64,000 nucleotides of DNA from Branchiostoma lanceolatum (lineage: Eukaryota > Chordata > Leptocardii > Amphioxiformes > Branchiostomatidae): contig NC_089727.1 of assembly GCF_035083965.1 (NCBI RefSeq), positions 8,685,501 through 8,749,500 of the forward strand, read 5' to 3'. The position numbers were made by a program, and so were the translations under genes. The notes below the pieces were generated by a model. It did not search any database. It saw nothing but the letters and a program-made list of their open reading frames with translations, and was not told the DNA's origin. Shown piece by piece: positions 1-64,000 of this stretch (position 1 is its first letter; the number at the start of each line of letters is the position of its first letter).

Positions 1-840
1 ACTCCTCACTGTAAACATGTATTAACGGTGTGTCCTACAGCGTGAATCACTGGACTACGCCAAATCGCGCTAGGAAATTGCGTCAACTTTGCGAACTTGC
101 GGCACGTGCGGCACAATAGCGTGCGACGCACGGGTAGAATACGTGACCTCTACAAACAAAATGGCCGGGACCGGAATGTCACATTTTCAGTTTCTGCCCC
201 AAACAAGATTTACCTTTACTGGAAATGGTAGTGTTACCACTAAATTAGAAATCATTGTACAATGATTAAGATTCATTGAAAAGAAATTTTGCGAATTTCA
301 TTGTTTGTTTTTTAATTTTTAAAACAATCGTAATTCTATGCGACAGATACCTGTTTGCGACACTTTGCGAATGCCGTTCGCAATTCAGCGCAGTCAGTGA
401 CATACCCGCATTACATAAACACAAATTATACGCCACAAGACATGTTTGCCATGGAGCAGACTAGAAGGCTAGTTTTCTAGTCCTGTCAACCGTGCCATAG
501 GTAAGTTTGTAAGAGAGATTTAGGAACAATATTTACATACCTGAAATGCAAGAGAAGAATTTATCTACTGAAGTTTCCCAAATTTGGAAGTCTTCCTTGA
601 ACTCCTTACCCACCGCCACCGACGATATTAAGAAATCATAAGATTAAGACACTTGCAGCGGCTTGGTGCCATGGGCATGCTCTTGATATAGGTCTTCAAT
701 AGGTGTAACGTAGTTTTCATGAAATAGGGCATTCATTGCCTGAACTATTTCTCGGTCTGCGGTTGGATTACAGATTCCCCAAGCATAACGTAGCATGCAG
801 GCGCACCCTGTCTAGCTGTACTACATATCAGGAGACGAAC
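1..840. other. Upstream flank without a recognisable gene
   Basis: No reading frame here looks like a known protein. A short frame opens at 162 in a good Kozak context (acaaaATGG) and runs about 34 codons; it could be a small first exon or chance. The segment 736-840 directly before the sulfotransferase start is probably its 5' UTR and promoter, but I see no TATA box. Confidence 0.4.
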
Positions 841-3800
841 ATGAAGACTGCAGCGGTGGTTGTGCCGTTCACAGCGCTCTGCTTGTGTCTTGGGGTCTTC
901 AACGCCTACTACAAGTACAAAGGTATGCTATTATAAAGTTTACTGACATAATCTAGATAGCTTTCTGGTAAACACAATACAATACGTGGCTTCCTAACTT
1001 CCTACAATACTCCCCAAGTACTAAAAATGCCCGTTCGCTGTAACAATGTTGTTTTTAAGAAGTCTGACTTCGGTATGCGTGGTAGGAGACTAAGCTATAA
1101 ATGTCGACGTTGAGGCCCCATACTGCAGTGACTAATTGGTGTGAGGCCATAGATTTTACCGCAACCGGTTCACAATTACTATTACATTTATGTCCGTTCC
1201 TGTTACAAGTGCTTACATCTGGCTTAAGGTGGCCTTTATTAGACCCACAAGTACGTTTTGCCGGATTATTGGACGGATGGCAAGTTGTGGTTTTGATTGT
1301 ACAAATGATTCTATCTATGTAGTTAGTCAATGTCTATCAAGACCATTTCACGATCCTTAGTGCTGTTATGGCTCTTTCTTCTCGGCTTGTTTCCTTTATT
1401 TCATTCATTCTTTCTTTACCCATTTTCTCTCTCTTTCTATTTGTTTATTCATGCGCCTCCTTGTCTTGTTTTTGCTGAAAAAGGTTGTTTGACAAAGTAT
1501 ACAATTTATGTTTGAATAACAAGGCCAGATTGATGCTTTGACGCACTAAATGTTGTTGGTCAAAGCACACATTTGATTGTTGAATACAAAGTTCAGAATG
1601 ATGCTTTGACGCACTAAATGTTGTTTTGCAAAGCATTCCTTTTATTGTTGAATACAAAGTTCAGAATGATGCTTTGACGCCCAGTTATTTAAACAATGTC
1701 TGAACAGATCACGTTGCAGACACCAATTGTACATTCGAATTCTCTGAACCGATGAGCCCCTATTTGTCGTGCTAATTATAAGGAGTAAATAACTCGACTA
1801 AGTCAAGTAAGTGAAGGACTAAATAAGGGCCGATTAACGTAGAAAAATAGAGGCATTGTTTTTGGCATGTCTGTCTACGTGTCTGTCTGTACATGTGTTT
1901 CCGTGTATTCGTGGTCTACATACGAAACCTCTGGATGGAATGTCATAATATTTGGTATGTGGGTAGGTGTTGGGTTGACAAAGGTCAAGGTCGGTTTTTG
2001 GCCCCTTGGTGTGTGACCTTGGTACTGCAGCAGAACGTCTGGCTTTTGTATCTTTTGTGCTGAAAAACGATGGTCCTGTTTGATTTCCATTCGATTAAAA
2101 GCTACTGTAACAGTCTCTCAACGAGTATCATATAAACTCATCCTGTTGTAAAGGTACAAACTTTTATAAGTTCGTTCACCATTCCGAGTGCGCATGCGCA
2201 ATGTTACAGGTAAAGACCCCTGTGACATAAGCAAAACACGTTCGAAATTGTTCTGCAAATGGCCGACGGAGTTCGAATCTTGGCATGTATAAAACATGGA
2301 CGAGACAAGAACTGTTACAAGTCAGAGGCCTTCACCTTTGACCTCGCGCATGCGTACTCGGAATGGTGAACGAGCTTACTGTTGTTTTCTGCGTATTTTA
2401 GAAGTCGTAGATGAAAGGCTGCCAGCTCCAAAACAGAACTGGGCGAAACGACACGACCAGGAGACGGGAGAACACAGAGACGGCCTGAGGGTGTGGGCAC
2501 GGCCCAGGCATGACTACTCTCACGTCAGCAAGGTGTTCTACAACCGGCTGCCCAAGTGTGGAAGTCGGCTGATGAAAGTGGTCATCGCGAATCTGGAGGA
2601 GAAGAATCGATTCAAGTTTGGTACAGCCGGCAATCTCCACGACAAGGCAATCCGTGGCGAAGCTTTGGTGAGTTCACTGTTCCTTAAATCGCCCAGACGT
2701 GTTTTGTCTTAGGGACCTTCGCATTTGCCAATTTACCCGCAATACTTGTCGCTGCGCATGCGTACTCTGAATCGTGAACGGCCTTATTTTTTGTTTATGG
2801 ATACAAAATGTCGTAACATAGCCTTATTTCGTACATGTGCGTGTTTTAGTATAGACATTTTTGTTTTTGGCGACGCCTCAGGGGAGAGTCTAATAAAAGA
2901 TTATTGACTTTTCCTATGTACATGTATAGCTACGGTTCGCACAGATGATAGACAAAATGCCGCGTCCATCCATTTACGAGAAGCACACCTACTTCATCGA
3001 CTTTCCATTGTGAGTATGTTCTTCAAATCCCCCCTAGCCTTTAAGGGGGGTGGTGGGGATAAGACGTTTTATTATTTCCAATAGGGACGACGCAAAGGAT
3101 TGTGAAGCATGTCCAATAGATTGTGTCAAAATCAAACGTCTACGTACGTGTTGTCTCAACATTGCGGTTTCTTTCCACGTCATCCTTTTCCGTCATACCA
3201 CTGTCATCGGTAGGGGATAGGACCATTCTATGCGATGTATTTCATAAAGGGAAAATGTATACGTTTCGTAATTCTCCGTGATTAATTTCATCATGTTGGA
3301 AAATAACTGGGTAACAAATTCTTTATTCATAACTAGGATCTAATAGTATATACAATCAACTATATTTTTTCACACACGACAATAAATATCATTGGCAATA
3401 CTTTACGTTTGGAACCGCATGCATGACAATACTTGACAGTTGTGATCGCTGCAGTGTGGATCTTCCATCAGTATTTCCCTAAGGAAGATGACAGACGGCC
3501 ACAGAACCCTTGGCTATTGATTGTATAAACATCATAGTTATGAATCTTTACAAAAACTTTATTACCCGGTATACGTTTCTTTCTTTCTTAAGGATGAATG
3601 CAGAACAGCCCATCTACATTAACCTGGTGAGGGACCCCATAGAGAGACGTGTTTCTGCTTACTACTTCCTCCGGTACGGGCGACATGGGAACGACTTCGC
3701 CGAGATCCTGAAGCTGAGACGAACAGAAGAACAGAGGAACCAGGTTTGGAAAACCTTTTGGATGTGTATTTTGTTCACCCTGTAGGCCTAGTGGCACGTA

Positions 3801-5624
3801 GGTTAGGCCAGGTCAGCAAGTTTCCTTGCTGTTTTAGTAACAGGGTATATTTATACATGAAAGAGTAGCTAGCCCTTCCCCTTAAACGTGCTCGAGGCAC
3901 CTCCTCAGACACGGGACCCCCATTTTACGTCCCTTCCGAAAGTCGGGTGCAACCCCAACCAAAATGCCCTTCCCGGGATTTTACCTGGGTCTCCAAGAAC
4001 CAGGAGCTCAACTGTAAGGCTGCTACCGGTTTAGCTACAGGGACATCCGTCTGGTGCAGCCAAATTCTTCAAAATTACTGCATAATTGCTTCAACATCAT
4101 GCCTCGTACAATTCATCTCGCTTGTTTTCGTGTTTGTAGACAATTGACTACTGTGTCGCCAACAACTTGCCTGAGTGCAGCGCCAACGAACCCAATAGCT
4201 TCATACTGACGCAGTACTTCTGTGGACAAAGTACCATATGCACGTAAGTTTCTGAGGACATGTAATCTGAAAAAGGCCTCGCACAGTAGCAGCATTTTCG
4301 AAATAGGAAAAAATCAGGGAAATAATTAAGAAGAATAGAATTGAAAGGTAACATTTGCAAGCAAATGCGTAATGTTTACTTGGTCTAGCCTAACAAATTT
4401 AAACTCTGTTTATTCTTACTCCAATACATTCATATACATAACGTGACTAGCCCCTCCAGCTCTGTCCTGCCACTTGCTACATTATGTAACCAAACACCAC
4501 ACGATGTCTGTTATACCTCCAGTCCAGGTCTTGTTTGGAGAAGAAAAGGGAACGAACCAAAAACAATGTTTCCCCTCTGTGACATTATCAACACCTAGTA
4601 TCATATTCTTCTCGCCGATGTGAAAAAACAAACATCATCCAGAACCTATCCAGTCTAAAGACTCCTGTACTGCGACATTGACTTAGGCCATCAATTGTTT
4701 GGAGAAGAAAAGGAACGGAGCAAAAACAATGTTTCCCTTCTGTGACATATAATCAGCACCTATGTCCTTCTCACCGATGTGAAAAAAATCACCCAGAACC
4801 TATCCAGTCTGAAGACATTGTGACGTTGACTTTTCTTAGGAGGCCTTCTCAGGCGGCAGTTGAGGTAGCCAAAGAGAACATCAGGAGACATTACGCCGTG
4901 GTCGGGGTACTGGAGGAGTTCAGCAGCTTCCTGAAGGTCCTGGAGGTGGTCATGCCGCAGTTCTTCCGCGGAGCTATTTCAGAGTGGAAAAAAATCGGTG
5001 CGTAATCTATCATCTCCCGAAAACAATGCCATCAGGTTGGTAGACCATAGGGTATTGGAGTTTTCTTTTTACACAGCCAGACACGTTACCTATAGCGGCG
5101 AGAAGCAGTACTCCAGTCAGAAGCTCTGAAAAGGGTGACTGACAGACACCGAAACGTTAGCTGGTAAGAAGTCACTGGTTGTGTAAAAAGAAAACTCCAA
5201 TATCCCGGGTATCTATCTCGCTGGGCTGCGCATTATTGCACCAAATTGCGAGATACTTAAACCGTCGCCAAATGGCACCAATTTGTCACCTAAAATTGCG
5301 ATCTATTTTGGAAAATTGAAAAAATTCCGCAATTGGCAAATAGGTGCAAACACTACAAATTTCTTTGTGATGAATTTAAATTATTGTACATTGGTTTTTG
5401 AGTCAGTAGCAACACTGCGATTTCCATTGTCCATATCGACAATTTTATACTTAAATATTGCAGAGTCGAGTCAATTACCAAATCAGAAGACGAGGAATAA
5501 GATACCTCCTTCCAAGAAGACCCAGAAGATACTGAGGCAGAGATTGTCGCTAGACTACCAAGTGTACGACTTTATTCTGGAGAGATTCCACATCCAGAAG
5601 AAACAACTAGGAATCAAGGACTGA
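841..5624 (+). CDS. 2-O-sulfotransferase, HS2ST/UST family
   Basis: Coding exons are 841-922, 2402-2667, 2945-3009, 3593-3743, 4140-4243, 4840-4997 and 5464-5624, giving 328 residues. The enzyme should transfer sulfate from PAPS to C2 of a uronic acid in heparan or chondroitin/dermatan sulfate, in the Golgi lumen. Residues 4-22 are a hydrophobic type II signal anchor. Residues 74-85 ([12 protein letters not shown]) are the 5'-phosphosulfate loop, and 151-166 ([16 protein letters not shown]) the 3'-phosphate motif. KHTYFIDF near 129 aligns with the catalytic-His segment: one His is kept, the other position is not His. The cysteine pair around FCGQSTIC is also conserved. The C-terminus ([13 protein letters not shown]) looks more like UST, while the 3'-phosphate motif looks more like HS2ST, so I leave the symbol open. 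It is shorter than I recall for human UST or HS2ST. The start at 841 opens the signal anchor directly. Confidence 0.9.
1531..1682. repeat. 68-bp tandem repeat, ~2.3 copies
   Basis: The core tgatgctttgacgcac recurs at 1531, 1599 and 1667, a period of 68 bp, inside intron 1 of the sulfotransferase gene. No coding potential. Confidence 0.8.
1861..2095 (+). repeat. Dispersed repeat, family D, copy 1
   Basis: It carries the phrases 'ataatatttggtatgtggg' and 'ttggtactgcagcagaac', which recur in whole or part near 26503-26720 and 55089-55270. It lies in intron 1 of the sulfotransferase gene. The class is unknown; probably an old non-autonomous element. Confidence 0.5.
2168..2376. repeat. Inverted repeat just upstream of exon 2
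   Basis: The left arm (gttcaccattccgagtgcgc, about 2173-2192) is inverted at about 2347-2372 (gcgcatgcgtactcggaatggtgaac). A related direct copy of the right arm lies at about 2755-2780 (gcgcatgcgtactctgaatc). The right arm ends about 30 bp before the exon 2 acceptor. This is likely a small MITE-like hairpin. Confidence 0.55.
3865..4050 (-). mobile_element. tRNA-derived SINE, copy A
   Basis: Read on the minus strand it begins with a tRNA-like head (an A-box-like TAGCTAAACCGGTAG, then a degenerate B box GGTAAAATCCC), followed by a tail that matches the repeat at 37085-37250 over more than 100 bp (shared phrase ttggttggggttgcacccg). Intron 4 of the sulfotransferase gene holds it. Confidence 0.65.
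4344..4694 (+). repeat. Dispersed repeat, family C, copy 1
   Basis: It starts with aaaggtaacatttgcaagca and continues through 'tggtctagcctaac' and 'agcccctccagctctgtcct'. The same order of phrases occurs at 7106-7412 (+) and inverted at 44350-44613. It is a non-autonomous element of unknown superfamily. Confidence 0.7.
4531..4839 (+). repeat. Imperfect tandem duplication abutting a splice acceptor
   Basis: A ~164-bp unit beginning ttgtttggagaagaaaagg at 4531 is repeated from 4695. The second copy runs straight into the acceptor of exon 6 (ttttcttag|G at 4839/4840), so the polypyrimidine tract of this exon borders duplicated repeat DNA. Confidence 0.75.
5050..5206. repeat. Hairpin element with ~31-bp arms
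   Basis: The left arm 5050-5080 (ggtattggagttttcttttt onward) is inverted at 5175-5206. The loop contains 'ccgaaacgttagctgg', a phrase typical of short palindromic elements. It lies in intron 6 of the sulfotransferase gene. Confidence 0.75.
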
Positions 5625-6576
5625 TTCATCTCATAATAAGATGCCAACTATTAGTAACCGATTGGAGACGATGTGAGGATGGGGGTCACTATGAGATATA
5701 CTTACATTCCAGCTTGTCTATTTCTTACTGTGTAAGAAGTTCCGCAATATCTGAGTTATGTCGTTATATTTTTTTTTTCATTTTCAGAAATGATGAGGAA
5801 ATAAAGCATCACAAAACCGATTTTATTTTATCAAACGCTCCGAATAAGCTGTGTTGCTGATAACTGATCATGTTTATATTCCGTTATGACATTGTCAGAG
5901 TGCCAGAGCGGTCATTGGATTCAGTGATACATATCAGACAGGGTGACTAAGAATGCAAAGTATATTTTTCACTTAGGAAGCTGTGTTGTTGTTGTTTCCC
6001 TACCTTGAATCCGTATTGAGTATAGTTTTTACACTGCTGACTGTTGATTGAAGCTATGATCGTGGCCTTTTAACTAATATGTGACAAACTCGTACCACTC
6101 TGCACGTTAGGAAATACATTTCATACAATACAAGAATGGAGTACTAGTATTATCAATTAGTAGAACTATTGCATCAAAGTGACATTTGACTCCAAGGTGG
6201 CGTGACTACTATCAGAGCTGAAGAAAAAACATCTTTATGAATGCTCTCATCATGCTATAATTCATCATGCATAACAGTTTGATTTCTCAATATCATCTTG
6301 CACAATTAAGCTTTCTTGCACGATTTTGACGGACTGAACCGAGTGGCGTTAGTGATTTTCGCAGGCAAGGTTGCCTTTTAAGCTACAGAATTACCGTTCA
6401 ACGCCCGTCCAAATATTAGTATGCTCCTGTTATATAATACTAGCACCATTGCTTAAACGTGTTGTTGATAAGTAGAGAAGATGATTGGTAAAAAGTCACA
6501 TGATGCGAAAATGGCAATATGCTCCTCAAGCAAAGCATGTCGGGGTAGGCTTCCGGCTTCCTCTTGAATTGTTACG
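5625..6576. other. Shared 3' flank of two convergent genes
   Basis: This holds the 3' UTR of the sulfotransferase (+) and probably the 3' end of the EF-hand gene (-). An AATAAA lies at 5800-5805 (+), and TTTATT at about 5822-5827 would be a minus-strand AATAAA. I see no coding sequence. Confidence 0.5.
5800..5805 (+). terminator. Polyadenylation signal AATAAA
   Basis: A canonical hexamer 176 bp after the sulfotransferase stop codon, the first one on this strand. Confidence 0.6.
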
Positions 6577-6874
6577 GCATTCTCCTACGCAGATCTAGAG
6601 CCTCTTCCGCGGCCTATACTCTACCTTGCGGAGGCTATGCTAAGCTGTGCTGAGGTGTCCACTTCTGTGGGCGTAGCCTCTAATCAGTAGTCAATATTAA
6701 AGAAGAAGAGAATCCCCTTTACCTAAAGAAAACATTTAGGCAATTCTTTGATTGGCTGAGAGCTGGTTAGATGCCACACCCACAGAAGTGAAAAACTGAG
6801 CCCGTTTTAATAGAGCCTCCCTAAGGTATATTGTATGGCCGCGGGCGATCGCGAGGCTCTGCGTAGAAGAATGC
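6577..6874. mobile_element. MITE with imperfect ~65-bp terminal inverted repeats
   Basis: The left end gcattctcctacgcaga is inverted at the right end (tctgcgtagaagaatgc), and the homology continues inward past 'ccgcggcc'. An inner inverted pair (cacttctgtggg / cccacagaagtg) is also present. It ends 15 bp from the EF-hand gene stop codon, so it forms part of that gene's 3' UTR. Confidence 0.75.
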
Positions 6875-6889
6875 TATCTGACAGCTGCT

Positions 6890-9800
6890 TCACTGTAGAT
6901 ATCCCCAAAGATGGTTCCCGGGCCTTGTCTCGTCCTCGCTGATGAAGAAGTCCTGCATGTGGATGTCCCACTCAGTCCTGGACACCATGCCGTCTCCATT
7001 CTACAAACAAAAGAGACAAGCAAACTTGTGAATAATTGAGTATTGCACCCCGTTAATCGATTATCATAATTATTACACAAATGCTTGTATAGAAAGTGAA
7101 AGACTAGAAAGGTAACTTTTGCAGGCAAATACATAGCGTTAACGCTCACATGCCCTGGTCTAACCTAACAAACACCGCTCTGTGTATTCAAATTGAAATA
7201 CATGTACATCCATATATATATGGTGACAAGCCCCTCCGGCTCTGTCCTTCCACTTGCGACATAATGTAACCGAACACCGCAGGGTGTTTCCTACTTCACC
7301 AGTAACCATGGTGACAGCTGTCTAGTCCAGGCCATTGACCTTATTTGTTTGGAACGAAAGAAGACTCGAAAGGAAGAAACGGAGCAACAAGTATATGTTT
7401 CTCTTTCGTAAAAGTAAAGATGAAAATATCACTGATGTATCTGACTACAAAAAGGTGTAGGAACAGGTTGTGTATGTAAGATAATAAGAAATAATTGTGC
7501 TTACAATATCTAGTTTGTTGAAGATATCCGCCGCGCTATTGTTCCTCCCAAAGGCTTCAAAGAATTTTTCGTAGTCCTTCAGCTTTATAGTGTTGTCACC
7601 TGCGTGAAATCGGTAATAAATGTGAGCTGCAGTTCCATACTGTCTGTATCAATAGCGTGGTAGGTGTTAGGGATAATGTTCCGCACCTAGTGAAATAAAT
7701 GTGAACTGTAGGTGCGTACGTAGCCTGTATACCAGGCTCCACATGTCGCTGAAAAATAGTAGAAATTGGCCAAATAGACAGACAACTTGCCAGATTAGTT
7801 AGTCCGCTAAAGGAGTACAGTTTGCGACCTAGGGAGCCTGTGAGGACTAGGTCCTGTGGAGCCTGGTAGAGGCTAGTGCGTACTGTCTGTATCAATATAG
7901 CGTGGTAGGTGTTAAGACGAGGTCCCTCACCTAGCGTAATAAATCTGAACTACAGGTCCGTTCTGACAGCGTATTGATAGCGTGGTATGTGTGTGGGATA
8001 AAGTCCCGCACCTAGCTTAATAATTGTGAACTGCAAGTTCGTACAGTCTGTATCCATAGCGTGGTAGGTTTTAGATATGAGGTCCCGCACCTAGCGTAAT
8101 TAATGTAAACTGCAGGTTCGTACCGTCCTTATCAATAGCATGGTAGGTCGCGCACCTAGCTTACTAAATGTGAACTGCAGGGTCATACCCTAGCGTATTA
8201 AATGTGAACTGCAGGTTCATACCATCTGTATCAATAGCTTGGTAGGTGTTAGGGATGAGGTCCCGCACCCATCGCGGAGCCTTGTTGATGTCGGTCCTGT
8301 TCATGAGCGCATGCGTCCACATGGAGTGGAACTCCTCCCGGGTGATCTGCTGGTCACCCTTCCCGTCTTTCCTGAACATCTTGCCCGCGTACAGGTTGTT
8401 CCAGAACGCCACCCAGCGGCGGTAGTACTGCACGTACTGTTTGGAGTCCTCGGTCCAACCGTTCAGTTTGATGTAGGCCTGGAAAGATTTGAAAAAGAAA
8501 ACGATAATAAGAAATCTATCAGGAAATTCTTAACCAAAGGCTGATTGCAAGTCGTGAATTTTTTTTTTGATTTTTTTTTTTTTAATTTCTTGTTATATTC
8601 GTTTTTGTGAATTTCTCACTGTTCTGTCGTGTTCATTTTTCCGTAACCTATTCTGGGACCTTTCTGGGACCTTTGACCTAACTTCCTGTCAGTGTCCCCG
8701 ACATGCCTCCCGACGGTCTACTCACTGCGCTGGAAACCAAACACACCACTGCATTAAATTGCAAATAACTACGGACACACAAACAAACCAACAGACAGAA
8801 ACATCGAAAACGAAACTTAGCTTTCGTACAGTAATGAGTCTGGACATCAGGTTTGCTACTAATACATATCTCATGGTGGGACTTTAGGAATCCTTCGACG
8901 CTATGTATGCGTTGAGCAGTTTCAAAGCTACCACACTGCATTCCAATTTCTTTAAAGTTTGTTTAGACACAATTTAGTATACAATAGTATTAAAGGAGTT
9001 AGTGGTTGAATGAGTTAGGCCTACTTTCAGACACAACAAAGTCCCTGAATACTTTTAGTGACCTACGTTTCTCTTTTGAATGTTTTTAAGTTGTTTACCA
9101 AAAATGAAAGTCTGTCATTGTAAAATAACACCAATACCCTTCAGAACACCCTTGTCGATACAACTTGATGAATGTGAGACAGTTGGTAAAGGTCGATATG
9201 GGGGGGGTTGAACTGTCCTAGGTGTCATTTGTCAGATAGATATTGATCTTGATGTTGGCAAGTGGTAGGCGGGACGGTACACTAATTGTTTTGGATTCTG
9301 CATGTTGTTGCTGCTGTTGTTGTTGTGCCTTTATTTATCAGTGAAAAACTCACATTTGGCTAAGCTGTTTAATTGGCCAACCACGTTACTACTACCGGGT
9401 GCCAAAGTCTACCCGGGCGGCGGAAAACTCCTTCTACACCGAAGAGAGCCCGGCCAATCCACGATGGACTGGATGCCAGGTTAAAATTCGTTTTTCGTTA
9501 AGGTCAAACAATTACAAATTAATAAAAATTGACTTCACTATACTTTGAAGGCGACGGTTCCCAGTCAATGTTTAGAATGGGTACCAATGGGTGCAGTCTC
9601 TCGTGGTGGAAATGTACATGTCTATAAACAACAACGTTAACAAAACAAGCAACTTCACAAAGAAATATAGCTGACATTGCTGATTAAATATTACACAATC
9701 TCTGTTCAAATACCAAGGTGGGGAATGGTCTGCCAACTCCAAATGTATAACGTTAGTTTGGCAACAAAATCATCGTCCTTGTTTTGGGACATACCAGGAA

Positions 9801-11921
9801 CTAGGCGTGTTTTTGGCGTCACACAACAACTCGTGATCTCCGCTATAAGACAGTCGGTCATATTTGTACCTGACCTTGTCATCTCTTACGTCAGAGTCAT
9901 GCTTTATTTGCCCCATTTAGGATCTCAAGGTCACGAACGAGCAGGATAGATACCGCTGTTGAGCGACCAAAATCGGATTTGTCTGACCTATGACATTATG
10001 AATTGAACATGATCCATGATCTTAAAATATGATCTGAAAGACAAGATGTACAAAACACGCAAAAGTTACCAAATACATCAAGTCTTCTTTGTAAATGAAA
10101 TTTGCTTGAACTTCTAGCTTTCTATCGAACTTCAAAATCAGAATCAGTCAAATAAATTCAAGCATATGATATAAATCTATCATCAAATGTACTATGATAT
10201 GGTATGGTATGGTATTATAGAGATCTTTATTGACACAACAAAAGCACAGCGACTTTCGTAAGGTCTACTACATACATACATACAAACGAATAAGTGCATA
10301 TAAATGAGTTATATGATATGGTATGATATGATATGATATGATATGATATGATGTGATGTGATCGGGAGTTTTTCAACTGAAATAATCGTGCGTATATACC
10401 TTCAGAGCAGTTTCAAAGTCTTCGTCAAATCTGAGGATGCCATCATTGTTGATATCTGTAAGATACAAAAGGATGTTTATGTATACGATCGTATTGGAAT
10501 GCTTTATAGCCTGGAACCCAGACTGTTGCCGGGGCCTGCACCGGTCAGCTCTTCGGCCCCAGGGTCAACAATGCCCCCGATGAAATTTTGCCTCAGCTCC
10601 CATGAGGAAAACCATAAGTTGTTGATTGAATTCAGGCATGCAAAAATCACCGGGGTAGGCTTAGTTGGCCAGGTGGGGATAGTAGCTTACAGTGCCGAGG
10701 GAACCCCTGCCTACAGCCCTGGGATAGACTGGTGACGAGGCTTGATACTTTCCCAGGCGACATAGAAAAATAAAACTGTTAGCGGATGTCAATGAACAAT
10801 CAGCCTCGTGTTTGCACCATGATTTGATATTCTAACAGAGTTGTGCGCCTCGCATTCTTTACGTTTGACAAATGACATTCACAGCAACGCCAAGTGTTAT
10901 ATTTGTAAACATGTACACGTGATCTAAATGTGAATGATCTAATGAGTTCAAGGTCGGGTCAGTCTGGTTTGTTAATGCGTTATCTTGTAGTCGGTACCTT
11001 TATCAGCCAAGTCATAAAAAGCACTCCTTCGTATTGACTTTTGCGCGGCGCTAAGGGATCGTGCTATCGGTACAGTCTCTGACAAATCAAAATCACATCG
11101 TAAGGGATCGTTCTACATAGTATCTATCTTGTATGTAAGTCCTCCACCATGTAGTTATGATCAATGAGAATGGTGTTATAGATTTTCTCGTCGAAAAATA
11201 GAGAGGCAGATAGTGGATCATGCCATATGTTACTAGCATCTTACTTGTCCAAAATGGGCCTGGTATCAATCGTTATGGTAATTTGTGTATTTTGCTGTCT
11301 TCCGTTTACATCCTACGTCATATTCCAATTATGAAATCAAGGGTCACATAAATCCAAGTTTGGTCGTACAGCGATCGCCGTTTAGTGGAAGTTAGTAACG
11401 ACTTGTGTTTTCATTCTTTATATTCAAACTGTCCATTTTGACATCCTACGTGTCGCTTAATATACACGTGGACACAACTCAAAATACCTTAAGGGTCATG
11501 TAGTGGGTGTGACTTTAGCAGGCTTGACTTATATGTGTACTGTCCCCCTAGCTGTTGTCGTACCTATAGTTTGTGATGTGTTAAATATCAAATGTTGACG
11601 TATTTTAGAAACCTGAGTAACGTTATACTAGTTAATCCGACTTTAAAATCCAGTTGCCCAAACGTAAACACGTATGAACGAGTCACTTCACAAAGATTTA
11701 TGCCATTGTTTACATGAATAAGGAACAAGTATACGCCCACCGTAGAAGTCGAAGCAGTTCTCTATTTTCTTCCTCTGGAATTCCGTTAAAGCCACGGCTT
11801 TAGCAGAAGCATCGACGCTGTAGAACCGCAATGGAGCAGGGTTACGCCTAGTGAGAGGAGTGCACGCCTGCTGTAGTCTTAGACCCACGGGAAGAAGCCT
11901 CCTGCCAGCGGTGGAGGCCAT
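6890..11921 (-). CDS. Four-EF-hand protein with mitochondrial-type presequence (SCP/calexcitin-like)
   Basis: Coding exons in reading order are 11921-11741, 10455-10400, 8478-8223, 7599-7505 and 7000-6890, giving 232 residues. Four canonical-length EF loops are visible: 61-72 (DINNDGILRFDE), 117-128 (DGKGDQQITREE, Gln instead of Gly at position 6), 162-173 (DTDGDNTIKLKD, ends in Asp) and 195-206 (DINGDGMVSRTE). Spacing and the aromatic helix YYRRWVAFWNNL resemble the sarcoplasmic calcium-binding/calexcitin group. The N-terminus (MASTAGRRLLPVGLRLQQAC, then more Arg and RFYS) is Arg-rich with no acidic residue for about 35 positions, as in mitochondrial import signals. I chose Met at 11921 because a longer in-frame extension upstream shows no similarity to anything. 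Loops 1, 3 and 4 each span an exon junction. It is probably a calcium buffer or sensor; the partner is unknown. Confidence 0.87.
7106..7412 (+). repeat. Dispersed repeat, family C, copy 2
   Basis: It shares 'agaaaggtaac', 'tggtctaacctaac', 'agcccctccggctctgtcc' and 'gtaaccatggtgacagctgt' with the other copies. It sits in the last intron of the EF-hand gene. Confidence 0.7.
7600..8222 (-). repeat. Intron made of tandem copies of the end of exon 3
   Basis: The core ctgtatcaatagcgtggtag or a close variant occurs at about 7641, 7882, 7963, 8047 and 8127, and in the exon itself at 8226. The period is ~77-84 bp once the 155-bp MITE at 7721-7875 is removed. Each unit corresponds to the last ~40 bp of exon 3 (codons for NTYxAIDTD), the splice donor (gtatga/gtacga) and the first intron bases. 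The array fills the intron from the exon 3 donor to the exon 4 acceptor. Confidence 0.85.
7721..7875. mobile_element. MITE, TAGCCT termini, ~9-bp target duplication
   Basis: The ends are tagcctgtataccaggctcc and, inverted, tagcctctaccaggctcc. Flanks gtgcgtacg (7712-7720) and gtgcgtact (7876-7884) match at 8 of 9 positions, a near-perfect target duplication. It interrupts one unit of the exon-derived array, so it inserted after that array existed. Related to 13538-13754. Confidence 0.8.
8479..10399. other. Intron 2 of the EF-hand gene
   Basis: I find no further exon here. It contains a T-rich tract near 8558-8583 and an ATGAT/TATGG simple repeat at about 10311-10360. Confidence 0.5.
10311..10360. 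repeat. ATGAT-type microsatellite
   Basis: Repeated atgat units (tgatatgatatgatatg and variants) stand 40 bp from the 3' end of exon 2 of the EF-hand gene. A shorter tract of tatgg units lies near 10198-10215. Confidence 0.85.
10456..11740. other. Intron 1 of the EF-hand gene
   Basis: No exon is visible. A stretch at 10504-10747 starting tagcctggaacccag and ending with a loosely inverted gacgaggcttg may be another short element; the arms match poorly, so this is weak. Confidence 0.4.
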
Positions 11922-13253
11922 TGCTGTGCGACGTGTTAGGGTGACCCGACGGGGTTGTGTTTTGACAGTGCAGGAACTGCACTTCTTACTTCTCACAAAA
12001 GGGGGCGCTTCTTTTTGCAGACGAAAAAGCACCACCTGTTTTGGCCGTGTGTGTGTCCTCGCCCCATATGTCATACGCCATCCACATGACTTTATTTCTC
12101 GTTTTGACAGACAACATGGTAGCCAAAAATAACAAGGACAGGACAAATAGGATTTCTGTGAAGGGTATGAACTTAACCAGCGGTCACCTTGGCTAAAATG
12201 TGAGAGTGGGCGGTTTAGAACTATAACATTACACACAGGGAATTTCAGTGACCTTGTCTTTTTTCTGGTCGTTGTTGCAATATCATCTATGAATGTCAAG
12301 AAAAGGGGTGGGCGCATTTCATCAAAGCAGGAGCAATTTTTAATATGTGTCTTTTTTCATCATATTCTGCCAGATTATTCTAAGATTCATATCTTATACG
12401 CTCTGATTTCCTTTATCATTTACATGTACGTGTGTTAGGTAACATACATACTCATAAAACACTTTGTTTGTAACTGTAAAATTATCATAATGATGCTTAC
12501 TAAACACATTGTATGCGTACGGCATTTGTTTTTTTCTTGTCCTTTCTTCATCTTGTCAAAGGATCGACATGACATTATTCGATCTCCTTTATCTCCTTAT
12601 TTATTCATGGGGCAATTGTCGTCTTGAGGTCACCTGCGCGCCGAATGGTAGTTCCTCGCAATTCAGCCTCTGGTTGCGAAGAGAGAGTATTCGGCCTACC
12701 TGATGATAATAATAATGATAATTCATAAATAATGCAAAGTGGCCTTTGTTGTAACAACGCCAATAGCAATTATATAGAAGGAAAAACAAAACAAGGTGTG
12801 CAAAACACTAATATATTAGCAAGTGTTATCACTGAAAATGTATATCTCCAATGTGGAAAATGCATTAGATAACCCTCAAATACCGTTCAATGGCCGGCTT
12901 CTAGGCACAGAAGAAGAAATGTGTAACCACTCTCCCCTACCGGAGACCACTCAGATAAATGGTTCATCCCAAACGCGCCCCAGGGCATTAGGGTTGGGTG
13001 GGGACAGCATGGCACTGTTTTTAGGCCGGCTGTGCGCTTGAATGCATCATTTGTTAAATTACAGTGACCTTTCACACCGGTCTCTGGAAATGTGCTCATT
13101 TCAACAAGCAACGTGACCCCCAAAACAAAAAACCGGGAGTCTTTTAAAGTCACCAACAGAACAACTAGGCCATGGCAACAAGAAGTAAGGGCATTGCATC
13201 GGTGAATTAGTGACGTACATCATGAAATATTTACTAGGACAGCTGTCTTTGAA
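11922..13253. other. Divergent intergenic region
   Basis: It lies between the EF-hand gene (-) and the first sialyltransferase (+) and so must carry both promoters. I found no TATA box or convincing open frame. The 12890-13050 part is GC-richer than its surroundings and may be a repeat. Confidence 0.4.
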
Positions 13254-16200
13254 ATGATTGCCGACCGACGTGGTAGCATGGACGACTTGCCCAGTCGTAT
13301 GCCAAGGGTGACACTACAGAGACTAGGACTTGCCATGACCGTCCTTGTCTTGTTAAACTTCTTCCTGAGTTTCCAAGACGTGGTGAAAGTAGAGATACAT
13401 CTCAAAAGACGTCAGCACACCTGGTGGACCCACAACAGGTAAGGCCTGGTGACAACATGTTATTGTTTGGAGGCATTGTGATAATATCTAGAATAGTTCA
13501 GTGTGCTGAATGGTAAATAAGGACTGTGGCCTATTAGTAGCCTCTACCAGACTCCAGAGGCGGCTGGAAAGAGTAAAAATTAGCCAAATAGACAGAAAGC
13601 CAAGAGGAGTTAGTCTGCTATAGGGGTACAGTTTTACCGCTCTGAATGGCATATTGGACCCTTTCTCCGTAGCCGACTCGCTTAGCATAATATTCACTCT
13701 ATTTGGCCAATTTCTACTATTTTTCCAGCCATCCGCGAAGCCTGGTAGAGGCTAGCTTAACGTTAATTTATCACATGGACGAACAACATTTCTTTTGTTT
13801 TTCTTTTCTGCTTCTTTGTCCTTTTCTTCACGGTTGAATGGCGACCCGAAACAATGATGTGCTTACACAAAGATTTAGGTCCACAAAGTGATTAGAACAC
13901 CCACTGCACAAAAACCGCTCTTTAAGCACCTTATCTGTTGTCCAAACCAGTCTTTCAATACAATATTATCCAGTACACTATTTTCACACAGATTTAACAC
14001 TACCGACAGTCCCAAGTCTGACAATAAAACGTCGTCCTACAATCACTCCCAGGATGCTTTGCGGCGCAAGTATGATACCGTTGAATCTCTGATGGTGCCA
14101 ACTGACGTGGACGCATGGAAAGTAAACAGCACAGAAGTTCTACACTGGAGGTGAGATTATTACCCTCGGGAAGGAGGTTAACCTCCTAAGGGGGTACTGT
14201 TTTTGGATGTGTCTGTTCGCACCTGTAACTGAAGATCTTTTTTGATGGATTTGTATGGATTTTTGTGTGGGAAGATAATGAGGTCACAAAGAAACATTTG
14301 TGGGTCCCTAGCAGTATTCTCAGGTACTGCAGCATTACAGGCTGACACCCCCTACCTGAAAGTAGTATGGTATAGTCCATGGACAGTTGGTCAACCGTCA
14401 CCCCGACGAATGACCCTTTATGGAAGAAGATGGGATTGATCAAGGGAAGAAGGGAAGGGAAGGGGAGGATCGCTAACAAATATGGTGACTAGGGCTATGG
14501 CATTAAGGAATTCACAACTTAGAAAAATATGAAATTCACAATAATATTTCAATTTTCGATTTGATGTGCAATCTATTGATAAACTGCGTGCCCCGCTTTT
14601 TCAGACGATACATCACCCAGTACTTCAACCCGGAGAAAGACTTCACCGTTCTGAAGTCCGAGTACAAAGTGGGAGACACCGTCAAGTACGAGGTTTCCGT
14701 TCGGGATAGATGTAACATCACCGAGGAACTTCACCAAAACATGCCGGAAGTCAACCCTTTGGCGGGAAAACTCTTCCGGACGTGCTCCGTGGTGGGGAAT
14801 TCTGGGATACTTCTCAACAGCGGCTGTGGTCGGGACATTGACTCAGCCGACTTCGTCATCAGGTATTTTGATTTTTTTTTCTAAATATGATAAAAGAGAT
14901 AGGTTGTTTTCGATGAGCTACTTTGACTCATCCCTGTAAGATAGTAAAGTTAGACATTCAAATTACGTTCTGAAGTCCTAACACGTTCTCTTTCATGGAA
15001 TGAAGGAATGAAGGAATTAATGAAGGAATTAATGAAGGAATGAATGAAGACGAGACACATTTTATTTCCAAATGTTCAATTAACCTTGACGACAGAACAG
15101 AATTGTTTAAAGAAGTCACAATGACATACCCCATTTTTCCTACATCCACGGACGAACAGAAAGGACAAAATCACAAAACCCACAGATTATCATTTTTAAG
15201 TGTGGCTTTTCGTCTTCCTCATTTCAGAATCCTCTGCATTCCAAAAAAGAAGCCAACCCCAGGTTTTCTTAGCCTGAGTACCAACCTCCGTAGTGACCGC
15301 TGGCTCAAAAGAATTCGCTTGCTAACCACGGAGTCTGACCCTGCGCGTATCCGTCACGGCTGTTAGTCAGATATTCGTTTCGATTTTGAACGAGCTCGCT
15401 GATTGGCCCCATTCGTCTAAGCTCCTCCCCATGCCACACTGTTCTTCGTAACGGGTAGGTTCTAAGAACTGTTGCCATGGCGATTCTTTCAAAACTATAC
15501 CCGAACAGGGCAATAGAGACACATTGGAACGAAAAATGGCACCGAACGCAGCTCGAATTCCCCTCATTGCGTGATAATGAGACAGCCGTGACGGATACGC
15601 GCAGGGTCAGACTCCGTGGTTAGCAAGCGAATTCTTTTGACCCAGCGGTCACTACGGAGGTTGGTACTCAGGCTAAGGTTTTCTATCTACAGCCCATACT
15701 TGTATCTGTGTATAATCTTGTTACAATAATGTCAATCACTGTCCATTATTTCATGTGTGTCTCCAATGTTTCTACCATGGAATTGCAATTAGCCCTTGGG
15801 CATAAAACTTTCATTACCTTTCTTCAGGTGTAACTTGGCCAAAACCCTGCCCTATGTCCATGACGTTGGCATCAAACATGGCCTGACGACCATGAACCCC
15901 TCGGTCATGGCTCACGACTACAGATACCTGGATCAGAACGCCACGGTCAAGGCCAGGTTCGTGGATAGACTGCGGCAACTCGGGGACTCCATCTTCTATC
16001 AGTTCGCCTTTGTAAACAAGAATGGCAGAGACTACATGCAATGGACCAACGAGATTATAGTAAACGAGAGTCTTCCTCTTAAAAGTGTCTTTCCACCGCG
16101 AACCTGCAACGGCAAGATTAGAAAGTGAGTATTTCCTTGTATTCTGCCATATGCTATTGTAGAAGATATATCTATTTATTTTTTAATGAGTCTACTCAGT

Positions 16201-16858
16201 GCAAGGCCACAGGGAGCACTTTTGGTTAATCAACTAACACTCACTGTAGCAGCATCTCTTCCTATGTCAGAAACATCAAGCTTAGGCAAGGTCGATTAAC
16301 TGGCTCAATAGGAGAAGCAGGGGTTACGAAGGCTTCTCGGGAAATTCCCTGCCCTATGAATGTATGCTTTGAATTCGAAGGGTTTGATGTGTTTAGCGAC
16401 ACTTTATTTTTTTGCAGTATGTATATAATATGAGTGAGTGTGATATAGTGTTCATATCTCAACATAAAAAACTAGGACAAAAATGTGTAATACATTTTTG
16501 ACACTTTGGTCACAAGACAAGAATACGTAGTTGGCAAAGTTTCAATCATATATCTTAGTGACAAACGGTGTGTTGTTTTGACAGAGTTTGGAGCAGAACG
16601 AGAGAGTTCCAGTTCAAGCGTCCCTCCTCCGGCATGTATATGATCACGGTGGCGCTCACCATCTGTGACGAGATCCACGTGTACGGCTACTTCCCCTTCA
16701 AGGAGGACCACCGCGGTACCAGGCTACGGTACCACTACTACGACCACCGGCGGTACTCCACGGGCGGACTGCACGCCATGCCCAAGGAGTTCAGGGCCCT
16801 CAGACTGTTACACGACAGAGGAGTCCTCAGACTTCACAACGACAGATGTAGACCTTAG
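13254..16858 (+). CDS. Alpha-2,8-sialyltransferase, ST8Sia II/III/IV-like
   Basis: Coding exons are 13254-13438, 13992-14150, 14605-14862, 15828-16124 and 16585-16858, 390 residues. It should move sialic acid from CMP-Neu5Ac onto a terminal sialic acid in the Golgi. There is a short basic cytosolic tail, a membrane anchor at about 24-40 and an N-glycosylated stem. Sialylmotif L starts at 173 (RTCSVVGNSGILLNSGCG), motif S at 312 (RPSSGMYMITVALTICDE), motif III is HYYD at 350-353, and motif VS is H363 to E368 (HAMPKE). Cys175/Cys327 and Cys189/Cys388 match the two disulfides of the family. An intron cuts motif L between R201 and C202. The segment 291-312 before motif S is basic (KIRKVWSR), vaguely like the polysialyltransferase domain, so oligo- or polysialic acid synthesis is possible but unproven. 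Met9 and Met16 are alternative starts. Confidence 0.92.
13538..13754. mobile_element. MITE, TAGCCTCTACC termini
   Basis: Arms of ~56 bp start tagcctctaccagactcc and, inverted from the right end, tagcctctaccaggcttc; both continue through 'ggctgg' and 'ccaaatag'. It is the same family as 7721-7875. Its flanks no longer show a clear target duplication, so it may be older. It lies in intron 1 of the first sialyltransferase. Confidence 0.8.
15270..15675. mobile_element. 406-bp MITE with 94-bp inverted repeats and 9-bp target duplication
   Basis: Arms 15270-15363 and 15582-15675 are inverted copies with one mismatch seen. The outer end is tagcctgagtaccaacctcc. Direct flanks aggttttct at 15261-15269 and 15676-15684 are identical, a perfect 9-bp target site duplication. 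Long arms and a 9-bp duplication fit a Mutator-like non-autonomous element. It sits in intron 3 of the first sialyltransferase; near-identical arms suggest recent insertion. Confidence 0.92.
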
Positions 16859-16873
16859 TTAATATTAAGATTT

Positions 16874-17222
16874 ACCAATCAGGGGTAGTGCCTTCTCTGA
16901 CGTCATCTGTCCCAGAATGCGAGAGTTTTAGATCATGCTGAGCTTCACCAATCAGCGGTAATGCATTCCCTGACGTCACCTGTGCGAATTCGCCATAGCG
17001 ACAGCGGTAGATCCTCAGCTTCACCAATGGTATGCAAAGGCTTCTCTGACGTCACCTATGAACTGCAACGACGATGATGATGATGAACTGTAAACCCAAT
17101 CAATCAGGAAAGATACCATCTCTGACGTCACATATCCCAGAATACATCATAATAAAAATGGATCCTGACTGGACCTATCAGAGTCAATATTTTTCCTGAC
17201 GTCTTACCACTCTGTGACGTCG
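16874..17222. promoter_or_regulatory. Tandem CCAAT + CRE (TGACGTCA) array
   Basis: TGACGTCA is present at 16898, 16971, 17047 and 17123, with TGACGTCT at 17197 and TGACGTCG at 17215. CCAAT stands about 23-26 bp before each of the first four (near 16874, 16948, 17023 and 17098). The period is 73-76 bp. The palindrome is the CREB/ATF site. The array starts 16 bp after the stop codon of the first sialyltransferase and ends ~0.8 kb before the start codon of the second. Confidence 0.7.
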
Positions 17223-17276
17223 AACGTCCCTGGCCTGGTCATAATTTCAAATGTCGAACCTATTATAAACTAATCT

Positions 17277-17418
17277 AATAAAAGAGTGAATAGTAGAAAA
17301 ATAGAACACAGTTGAATAAAAGAACTGTTCCTTGTTGGTCGAATGCAATTTTGTTATGGATGCCGTGTGTCTATAAAATGCCAGTTTAAGTTGGTTGCTA
17401 TACTTTTCGTGAAATAAA
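17277..17418 (+). terminator. Candidate polyadenylation signals of the first sialyltransferase
   Basis: AATAAA occurs at 17277-17282 and 17413-17418, with an earlier one at 17151-17156 inside the CCAAT/CRE array. If either later site is used, the array is transcribed as 3' UTR. Confidence 0.4.
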
Positions 17419-17874
17419 GGATATGATCACATATCATATGCCCTGGTCTGAAACTCAAAACATCCACAAACATCGTGTGGGTTGTGACAAGCAAAAGCAA
17501 TTATGAATGTAAATAACTATGACTAATTTCAGAGTGATCCATTTGAAAACCAAATCTAGACGTTTATTCCTTGATGTCATACAGCAGATTCTATAAAAAC
17601 GTAATCTCCAGATTTTATCTTAAATTTGTGACATGAGAAAACTTGTCAACTCTATACGTCATACCAAAACGCACGTCAATTGCGGGTAATGATAAACGTG
17701 TACAACAGCTTAGGGGAGTTATATAGCCCCCCTCCCCATTTAAGATTGCTGTTTCCAAGGCCAGTCGCTCGTTTTAGTCTAATCGTGCCTACAGGTAAGG
17801 TTGAATGACCTTTGCGGCACACGTCAGACCAGTTTTTTCCACTAGTTGACACGACATAATTACCATAATTAAAA

Positions 17875-17925
17875 ATGGCGGCAGTGCCAAAACATGTAGA
17901 AGTAGTCTCGTCTAAATCAGATTAA
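17875..17925 (+). other. Possible upstream ORF of the second sialyltransferase
   Basis: A 16-codon frame (MAAVPKHVEVVSSKSD) opens in aaaaATGGCG, a strong initiation context, and closes 91 bp before the start codon at 18017. If transcription starts upstream of 17875 it would lower translation of the main frame. The transcription start is not known. Confidence 0.3.
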
Positions 17926-18016
17926 CCTTGGCCCCAGAAAACGGACCAATCGTGTTGAGATTGGTGTATAACTGTTAAAACGATAGGAGAAACCCCGCAC
18001 AGATACAAGAACTACA

Positions 18017-21000
18017 ATGAGACGACGTTTGCAGTACCTCTCCACCAGGTGAGTTCCTTTTAAATAATTTGATTAGAGGGAGGGGTCGGAAACTTCATGT
18101 GAGTGACGAAAACCCGGAAACTGGACACACGCTGTTTTCAGTCAGCCTTTGGTCATGATTTTTCAAAGGTTGATATACCTATGGAAACCATGATGTGTGT
18201 GTCATGTTCTTGACTAGATTGTGAGTTGCCAGTGCAAACTATACGTCTCATGTTGCGTGGCAACCTTGAAACAATTTAAGATACAGTTATATAGCAAACA
18301 TTACATAACAAACTACTTATATTGGATTGAACTTCAAAATCAGTAATTTCATTACGTGGCTGTGCAGTGGTTAACATTTCACCAGCCATCTCAGGATGTT
18401 CGTTTGTATCATACACACATACATACATAACGTTACATACGAGTACATAGGGGACGGTCCAAAACGGATTATAGATAGTAGTGAGAAAATTTGGGTACAA
18501 TTTTCTAGACAATACTTCGATTGAAACTTAGTCGTTTGATGGTCTAATTCTTTTTTTACATCTGTAAGTTCAAAAGTTTATCTTTGTCTTCACCCTCCCT
18601 ATGTATGTTTGCTATTTTCAACCAGTCCACTTCTAGTCTGTCCTTGACGACTCATTTTAACAGTCACCGTTCTGTTGCGATGTGGTCGTCACTGAAAAGG
18701 CCTTGACACCTTATACATACGTCATTTCATTTACAACCCCACCCGACCCCCACACCTCCCAACAAGGAACCACCAAAATCTGGCCACAATGGTCAGGTGA
18801 GATCCTTATAAGGAGGTGGTCACTAGTTTTATTGCATATACTATTTCTTCAGTGACACGTTGGTAGCAGGGCGTCAAATCTGTGTGGCTCTCCTCAAAAT
18901 ATCGGACCTCCGGCTTTACATCCCATCCGAGAGAACGGCCTTTACGAAAGCTATGTACTCATTTTAATCAACATGAATAGAGTGATGGAATAGGTGTGAC
19001 GTGCCTCTCCCACGGGCACATTATTCTGGCCTTCTAGGGTTTGGAACCCATAACCTTTAGATTCTAAGAACAGCCCACAAGACCACGCTGACAAAGTTCA
19101 ATTGTTTTCAGGATCAGACCGCTGGGGTTTCGCAAGACTAACTTCAATATGTTCCTGATCGTACTGATAAATGTACTTGGCATAACCTTGGTTATATACG
19201 GAATTCGACTCGGCAGTGAAGACAAGACAATCACCAAGGCTTATGGCATAGACTTACAAGACATTACGAACAGTACTACTTACAACAGAGAAGAAGTCGA
19301 AACAGCAACAGATTCGGAAGAGACTTCATCGGAAGAGGAGTCAGACGAGTGGCACCTGAATCCCTTTCCTGCCCTGAGGGCTCTATGGAGCAATACAGAG
19401 AGTACCCTACCAGTTATGCCAGAGTTAGACAGCATAGAGAACCAGGTCACTTACCCTGAAGCCACCAACCCCATCATGGAAAGAATAGAGAAGCACTGGA
19501 ACGAGGAACTTTGCCAAGCTATGCAGTAAGTATGATTAGTTATATATTTAACGTTATTGTTTCACTTGTTTTCATTGTTTATTGTTCATTGTGTATTTGC
19601 ATAAATACAAACATTGAATCATATAATGATGACAGGGAAGAAACAAAACATGCAGGGGAGGCCAGAAATCTATATTTGGCTTATCCTGGGCCCCCCTCAA
19701 AACGTGATACTAAAATTGTATAAATTATAAAGTAGCTATACATTGCTAAGCAAGCAAAATTGACTAATGGATGAAAAAAGTCAAAATTATATAATGGCCA
19801 GATTCACCGGAAGTTTACAGATATGAAGACAATTAAGAGTCTTCAAATCTATGAAAGGAAAAGTGAAATATCTTATCCCACAGACAGCTGTTTAAACGGC
19901 CTATCATCATGATTGTTTGAGCGAAAATAGATACATTGTATTTGACAAACTCAAGAGACCCAGAATCAACGGAAAAAGTGATGTTGTCAATTTTAATTTT
20001 TTTCAAAGTATACACTATAAACAAATTTTGTCGTTGTTGATTTTTTTTCTATTTTGCTGAATGTTAACATGGCATTGTCCAAATGTTAACAACTGGATGT
20101 TTTCTGTAGGAATTTAAGCCGACGTTTCTACGACCCAAGACGGCACGTGATCCCCCTTAGAGAACTCTACAAGTTCGAGCGATTCTGCAACTCCTCCACG
20201 TTCACCTTAAAGACTTCTACCAAAACCAAGAAAAGACTATGTGACGTCGTCAGCACACCCATCCAACACTACCGCACATGCGCAGTAGTGGGGAACGGAG
20301 GCATCCTCCTAAACAGTAGCTGTGGTGCTGAGATAGACGCTCACGACTTTGTCGTCCGTTCCAACCTCCCTCCTACACTGCCCTACCGACAGGACGTTGG
20401 AATAAAAACCAACTTCACAGCTGTGAATTTCGAACGCCTTATACAAGTCAGAGACCAACTGAAGTCGTCCAATCCTCGTGTGTTGGATGACGTGTTCGCG
20501 AGGTTTAGGAGTTCCCCGGGTATGGTGTTCGCGTACGGACTGAGTCTGTCGGACGAGAGGAACCAGAGGAGAATGACTGGTACTGCGCGGACTGTCAGAG
20601 AGAGGGGCCTGCCTGTGACGTTTGCGTTCGCTCACCGATCGTACATGGACAGCAAAGGGTAAGTAAACTGGGACGATGAAGATTAACCGACATGGTGGGG
20701 TTGGGAATAAAATGATGCTAAGTTGCTGTCAAAGTAAAAAAAATTCCCAGATTGATTCACTCTAAACTTGAAGAGGGACAGTCCTTTTCTTTTTTAAGCC
20801 AACCCCGTTTAGTAATTCTCTATTGATGATTATCTTCTGTTTAATTTTTCTAGCTAGCTCTTCATAATTATCCTATCTTTCCCTAACACACACACACACA
20901 CACACACACACATCCACTCACACATTCCTCACATGGACGCCAAATCTTACAAACAAATGTTCTACTTCGAAGGAAACTGTTTTGATGTATCATGTGCGTA

Positions 21001-21397
21001 TTGTTTTGATCCCATGTAGCTGTTCCGATGTAGGTACTGTATATTCTGTGTCCATGTAGGTATTCTGACGTATGTATGTTGTGTCGGTGTCAGTGTTCTG
21101 ATGTATGTGCTGTGCCCGTGCAGGATGTGGTACCTTCTGTCCGGCAAACAGAACCACCTCCCCTCCACTGGTCTGAACGTCATGGGGCTAGCCTCGTCCT
21201 TCTGCGACAAGATCTCCCTGTACGGCTACTTCCCTTTCGACTCCGACATACACGGGAAGAAGGTCCCCTACCACTACTACGACCAGAAGCTGGCGGCGGG
21301 TTCACACAACATGGCCAACGAGTTCATAATCTACAGGAGACTGCATGACCTGGGTATAATCAGGCATATAATCGGTCGCTGTGATCCCGATCCTTAA
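18017..21397 (+). CDS. Alpha-2,8-sialyltransferase-like protein, second of cluster
   Basis: Coding exons are 18017-18048, 19112-19525, 20110-20658 and 21124-21397, 422 residues. The tiny first exon encodes a basic tail (MRRRLQYLST) joined in phase to exon 2, which supplies the membrane anchor at about 24-42. The stem is long and carries an acidic patch (SEETSSEEESDEW). Motif L starts at 204 (RTCAVVGNGGILLNSSCG), motif S at 345 (PSTGLNVMGLASSFCDKI), motif III is HYYD at 382-385, and H393 to E398 (HNMANE) is motif VS. Cys206, Cys220, Cys359 and Cys418 fit the family disulfides. After motif L it reads VRSNLPP, Ser where the first gene has Cys. Motif L is not split by an intron. VGNGG suggests the ST8Sia I/V/VI side, but the acceptor cannot be told from sequence. 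Confidence 0.9.
18049..19111. other. Intron 1 of the second sialyltransferase
   Basis: No exon, clear element or long repeat is visible in this 1.06-kb stretch. Confidence 0.4.
20886..20911. repeat. (CA)n microsatellite
   Basis: About 13 uninterrupted CA units in the last intron of the second sialyltransferase. Confidence 0.95.
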
Positions 21398-24338
21398 AAC
21401 TTCCCTTTGTGTAAATGAAACACCACATTAACTACCAATTCATATATGTAAATACATTACGTTTGGGACCACATCTGTAAACAGCGACACCTATACCTGC
21501 AGTGCAAAGTGAACCAAAGGAAGTCAGTGGAAGGTGACAGATGGTCACCGAAGCGTCGGTGTGAATAAGTCACTTGGTTGTGTACAAGTGATTTTGTTAT
21601 TCAAGACAGGCCTGAGGCCTGTCTCAAAATCTAATTGTATATATTTATATATTACCACGTAATGATCCCTACATTGTAGACATATGACAGTACATAGGAA
21701 ACTGTCTAGTGTTAGAAATATCCCCAAAGACAAGTATATAGTCTCATACAATAGTGAATTTATACAGACTTTTGTAGAGCAGAGCAGTTTCCTATAGAAC
21801 CATTGAGAAATTGTGAGCTAACATACCTACAGTTGTTGTTACAAATACTAGACGTTGCCATCCGTTGAATCTTATAAAACTGTTGTGCAATAAATTTATT
21901 GTATTATTATCATTTATCATTTATACCAGAGCCATATAAAAAATACATGGAACCAAAGCCTTTTAGAAATGTCGCATAGCAAAGCCTATTTAAGATATCG
22001 TGTGAATTAAGAGTCTAAGATAAATACTAGTTGTCTATATTCATGATAGATGAGAGTCTATAGTAAATGCATAATTAGTTATCTAACGTTATCACAGACA
22101 TTAGTTGACCTGTTTAAAAGAGCATTATGATTTCTAAAGAATAACGGTATAATGTTGCTTAAATGCTGTTGTCGAAATATTGCATGTCTATGAAATTCTG
22201 CGTAAATGACTTATGTGTCCCTGTCAACATGATAGTAGCATTCAATCGTTTACTTATGTTTCTTCAATCGTTTACTTATGATAATATTTGTCATCATTCA
22301 AGTTGATGCTTACCCCTATTCGAGCTTTTAAGCGTGTTTTGTCACACGTTTGTCTTGCAGTGCCTTATAAATGGATGTGTCTTTATCAGGCAGTATGACG
22401 CAAAAATAAAATATCTATTCATTCATTTAGTCGTTTGTTCATGAATCTATCTATCTATCAATTCATTTAGCCATTTAGAAATAGTTGAAAAATTTACTGA
22501 AACCTGGGGGGTGGATAGCGCTTGTCTCGTTCACAGGAGGCCATAAATAATTGAATAGGATTGACCCATTTCGAGAAATACAGCAGTACAGTAGATATAG
22601 AGTGGACGGAAACAGTATCTTCATCACAATAGTTCATATACATGAGCAAGAGGGCTCAATTATTAGATAGAACCTACTTACTTGAGGTATGGTTTCCAGC
22701 CTTATACCCGATCCAGGGCACTTTGACATAACGTTAAGATTAAGGTCCATATTCTATGACAAAATATTTTGGCATACATTCTTTTCTACAAGCTCTACAA
22801 TGAAGTATCTATAGCTGGTTTCGGAAAAGACTTACTGTGCAACCTTACTACGTTGTTGAAAACACCGAATTTGTAGTGACAACTTGAATCTCGGCCTACA
22901 TTCGGTGCACGACCCTGATCCAAATTAAGATCTTTCGTGCCTAATTGCACAGAAACATACTTTAAAAAAAATAAATAGTCATTATGTTATGCCATTTCCA
23001 AATACCACAGTCTTTTCTCTGTGTCTTTTCAAACAAGCATTCAATCACCGTTCAAACTGGGGTCAAAAAGGCTACATCGGGGGCACCTTTCTTCTGGACC
23101 CGGTTTCTTCAGAAACTCTTATAGACCCTCGTGCAGTGACCTCCATCATGTTCTCCCATACACACCCATTAAATGCTCAATTATTCATGGCAGGTACGAA
23201 ATCATTTAGTCAGCAGGTAACCAAAAGGGATCAATCACCGAAGAAGGCTTCATCCAGGCTTTCTGAAAGGCATTTTCAAAGTCTTTTTGCAAGTCTTAAT
23301 ACTTTAAGTCTGTTCCGAACGCGTTTCACATGCCTGGGGCTATGCACCACAAGGTGAACGGACGAGTACGTGTGACAAAACCAACGTAAGGTCATAGGTT
23401 ATACTGACGATCTTCTGAGTCATTGTACTGTAGCACACCCACGGAATCCACTGAAGCATATGATGGTTGACCCCCTTCTCTCATTTTGAATCTCAGTGCC
23501 CTGGGGAATACATGTCACTGTACTACTTACTCAGATACTGCGTCGGAATTCCGCCATCCAATGGAGTGATCATCGTTTATAGGTATGCTGGCCATATCGT
23601 GTATCCATCCACATTAGTGATTGTTGTAAAATTAGATCTAGTAAATGTTGTGACAAAACGCGTACGACCCTCTACTGTTGTAAACATGACTCTCACACAT
23701 GTACTCCATAGCCTATCCGTACTATTGTGTTGCTATGGGATACTATTGATAGCAATAGTCTTTGAGAGTGGTAGTCAACTGTTACTGCTACGCTGTAGGC
23801 TTTGTGTTTGTTTTAAACAATAAAGGGCGTTTTGTGAATGGCATTTTGGTCGCCCAATGATGATTATGAGGGCCTGCATGGGTGGTTAGTGATGACGAAT
23901 TACGCAACATTGTCACCGCCGATTACGAATTACGTTAAATCAGGGGGCTTCCGAACAGACGTCAACACTTTATGCAAAATTCAACTACTTTTGCGTCAAA
24001 ACGATTGATTTTATGTTGAGTACCAATTTTTGCGGACACCTTCTTGAGGGGCGCTACATGGGAGCGTGCCGACAACGCTCGACGATAAATTCTGGAGCAC
24101 TGCCTAACGTTACATATGACGCTATATATTGAATTCAGTTAGCCTCTCTACGCTAAATTCTGCGTCAAACTGACACACACGTAGCGGCTGAACTCTTGCG
24201 TCAAAGCTGGTGATTTCTAGCAGCTTGGACGTGACAAGGGCATCCTAATTTAGTTGTTTGCATTAAACGTCTGAGTGATAACGACCACTTGTAGACTAAT
24301 TAACGTGAGGTCACAAAGAATACCTTATGAATGAAGAT

Positions 24339-24340
<2 letters not shown>
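21398..24340. other. Intergenic region between sialyltransferases 2 and 3
   Basis: This holds the 3' UTR of gene 2 and then AT-rich DNA. Around 21480-21600 there is a short-element fragment ('cggtgtgaataagtcacttg' type). At 23870-24230 several near-repeats of gcgtcaaa and gaattacg occur. The open frame at 22989-23357 shows no similarity I recognise. Confidence 0.4.
21889..21894 (+). terminator. Polyadenylation signal AATAAA
   Basis: A canonical hexamer ~490 bp after the stop codon of the second sialyltransferase. Confidence 0.5.

Positions 24341-24374
<34 letters not shown>
24341..24374. repeat. (TA)n microsatellite
   Basis: About 17 TA units, between the second and third sialyltransferases. 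Confidence 0.95.
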
Positions 24375-24378
<4 letters not shown>

Positions 24379-24547
24379 CCAACTGACCCCCAAATATATA
24401 CTGTCACTGGCAAAGGGATAATTGAAATGTTGCTGTCGTACACAAGATTCCCCCGTCTTCGAATATTTCCTTCCGCACTAAGTGACAAATTCTACCCCAT
24501 ACCCCCCTCAGTGAACCAGCCCTTATCTAGAGGAAGGGTGGGGCAAT

Positions 24548-24796
24548 CGTAGTGCATAAGACATGTAGAAAGGGCGACAATTATACTGCAGAAGACATGT
24601 GAAAACTGTGACAAATGTACTGCACTAGACAAGTAGAAATTGATAATTCTTTTGCATAAGACATGTAGAATATGTGATGATTCTACTACATAATACGTGT
24701 AGAAAGGGTGACAATTGTGATGGATAAGACACGTAGAAAGTGTAACAATCGCACTGCATAAGACATGAAGAAAGTGCGACAATTCTACTACATAAG
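24548..24796. repeat. ~34-bp minisatellite, array A
   Basis: Seven diverged units of the form acatgtagaaagtgtgacaa + ttgtactgcataag. The same unit forms array B at 27058-27260, so the two arrays bracket the piggyBac-like element and exon 1 of the third sialyltransferase. Confidence 0.85.
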
Positions 24797-24952
24797 ACAT
24801 ATCCTACGGTATTGTCTAACTTAACTTGTCGCACCGAAACAGGTAAACATAGTTTCTTGTCGAGTGATTTGACGAGAACTTCAACCATGGAAAGAAGGGA
24901 TTGACATCTCATGGATATAAAGTTTACGAAGATTGAGTCAGTTTGTGTTTAA

Positions 24953-26280
24953 CCCTCATCCGACCGTATGGGGTCCGTTTGGACCCCAGGCGTGTTTCAC
25001 TGTGTGCCATATCAACATTTTTCGTTGGAGAAAAAAGTCCTTCCATGAGTTTGTTCATGTACATGTCTTACAACTCCTGAGAATTTTTTACCGGGATTGG
25101 CCGATTTTTGCGGAAGTTATACTCTAAAGTGTGCGTGTTGTCCGCTGGGGTCCAAACGGACCCCAGATGATTTCGCATTGTTTATTAAGTAATAAGAAAG
25201 AAATTCCTCATAACTCCCAAACGGTTAAATGTATCCTCACCAAATTTGCAAGGAGTGATGTTCACGTAAAATTTTATAATTTCTGTAAATTTTGTGACGT
25301 CATGACGTAATATTACGTAATTATGACGTCATCGATGTGATTTTATAGGCTAAATAGGGAAGTCCCATAATATTGAAAGGTATTAAACAAAATAGAGTGT
25401 ATTATTGATTTTAAGGTATGCCTAGGCAAGCAACGTCAATGGCGATTACGATGACACCAAAATGACGTCACAGAATGACGTCATGAGTCGTTAGCGATCC
25501 CTGGGATCCGCCATCTTGGATCGGCCATTTTGAAATTTTTAAATTACATTTTTTCCATTTATGACCCCAAATCACAAAAGAAAGAGACTGGAAACGTTAA
25601 TCTAAATGTTTCTGGTTAAGAAAATACCAGGTAGTGACGAATTTGAAGGCAAAAAAGCCTGTTTATACCTAAAATAAACATATTGTCCGCCATCTTGGAT
25701 TTTGAGCGATTACGTAATCAAATTAGCATAAATTATGAATAATTAATTATGAAAGTTACATCTAAATACATATGATGTTATACAGGTTGGAAAACTAGTG
25801 TGGTTGAGCAAGAGAACCTGAGAAATATCATTGTTTTTAAAAAATTAGTGACTTTTTGTATAAAATGCCCGTCAGAAACCCGTTGCCATGGCAACAGGAA
25901 AAATGATAAACTTAAAATATTATCATGGAATTGTTGCCAACCAAATTTCAGGAAAAGTCACCAAGTTTGGTAATCTTAGCATACGTCATTTGGCAGTTAT
26001 ACGATGTCAAAGTTGGCGCGGGCACTTTTAGCCCCACCAGTCTAGATAGGGTTAAAGGAAAATGCGGGTTCTCCTCATTTTCTGCATAAATTATGATAAT
26101 GAGCATTAATCCTCAACACCAAAAATTGTCAAAATATTCTCCATAGGTTATTGTAACAGGATATGCACAATAACTACGATAAGATCCACCAGAAATATAT
26201 TTAGGGGGCAAAGCAAAATGGGGTCCGTTTGGACCCCATACGGCCAGATTCGTCGCAAAAATGTGTCGGTCGGATGAGGG
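24953..26280. mobile_element. Non-autonomous piggyBac-like element
   Basis: The element is flanked by TTAA on both sides (24949-24952 and 26281-26284). Its ends are perfect inverted repeats, CCCTCATCCGACCG. TTAA target sites with CCCT termini are the piggyBac hallmark. Subterminal palindromes GGGGTCCGTTTGGACCCC occur near both ends, and an inverted version lies near 25147. There is no transposase frame. The interior carries four TGACGTCA sites (about 25296, 25327, 25461 and 25476), a TGACGTAATATTACGTAAT block near 25304 and GCCATCTTGGAT (YY1-like) at about 25510 and 25689. Confidence 0.88.
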
Positions 26281-26364
26281 TTAAAGAATGCTTCGTTTTC
26301 CCTCTTCCTTTGTGCAGTTTTTTATGAAGATGTACTGCTGGTCTGAATAAGTAAACCAGTCTCC

Positions 26365-28145
26365 ATGGGTTGGAAGAGGCATAGGGGAGAAGGGAAGCGC
26401 ATTATAACCACAACGTCTACAAGATGGGTCCACCGCACCATGCGGCACTTTTTAATGGTAAGTTCTGATATTAGTTTGTTTGCTTCTTGCAATTGGTTTC
26501 TTCATCACCTCTGCCAAGGTTATGTGTGTTTTGTAACGTTTTTATGTGATTTAGCAGTATAACTCAAGAAGCTGTGGATAGATCGTAACAAATATTAAAA
26601 TTTGGTATGTTGTTTGATCTTGTCCTATCAAATATATTACTACATTTGGGCCCCTGTTCGATTTCCTTGGTACTGCAGCAGAACTTCCGGTTTCGATATG
26701 TCGTTTTCAGCTGTTATTACATACATTTTCTATACTACTATTTCCAAAATCACATCTCTAAGTTCTTATCTATGTTTTTGATTATCAATATTCAAAAGGC
26801 TATAAATTACATGAAAGTGTCAACCCTGATGTGTCCTCCAGATTCGGTGGTCGCCAGGGATGGGTATATTTGCCAAGATCGCCGTGGTGTACTGTGCCTC
26901 AGTCTCACTAGTCGTACTGTCCATGCTATACTACTACCAGGCGCTGGACTTCAACTACAACCTCAAGTACAGCATGTCAATCAGGTGAGAAAATTCGGAT
27001 GAAAACAGCCACAGTTTTTGTGGGAGTGTGCAAATTACACAAACATATGTATATGACATGCAGAAAGTGTGACAATGCTACTGCATAAGACATGTAGAAA
27101 GTGTGACAATTCTAAGTACTGCATAAGACATGTAGAAAGTGTGACAATTGTACTGCATAAGATATGTAGAAAAGGTGACAATTGTACTGCATAAGACATT
27201 TAGAAAGTCACAATTGTACTGCGTAAGACATGTAAAAAGTGAAATGTTGAAAATGTGACGATTGGATAGTTTGCTAGTGAATATTTTCATACCTAATTCA
27301 CACTGTTTAAAGTCAAACTGAAGAACAATAGGACTGAAAGGGAAATAATTTGGACAGGGTTGGGAAGACAAGACTTAAAACAGTAGATAACGATATATCT
27401 AGCGTAGACGTACAGATCATTATATAAAACATCGATTTCAAATCGTCTCTATCTCTATACAATAGCACTGAACTCCGCCAGAGGGCGGTGTTGAGTGGTC
27501 AAGACACGTGGAACAGAAGTCTGAATAGCCTGGCGAGACTGTGGAACGAAAGCCTGGAGGGTCTGCCTAGGATTGAAATCAAGATCAGAAATAGGTGGCA
27601 CTGGCCCTTCTATTCTCCAAGTAACCCCCTCGTGACGAGAATAGAGCCGCACTTCAACATGACACGGATATACACTATGCAGTGAGTTCTTTCAATTGCA
27701 ATCATTATATGAATGTTGGAATGATATGAAATAGTAGGGCCTTTGTAGACGATATAAAGCATGACACATAATGTTGAATTGGCTTTTAAGACTTAACAAA
27801 ATCAGCTACATATCCATCATACATGCTTTTCATGCACAAAATATTAACATATTGTGTGTGTGTGTGTGTGTGCGCGCGTTTGTTTGTCATGTGTGTTTGC
27901 ATGTTTTGGGTGTGTGTCACAGTATGTGTGTGTAATTGAATGCGTGTGTGTCACAATACATATACATATGTTAGTGTGTGTATGTTACTGTGTGTATGTG
28001 TGTGTGTGTGTGTGTGTGTCACAGTGTGTGTGTGATTGAATGCGTGTGTGTCACAATGCATATACCTATGTTACTGTGTGTATGCTACTGTGTGTATGTG
28101 TATGTATGTATGTATGTGTGTGTGTGTGTGTGTGTCCGTGTGTGT

Positions 28146-28194
<49 letters not shown>

Positions 28195-29548
28195 CGTGTT
28201 CGTGTGTGCCCGCGCCTCAGAAAATGACTCCTTCTTTTTCTTCTCCAACAGGAAAATCAGCAGAAACTATTTCAACCCAATAAGACACGTCATTGACTAC
28301 AGGGACCTTGACGCGTTCAGAACAAACTGTAACATCAAGTCTTTCACCATGAAAAACTCCACAGGGGAAAACCGCAAAGCCTGTGACGTAGTACACACTC
28401 CCATCAAACATTACCGGACATGCGCAGTGGTGGGCAGCGGAGGGATACTTCTCAACAGCAGCTGTGGTGCGGAAATAGACGCGCACGACTTCGTCATTCG
28501 GTCTAACCTTCCGCCAACAATTCCATTTCAAAAAGATGTCGGAAGAAGGACAAATTTTACTGCGGTGAACCACGCTCGACTAATGGCTGTCCGGAAAGCG
28601 CTCAAAGCCAGAAACCCGGCCATAAGGGCCGCCATATTTTCCCGGTTGAGCTCGTCCCCAGGAATGGTGTTCAGTTACTCGTTGACCTTGGCAGATAACA
28701 AAAGAAACAGAAGATACTTGCAGTCTGTCTACATGATAGCAAAGGAAAATAAAATCCCTATGATTGCTGCGTTCTCCCATCAATCCTATATGTCATCCAA
28801 AGGGTAAGAAAAACGTTATTACCTTCGCCAATATCTCGTGTAAGTCTAGCTACGGTCACGGTATGTTTGTGTTGGCAGGTATAGCTCTTGTGTACGGAAA
28901 GAAGTGGCATAACTACTACCAACTCAATTTGGAAATAGAGGGGCGTTTAGCTGCAGATTTTGAAACAGAATAAGTCTACGCGGGATGAATGAATTTTCAC
29001 TCTTTTTGACATGTAGGTACCTTTGGTGAAGACCAATGTAATGTTACGTAAATTATACAAATTAGGATTTAGTTTGCATCATTGGTCATATTGGAAAGTT
29101 CATATTTCTATTGTATGAAATGACAGTAACTTCATAGCCATTACGTATGTACCTTGGTTTAAGAGGAACATTATTCGATATTCATAATTTAATGCATAAT
29201 AAATGACAAAATTTAATAACAGAAGAGCAAAATTTCCAGTTAATTCTAACCGTTTTCACGTCTTTTCCCTCCAGACTGTGGTCGAAAATGGGTGGTAGAA
29301 GATGGACTCTTCCGTCCACGGGTCTGAACGTGTTTGGTCTCGCCACGACGTTCTGTGACCGGATCTCCATGTACGGCTACTTCCCCTTCCCAGACGTTCA
29401 TGGGAGACCCATCCCCTACCATTATTACGATGGTGTAAGGAAGCCACATTCAGCGCATAAGATGAAGGGGGAATTCGACATGTTTCAGAAGCTCCATCAC
29501 CAGGGCGTGCTCAGACATGTTGTGGACAAGTGTGATGCTGCGATATAA
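26365..29548 (+). CDS. Alpha-2,8-sialyltransferase-like protein, third of cluster
   Basis: Coding exons are 26365-26457, 26842-26984, 27466-27681, 28252-28803 and 29275-29548, 425 residues. It has a basic cytosolic tail, a membrane anchor at about 40-62 and a long stem. Motif L starts at 206 (RTCAVVGSGGILLNSSCG), motif S at 348 (PSTGLNVFGLATTFCDRI), HYYD is at 384-387, and motif VS is H396 to E401 (HKMKGE). The four disulfide cysteines (208, 222, 362, 421) are kept. The last two exons match the second gene in phase and nearly in length (552 versus 549, and 274 versus 274), and both read SNLPP after motif L, so these are tandem duplicates. One oddity: the near-invariant Asn of VGN is Ser213 here. 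The start at 26365 lies 85 bp after the piggyBac-like element. Confidence 0.9.
26503..26720 (+). repeat. Dispersed repeat, family D, copy 2
   Basis: 'cataactcaagaagctgtgg'-type text (here 'tataactcaagaagctgtgg'), 'aaaatttggtatgttg' and 'ttggtactgcagcagaact' match the repeats at 1861-2095 and 55089-55270. It lies in intron 1 of the third sialyltransferase. Confidence 0.5.
27058..27260. repeat. ~34-bp minisatellite, array B
   Basis: About six units of the same acatgtagaaagtgtgacaa-type repeat as array A, in the same orientation, inside intron 2 of the third sialyltransferase. Confidence 0.9.
27854..28196 (+). repeat. Long (TG)n tract with interruptions
   Basis: About 340 bp of TG-rich simple sequence ending ~55 bp before the acceptor of exon 4 (28251/28252) of the third sialyltransferase. 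In the transcript this is a UG repeat next to a 3' splice site. Confidence 0.95.
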
Positions 29549-29763
29549 GTCAAGCACTCAGAATGCAACGTCGTTCAAACTTAACTAGAGCTAGTTAGTA
29601 TAACGGAAACTTCCGTGAAATAATTAATTTATTGCATTCGATAAATGAAATCTATATAAATTTGTGTGTGGAATTTTGTTGAGTTTCGACAGTTTGATGT
29701 CTACTATATGTTCATCTCTACCAAAGTGGCAAATGTTCTGATTTTCAAATTAAAATCATACAT

Positions 29764-29769
29764 AATAAA
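29764..29769 (+). terminator. Polyadenylation signal AATAAA
   Basis: A canonical hexamer ~215 bp after the stop codon of the third sialyltransferase. Confidence 0.55.
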
Positions 29770-29874
29770 TGTGACATGGTACTGTCTCATTATTGATGCA
29801 AATGTGGCCTTCATTTGCAATTTTATATCTTGTTGGTGATTGAATCTAAAATACTGCAACTTAAACAGGATATC

Positions 29875-31290
29875 TTATTGATACTCTACTCTTGGTACTC
29901 TTGGTATTCTTCTTGGTACAATCTTGTATATCCTTTCAGAATCCCTTGGTATTTTTCTATAGGTTGAAAGCGTTATAACAATTATATGGAGGTTATCAAT
30001 AAGCATCCAGTGTTCTGTGTTCGTATTGTAACAGACATTTCTATTTGCTGGGAGAGCTGTAAATGGGAGAAACTGCAAACCTTTAGTTGGTCTCTTGATA
30101 CCGTGAAAAATCCAGGATAAAGCGTCGCTCATCTTCAATCTCATTTGGACAGAATGGACAAAACCCCTGGTCACGGGGAATTTTATGGTATCTTCCGATT
30201 TCCACATTTAATTTATGACATTTAATTGGTGATTGCTCTACAAACGTCAAAATAACGTAACGTTATATCCGACAAATATTTTTCCTTGCTTTTACACAGA
30301 ATAAATGGAAAGTTTTGAATTGTTTTGAATAGATCTAGAAGTATGCCATTCCTGTATATATATATCCTGTAAACGGATTCGTAATTGATCGGTCAACATA
30401 TCAACTTTGTACGACCGAGGGTTTGTCCATGCATGCCCCAAACTGTTATAGTTAAAAATGTCATCTACATGATTCCCCCAGTCAGAGTCAGCGGAATGTA
30501 AAACGGGATATACTTCACGAAGTAGAGTGTCTTCGGGTAAGTTTACTAACCGCGGTGCCTGTATTTGATTTATTTCAGCATCAACCATGATTGGAAAGGT
30601 TCCCAGTTCACAACGAGTGCCGTCATTTGATGATTTGGAATTTGCTCCAAGAAAAAATTTGTGGAAACTCATATCAATGATATCGATTTCTGGGATTTGT
30701 AGAGGAAGATTTATGTTTTCAATTGGTAAGTCATCTTTTTTTCTGATTCAAGGCCAGACGCGAGTCTTAGTAATTTATCCTTGTCTGATTGTTTCTTTAA
30801 ATGAACCACGTAAGAGTGGGTGAAGTCAGAACTCACACTCTTCCTTATAGTTGCAGGAAGACTATTCTGCAAATCGAGTTTCTTTAAAAGAGTAGTGAAG
30901 GCGCGTTTCGTGGTGAAGATTCCGGAATTGTTTGGATACACTGAAATTCACTGTTTCAGAAGTTTGGTCAAAACATGTTAATTCTGACCCATACAGAACA
31001 ATAGGCGGTACAAATGTATTGAATAAGCTTATGCCTAAATGAATTGGGATGTTTCTTTCAGAAAATAGAACTGACTTGATTTTAAATAGCGCCCTCATGG
31101 CTTTAGATACTTTCTGGCCGTTTTAAACTTACAGGAAGACGTCAGGGGGATACCAATTGCAAGGTACGTTTAACGGTCGGTGACTTCTATTTCTTTACCG
31201 TACATATAGAATTTGTTTGGTACCTTGTTTAGGGGACCTTTTGCAAAAACTAACACTTTCGTTTTAGACACATTCTCACTTAATTTCCAT
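29875..31290 (-). mobile_element. Degenerate LINE, C-terminal reverse-transcriptase part
   Basis: Translated on the minus strand in three frames this gives typical LINE text in the right order: KWKLSENVSKTKVLVFAKGP (31.26 kb), then YMYGKEIEVTD, ALFKIKSVLFSERNIPIHLG (31.07 kb) with LFNTFVPPIVLYGSE, DWGNHVDDIFNYN (30.45 kb) and RLQDIYIQEWHTS (30.35 kb). Stop codons and frameshifts interrupt it, so it is dead. The 5' part including the catalytic YADD region is missing. The clade is uncertain. Confidence 0.8.
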
Positions 31291-31347
31291 TTGTTACTGA
31301 TCACCATGTCAATGCGTTACGTGTTGCAGTACCTACAGTGATCAATA

Positions 31348-31760
31348 GATGTCGCTGTGAGACCGTCTTCAATCACGTTGACAAGTCTTCATCTAAAGAT
31401 AACTGTTGGAGGAAGTATGTCGTCGTTTAAACTTGAGTTCTTATATTGTGGCAAAGTTTGGAGGTCTATAGGCAACCAGAAAGACTACCATTTACTTATG
31501 TTCTGTTCATTTGAAAACAAGCGTCTAGGTACTGCACGTTTATAGGGTTATAATCTTTGCAGTACCAGATGTCGCTGTGATACCGTATTCAATCACGTTC
31601 ACACGTATCCATGATAACTATTCGAGGGAGCATGTCGCCGTTGAACTTTAGTTCTTATATTGTGGCAAAGTTTAGAAGTAAAGGCAGCCATAATGATCAC
31701 ACGTTACCTATTGTTATGAAATAAACTTCTATAGGTACTTGAAGTTCAAAGAATATCAAT
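31348..31760. repeat. ~219-bp tandem duplication
   Basis: agatgtcgctgtgagaccgt at 31348 recurs as agatgtcgctgtgataccgt at 31567, and 'ttcttatattgtggcaaagt' follows in both. Two diverged copies. Confidence 0.8.
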
Positions 31761-32490
31761 GAAAACTCAATAAAGATTCTGCAAGAAAAGTCTGCCTTTT
31801 TAATAGATGCTTGTTACAAAAGCACATCAGGAACAGAACAATGCAGCCGGGCACACATTTTCATGTTGAAACAGCAGCTAATAGCTAACATTCTCCAAAC
31901 ATACAGCCTTTTCAACTTCAACTTAGACCTAAACACAGTTGAATGATGTACACATTTAGACTTGCCACTACATATATTATGTATGTACATGAGGCACTGG
32001 GTACAGATCAAAAAAGCTTAGTACAAGAGCTCTGTCCACTAATTATTCTTTGTAACACAATATCTTTCTTTTTTTTAGTATTTGATATAATATACACTTT
32101 CCAAACTTTAAGCAGCCAACATATGAAATTGCAGGCTTCCTCAAATATTCTATCCACATGCCATACTTTTCACAGAGATAATTAGATGGTGAAATGTCTG
32201 CTATGTATACATGAGATTTGCATTTGCATCATTTGGTCAAATGTTGAAATTTCGCCTATCTTACATTTTTCTACTACCTCTTATAGATTAAACTCTATTA
32301 TTCTGGGACATCCAAACATCTACAGACTATGAGGTTTCTATTGTGACATTGAGAAGAGTAGAAAAGCTATTTTGCCTTTCATTTTCATCAGCTTGAAGTC
32401 ATTTGAAAGGCTATTAATAAATTCCAACTTTCTTTCCATCAGAGTACATAACAGTTGATAATGTCTTGATGTGTGCCAACATCACCTATG

Positions 32491-32687
32491 TACTGTAAAT
32501 GCATTTGATTTTTGTAGAAATCTCTTTACCATGAAATTAAAACCGCTGTGAAAATGCTTGACTAATGTTCTTCTCTTCTGTCCGCCTACCACCTTGTTTC
32601 AACAACAAACTAAAAACCAAGGCGAACAATCCATTTTCTCCCTACCGTGAAGTCAAATCACTGCAACTTCAAAATGCATTTACAGTA
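32491..32687. mobile_element. MITE family M, copy 1
   Basis: ~197 bp with ends tactgtaaatgcatttg and aaaatgcatttacagta. The interior has the family's 'ccattttctccctacc' and 'cttgtttcaac' phrases. It is the only copy seen outside the introns of the CA10-like gene. Confidence 0.85.
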
Positions 32688-34801
32688 CTGTAATCTGTAA
32701 CAAAAGACAACAGACTGCAATGTTGCAAACATCATTAATTAAAAGACCTTCTATATGTGTCTAAGGAATACAATTAAGCAACAAGCACTTGCGTGATAGA
32801 TTCCCTGGTGACACAAAATTAACAAGCAAATTCAAGCACTTTCCTGATAGCACAGTGGCTGTCTCTTCTCTCAATGTGCTATATCCAAGCAATTGTTTGG
32901 TATTTTGCACAGTATACAAATGGCATTTTTGGCGACACCTCAGGGGCTAGCCTAATAGTATATCATTTCCTTTGTGACCATGGATTACAAAATTCTATGA
33001 GAGGGGGGTAGGTCAATAATTTATCTCTCATACCGGATTGAGTAATGAGACTATGAAATGAATTTTCTCAGATGACTGTTGTTCTTTTATTATCTTGCAG
33101 GTGGATTGTGTACAAAATGTAGCTCGTGTCAGGAAAGTGCTTGAAACCAGGTGATACCAAAACTGTAGCCTATATGACAATCACCTATTACATTTATGGT
33201 ACAATATTCTTGTAACATTGCATGTATCCAGCGGTAGGTATATTACAGTACATGTTTACATTCATGAATAAGACTCTTATTCACATCTTATTCTTTGTGT
33301 GATAACTTGGAATGTTGTGATGCGACATGGTTATCAAAAGCATGTACGATTAATGCAAAGAGGATTTCAACACCAATGATTTAAAAGCAGCTACAATGGC
33401 ATTACAATGCTACTTATCATAACCATGAACAACTGTTACATGTGAACAGACAAAGATTTGAGAATCACAGTTCAAGAACTGTTCTTGACAGAGTTTTGAA
33501 GGGGCTGTAACAACTGTTGTGGCAAAGAAATCTAGAATAGAAATCTAGCCAAGGTGTACAAATCAATCCGTTTTGTGATGTGTATGGATGAGGATTAGGA
33601 TGAGAATTCTTCAAGTTATCATTCGTTGCATTTTATCTGTGTCTAATTCATCAACTAGCTGTGAATCATGACTCAAGAAGAAAATGGTAAATAACCTGCC
33701 TCCAAAGGTTCAGAAAGAATCCTTAGGTAATGTTACTTACTGACAGAGCCATTTCATTGGTCACAATATGGATATTCATATTATATGTCATAATGATTGC
33801 AACCCCCCACATTTCGAAAAATAGGATTTTACAGTTACATGTAGCACCTGTTTGAACACCTGAAGATGGGGGTAGGAACAGTATGCCTTATAATGTAATT
33901 AGTAACAATGTGTGGTTAAGTCCAGGTCGGAGTCTTCTAATACATGGAAATGCAATCTTACTGTGCATAGTCATGAAAAATGCCATTTACATGTACCTCC
34001 TATAACAGTCATCTTTTTTTTCATGCATTGAGGGATCAAATTCCAACCATCACCAATCAGAATCAAGCAACAGTAACTACATTATATGGTTATTTTTTTA
34101 TAGAAATGGAATTTTTATGCCAGATTCTTTCCCCACATGTTGAGATTATTGTACAATTGTCATGTATCACTTATAATCTTGTCTTTCTGCCCTTTTAGTA
34201 CAACTACGCACAATGTTTGCTATATATATGGAAAAAATATACATTTGCTATTTGTCGATATTTCAAACATACATGGATGCACTCTCTACACACATTTTTT
34301 CAGTGCACACAGCCACAATATATTTTTTTCTTACCAGTACGGAGGGATAACCCAAAAAGATGACTAGGCACAACAATTTCATTGCCTGATTCTCAAACCC
34401 TCTTACATCAATTGAATATGAAAAAAAATCATATCAAAAGAAATCAGTAAAGAAGCAAAAGTGCATCTTCATAAAAGGAATTGACTTTTTTTTTTAAATC
34501 CCAAATTAAAGTTTACATTTTCAACTTTTGATTCTACTTAAATTGAAGTTGAAGATAAAAGAACCAGACAACCAACTTGCTATGGCTAAAAAGAGAATTT
34601 CTTTAGTACAATTTATCAGCTATTGACTTTTCACGTATTGTCCATATTAAGTAGAAATGATGTATTTTAGAATCAATTTTGTCTCATTCGTTGGGTAGGA
34701 CACACTCAGAGGGGGTTGTTCTGTACAGGAGGATCATGGGATTGCATTTCAAATGTAGACAGTTGGTGTTGGGATGACAACAGTGGTCGGCTACTCCACC
34801 T

Positions 34802-37800
34802 TCACGACGTAGGTTTCACCAGCCAACTGTTCGCTTTAATCAGTAAAGTGAAATAAACAACCACATCAGTATCAAACAAACTTAATGACCTTTTCAATGT
34901 ATTACAGTTGTTGCAATGTTAAGGCACCATAAAAACAATTCCAACAAAATTATTAAATACTATAACAATTACCATATGAAGTATACCCCAGACTTTCATA
35001 ATATGTTTACTTACTTTGGTATGCCTTTTTGCTCTTCATGGTCGGACATGGTTTTCCCTGAAATGCACAAATGAAAAGATGAAGATTGGATTACATTACA
35101 CCATATGATATCACATTCAGACGATTGCAATGTTTGACTTCACGATGGTTGAGGAGAATTACCTGTCCTCCATGCGCAAATTAATTCTTAATTTAACAAT
35201 AGATGAGTGTAAATATATACCTAACCTACCTGCATTCCCAACAATTATTTATCTTTATTCATCCTGTTGTAAAGTTTCCAACAAAAATACATCAATTTCT
35301 CTAATTCCAAACCAAGATGCTAGCAGGTACACACCTATACCTCTTCTTCCAACTGGCAAAAGCTACCAGCCACTCAAAAGTCAAGATCATAGCATGTCCA
35401 TATACAAATTTCACCTACCAAATATCATGATCACAATACACCTAAACAGTTAAGGTAAATTGATATTACTATTAGGCTAGCCCCTGAGGCATCACCAAAA
35501 ACATTTCCACATACACACAACCCCACAATATGAATGGCAGGACTGAGATACCATTTTGTCCTTGGTGGTGAAGTTGATGTTGGTTCGGATGGTCCTGGAG
35601 TTCAGGTTACTCGCAGGCCTGAAGTTGTCTGCCAGGGGGGTCTCTTTCTGCCCCATTGTGTTTTGCCATAAATTACGCAGTTGGTTCATCTGTTGAAGAA
35701 AAAAGCAAAGGCATTGAAAACTTCATTCAACAATATTTGACGAAACAGTAGGGTGCTGGTAAGGTTGAGCACAGCCATAAATATCATTATATACATGATT
35801 ATAATGTGTCAGAAGGACAGTCACTGGTGAAAATCCTTCCCTTTTAATTGTCAATCATAGTTTAGCAGAACTATCATCATGGTAGAATGTTTCTAATTTG
35901 AACAGTAAATGTTTTACAAACTTCTGTGTACACATGCTAATCGTGACCTTACAATATCAAACAGTGATTTACGGACATGATGAAACTATTCATTTTGATA
36001 GATACAGCCCTTCTCTCGTAAGAATTGTACTTGGTCTTGGAAAGAACGCCAATTAGAAACTTTAGGCTGTTTACTTCAATTCACCACCAACTTCTGAAAA
36101 GACAACAAATACAAATCAAAGTGTTTTAAGTTAGAGCAATGTTTACCGGTTGTAACATAGAGACATAAAAAGGTTCATAAACAGCATCAATGCATTTCTT
36201 ACTCAAATATTTCTTCAGATTGATGCGTCCAAATTCCATTGATTAAAACTTGACCATTTTCTGGCAACTAGCGATGGAGCCCTGTGAGGGCAAGTGCGTG
36301 AAAAAAGTGTCTGAAGTTAGGGCAACCTTCTCATCCCCACAGCAGCACAACAGAGGAACCCTGATCTAAGAAAATCAATTCTACCAAACTATTAAGCTCA
36401 ACCTGAGACAACTGTCAATACCGAATTACAACTTTCCATTGCGAAAACTTCCAATATTGTTTAGTCATGTTCGTGTTGAGTGGAAGAGTGCAGAGTAATT
36501 GTTTGACACCTCTGCTGTAGTGCGCCCCATCATCTGTTGTCTGCCGCTGTTCTATCAAAGAACCCATCGATTTTGCCAGGAGAGGTCACATCGATTACAG
36601 GGCTTTCATATGATTGTTGTGCTAATCCAGCTGCAAGCACAAGTGTCCCGTGAGTGGAAGATAAAGGGTTGTAAAGTCTCTGCGTGGTACTTAAGCTGGG
36701 TTCTCCTATGTCATGAGGGTCCAGGAATACCCACGCCTGAATTTCCGATACGTATGCATCAGCAAAATTCTTTCCTACTCACTTAAGACAGTCCATTTGT
36801 TTCAAATTCCCCAATATCAGTGTGGCTTTCCCTCAACAAGCCAAAAGCTGGTAGCTTGAAGCACTGCGAGATTAACATTAGGAAACTGTTGAAGCAAAAC
36901 TGCTTCATTTGTACAAGAGATGTTCAAACTCTTAACGGAGGTCCTGATGATTTAGTAATTATTTTGTTGATTATCATCGACTACAAAGAAGGTCGTTCGT
37001 TTGTTCGTTCGTTCAAACCCTTTAAGTGCCCAGTAGCACATAGGGAAGCTCGTTTTCTTACTGTCGCAGGGTATATCTTTACAGGGCAGAGTTGCTAGCC
37101 CCTTGCCTTTAACGTGCTTGAAGCACCTCTTTGAACACAAGATGCCATTGTACTTCCCTTCCAAAAGATGGGTGCAGCCCCAACCAAAATGCCCTCCCCA
37201 GGATTGAACTGGGACCTCCCAGTTACCAACAAATTGTAACCAAATGAGCAATACTAAGTATTTGCTTTTACATAAAGATCATTTGATAACCTTTTAAGTG
37301 TGCATGCTCATTGAGAACAACACATTAAAAATTACTTTATCGTGCAATTGCCTATAGAGCTTTGAGTTAGATGCTGCATTGTTTTAAGTACCTCTAAGAA
37401 CCTAAGTGTGAAACTCAAGGCTTTCTCTTTCTCCTGCATCTGATGTAGGATACGGCTCTCATACCAGGTATCACCATCTCTAATCCATAAGATGTTTTAT
37501 TGAAAGGAAATACAGGGGCAAAACCAGTACAAAGTGGTATAGGGGTACTCTTACAATTGCTTGCTATGATACCCCTCATCTTTTCTTTCCCAAAAACAAC
37601 AATAGGTTCAGAAAATGATAACTGTCCTTTGAATCGTCTGAGAACCTTTCCAAAGGTGTGATCTAAGTCGAGACAAAAATCGATAAACGTGGGCCGAAAA
37701 ACAGAGAAGGTTTGTATCTTCAAGGTGAGAGGATCAATCCTACTGCCGCACCTGAGCAATTATGCCTGATTGTAGTGACCTGAAATAACACAAACTGAGT

Positions 37801-40800
37801 AGGCAGCAACTGCAGTACCCTGCAGCTTAACCTTGAAGACTGTAAATCCACATTCTTTAGCTCTGTGTAAAAAGAAATTGACATTCTGACTCGCATATCA
37901 CAATGAAACAAAACAAGAACTTTTTAATATTGGCATGAAAGTTTATTCAAGTTCAAGCTTTGATGGAATTGTTGAAGAGATTAACTGTTCTCTAACTGAA
38001 AATCTTGACTCATTGGAGTTTTGGACTGACTCACTCGGTCTTCTTCAACTGTCTGACCCAATCACTGTGGACACCTGACTTCCGACGACATTTGACCCAT
38101 TGTTGAAGTCACACGTACAGAGAGTAACATGTCCAAAGCAATTTGGTCAGAGATCTGAAAAAGACTGAGTGAGTCAGTCCAAAATTCCAATTTTGTAGTT
38201 GGAGAACAGCTTTTAGATTATCTCTCCACAAGACTTTTAAAATGTTCACAGAATAAAATCTTCATTCTGCATTTGCTTGACTGAGCAACAAAAAAAACAT
38301 GTACCCATACCAACTAAATTTTTTAAACACAAAGTAAGAGTTGCAAAAAACTGCAATTTATATGGGAACATTGGACCTAAATCTCTTGACATCTGTTAAT
38401 ATGAAAAAAAGCATTTCCCTACAAGAATATGTAAATATATAACAATTTTGCAAAATTATGTAGAAACAATTATTTTCAACCATTAAGAATCTCTATTTGG
38501 GTAAAACTGTTCTCCTGTAAAGACTACAAGCCCTGATGCACTGCTGCAGAAACTCGTCTGACATTCACCTTGAAATGCCCTTCAAACCACAATTGGAACA
38601 TTTCCTCTCGTGAGCCACATAAGTTTGATATTTGTTTCCCATAGAAAATTATGATCACTCTTTACAAGTCCAGAGGGAGCTATAAGGAAATTCCATGAAG
38701 TCAAATCGGAAAACGTTGATCATTGGAAAACCTGTTAAAGTAAGCTCAACTTTTACTGTGCTTCCGATAACAGAAAGTGATGGAGCAGCTTAAGGAGGTT
38801 ATGGTAGGGTATTTTCAATAAACATAAAGTGTAGTACCTGACTTCTTATTTTCTTTTATTTGTCTAACAATCATGGAAAGTTTATAACTTTGTATATGTG
38901 TAGGTGCCTGTGTCCCACATGTATTGTACTTTTGCAATTCTAATCGAATCAAATCAAATCAAATGTATATCCAGGAGACAAAAAATAGTTTTGGTCATGT
39001 TTTTCTGAAAATTGTTGCTTCGGACAATGAAATATTCTGTATCAAGCGTTTTGGGGGGATAATCTTGATGCAGTATCCTGGAGAAATAACTGTCAAAAAA
39101 CAAACACGAGGACCTGAGCAAGGTCATCACCTTTTCTCAAGAGTAGCCCCCTCAAAAAGTACAGTACTCCTTTCAATACAACTGCAGTGCTGGGACGTTC
39201 TGCAGAGGAGTGATATACAGCAGGATGTTGCCGGTTTGCTCTGATGAGCTGATGAACAAAATTCGTACATCGTGATCGATACTTCCTCTCCCCTTAGGAA
39301 CGTCCGACAAGCCTTGACAGAGGAAATATTCCGATCGGATTCCCAGGCTACCAATTTGGAGATTCCGGCATTGTGTGCGGATGAGGCAAGCATCCCTTAT
39401 TGGAAAAGGGATACAAGGGCGCGGGAGTGCCTACATAGTGATTTCTGAAAACGAGTATTGTTATTGGTTATTGATCGTGGCCATTAGCACACAAATAAGT
39501 TGTCGGGGCAGGGCGTCCGTATCCTCACAACGGCAGTTCTCGCACCTCGCGAGACCATGGATTACAGCGAGCTGAGACACTCTTGACACAGACCGAGCAT
39601 CCCTATCCTTCAAGCAAAGGTTCAGTAGTAATTAAACAAGGTTTGTCTGGATAGCGTGGCTCAAGGCAATCATCTTCAGCTCCTGAATATGATGCTTTGA
39701 AATTGGGCTGGTCTCATCTAAGATTCTCTCAAACAAAGTGTTTTCTTTACACCTGGTGACTGAGATCACTTGTATCATTTATCATACTTAGAAATAGGGC
39801 TGGTCTCATCTAAGGTTCTCTCAAACAAAGTGATTTTTTTACACCCATGGGCTTTAACATTGCAGGCAGAAGTTTTGAGATCATTTGTATCATTCATTAT
39901 ACTTTGGTACCAACAAGATGAAGTGATATTGATTCATAAGCCAAATCTCTTGGATTCTATGTCTTAATATTGTAGCAAAATTTTCAGCTGTAAGGCCCTA
40001 ATGCTGTAGAGCTGAGGATCATCATTCTTAGGGCCCAGTTAAGAACATATTTAGCCAGTTAAAGAGATTTGGACAGGTTATTGAGGAAACTAGGTTGCTC
40101 GAAGTACCTGAATCCAATGTAAGTGGGTCAATCCATTTCTGAAGATAGCCAGAAGCCTTTTCTGGATAATGGTCTAGAGAGGATTTTCTGGGTAGATTTG
40201 TCATAGTGTTGATGCAGGTTATCCCTGACACTGGAGTCTCTGTGCAGGCAGGAACCTCTGTTCTCCTTGTCCAAATTGGTCTCATGCAAAAATGCTAAGA
40301 ACCTGGTATGCTCTCAAAATACCACCACTAACCATGATTTAAAATATAGAAGTATAAAACAGCAAGGTTAGTCTCTTTCTGGTGTCTTTGTGTAACCCCC
40401 TTCTTACCACACCCATTCTCAACCAATTTTTGTAGTCTCTTGAAATTGTGATACTCTGTTCTTAGCAGGGCAAGAGAGTCAATAGAAAACATACAGCATA
40501 AAGGGCACATGTATAATATGGGCAGTAACATGGAAAAAAATATGTGTTGCTCCTTGGATTTTGGAAACTTGAGAAATTGCCATAAACATGTACTACGACA
40601 GTGGACATGACGTCTAAAAGTTCTTTTAAAGTCGTACAACAACAGGTTTAAGTTCATAGCTTATTTCACCGAAGAAAGTTTGTTCTATACTTTGGATGGG
40701 CTGATAGCCAAAGTTTTCCCAGGTCTATTGAACTCTTAATTCACCCCATTGCAAACCCTTGAGGACACTACCTGGGCCCATCCCTATAATAGATACAAGT

Positions 40801-43800
40801 AAATTTGCACACGTTATCACAAAGGCAAAGTCCCCATCTTCAAAGATCTATTGGTCACTCATTCATCACGCCGGACTTAAATATGAGCCAGGGGAGCCGA
40901 CCATCAGGAGGTAAGGCTGAATAAGTCATGAGGTCTGAATAATTCACACAGTTCGACAGGTCTGCCCAACAGTTTTGAGAGCCTTTGTTACAGGTGTGAC
41001 ACACTGCCAATCTGTCTTTAGGATGCCCTTCTGGCTATATTACTTAATGTAGCCGGCATCGGCAGATTGCCATAATGGCATTTTCACAACACTTTGCCCG
41101 CAAAATGAACAGATTCTATTTTCTTGGTGAGAAGTAAAGGCAGCTACAATATTAGCACCACATACATCACAAGGATTTCTATCGAATGAGCTGACTTTTT
41201 TCTGCATTCTACATTACTTTATGTAGTTAGCATGGGCAAACTTCACCTCCAAAATGAACAGATTCGCATCTTACCTTAGGAATCTACAGCAACTACAATA
41301 GTAGTACCATGGGCACCACAAGGAATCCTGCCCAAAGAACTGACTTTTTCCTTACATTCTACATTACTTTATGTAGTTAGCATGGGCAGACTTCACCTTC
41401 AAAATGAACAGATTCTCACCTTACTGTTGGAATGTACACCAGCTTCAATATTAGTACAATATGTTGGAATGTACACCAGCTACAATATCAGTACAATTGA
41501 CATCACAATGATTCCCATCCAATGAACTTACTTTTTCTTGCATTCTACATTACTTTATGTAGATAGCATGGGAAAGCTGCCTAAATGGCATCTGGCCATC
41601 ACTTAAAACAGATTCTAATCTCACAGTATACATAAATCAGCTACAATATCAGCACCATGGACATCACAAGGATTCCTATTCCATGTACTGACGTTTTTCT
41701 TGCATAGGAAGCCAGTGCGCTGCATAAGAGTTTCTGCTTATTGCGTAGATCTAGAAGACTATGCCTACTGGAGGGTCAAGGAGTATTCCAGCAAAACTGG
41801 AATAGATGGTGTAAACATAAATGGGACAAAACTAGCAGATTGTCCTTTTTGCCTGAAAAAAACAAAATGCTGCATAAGAGTTTCTTCTGAACTAGTAGAG
41901 GACTATATGACTACTGGAAAAGATCAGGGATGCTTGCATCCTAAAGAAAATTGGAAAAAATGGTCTAAACATAAATGGGACGTCAGACTAGCAGAAGTTC
42001 CTTTTCGTCTCACAAAGACCTTTTTGTCTGTGGCATCTAAGCTGGTCTATCTGTGCCAATTGTTATAGTCCCTAGTTTACAACCACTACCGATCTAACGG
42101 ATACTCCAGTCATGACAAATGTGGTGCTTTTGTCCCATCAATTTTCTCGCAAATTCAAAAGGACTCCGAATTTGGTCCAATTCTCCTCATCTGTTCGCAG
42201 TTTCCAATCATGATCCTATTTAGGCCAAGGGCCAAAACTACAACCCCAAATTTCCCCCAGGGAAGTCATTAGCACAGTGCCTCTCCAGTTATAGCGCCCC
42301 AGTATTGGTAAATCTTGATTGAATCCAGTTGTATACAATACTGTTCTCATGTCCTTTTATGACTCTGGAGTATAGGAAGTCATATTGGGGCTCACAGAGG
42401 GAGTTGGAGCGTATAGAGGGAACACTGTCTTCAGCCACACCCATGTCTTGCCCTCTCAAGTAGCTCTAATTAATATTCAACTAATCAGATGGCAAAGTCA
42501 AGCATCAAGCAGCATTAATGTTTTGTATGTTGGAAGCATTATAACTAGGCCAAATCAATATATAACAAAACAGTCTCAAATCTTATTATCACAGCATGCT
42601 TAGAAATTATTACATTAACTCTATTATCACAAAATGTTAAAAAAGAATTAACAAATTTATCTCTCTGGCAGATCTTTTCCTTTCTCCATTTTACTCCCCC
42701 CCCCCATTAGAATCCCATCACCACTACGGTTAGGCAGACTGGCGCTGACTACAACACTAAAATGTGCAATTGTAGATCACCTTACAATTATGATCTTGCA
42801 AACAAATTTCATTGTGTTTTTGGATAAGTGAAAGTAAATAATAGAGATTAACTGAAGACATAGGCAGGTAATTGATATCCCTGAAGATGCAACAAACTAA
42901 TATTGTTATGAAAGTCATCCCCTCTTTATTCACTGAGGCTACATGGCTCTTCTCTGCATGATCTATATTAAATGCATCTAAGTTTACGGTGATTTGATTT
43001 CGCGATTGGGAGAAAATGGAGTTTTGCAGTGGTTTTTAGTTCACGGTTAAAACAAGGGGGTAGGCTAACAGAAGACAGAATAAGCATTTTTGCACTGGTT
43101 TTAAGTTCACTGTTGAGAGGTTATCTGCAAAACTGCAAACATTAAACGATCGCAAACTTAAATGCATTTACAGTAAATTCTCTTTCAAACTTTCCACACT
43201 TAGGCTAACTTTGCTAGGTTTCCACCACTTATACAGTCCCAAGATGATAAACATGTATGTCTGCCACCATACACCAGGGTACAGCAAAGTGTTTCCGGCA
43301 CCCAAACTATTTGCCCTTGTATCGATGAGAGCAAGGTCAATCTGTCACCTTGATGACTACCTGGCCTTTGCGTTGACTCATGCACCCCGAGCCAATTAAT
43401 CCGCCTAATTAATTACCCCATAATTCAGACGGGTAATGAGAGCCTAGTCTGCACACATCCATCTCAGTCGTTTCCACCATTGCCTGCTAATCAAGAAACA
43501 ATGAGGGATGCTTTTTCATGTATCTTGCTGGTTTCTTTGCATTGACAATATTGAATCATTGCACTCCTGGTCAAACGATACTATCCTTCATGTCATACCT
43601 GGGCCGCAATAATGTTTGATACCGTGATATTTTGGGTTATTGCACAGGCTTCTACTTGTACCACGTAGGTTTCCAGATAATATTTTGAACGCACTCCACA
43701 TGCGCCAAGTGCTCAAATACCAGATTTGGACATTGGAATTGCTACTGTTACAATTTTTGTTTGAAGTTATTTCTCAACTTCTGGTGCATTTCACATTGAA

Positions 43801-46800
43801 ATGTGTGTTTTCTAAGATATGCATGACAAAAATAAGATACAACACAGTGACTGTGCACTCCGCATCACACTTAGTCCCAGCACTCCCGCAGAATACACTG
43901 TGTTGTTTTCATAAATCCTGCCCCCATCCCATCTTACATGTAAACTTACATGTAATCTGTGATTTACTCCAAGCTGATACCATCATTAAGCAGGTTAAGA
44001 CTAAGATTTGCAAAGCATGTAGTGCGAATCCATCTTTTCCGCAAGCAAACAGATGGCTTAATAAGTAAGGCATGCCAAAAGCAAAGGGTCCCCTAACAGA
44101 CCTCGAATGCTTGATCAACTATTATTAGAAACACGTCCGTTGAAGTGAGACATGTTCAATCTTCCAGACTGATTGATGGTACAGTGTTGGCAAGCAAAAT
44201 TGCATTGCAATGCCAAGGTCCTCATTTTCTTAGAGGGGGGGACAACAAATGGTGTGGTGAAGATGAGGAATTGGCATTTAGAGCAGCATACAGGTTTCCA
44301 TATGTTTACCTTCATGGAAGGAATACATTTATCATTTTTGTTCTGTTTCTTCTTCTTCTTCTCCAAACAAAAAGGTCAACAACAGCTAGAACAGCTAGAT
44401 GGCTGTCACCATGGTTACTGGTAAAGTAGCAGACACCCTGTGGTGTTTGATTATGTTATGTAGCAAGTGGCAGGACAGAGCTAGAGGGGCTGGTCACCAT
44501 AGATTTGAATGTGTTGGAGTAAGAATATCCTGAGCAGCAGTTTGTTAGGCTAGACCAGGTGAAGGTAAACATGATGCATTTGCTTGCAAATGTTACCTTT
44601 CTATCATAAATTTGTTATAATCATTATCCCTTTATTTGGACATGAACATTATATTTTACTAGGAATAGTTGAAGAAGAGCGTCCCAACTAGGTACATGTA
44701 AATTACCATTAAATTTTGAAAGATCCAGAAAGTTGTTCCAAAATGAACAATTTTTCTTTAAATTCTTTTTCACATAAAAAATATATACTTGTATGCTTGG
44801 CAAAAGTGACACTCAAAAATAGTCCAAAGCTTAACAGTCATCAGGGTAATTGAAGAACTGTTCAGAATTACTATAATTACTAAAGTTGAGTTCACCACAG
44901 ACTTGATTTGGCTGGCACTAAAACTTTCAAGGCATTATCAAATAATGATTAATCTGCAGAGACTTTACCTTACAGCTTGAATTGATTCTACATGTGCATT
45001 GAGAGTTGGATGCGCCAAAAGAATTAGCGACAGTCAGAGGACTCGGATGGCTATGACTGCTGCAGTCATACATTTTTTAAAATGTATGACTGCTTAAAAG
45101 CAGGGACATCAGACATGCACAATTTGTATAAGATGTGACATAGAATTGCAAATGCTTGGAATAGGAGATGGGTACTGCTCTATGCATAGACAAATGTAGG
45201 AATGATTTTACTTTCAACTCCAGGTTGAAAATTACACAAATGCTAGGCCCCACTGACTGATGATATGGATGACATCCACACATGCATCATTTTTCGTTTG
45301 TTTCCATAAAAAACAAAGAAGCTGAAAAATGAGCAAATATTTGCCCTCCATTGCAAAAAATATCGGATTGCAGAATACTTAATGCATAGAATGCCAAAGT
45401 CAAAGAAGAAGATGTGAAAGAACTAAGATAAAGAGTTTTTTGTTTGCCAAATGACAGTTAATCTTCATCAACGTAATTTGTTGTTTGATATACCATATTC
45501 TGTATGTTCAGTCTGTTGTTTCCTTCCTGACTACATAGATTTCATAATGAAAGCAACAATTTTTTTTCCTTCACACACTTACATCATTTTGGGGTGCCCA
45601 TACAGTTGTGTATGATGTCATCCACATAATCAAATCAACATGGCCTCAGTGCAGAAATTGGAGACAGAACTGACCTTTTTTCTGGAGATGTAGACAGGCT
45701 TGTTCATGACTATCCACGTTACTGTTTCCGCACAGTCTGGGGAGGTCAACGACCCCTGGTAGGTCATGTAGTGGGGCGTGGTGGGGAACAGGTTGGTCAA
45801 GTTGAAGTCCTCCACTCTAGCTGCCGCTCCTACATGGTTACATATTCAAAACAAGGTGTCAATCAAACTTGACTTATCATTAGTTATACCAATACTGCAA
45901 GAAAGGTGTCAGACTGTTGGTAGTTAGGAAAAAGGTAAAAGAATTGGTGAACCCCCTTTTTGCTAAAATAGTTGAGATGTACAACACTGGGTTTATAGCA
46001 AATGCCAATTTTTGGGAGATTTTGATTGAATGAATGCTAATTTTTATCACTTTTACAGATTTTTGCATCTTTTTCAACTTCAAAGTGCATTTAGTACATT
46101 TTAGAGAAAACTGTAAATGCCTATAAGTTTGCAGTGACCTAATTTCACTGTAATGAGTAAAAAGAGTCTCTGAGGCAGTTTTATTTATGCGAAAGTGCTA
46201 CAGTCACATATATGTACTGTGTAGTAATAGCAACAAACTTTACGCTGTCATTTTAAGTTCACAGTGAAGCAGTTACCGCAAAAACCGTAAACATAAAACA
46301 CTGCAAAAATCTTAAGAATTACAGTATGTTTATGTATCTTAATAAACTCTGAATTTCTTGTACATGATGGCACTTATAACACAGTCAACACCTTTCTCTG
46401 CAATATGGTAGGTAGTTATTGTTTTTACCACATAAGGGTCACAGGTAGCAAAAACACCACAAACACATCACAAAAACTGCAGGATTCAGCACAAGCATGC
46501 AGGGATAAACACAACACTAATCACAGTAACAAAACAACACGCTGGACAACACATCAAACATCTCACAAACAAAATTTGCAGACAGAGAAGAACACAAAGT
46601 ATTTTGTACCACACAGAAAGGCGATATGAAAATGTGCATGGGATGGCTGTGGGCTGCGACTATTTTGCAGCCACATGTATGTTTGTGTGAAAATGTAGAA
46701 CAGAACTGATTCTTGTGCATTTGACCCATGCAATGCCTGTGCTAGTCCAGAACAATTTTGTGATGTGTTCGGGGGCATCCGTACTCTGCATAACTGTGCA

Positions 46801-49800
46801 AAGATCCCTTTCCTTGTTCCATCTAGGGTCACATACACAGTATAACCCCTCCATCTTGAGTGGTATGGTTCAAACATTGCAGTTGAATGACAACCTGGAC
46901 CTAGACCACTCTAAATAAAGGGGTGATACAGCAAGAGGACCATCTTAGAAGGAACAGTAAAGATTGGATAGGAGGTACCTTTAAATTTACCGTACTTGTC
47001 TGGGAGAGGCTGGCTAGTTTGGTTTGCTGAAGTTGGATGAAAGACTTGGATTAAAATTTGCATCTATACTACAGCATCACTCAAACAGTCTACTCCATAT
47101 CAATTAAAGAGTTAACCAGTTAATACAGCAAAACACTGTACAAACCTATCTGCAGTTGGCTAAACACATAATATTATTTGAAATTATATAACTATGAGTT
47201 TATGAAATATCATATATCAGGCAAAATACTACTGCTAATCTGTAAGATTCACAGGAGCTGAGAAAAATGCTAATCTTCAATACTCAGCAATGCAATTTCA
47301 CTGTATATGCTTCATAATGTTGTATTTTAGCAACACAGTTGTTCAACTGGACAGATGTGGCAACCTTTTGCTGTAGAGCACTGTATCAAGCAGTTTATCA
47401 GGCAAAAATGGTGACAATTTGGTGGTCGCTGACATTAACGATGCCTCAATTGATGACAGCAAAACTGACAAAGAGCAGGAAGGCAAATAAGCTATTGTTT
47501 ATGTTGAATCAAGTCACCTTAACTTTGATCACCTTATTGTAACAGACTTTGAAGATCACATTGAAAATAAGATTTCAGGCATGAATAATTTCATCAGGTT
47601 AGTGAATGATTGAATAGCAAAGTTCTTTATTCACAACGACATATTCACATGATCCATGAATACGTGGTTGTGAATAAGGAACTTTGCTATTCAAAATTTC
47701 AGGCAATCGAAAATAAGATTTTCCTTTTGAGCGAACGTCAGTCAACCATCTCACCAGTAACTGGTGGCACTATGGTAAAACCTGGTTATCATTCTGCACC
47801 CACTCCCACACACATGGAATGCACGATGTTTCAGCTACACTTCATACTTCACTGAGAATAACATCCCGTGTCTGAAGGTAATGCCGCTAACAAGATTGTG
47901 TAATCCCTCACTTGGACTGTTGCCCAGCCCACGTAGTGTAGCACTGATGATCAATGGTGTTACAGACCCTACACAGCACCCGCTGTAGATATCATCTTCG
48001 CTTGATGTTAAGTACCTCTTAACATCTTACCATAGTTTGGTAATAAAACATTCTGTGAGCTAGTTTGTTGTAAGGTAAAGGCATGGAGGTAAAAGTAGCT
48101 TCCTGGTCTTTTTAGGCTGTGGGCAGTGTGCTGTTAATCCACTGTTACCCGGGTACCCATTTTCACACCTAGCTGGAGTGAGGAAAGTCGTGTAAAGTGC
48201 CTTTCCGAAGGACGCAATGTCTAGCCAGGAATGCCAGGAATCAAACCCATAACCACTCAATTTCATATCCACTAGCCTAGCTGCTTTGCAATTTGATGCC
48301 ACGTACCTCGTTTAGAAAAGTTAGAAAAATGACATCTTAGGCTTAAAATCAGTTTTCAAGGGTAAAAAATAATTTTCCATTTTATAACTACATAGGGCAG
48401 AAGTGCATTTCATCAAAAGCAGTAACATTTGAGCAGTCATTTTGTATTCACATTCTTTGAATTACAAAACCTACTTTATACGTCATTATAATGTTACAAA
48501 TTTAAGAAGCATGGCTCATATGTAACAAATTTAGTGCTTTTGTCATAGATATACCATAACTGGAATTTATATTCTCACTATTTCTTTCCATTCTGCTACT
48601 TCCTTAAAACAGTGCATCTATGAAGAGATTTTCTCGTGCCTGAAATCATGAAGCACCTATTCCAAGTCAATACAACATTTACAGCTCTACGAGACTCTGC
48701 CATAAGGTCTTTCTGTGGTTCACAGGACAAGAGACATTACCACTTACTGTGAAAATCTGTGTAGGCGTCTTTTATGTCAACCTGACATAAAGCGCCACGA
48801 TGGTCTGTTATATCTATAAACATTGACTTGCTATGTAGGGCCATTGTAAAAATGCATGTCTTTTCGCATCAGGCATTGGAAGTGTGACCATTTCAAAATC
48901 CAATAAAGTTTGTATTAAAATAGGTGCTGTGTATTTTCCATGAAGAAAACTGTTGAAATCTACCTAAAGAAGTGGTAAAAGAGGAAAAATAGGCATCTCA
49001 AATTGTCCATGAAGTTTTGGTACACCAAGAAGAAATTGTTGTGTAACTGTTACAGTTATCATGAAGCCAAATCAAAATGCTGTTAGGAAAGTATTCCTAA
49101 TTTCAAATTGTTTAACAATTATTTCCAAAGGGTAAATCTAAGCCAATACAACGACGTGCACTGTGTTATATTCAAAAAGCTAAAATATGATCATTTTCAT
49201 GTTACCTTTTCCAACAGTTAGTAACACCGTTGTCTTTATCACAAGTCTATTAACAATAACTTTCTTCCATCCATACTGCTATATAAAACAACCGACGACA
49301 CATGAATCCTTCGAATAAACCAAATACGACTTTACCGTATTCTCCGCGCAGAAGGTGCCAGACTTTCATCATCGAATATTCCATAAAACTCACCAAATCA
49401 TATTGAGGGAGACCATAAGAAGCAAGAGTGTGATAAAACTCAATCGTGTGAGGTAATATTTTGCAATGGTGGAGTTTTATACAAGAAACATGATCCGACT
49501 ACAAAGGTTGCATTGAAGATCTAACTTTACAAGATGAACCATGATTATGTTATGCTAGGTGTAGGTTTTAATGTTGGTTTTAGAATGACACAAATGCAAC
49601 TAGTATCTGTAAACGTTTTATAGGTGAACAGATAAGGTTCTCAGAATAGAAGTTATGTTTCATATTGTGTAATACATTTAGCTGCAAATTAATGCATGAT
49701 CACAGCAACCAAGATGGTGGCTTGAAATGTGTCTGTCATGTATCAAGCCTTTGTTACAACATTTGGACTGTCCCTGGTGCTGAAACTGTTCTTGTCTCTT

Positions 49801-52800
49801 GTACAGCAAGTCTATCACGTTGTTCTAACTCTCAGACTGTCCCTGTTCCAGGTGCTGAAACTGTTCTAGTCACTTGTATAGCAAGTCAATCACATTGTTG
49901 TAACTCTCAGTGTCCCTGTCCCTAGTGCTGAAATTATTTTTGTCTCTTATATACGCACACGCACTGACACACCTCCTTTATGCACATTACATTTAGTGTC
50001 TAACAAAATGCTAATCCAAATGGTGTGGTAGTCTGATCCCATGACACTGTTGGGGGTAAAGTACAATGCAGACAGGGGGTCTTTGACACTGTAGGCAATG
50101 TTCTTGACAATTTCGGCAACCTTGAGTGTGCTAAAAATAAGGCTAGACTCATGAACCATGGAGAGTATATTTTACAGGTAGAACATCCCCTGTGAATTTC
50201 AAATGTGCAACTTCTAACATACGAAAACCTTTTAACCTTATCCCTGCTGCCTAACTCTGTAACCAATAGGGAATAGGTGCCAAACGGCTACTTCAGTGTC
50301 CTAAAGGTTAATACCTGATATAATGGTAGAACAAAATCTTGAACTATTTTTCTCTTATCATAACACTTCAAAATTATGATTGTGAACGTTTTGGCATGCT
50401 AGCAAATATCTTCAGTAGGTTCTTGATATCATTAAGTCTACACATACCAATAACAAAGCTATATAACATTACATTCTCTAAATTACAGTACTCAGCTGAC
50501 TGTCATGCATTCCTCAAAAAACATTTAGTCCTCCTGCTTTGCCCAATAAAGCAGTTCTCACATGGACTTTCATTTGCCAGAGGCTTCTGCTGGTTTTAAT
50601 TTGATCCAGCTCGTAAGTCGTGCATGGTGATACCTAGCTCCATATGATGTGACTTCCCCAAGATTGCTTCTTCTCAATGGACCATATCACACATCTATCT
50701 CATGGCGAACACTTTCCGCCTAACACCTTCCAATAGCGTGCACTGTAGCTCCTATCTACCGACAACGGTCGCTTCAATTTCATCTTAATCCGCCTTTTCC
50801 TGCAGGAAGAAGCCATCATCACTATTTCCTTGAGAGAATGAGGATGAATTGGTTCCTTCTGCTTGCAATCTTCATATATAGACACCACTGCGCCGGTTTG
50901 GACGTTTGCCATTCAATTATACATGGACCGGCGCTGAATTGTAGCTCCCCTTGGAGCCAGAGGTCTTTGCCGGGGTCACATCTATTGAGTTTCCTAACGA
51001 AATGTCTGATATCATCGCAAAATACATTTCCCATATAGATCGCCCCATGCATACAATGGAGGGGCCAGAAGTGGGACAGTAGGGAATCCGACTTATCGGG
51101 AAAGATGAAATATTCCACTGAAGCTTCAAATTCTTCTTTTTTTTCTGAGGGGGGGGGGGGGGGCTCTGTTTGGTCTGACCAATTGGCTTTTGATGGTTAA
51201 ACTGATACATATTGCAACCAATAAAAAGTTGGCACGTAGATGGGTCCACAGCAAGGAGATAATTGAATTAGGCAGTGCAATCATTTGCATTTTCATCATC
51301 AAAGCCAGCTGTCCACTCTACTTTCAGGAAGGGGAAGAAGGTATCAACCTGCAATGCTGTAGTACTTGAAAATACTTCTAGGAGACCCAAAATTGCCATG
51401 TTTTTTTTTTACCTCAAAAGCTACCGACATTCCTACAATATCTTCAGAAAAATCTTGAGCTCTAAATGTGAACACACAACACAACCAGAAACAGTACTTC
51501 TGTCAAAGTTCAAACTCCTTCCTGAAGGCAATTGCAGAGGCTACCTTGAGAACATAGGGTTCGTGTTTGAGCTGTATAGTGAAATACCAAACAAAGCCAG
51601 GCCTTATGAACGGCGTTCAACTATTATGCCACACCCTTGGGGGTCCAAAAATTGCAGCCATGGGACTGGGCTGTTAAAACTGTCTCAAAAGCACATAAGA
51701 GGAACATATTCAAATGAAATTATACCCTTTTCTAGCTATCTTATCAATTTTAACATAAAGTGGCTACATGTAGGTGGTAAGACACACACTTGATATACAC
51801 TCAGATGAATGGACATGTTGAAAATGGACAGTAAAGGAGAAAGCCAAAGAAAAGGAAGCAGCAAGACAGAAACTTTGATTCATAACCATGTACGTTCTCA
51901 CCTTTGTATGTGACGTTTTGTAATCTGTCAGTCCACAAGAGTTTGTCCAGCTCTGGGTTTGTTGTATTCCCAATCTGCAAGGGAAAAGAGATACCATTAC
52001 TGAATGAGATATTCACAAAACTGTCATTATCTTGATGTGCATGTGCTTTAGTAGTACCAACGGTTTGAAGTTCATTTGGGGGGAATAGGTGCACTAGTGT
52101 ACCCAATATAAGAATGAGGTACAAAGACAAAATTTTGTGTGCAGAGCGTTAGATAAAGTGGAATATCAGCAAAACCTCCCAACATAGTATCAAGCTTTCA
52201 AAAATTGCAATGAACCCAACTTCTATACCTAAACCGAAATATACAACACCACAAAAATTGTACAGTTCTTGGTGGCAAATGTGGTAGACGTTGCCACATC
52301 CGCAAACAAATCCGTAATGTGTTTTTGGCACACTTTTAGACAGATTAGCCAAAGAGGCTCGGTGGGCGTCTTCCCACTGCCAGAGAAGGTCGTGTAAAAT
52401 GTCTTTGCCAAGGGCACAATGTCAGGGCATGGTGAGCATCGAATCCAGGACCTATTGGTTCTGAGTCCAACGGTCTATCTATTGCGCTAAACCAATGCCA
52501 CATGCTGTATACTGGTGTACGATAGAACCTTCAAGTACGTAAATCAACACAAATATCTAGCTGCACTGGCATACCCACAGTCAAAACCCATGTGCATAGC
52601 TCTGACTTTAGGTGCAAATGCATGTAAGTGCATCAGCTGGGTATTACAAGCCCTTGTACCTGTTGAACATAAACAAGACCATTTTCAAGCTTACATTCTT
52701 TAAAAATGTCCTTGGTATCAAGTCCCTACTCTAACATGTTATAGCAATTACAATAGAAAACTCTCAATAAGAAGATAGTGATACATAACTCTAAAGCCCT

Positions 52801-55127
52801 TAATACCTGGAAGGAGTCTTCCAAGACATTCCTGGATGGTCACTTCCATACAAGATTGATATCAGGTATTAGTGAGGAAATGTCAGCAGTAAGCGAAGAG
52901 CATTCAGAGCTGCCAAAATGGCGAGCATAAGTACTCAGACTAAATGTTAAAGTTTACAAGGCTGTGAAGATCTTGAAAGTACAAAAAAAGTACAGTCTGC
53001 CATATTGTGTCATGTATTATGTAAGACTTTGTCATGATCTAAGATGCTATTAGTATTTCGCCTCCATCCAAAGTGAAAGCTCCTAAGGCGACAACAATTT
53101 TTCAGTCTTGGTTTTTGGACGGGCCTGTCAGAAATTTTGTGATTAAAATGTAAAATATCCTGTACCAATAACAGATATCTGATGGGTGTTGCTTCTACTC
53201 TTGCAGCTATTGTTCCCTGTAAGCCTTGAGGAGGATTGAAGATGCCAAGAAATAACTCTGACTCTTTAGTTTGAGCGATTTGCAGTGAAGGCAATACTGA
53301 AGGTGTTGTTTTCCTGACAGCAACTCCATTTGAAAACCGTTTCTGAAATCTCTCATATCACAGGAAGGTTTCCAAGTCTGTGGCTATGTTCAGTAAATTA
53401 CCTTCACAAAGGAGTGATTGACAACATCCTACAGTCTTGTGCTAAGACTTTTCTAAAAGTCTAAAGATAAAGTTTAAGAACAAACTTACGTTAGCTTGCT
53501 TGTTGTTTCCAAATACACATCTTTTGATGTCTAACTTGTATCTGAACTACAAGAAATCATTATCAAAGTGACAAAGAGGTGAGATTTATTTTGTCTTCCT
53601 TTCAGTGCTAGCCTGTAAGGTTTCCATCATAGGTTTTCAACCCTTTTAAAACTGCAGTTTTAAATCTCTTTTGGGAAGCATTTTATGCAGAAAGATTCAA
53701 GTCAGATAATGCTTAAGTGCAGAAGATGAAAAGAACACCAAGGGCAGTAAATAGTCAAGGTATTCTTGGCACTCTGGCACAGCCTACAAAACATTAACAG
53801 TTTCAGAACCAGGGACAGGGACTGTAGTCAAAGTTGTGTGTAGGCTGAAAAACACCCATTTTAAAAGCTGTTTAAAATGTATAGTTGCATGTTATCGGCA
53901 TAGATTACCATTTTGCAGAATCTGCAGTATGCCAAACAGTCTTGAGTCCACACCACATGAACTACCTAATATATATGTGAAAACACATTTGGGACCGCAT
54001 CTGTTAGGAGAGACAATTAGTTGCAGTATGAAAGAGATGTCAGTATTACCCCAAAAAAGGTGAAAAACGGTCACCCAAACATTGGCTTTAAAATAAAACA
54101 CTTGCTTGTGTACAAAGAACTTTGTTATCCCATGACTCACCAACCTAACAAAACTATTTATTGTATGGAAGCCTTAACAGCAGAAGAATTGTATCTAAGA
54201 ATGTAAAACAAACTTTTCTCTTTGAATGATTTCCTTTGAGGCTACCTCCCTGTGTGTCCAATGCTGATTAGAATCAGTCTGACTTCTTTTCGAAGTGTGT
54301 ATCAGGAGACATCCTACCTTTTATAGTGCCATGTAGTGGTATTCCCACATGATACAGAAGGGCAAAGATGGCAGACACGACTTCCCTTGCAAACAAGGAG
54401 TCTCGGGGCAAAACCCAACACAATACACTAACGTAGCTTTAGGAGTGTATTTTGTTGTGTCCCTGGATGCAAACATATTTTGTTTTTTGTATAAGGGAGA
54501 GTCGTGACTAAGGATCATTCTTATTGTAAATGACTTTAATTTTGAGTTGATTTGAGTGTTCGTGATGGTTTTAAATCAATAATCACATACTGTACAGTAA
54601 AGGAAACACTGGTTCACAGTGAAGGGATCATGGCAAAAACTGCTAACATAAAGCACAGTTAACATTTCAAGAATCACAGTATGTCTGTCTTTATTACCCA
54701 GAAGAACTGGCCTTTGCATGATACACCTGGACATGCATGCATGACCCAAAGTGTACTGTGATAGTTAGTGCAGGATAATTGGTAAAGCTATGTTACGAGA
54801 ATAGAGCACACAGTTTGCATTTAAGTCCCTGATGTAATATTCCAGCACTGTGTTTCCATCCATTGGTGCATTCATCCATCCATCCATGCCCCAATGTTGC
54901 AGGAATTATTCCCCCTAATCTTTCTGGGTGTAAAATTACATTGAAAGAGAAGGCAGCAAATCGTGACCAAATCAAGCCTACTCAAGTGCCAAATTGGTTC
55001 AGGTAAGTTGAAATTTTCAATCAGGGGAAATGCTATATGATAATAGTTCTCAGACATAACTTCCTGGAATAACGTAATTAAATGATCATTACCTTTGCCA
55101 AAAAGGTTACCTTTTCAGTGCTGTTTG

Positions 55128-55158
<31 letters not shown>

Positions 55159-58100
55159 CTGTCAACTGTCTGTCAGCATAACTCAAAGAGCTGTAGATGG
55201 ATCCTTATAATATGAGTGAGATGGATCCTTATAATATTTGATAGGTTACTAGGGGCCTGGAAAACAAAGATCAAGTTTAAACAATGACCTAAATAAAGGT
55301 GTACACTATCAGACATAAATCATGAAAATCAGGGCCTCATTTACATAATGTATTTGGAAATGCTAACTATAACCTTCTTTGCTAAGATTCAAGACTTTCA
55401 CGCTTATAAACAGAAAAGCATTAGTCAGTGTTCTTGATCCGATATTCTAATGATAAGACCACTAAGACCTGAAAATTGCTCTGAGACTCGTATTTCCACA
55501 AGATAAACTTTGAGGGTGTCAGCGTATGATATAGGCTCAAGATGTTACATAAGATTGAGAAATTGATATACATACATGTAACATTCCATTGGAAACCATA
55601 ACAGGAAATTGCCACCATAACCTGCTTGCAGTAGAACATACTAGATTCATCAGTCGACGGAAGACATAATAAGATGCATACATTCCAGGTACTTACATGT
55701 AATTACATCACAGCAGGAGACAGTTTTAAGCTGTAGGCATACATGTGGGTAAGTCATCTTTATACATGTAGCCCCACTGATTGCTGTCTGCCAACAGACA
55801 CTTCAAAGTTAAGCCTCCTACAAACAAGCTCATCCATCACCAAAATGACAGGAATAGTATTTGTGTTATTGACTGTTTGATATAAAGAAGACGTATCTTC
55901 TTTCTAAGGTAGTCTTAGTATTGTGTACGTTCTACTTTCATACTCTTTCTCAAAAGCGTTATAATACGGTAAACGTTGAAATTTTTCTAGTGTTTAATGT
56001 TTTTTTGTGGGTAACGTTTTCACTACAAACTTAAAACCACTGTGCTTGTTTTGTCCCCTACCTGCCTACCACCTTGTTTTAACGGTGAACTAAAAAACAC
56101 CAAAAAACACTCACTTTTCTTCCTCCCACTGTATTAAATACCTGCAAACTTAAAGGCATTGGCAATATGTACCATTTTTAAAGTCTTTGGTATCAATCCA
56201 TGATCTCCCAAATGCAGCACAGGTACTCTACTCCCTAGGCCACTGCACTATGCCCCAAAACCTGTTTGAAATCAACAATAAAAACCATTAACCGAAAGTG
56301 GCATACCATCAATGAAAGTTGATTTATTTCAGCTGTTGACAAATTCCCTCTGAACTTCCATTTCCTGAGCAGTAGTCATGACCAACGACATGTGATAATT
56401 GAGATTGATGTCTAGGTAGTAGCTCAAATCCTGGGAGTGTTATCACCAATTGTCATCTCAAATGTCACTGACCTGCCTGTAACCTCTGATGGCATCTGAA
56501 GGCCGGGGAATAGTCAAGGGCACCCAAATGTCAGCCATGGGTGACTGGAGTAGGAAATGTTGTTATCTCAATCAGGCTTTATCAATGTTATTTGTTGGTT
56601 CACAAATTTGTTTTAGAAAATGGACTAATGGGAATAAAAGCTTAGTATACAAACTATGATTAATAGGAACGCAAAAACAAAAATGAACTATTGCTTTGAA
56701 AAAGTAAGGAAAACAGCATGATAGAATTCATAAATAGGAGTCAATAACAGTTTCAGCACCAGGGAAAGGCACAGTAGGAGAGTAAGAAGAAAGTACAGGA
56801 GACAAGAACAGTTTTAGCACTAGGGACAGTCTGAGGGCTGTAACAAGGAAATACACTTGCTGTGCAAGGGACAAGGACAGTTTTAGCACCAGGGACAGCC
56901 TGAGAGTTGCAACCAAGTGATAGACCTGCTGTACAAGAGACAAAATTTGTTTAAGCATCAGAGACAGGAACAGTCTAAGAGTTAAAACAAAACGATAAAC
57001 CTGCTGTACAGGAGACAAGAACAGCTTCAGCACCAGGGACAGGGACAGCCTGAGAGTAAGAACAATGTGATAGACAAGAGACAAGAAGAATTTCAGAATA
57101 AGAGACAGTCTCAGAGTGAAAGTAAAAGACTTGCTGTAGAGGAGACAAAACAGTTTCAGCACTAGGGACAGTTTGAGAGTAGAACAAACTTTCTTTTTTT
57201 TTACTCAATGGTCACCACGTAACAAGACCCAAATGTCACTTCAAGATGAGACGCAAACACCATTCCGAAGTTATGGATTACATATACATATGATAGACTT
57301 CTGTTATGAGAGAGAGACAAAAACAATTTTAGTAACAGGGACAGTGTGAGAGTTACAGACTTAAAGCACAAGGCATCGTTTGGTACGTGTGACAAACTAG
57401 AGACTTTCAGTGCCAAAAACAGAGACACTCTAATAGTATAACAGGGTAGTAAAATCATTCTTTATTTGAAAAGAAAGTAGGACACAAAGCCCAGGTCACG
57501 ATGGTCATCACGATGTGGTGACCAAATGTGCAGGGACGGACGAATTACAAATACAATTCACAGTTAAAATCCGAATACATATTCACTTATATACAAAGGT
57601 TACAAATTGATATTGCACTTAGGGCAGGACTACGGTTGCTTCTACAGTAAAGTGTCTGCTTCCCAGTGGGGCTCGTGTCGCGCACTCCATATGGCATATG
57701 ACGATAGAATAGCTATGCGGCTAATGTCTCTGAAAAGGTTCTTAGGCACTTTTGCCTGCACTACTTTGAACATTGTCCGCAGTCTGTTTTTGTTCTCTGG
57801 TGTGATGAGTCCCCTTGATCCAACCTCGAAGCAGGTAAGTGTGGTTGTGGTGCCCGCAGCTCTCAATTCTGTCGCTAGGGCTGAATATTTGTTTACCTTT
57901 CGTTCATGGCTCGTGTTAATGTTTTGTTCAAAGGCCACAGTTAGTTCATGTATGTGGATTGTCCTTTGTTCTGGGAGGTAGGTGACTAAGTCTGGTTTCT
58001 GAGTTGTAGGTAATATGTGCGCCGGCACGGTTCCTCCGTTGATAGTGTGTCCTTGGATGTCTGCGTAGACTGTAGCGTTGGTCTGTGGGAGATCGATAGC

Positions 58101-61100
58101 CTCCTGGATGCTGTCCATTATGTACTTTAATATGGCGTTGTGTCGAAAGGTATATCGCCCTTGCTGAAGAGAGACACTGCAGTGGTTCAGGACGTGGTGA
58201 AGTGTTTCTCGGTTACCACACAGTTTACATCGGTCACTGTTGCGTTTTCCCCAGGTGATCAGGTTACAGAATGTGGGCAGGGCGTCGATCGAGGCACGTA
58301 CCGCGAAGCTGAGAACACCTTTTGGTAGGTTGTATATGATCGACCGCCACGTAAGGTCACATTTCTCTTCTTCCAGGAGTTGTAGCATGCGCCCTTGCTG
58401 TAGTAGGGTTTTCTGGTGCTCGCTCCAGACGTTATGACGCATATCTGTCACCTGTTGTTTGATGTGTTTACGCACAGAAGACCATTCTGAATCTTTTGCT
58501 GCATGTGTGGCCTGTTGGTGGATAGTGTGGGACGTTTTAATACCACACTTCTGCATCTTCCTGGTCCATTGCGATTCACGGTCTAGCTTAGCTTGTACAG
58601 CATGTTTTACTTTCTCGTCGCCTTTGAGGGTTGATCTACTGTAGGCCAGGGTGTGGGCCTCTAGATACAGGTCTGAGATAGTTCTATAGTTGAGACCCCT
58701 TGTGTTGTACAGGATAGCGTTTGTGGCACCAGGTTGCATTTTAAGCCATGTCTTGATCGCCTTTGTGTGAATGGCATCAAGTTTTTGTAACTGGGTGTCT
58801 GTTAGGTCATGTACCATCAGCATGTACCTCCACGATGGGAAAGCGTACTCCATGTATACTCTCAGTTTGTATTCATTTCTTATGGTTGATTTGTTTATAT
58901 TTTCAATAGTTGTTTCGGTAAAGGTCTTTCAATACTAGAGACAGGGACAATTTAGTAGCCTTTTAGCCTTGTAGTGACTTTTAGCATAGAACAAGCTTAT
59001 GGTGTGGTGGATTTTCGGATTATGCCGTGGTGGATTTTTTTAATGACCCATTTACCCAGAGACCCACTTTCATAATTACTAGGAATATTGCCAAATTGGA
59101 AAAATGTTGTACACATTGTTATTAAATTTTGTAATTAGATAAAATCATATCTACCATAACTTACCCACTTTCAGACAGCCCTAGGGTCCTTCAGTAAGCC
59201 TTTAAGGTTCTGTGTATTCACCTTTGTCTAATTTTCACATTACCTAATTTTGTATCTTGAATAAGTCAGCGAGACTTATCCCATTGGGTACTTAAAAATA
59301 TTGAAATATGAGTGTAATGCTGAATTCAAAGCTTCCTGTATAGATACTGTTATTGACGTTTTTCTGCAATAGCCCCTGAACTTCATTAGGAGTGCAAAGT
59401 GTAAGAAACCAGTTAATACATATTACATTTCTTTCCTGTCTAGCTCTCAGAATACAGCCAATCCAAGACAGTAAAAAAGGCTCACAGTGAGAATACACTG
59501 ACGATATATTTTCGAATAACACGAAAGCACTTTTGGTGTCCTCTCTACTCTGAAGTTGAGACAAACAATGACGTAAACCTCCTTCAGGCTGACACGAGTC
59601 TTAAATCTAAATGACTATGGTTGATGCTTTCATCCCTTTTCCTTTTTAATGGAAAGTTCTGGACTTGAGGGGGACATTTTCCCGCGGGCTGATTGATTGC
59701 AGCGATTTACGTGTCACACAAACAGGAAGGGAGACATGCGTCCGTCGAGAAAGGGAGGGATCGCAAAATTGCGGAGAGGAATCAACAGGATGCAATCCTG
59801 GACGGCGTAATGCGCGAGCCGACGCAGAAGTACCACTAATTACGGCTAATTTTACCGGCCCGCCAGCACTTTGCTCCCCTAACAGCCTCACACAAGGCCG
59901 GCGGAGAGACTTGGGACTGTAAATAGTGGGTGTGATGTACGACATATTCCTCCGCGCCACGCAGATCCCAGGCTTTGGGAAATCGACCCTCCTCAGTACC
60001 AATTTCTCCAGCACTCAGTTTGATGGCGGATGTATAGATAAGATCCCTCCCTGCGAGTTCAATCAATAGGAAAGGTAAAAAGACTGATGTTCGTGGGAGG
60101 GTGGAAGGTCTCTAAAAGACAATATCGTGGCCCAAGGTCAAATGTTACATTATTTCTGCACTCTCGAGAGCGGAAAGATCTATTGCGTAGACAATTCAGA
60201 CGTAAAGCAACATGAGCAAGCGATAATGGTTTCCCAAATGCAGTATGAATTTAAGAAAGGGTCATTGAAATGACACAGATGGATTTTACATGAATAAAAT
60301 TGATTTTGAGGAAAGATATTGAAGTTTTCACTTAGAGATCACTTTTGACAAACAACACATGGATAAAAAATGACTCAAGGGCTGAATGGTTTAGTATGAA
60401 AATTGATGGAAAATGTATGAAAAGCCACATGTATTAATACATCAAGAACCTCTGCATTGTCATTTCTCATGATCTGATATGTACACATATTATTGAACTT
60501 GTCCCTGACTTTCATCATAGCCGTGACCCATAGTGCACCTTCCCTCTTTTCAGTGCAATATTGGACATTCTATGCAAAAGTCATTTTTGATCAATTGTTT
60601 CCGATGATTTGCAACCGTGATAGATATAACTTAACTTTTTGAAAAAAAAAAGTATGATTTTAACAACACTGTTAAATTTCTCTCATGCTCTAAATAATTC
60701 TAATCGTGTGAACATGTTCTATTTCAATGTGTAATCACAGATAAATTTTGTTCCCCAAAGTACTACTGGTTTAGCAGAAGTGATAATTTTTTATTGAATA
60801 GTAACAGTAGATTCTCCTTTTAAGCAATGTCCATCAAATATCTACTACTGTCATCATCATGCCAGGGTATCTTCACTCTAATACTGTACATGCTGACATT
60901 TTTGCAGTGTATTAAGTTTGTGGTAACTCTTCAACCCAGACTTAAACCCACTGCAAAATGCCTGTTCTGCCCCGGCCCCCTACCTTCTTGTTTCAACTTC
61001 GACCTAAAAACCACCTCAAACACTCCATTTTCTCTCTACCCCAAACTTAAATCCAAGCAAACTGCAACGGCATTAACAGTATCTTCCTCCAATTACTATC

Positions 61101-63981
61101 TGTAGCTGTTTGACATCGGTATGCCTAGAAGGGCTAAGAGATGGAAATAAACCTTACTCAATATGCACAGCCTTCACTGAGGTTTATCACGGTTCAGAAC
61201 TGAATGGGGTCCGCCATTAGCGCCCTGTTTTATTGTTCTACCCATCGACTAAAGATTGTATCCAGAAATCCTGCAGTAAAGAGCAATCTTTCAAGGCTGC
61301 AACCTGAGACTGATATGAGGCATTCTGCTTTATAAAAGGAACACAACGCACGTAGATGCAAATTACCTCCTCATGGCTTTTAACGATGTTTACGATGCTA
61401 GAAATTACTCAACTGGCTTTCAAAGATGTTTATAGCACCAGAAATTATTCAACTCTTTGGAAGTAATGCCATGTGCTTCGGTTTCTACTTCAGTTTCCAA
61501 ATTAACGGGATGGAATGAGTCCAAATAAGGTCAACTTTTGACGGCTGCAAACAAAGATCTGTACAATACTTTGCTATAATTTACCTATCTTATTGGACTT
61601 GAAAGAATGAAGCAATTCATTTCAAGACCATTGCTTCTATTTGAAGTCTGATATCATTTTGATGCTTGTCATCTTATGAAAAAACATACATTTAGATAAT
61701 CATGGCTGCAATGTTCTAATCTAAATTTATGATTACTATAAATACCTTTAAGCTCTTGGGGATTTAATTTCGTGGTAGGGAGAAAATGGAGTGTTCTCAG
61801 TAGTTTTTAGTTCGCAAGGTGTAGGGGAGCAGAAGACATAGCAAGCATTTCTGTGGCAGTTTTAAGTTGATTGTGAAGAGGTTACCACAAAACAACGAAC
61901 ATTAAACAATCGCAAAAATGTCAACATCTACTGTATAAGGTAGTTATACATAAAGAAGTTGCATAATTTATATAAGCCTTCACACATGTGGTTTCTAATC
62001 TTTAAACCATCTTTAATCTATAGCACCCCAGGATTCCTAAGTCCCACTTTCCATCAGAGCATGTTTCCTAATGAGAAATACATGATAACAAGTTGCGGTA
62101 CTCTGCTCCGTTGGTGATCATCTCTTGCACTGCTCAAGATAAAAATTGCATGACTTTAAGGGAAAGCCATGATTAACCACACGAGCAATAGGGAAAACAT
62201 GCAGACGACATGATCTAGGATGTATAACCCTCCCAGGAATGACGCTCAATTTTGAAACCAATTAAGAAACTAATCTGAAGCGTTGGTGCTTAGAGATTCT
62301 CTGCAGAATTTGAACTCTCTGTATATCATTCTTTGATTGGTTGATAGAAGAGCTTTTTCCCCACTGAGGAAGGCATTTCCAGAAGGTACAGCACTTAGTC
62401 TAGTTTGCAGTAATGTGAAACTTTCTTTGCCAATGTTGCAAAAAAAGTTAACTGAACATAAGACCAAGTTTGGTTAGAAACCCAAAAAATGGAGCCAACA
62501 TTTTTTTATTTTGGCAATACTCATGATTTAAAGGCAATTTTGATGCATTTTAAGTTGTATCTTGTGTAACAGTCATGTTTTGTAAACAAGTCAGCTGAAA
62601 ATCCTGGATTCTCTTTCAATGACTTTTTCTGTCCACCTGCTTGAATAGATCCATAGTTCACAATAGCACCTTGATAACATAGGCAGGTAGGCAATATCCC
62701 ATTTGCATCGGAGACGTAAGCATAAACCTGTCTGGCAATAGCTAATAGCAATTATGTTTGGTGTCTGGAGTTTGACAGTGGAAATTGCCAAGATGCCAAA
62801 CACAGGAACCACCTTTCATTAGATGTATCCCAGAGGCACCTAGTTTGCATCTTTACACTTCATGATTTGAGGGTATGATACAATACTTCAAGGGAAGTCA
62901 GCAAAGTTTTGAATTATGACAAGTCTGACAAGTTTACGAGCCTTAAGTGTAGGTATGACTATGAAGCAAGCCCACAGTTATTGATAAGGTCAGGAAGGTC
63001 ATGCCTGAACTTGAAACCATTTCCTCTAAGTAAAGTCCCTTGCCTGCTGTGCCACATCACTGGAAACTCATGTTGTACTAACTGAAGGTCACTTGAAGAA
63101 ACAACAAGATTAAGCCATTTTAGTAGATGTTAAAGGTAAATACATTTAAGTGGTTTTTCAGATCGCGTTAGGGCAAAAATGGAGTGTTCGCGGTGGTCTT
63201 AAGTTTGCGTTTGAAACAATAGTAGCACTACAGTCATTGGTGGCTGGTTTTGAAATTGCACTGAAGAGTTCACCACAAAAACCGCGAATCAAAAACCGAG
63301 AACATAAAACCACCACGAACATTTCTACATTACAGTATATCAGTGTTCCCTAGTTGAAGAAAAGAAACTAAAACCGCTGATTATCTTGTTTCATCAAGGA
63401 GCTCATAGGCTTTCTGGATCCTGGCTCAAAATTGTGAGGCCCTTCATCTTTAACCCTCAGCTTGCTGAGGTATCCGCTTGGTACCAAATTTGTAGTGGTT
63501 ATGGGGTTAGGCAGCAGGGAGAGGGTTAATTCTATCAGGTGATGCAGTGTAGAATTGTACATGTATCAGCGAGTCAGAAGAAACTTTGAATTCCTTTTAG
63601 ATTTTGTTTACGTTTTATTTATTGTGCATAACAGGTATCTGTATCTGTATCTATATAGCCGGTACAACCGCCATTCGACGTAACACATCAGCTTCACAGG
63701 CACGCGGTGCGGCAGCAGCTGTTTATTTTACACCGAACGGTCTGTTACACCTAGGTAAACCCCCTTTAAGCACAACAAACCTGGTCAGTTTTGTACAGCA
63801 TGCATACAGGTAGGTACAAGCTGTATAAGCTGATATACTTATCATAATAAGTAGAAGTCAGATTCCAAGAATGCAAATTCCCCACCTGTATGAAGAGAGA
63901 GATGATGGCGAGTCCACTGGTTCCTTTGGTGGCTTCCGCCAGGTCCCCGTACAGGTCGTAGTTGTAAAATAGCAGCTGCAG
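34802..63981 (-). CDS. Carbonic anhydrase-related protein, CA10/CA11-like (3' half)
   Basis: Exons in reading order are 63981-63886, 51974-51902, 45829-45675, 35689-35552, 35057-35015 and 34833-34802. Together they make 537 nt in phase, about 178 residues; the 5' half lies beyond the right edge. The conserved CA-fold text is clear: GTSGLAIISLFIQ, TNPELDKLLW, YMTYQGSLTSPDCAETVTWI, MNKPVYIS and ADNFRPASNLNSRTIRTNIN, closest to CA10/CA11. In vertebrates these are secreted, catalytically inactive proteins; CA10 binds neurexins. The zinc-ligand His positions are outside the window, so inactivity cannot be checked here. The last two exons are only 43 and 32 nt (GKPCPTMKSKKAYQ and TNSWLVKPTS) and match the Cys-containing CA10 tail. 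The 63981 boundary is the best acceptor (ctctacag), but a longer exon is possible. There are several N-glycosylation sites. Confidence 0.9.
37085..37250 (-). mobile_element. tRNA-derived SINE, copy B
   Basis: Read on the minus strand, TCCCAGTTCAATCC is a good polymerase III B box preceded by an A-box-like TGGTTACAATTTG. The tail (ttggttggggctgcacccat, then gtgcttcaagcacgtt) matches the repeat at 3865-4050. Confidence 0.75.
37970..38232. mobile_element. Palindromic MITE
   Basis: The inner arms attggagttttggactgact (38012 onward) and agtcagtccaaaattccaat (ending about 38191) are inverted. Outer arms (gagattaactgttctctaac and its diverged inverse near 38200-38228) extend the palindrome to ~260 bp. 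Confidence 0.8.
39699..39900. repeat. ~91-bp tandem duplication
   Basis: gggctggtctcatctaag + 'ttctctcaaacaaagtg' occurs twice, starting near 39703 and 39795, each followed by 'gatcatttgtatcatt'-type text. Confidence 0.8.
41030..41705. repeat. Satellite-like array, ~150-185-bp units
   Basis: 'cattctacattactttatgt' recurs near 41206, 41357 and 41541, with a diverged version near 41035. Each is followed by 'agcatggg' and, further on, 'atgaacagattc' or 'acagattc' and 'caccatggacatcacaagga'-type text. About four units. Confidence 0.85.
41719..42020 (+). repeat. ~150-bp direct duplication with an open frame
   Basis: 'gctgcataagagtttct' occurs at 41719 and 41869 and 'aacataaatgggac' near 41813 and 41968. 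The 122-codon frame across it is a by-product of the duplication; its protein resembles nothing I know. Confidence 0.7.
42969..43176. mobile_element. MITE family M, copy 2
   Basis: ~208 bp, with aaatgcatctaagtttacgg at the left and cttaaatgcatttacagta at the right. Interior 'gggagaaaatggagt' and 'ggttttaagttcactgttga'. Confidence 0.85.
43330..43560. promoter_or_regulatory. Candidate noncoding regulatory element
   Basis: Dense homeodomain-type cores (ccaattaatccgcctaatta, then attaccccataattcag) and atgagagcc in a stretch free of recognisable repeats, between MITE copies in a CA10-like intron. This is only motif content; conservation is untested. Confidence 0.25.
44350..44613 (-). repeat. Dispersed repeat, family C, copy 3 (inverted)
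   Basis: It ends with tttgcttgcaaatgttacct, the inverse of the family C start, and contains 'gttaggctagaccagg' and 'gtggcaggacagagct'. Confidence 0.75.
46110..46326. mobile_element. MITE family M, copy 3
   Basis: Left end actgtaaatgcctataagtt, right end aagaattacagta; interior 'gttaccgcaaaaaccg'. More diverged than copies 1 and 2. Confidence 0.75.
47612..47692. repeat. Hairpin element with 26-bp arms
   Basis: gaatagcaaagttctttatt (from 47612) is inverted at 47667-47692 with one mismatch over 26 bp and a 29-bp loop. Confidence 0.85.
48120..48303 (-). mobile_element. tRNA-derived SINE, second family
   Basis: On the minus strand an A-box-like GCAAAGCAGCTAGGCTAG is followed by the B box GGGTTTGATTCC, then 'ttgcgtccttcggaaaggca' and 'ctttacacgactttcctcac', a tail common in invertebrate SINEs. 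Confidence 0.75.
49770..49930 (+). repeat. ~70-bp minisatellite, small array
   Basis: Two and a bit units of 'tgtccctggtgctgaaactg' + 'ttcttgtctcttgtacagca' + 'agtctatcac'. The same unit is found inverted at 56745-57440. Confidence 0.85.
52330..52504 (-). mobile_element. tRNA-derived SINE, second family, copy 2
   Basis: On the minus strand TGGTTTAGCGCAATAGA is a good A box and GGTCCTGGATTCGATGC carries the B box; the tail 'cttggcaaagacattttaca' parallels the SINE at 48120-48303. The head resembles a tRNA more closely than in the other copies, but no cloverleaf with an acceptor stem forms by eye. Confidence 0.75.
54588..54681. mobile_element. MITE family M, internally deleted copy
   Basis: It is only ~94 bp but keeps family phrases ('ggttcacagtgaagg', 'gcaaaaactgctaacataaa') and the cacagta right end. 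Confidence 0.6.
55089..55270 (+). repeat. Dispersed repeat, family D, copy 3, with (TG)n
   Basis: 'cctttgccaaaaaggttacc' leads into (TG)n at 55131-55158, then 'cataactcaaagagctgtag' and 'atggatccttataatat' twice. Related to 26503-26720. Confidence 0.55.
55964..56169. mobile_element. MITE family M, copy 5
   Basis: From tacggtaaacgttg to 'ggcattggcaata', with 'ctaccaccttgttttaacgg' inside. The same orientation as copies 1 and 6. Confidence 0.75.
56745..57440 (-). repeat. ~69-75-bp minisatellite, large array
   Basis: 'agacaagaacagttttagca' and close variants recur with spacings of 69, 69 and 75 bp (56811, 56880, 56949, 57024), each followed by 'ccagggacag' and 'ctgagagt'. The inverse of the unit at 49770-49930. 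The array makes a spurious Leu/Ser-rich frame. Confidence 0.9.
57475..58935 (-). mobile_element. 5'-truncated R2-like non-LTR retrotransposon
   Basis: The element lies within the minisatellite: 'agagacagggacaattt' reappears right after its 5' end near 58940. Only the C-terminal third is present. There is a minus-strand AATAAA near 57462-57467, at the 3' edge. Truncation at the 5' side is usual for non-LTR retrotransposons. Confidence 0.75.
57642..58853 (-). pseudogene. Retrotransposon C-terminal ORF: CCHC finger and restriction-like endonuclease
   Basis: 403 codons open from the first Met; the frame itself extends to about 58925. It starts in the reverse-transcriptase thumb (KLRVYMEYAFPSW). 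A CX2CX7HX4C finger (CKLCGNRETLHHVLNHC) follows at about residue 208-224. Then comes a restriction-like endonuclease: PD at KPDLVTYLPE, the acidic HELTV strand, and K-x3-KY at ERKVNKYSAL. This order is that of R2-type elements, in which the enzyme nicks target DNA and primes reverse transcription. The polymerase active site and N-terminal DNA-binding fingers are missing, so the copy cannot move by itself, but the remaining frame has no stop, which suggests a young insertion. Confidence 0.82.
59640..60070. promoter_or_regulatory. GC-richer candidate regulatory block
   Basis: Unlike the AT-rich intron around it, this block has many CpGs (gcgcgagccgacgcag, ccgcgccacgcag) and homeodomain-type cores (ccactaattacggctaattt). 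No repeat or coding similarity is seen. A conserved noncoding element is possible but untested. Confidence 0.3.
60882..61082. mobile_element. MITE family M, copy 6
   Basis: 'tactgtacatgctgac' to 'aacggcattaacagta'; interior 'cttcttgtttcaacttcgac' and 'ctccattttctctctacccc'. Confidence 0.8.
61734..61936. mobile_element. MITE family M, copy 7
   Basis: 'tactataaatacctttaagc' to 'catctactgtata'; interior 'tttcgtggtagggagaaaat' and 'gaagaggttaccacaaaac'. Opposite orientation to copy 6. Confidence 0.85.
63134..63337. mobile_element. MITE family M, copy 8
   Basis: 'ggtaaatacatttaagtgg' to 'catttctacattacagta'; interior 'aaaatggagtgttcgcggtg' and 'gagttcaccacaaaaaccgc'. It lies ~550 bp from the next CA10-like exon. 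Confidence 0.85.
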
Positions 63982-64000
63982 CTGTAGAGGGGAGGGGGGC

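Follow-up and report, generated by a model that had tools for sequence, protein, structure and literature searches.

Can an intron be built from the end of the exon that precedes it? The question is raised by intron 3 of a predicted EF-hand gene on the minus strand of the 64-kb stretch of DNA analysed here (the window). This intron is a tandem array of units of about 79 bp, each of which combines the final 46 nt of exon 3 with the donor and some 33 nt of intron sequence. An earlier note on this DNA had described units of about 80 bp that repeat the exon end, the donor, and the intron start, and had offered two readings, growth of the intron through repeated duplication spanning a splice junction, and a locus at which alternative donors lengthen the EF-loop region. 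The current evidence supports the former, with the exon as the source of the array, and does not support the latter as a path to a working protein. Very probably, the locus is best explained as a minisatellite of the mirage type, involving tandem duplication, drift of the copies, splicing from the first donor, and a later insertion of a MITE.

The Host Gene

The predicted gene possesses introns of 1285, 1921, 623, and 504 nt, and the spliced frame of its joined exons measures 232 aa. The best solved relative of the protein is calexcitin (2ccm, E 7.9e-24, residues 44-231 of 232), followed by juvenile hormone diol kinases and a sarcoplasmic calcium-binding protein, and a Pfam search, with a query sequence that was approximate near its end, returned EF-hand families. 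Similarity across most of the protein, along with the EF-hands, points to a gene of the calexcitin/sarcoplasmic calcium-binding protein kind. Intron 3 interrupts the third EF loop (DTDG/DNT).

Table 1. Features of the EF-hand gene and of the array in its third intron, in window positions.
Feature	Position	Strand	Remarks
EF-hand gene, five exons	11921-11741, 10455-10400, 8478-8223, 7599-7505, 7000-6890	minus	predicted from splice signals and homology
Exon 3	8223..8478	minus	contributes its last 46 nt (8268-8223) to the repeat unit; from splice sites, spliced frame, and unit alignment
Intron 3	8222-7600	minus	623 nt
Real unit	8190..8268	minus	exon 3 end, real donor at 8222 (ATG/GTATGA), 33 nt of intron
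U1b	8156..8188	minus	without exon part; donor-like GTATGA at 8188; 30/33 to real unit
U2	8091..8155	minus	14-nt gap in exon part; donor-like GTACGA at 8123; 56/65 to real unit
U3	8012..8090	minus	full copy; donor-like GTACGA at 8044; 67/79 to real unit
U4	7931..8011	minus	full copy, 2-nt insertion; donor position GAACGG at 7963, GT lost; 61/79 to real unit
U5	7687..7930 (7930-7884 + 7719-7687)	minus	full; MITE splits donor-like GTACGC at 7719; 66/78 to real unit, MITE closed up
MITE	7720-7875		156 bp (7712..7883 with flanks); 8-bp direct repeats GTGCGTAC at 7712-7719 and 7876-7883
U6	7613..7686	minus	last copy; donor-like GTATGG at 7640; 66/79 to real unit (row includes tail)
Unique tail	7600..7612	minus	13 nt up to and including acceptor AG; neither array nor MITE
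Exon 4	7505..7599	minus	completes third EF loop (DTDG/DNT)

Composition of the Array

The period of 79 nt is apparent both in autocorrelation and in the output of Tandem Repeats Finder, the latter placing it at 7875-8148 and reporting a 34-nt period at 8155-8223. In a wraparound alignment with the MITE closed up, the repeat runs from exon 3 to 7613, only 13 nt short of exon 4, making the earlier statement that all of the intron apart from a MITE consists of such units nearly exact. Of the 623 bases, 446 belong to the array, 164 to the MITE with one copy of its target, and 13 to neither, and once the MITE and its target duplication are set aside, the array accounts for 446 of the remaining 459 bases. 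Downstream of the real unit follow one copy lacking the exon part (U1b) and five fuller copies (U2-U6), one of them shortened. All six unit-to-unit junctions read CTAG, followed by GTG in five. A tree of the units, with support of 22 to 67, does not resolve their branching, and the six informative columns disagree, with two grouping U4 and U6 and one grouping U4, U5, and U6.

The inserted MITE noticed earlier is real, possessing perfectly complementary 14-nt arms near its ends. It occupies the donor-like site of U5, thus its insertion must be later than the copy itself. A longer, palindromic relative of this element is found at about 13537-13747.

Chance, Assembly, and Other Repeats in the Window

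The reading of the intron as copies of exon sequence had been made dependent on homology of the exon end to the intron units and on the array not lying elsewhere as an unrelated satellite. As to the first, aligning the final 48 nt of exon 3 (8270-8223) to intron 3 yields a score of 70, a value reached by none of 1000 dinucleotide shuffles of the intron (best shuffle 28) and far from the best (25) of 196 controls, these being other 623-nt stretches of the window, on both strands, that do not touch 7000-8800. Five successive matches to the exon end beat every shuffle (41/45, 40/45, 40/44, 34/42, and 18/19), and the next three within the intron do not exceed all shuffles; in four copies, 34-41 of 42-45 positions agree with the exon end, and the fifth agrees partially. 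Chance similarity is ruled out by the shuffles and the window controls. A simple assembly echo is also ruled out, as the fuller copies share only 77-86% of the compared positions with the real unit (30/33 in U1b). As to the second, no further occurrence of the unit within the 64-kb window emerged from a sensitive self-comparison.

The intron part of the unit offers no such parentage. Its scores against exon 3, exon 4, and intron 2 were reached by 41, 341, and 397 of 500 letter shuffles, respectively, and derivation from any of these was rejected. Its score against intron 4 was reached by 17 of 500, which we take as chance, as eight comparisons were made. The 13-nt tail behaves similarly, with 284, 475, 227, and 312 of 500 letter shuffles reaching its scores against exon 3, exon 4, intron 2, and intron 4.

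Self-comparison revealed 11 clusters of local direct repeats in the window, including the array of intron 3. The other ten were read by eye, without gene models, and none clearly spans a donor. One of them, at 4531-4816, runs up to a likely acceptor. In this region (4531-4840, plus strand) a tandem duplication of about 164 bp is seen, 82% identical over 134 columns, whose second copy reaches the likely acceptor of a plus-strand exon starting at about 4841, and this duplication is a possible mirage at a 3' splice site. The neighbouring gene there, for which no Pfam family was found, presumably resembles a 2-O-sulfotransferase.

Among the other repeats, a nearly identical 34-bp unit makes up two separate arrays, at 24553-24800 and 27051-27241, the latter in an apparent intron, about 60 bp past a donor and without exon sequence. 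Two further arrays, at 49768-49948 and 56793-57065, are built of units of about 69-75 bp that appear by eye to be reverse complements of each other. Of other genes in the window, three of the six frames tested within 15793-28804 (plus strand) match glycosyltransferase family 29 (sialyltransferase), which suggests a local cluster of such genes, and a 428-aa open frame at 57642-58928 (minus strand), with a weak match to zf-RVT, is probably the end of a retrotransposon.

Decay of the Copies

The exon-derived and the intron-derived parts of the units diverge equally, matching the real unit in 179 of 215 and 167 of 198 cells, respectively. Raw differences of the copies from the exon (12/76, 3/70, and 21/69 at the three codon positions) lean toward the third position, which could hint at a coding past. 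However, two columns at which no copy with a base agrees with the exon account for ten of the 21 third-position differences, and when derived states are counted once per column over U2-U6, the codon positions receive 8, 3, and 10 changes (P 0.19), with no significant bias. Selection on the exon-derived parts was rejected on these two grounds. To judge from the sequence, the copies look more like neutrally decaying remnants than like an alternative coding sequence.

The earlier note had also pointed to a word of the exon, taccaagct, that reads taccacgct in most copies, and had supposed that the copies may preserve an older exon sequence. The difference itself is correct: where the exon has CAA, four of the five copies with that base have CAC and one has CAT, and the same five copies have GAC in place of the exon's GAT. 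Either the exon or the founding copy may have changed at these positions. As a general rule, the supposition fails. The last exon base is G in the exon, and U2-U6 have G, T, A, A, and A at this position, A being a change that would turn the glycine of the calcium loop into serine; the copies therefore cannot be read simply as an earlier state of the exon.

Splicing

At least five decayed donors in series had been claimed; there are six such positions downstream of the real donor, five retaining GT (lost at 7963). The most serious alternative to a decaying minisatellite is that these sites are in use, with the donors or cassettes of the units varying the third EF loop or shutting the gene down via truncated messages. 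Besides the retained GT, it may call upon AG at all six unit junctions and upon the strength of two of the sites, as the computed pairing with U1 is -5.1 kcal/mol at 8188 and -4.3 at 8123, compared to -4.2 at the real donor; the remaining positions pair more weakly (-2.9 to -0.7 kcal/mol). The products speak against it, however. All six donor extensions result in 176 or 183 aa in place of 232 aa, with only the first 165 residues in common. Of the five possible cassettes, four (U2, U3, U6, and U5 including its MITE) cause a frame shift, and the one cassette that keeps it, U4 (48 nt, 248 aa), lacks GT at its donor. Use of the downstream donors or cassettes to produce a working protein was rejected on account of these truncations, frame shifts, and the lost GT, and, considering also the lack of constraint on the exon-derived parts, we find a role for the array in alternative splicing very unlikely. 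Most likely, splicing still joins the first donor, the genuine one, to the sole genuine acceptor, which would remove all copies as intron, and the copies are probably without function. Donor-like sites arranged serially behind a real donor present a natural test of the fidelity of the spliceosome to the first donor.

Origin of the Array

As to the direction of copying, the exon part of the unit encodes VRDLIPNTYQAIDTD, which aligns with solved calexcitins, and the unit is found nowhere else in the window, so the array must derive from the exon. We propose that a segment of about 79 bp across the donor of intron 3 underwent tandem duplication on its intron side. This single duplication would have created a junction, and the unit bearing it would then have multiplied, junction included, by slippage or unequal exchange. 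The copies would have drifted, and the MITE would have landed in one of them once that copy existed.

U6 and the 13-nt tail, if taken as the original intron, amount to 41 nt, and it is conceivable, if rather doubtful, that the ancestral intron was included in its entirety in the founding duplication, and that an intron of 41 nt reached 623 nt, counting the MITE, through duplication of itself along with the adjoining exon end. Each unit would in such a case be a fossil mini-exon with a former acceptor and donor of its own. The tetranucleotide GGTG is common to exon 3 (8269-8266) and to the border between the acceptor and exon 4 (7600-7597), where the CTAG/GTG junctions lie, and with GGTG at the likely breakpoints, the unit would reproduce the exon end together with the entire intron. 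Nevertheless, the CTAG of the junctions is as likely to originate from the exon 3 bases just upstream of the unit (GCGATGG) as from the acceptor (CGCAG), each path, by reading, needing two small changes. The intron may have been only about 41 nt long before the expansion, provided that no unique intron sequence was lost later.

Another possibility is that intron 3 itself originated when an exon segment containing AGGT was duplicated in tandem, the array being its remnant. That the intron is almost entirely array, that five of the six unit junctions read CTAG/GT, and that mirages have been proposed as a path to new introns in the available portion of the globin paper (PMC3087553) all lend it some appeal. 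However, the feature that defines such a birth, a duplicated exonic AGGT providing both splice sites, is missing, as the 46-nt exon part contains no AGGT, and this motif arises in the array at unit junctions only. Furthermore, the roughly 33 nt of intron in the unit do not match exon 3 or exon 4 convincingly in the shuffle comparisons (41/500 and 341/500), and the array starts at a donor that already existed. We regard this scenario as highly improbable. The idea that the exon end was captured by, or arose from, an unrelated satellite in the intron has in its favour only that the intron is nearly all array, and it is practically untenable, given that the exon end encodes an EF-hand segment alignable with calexcitins from other animals and that no unit was found elsewhere in the 64-kb window.

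On the preferred reading, the array is an example of a decayed mirage that makes up almost a whole intron, and the growth of introns becomes a matter of simple comparison, as related species should have either a short intron or younger arrays.

Comparison with Known Systems

Minisatellites known as mirages, spanning exon-intron boundaries, are described, in the portions of the papers available to us, for the amphioxus Adh3, globins BflGb6 and BflGb9, and troponin C (PMC3087553; PMC3902484). Their units carry AG/GT signals in many but not all cases, their copy number varies, and the data are taken to suggest that regular splicing is undisturbed (PMC3087553). The array of intron 3 likewise spans an exon-intron boundary, with its units in the adjoining intron, and likewise retains the signals in many units (GT in 5/6, AG in 6/6); as in BflGb9, it is the 3' boundary of an exon that is copied. 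On sequence grounds, we judge it to be of the mirage type, a further example in another gene, and the list of such genes in print for amphioxus, as far as the accessible text goes, thus gains one. No paper on the array of this EF-hand gene was recognised among the matches listed in a literature search, no paper was found by gene name, and the accessible parts of PMC2206037 and PMC2632668 contain nothing on boundary repeats. The array differs from the mirages in these sources in its host gene, in its well-decayed copies, in occupying nearly the whole intron, and in the MITE inside, and its unit of 79 bp compares with 10-72, 150-160, and 157 bp in print.

A similar case is PGBD5 of lancelet, whose imperfect tandem repeats of 60 and 108 bp lie across or next to splice sites and differ in copy number between assembly versions; the same source, in its available part, contrasts them with the globin, Adh, and TnC repeats, which it terms perfect (PMC3902484). 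The array of intron 3 is imperfect and placed at a splice site as well, in another gene. Tandem genomic duplication of an AGGT segment, described as a route of intron gain in the available text of PMC3443670, also arranges sequences resembling splice sites in series, but the segment copied in intron 3 already held a donor and lacks AGGT in its exon part, and what is seen is growth of an intron rather than its gain.
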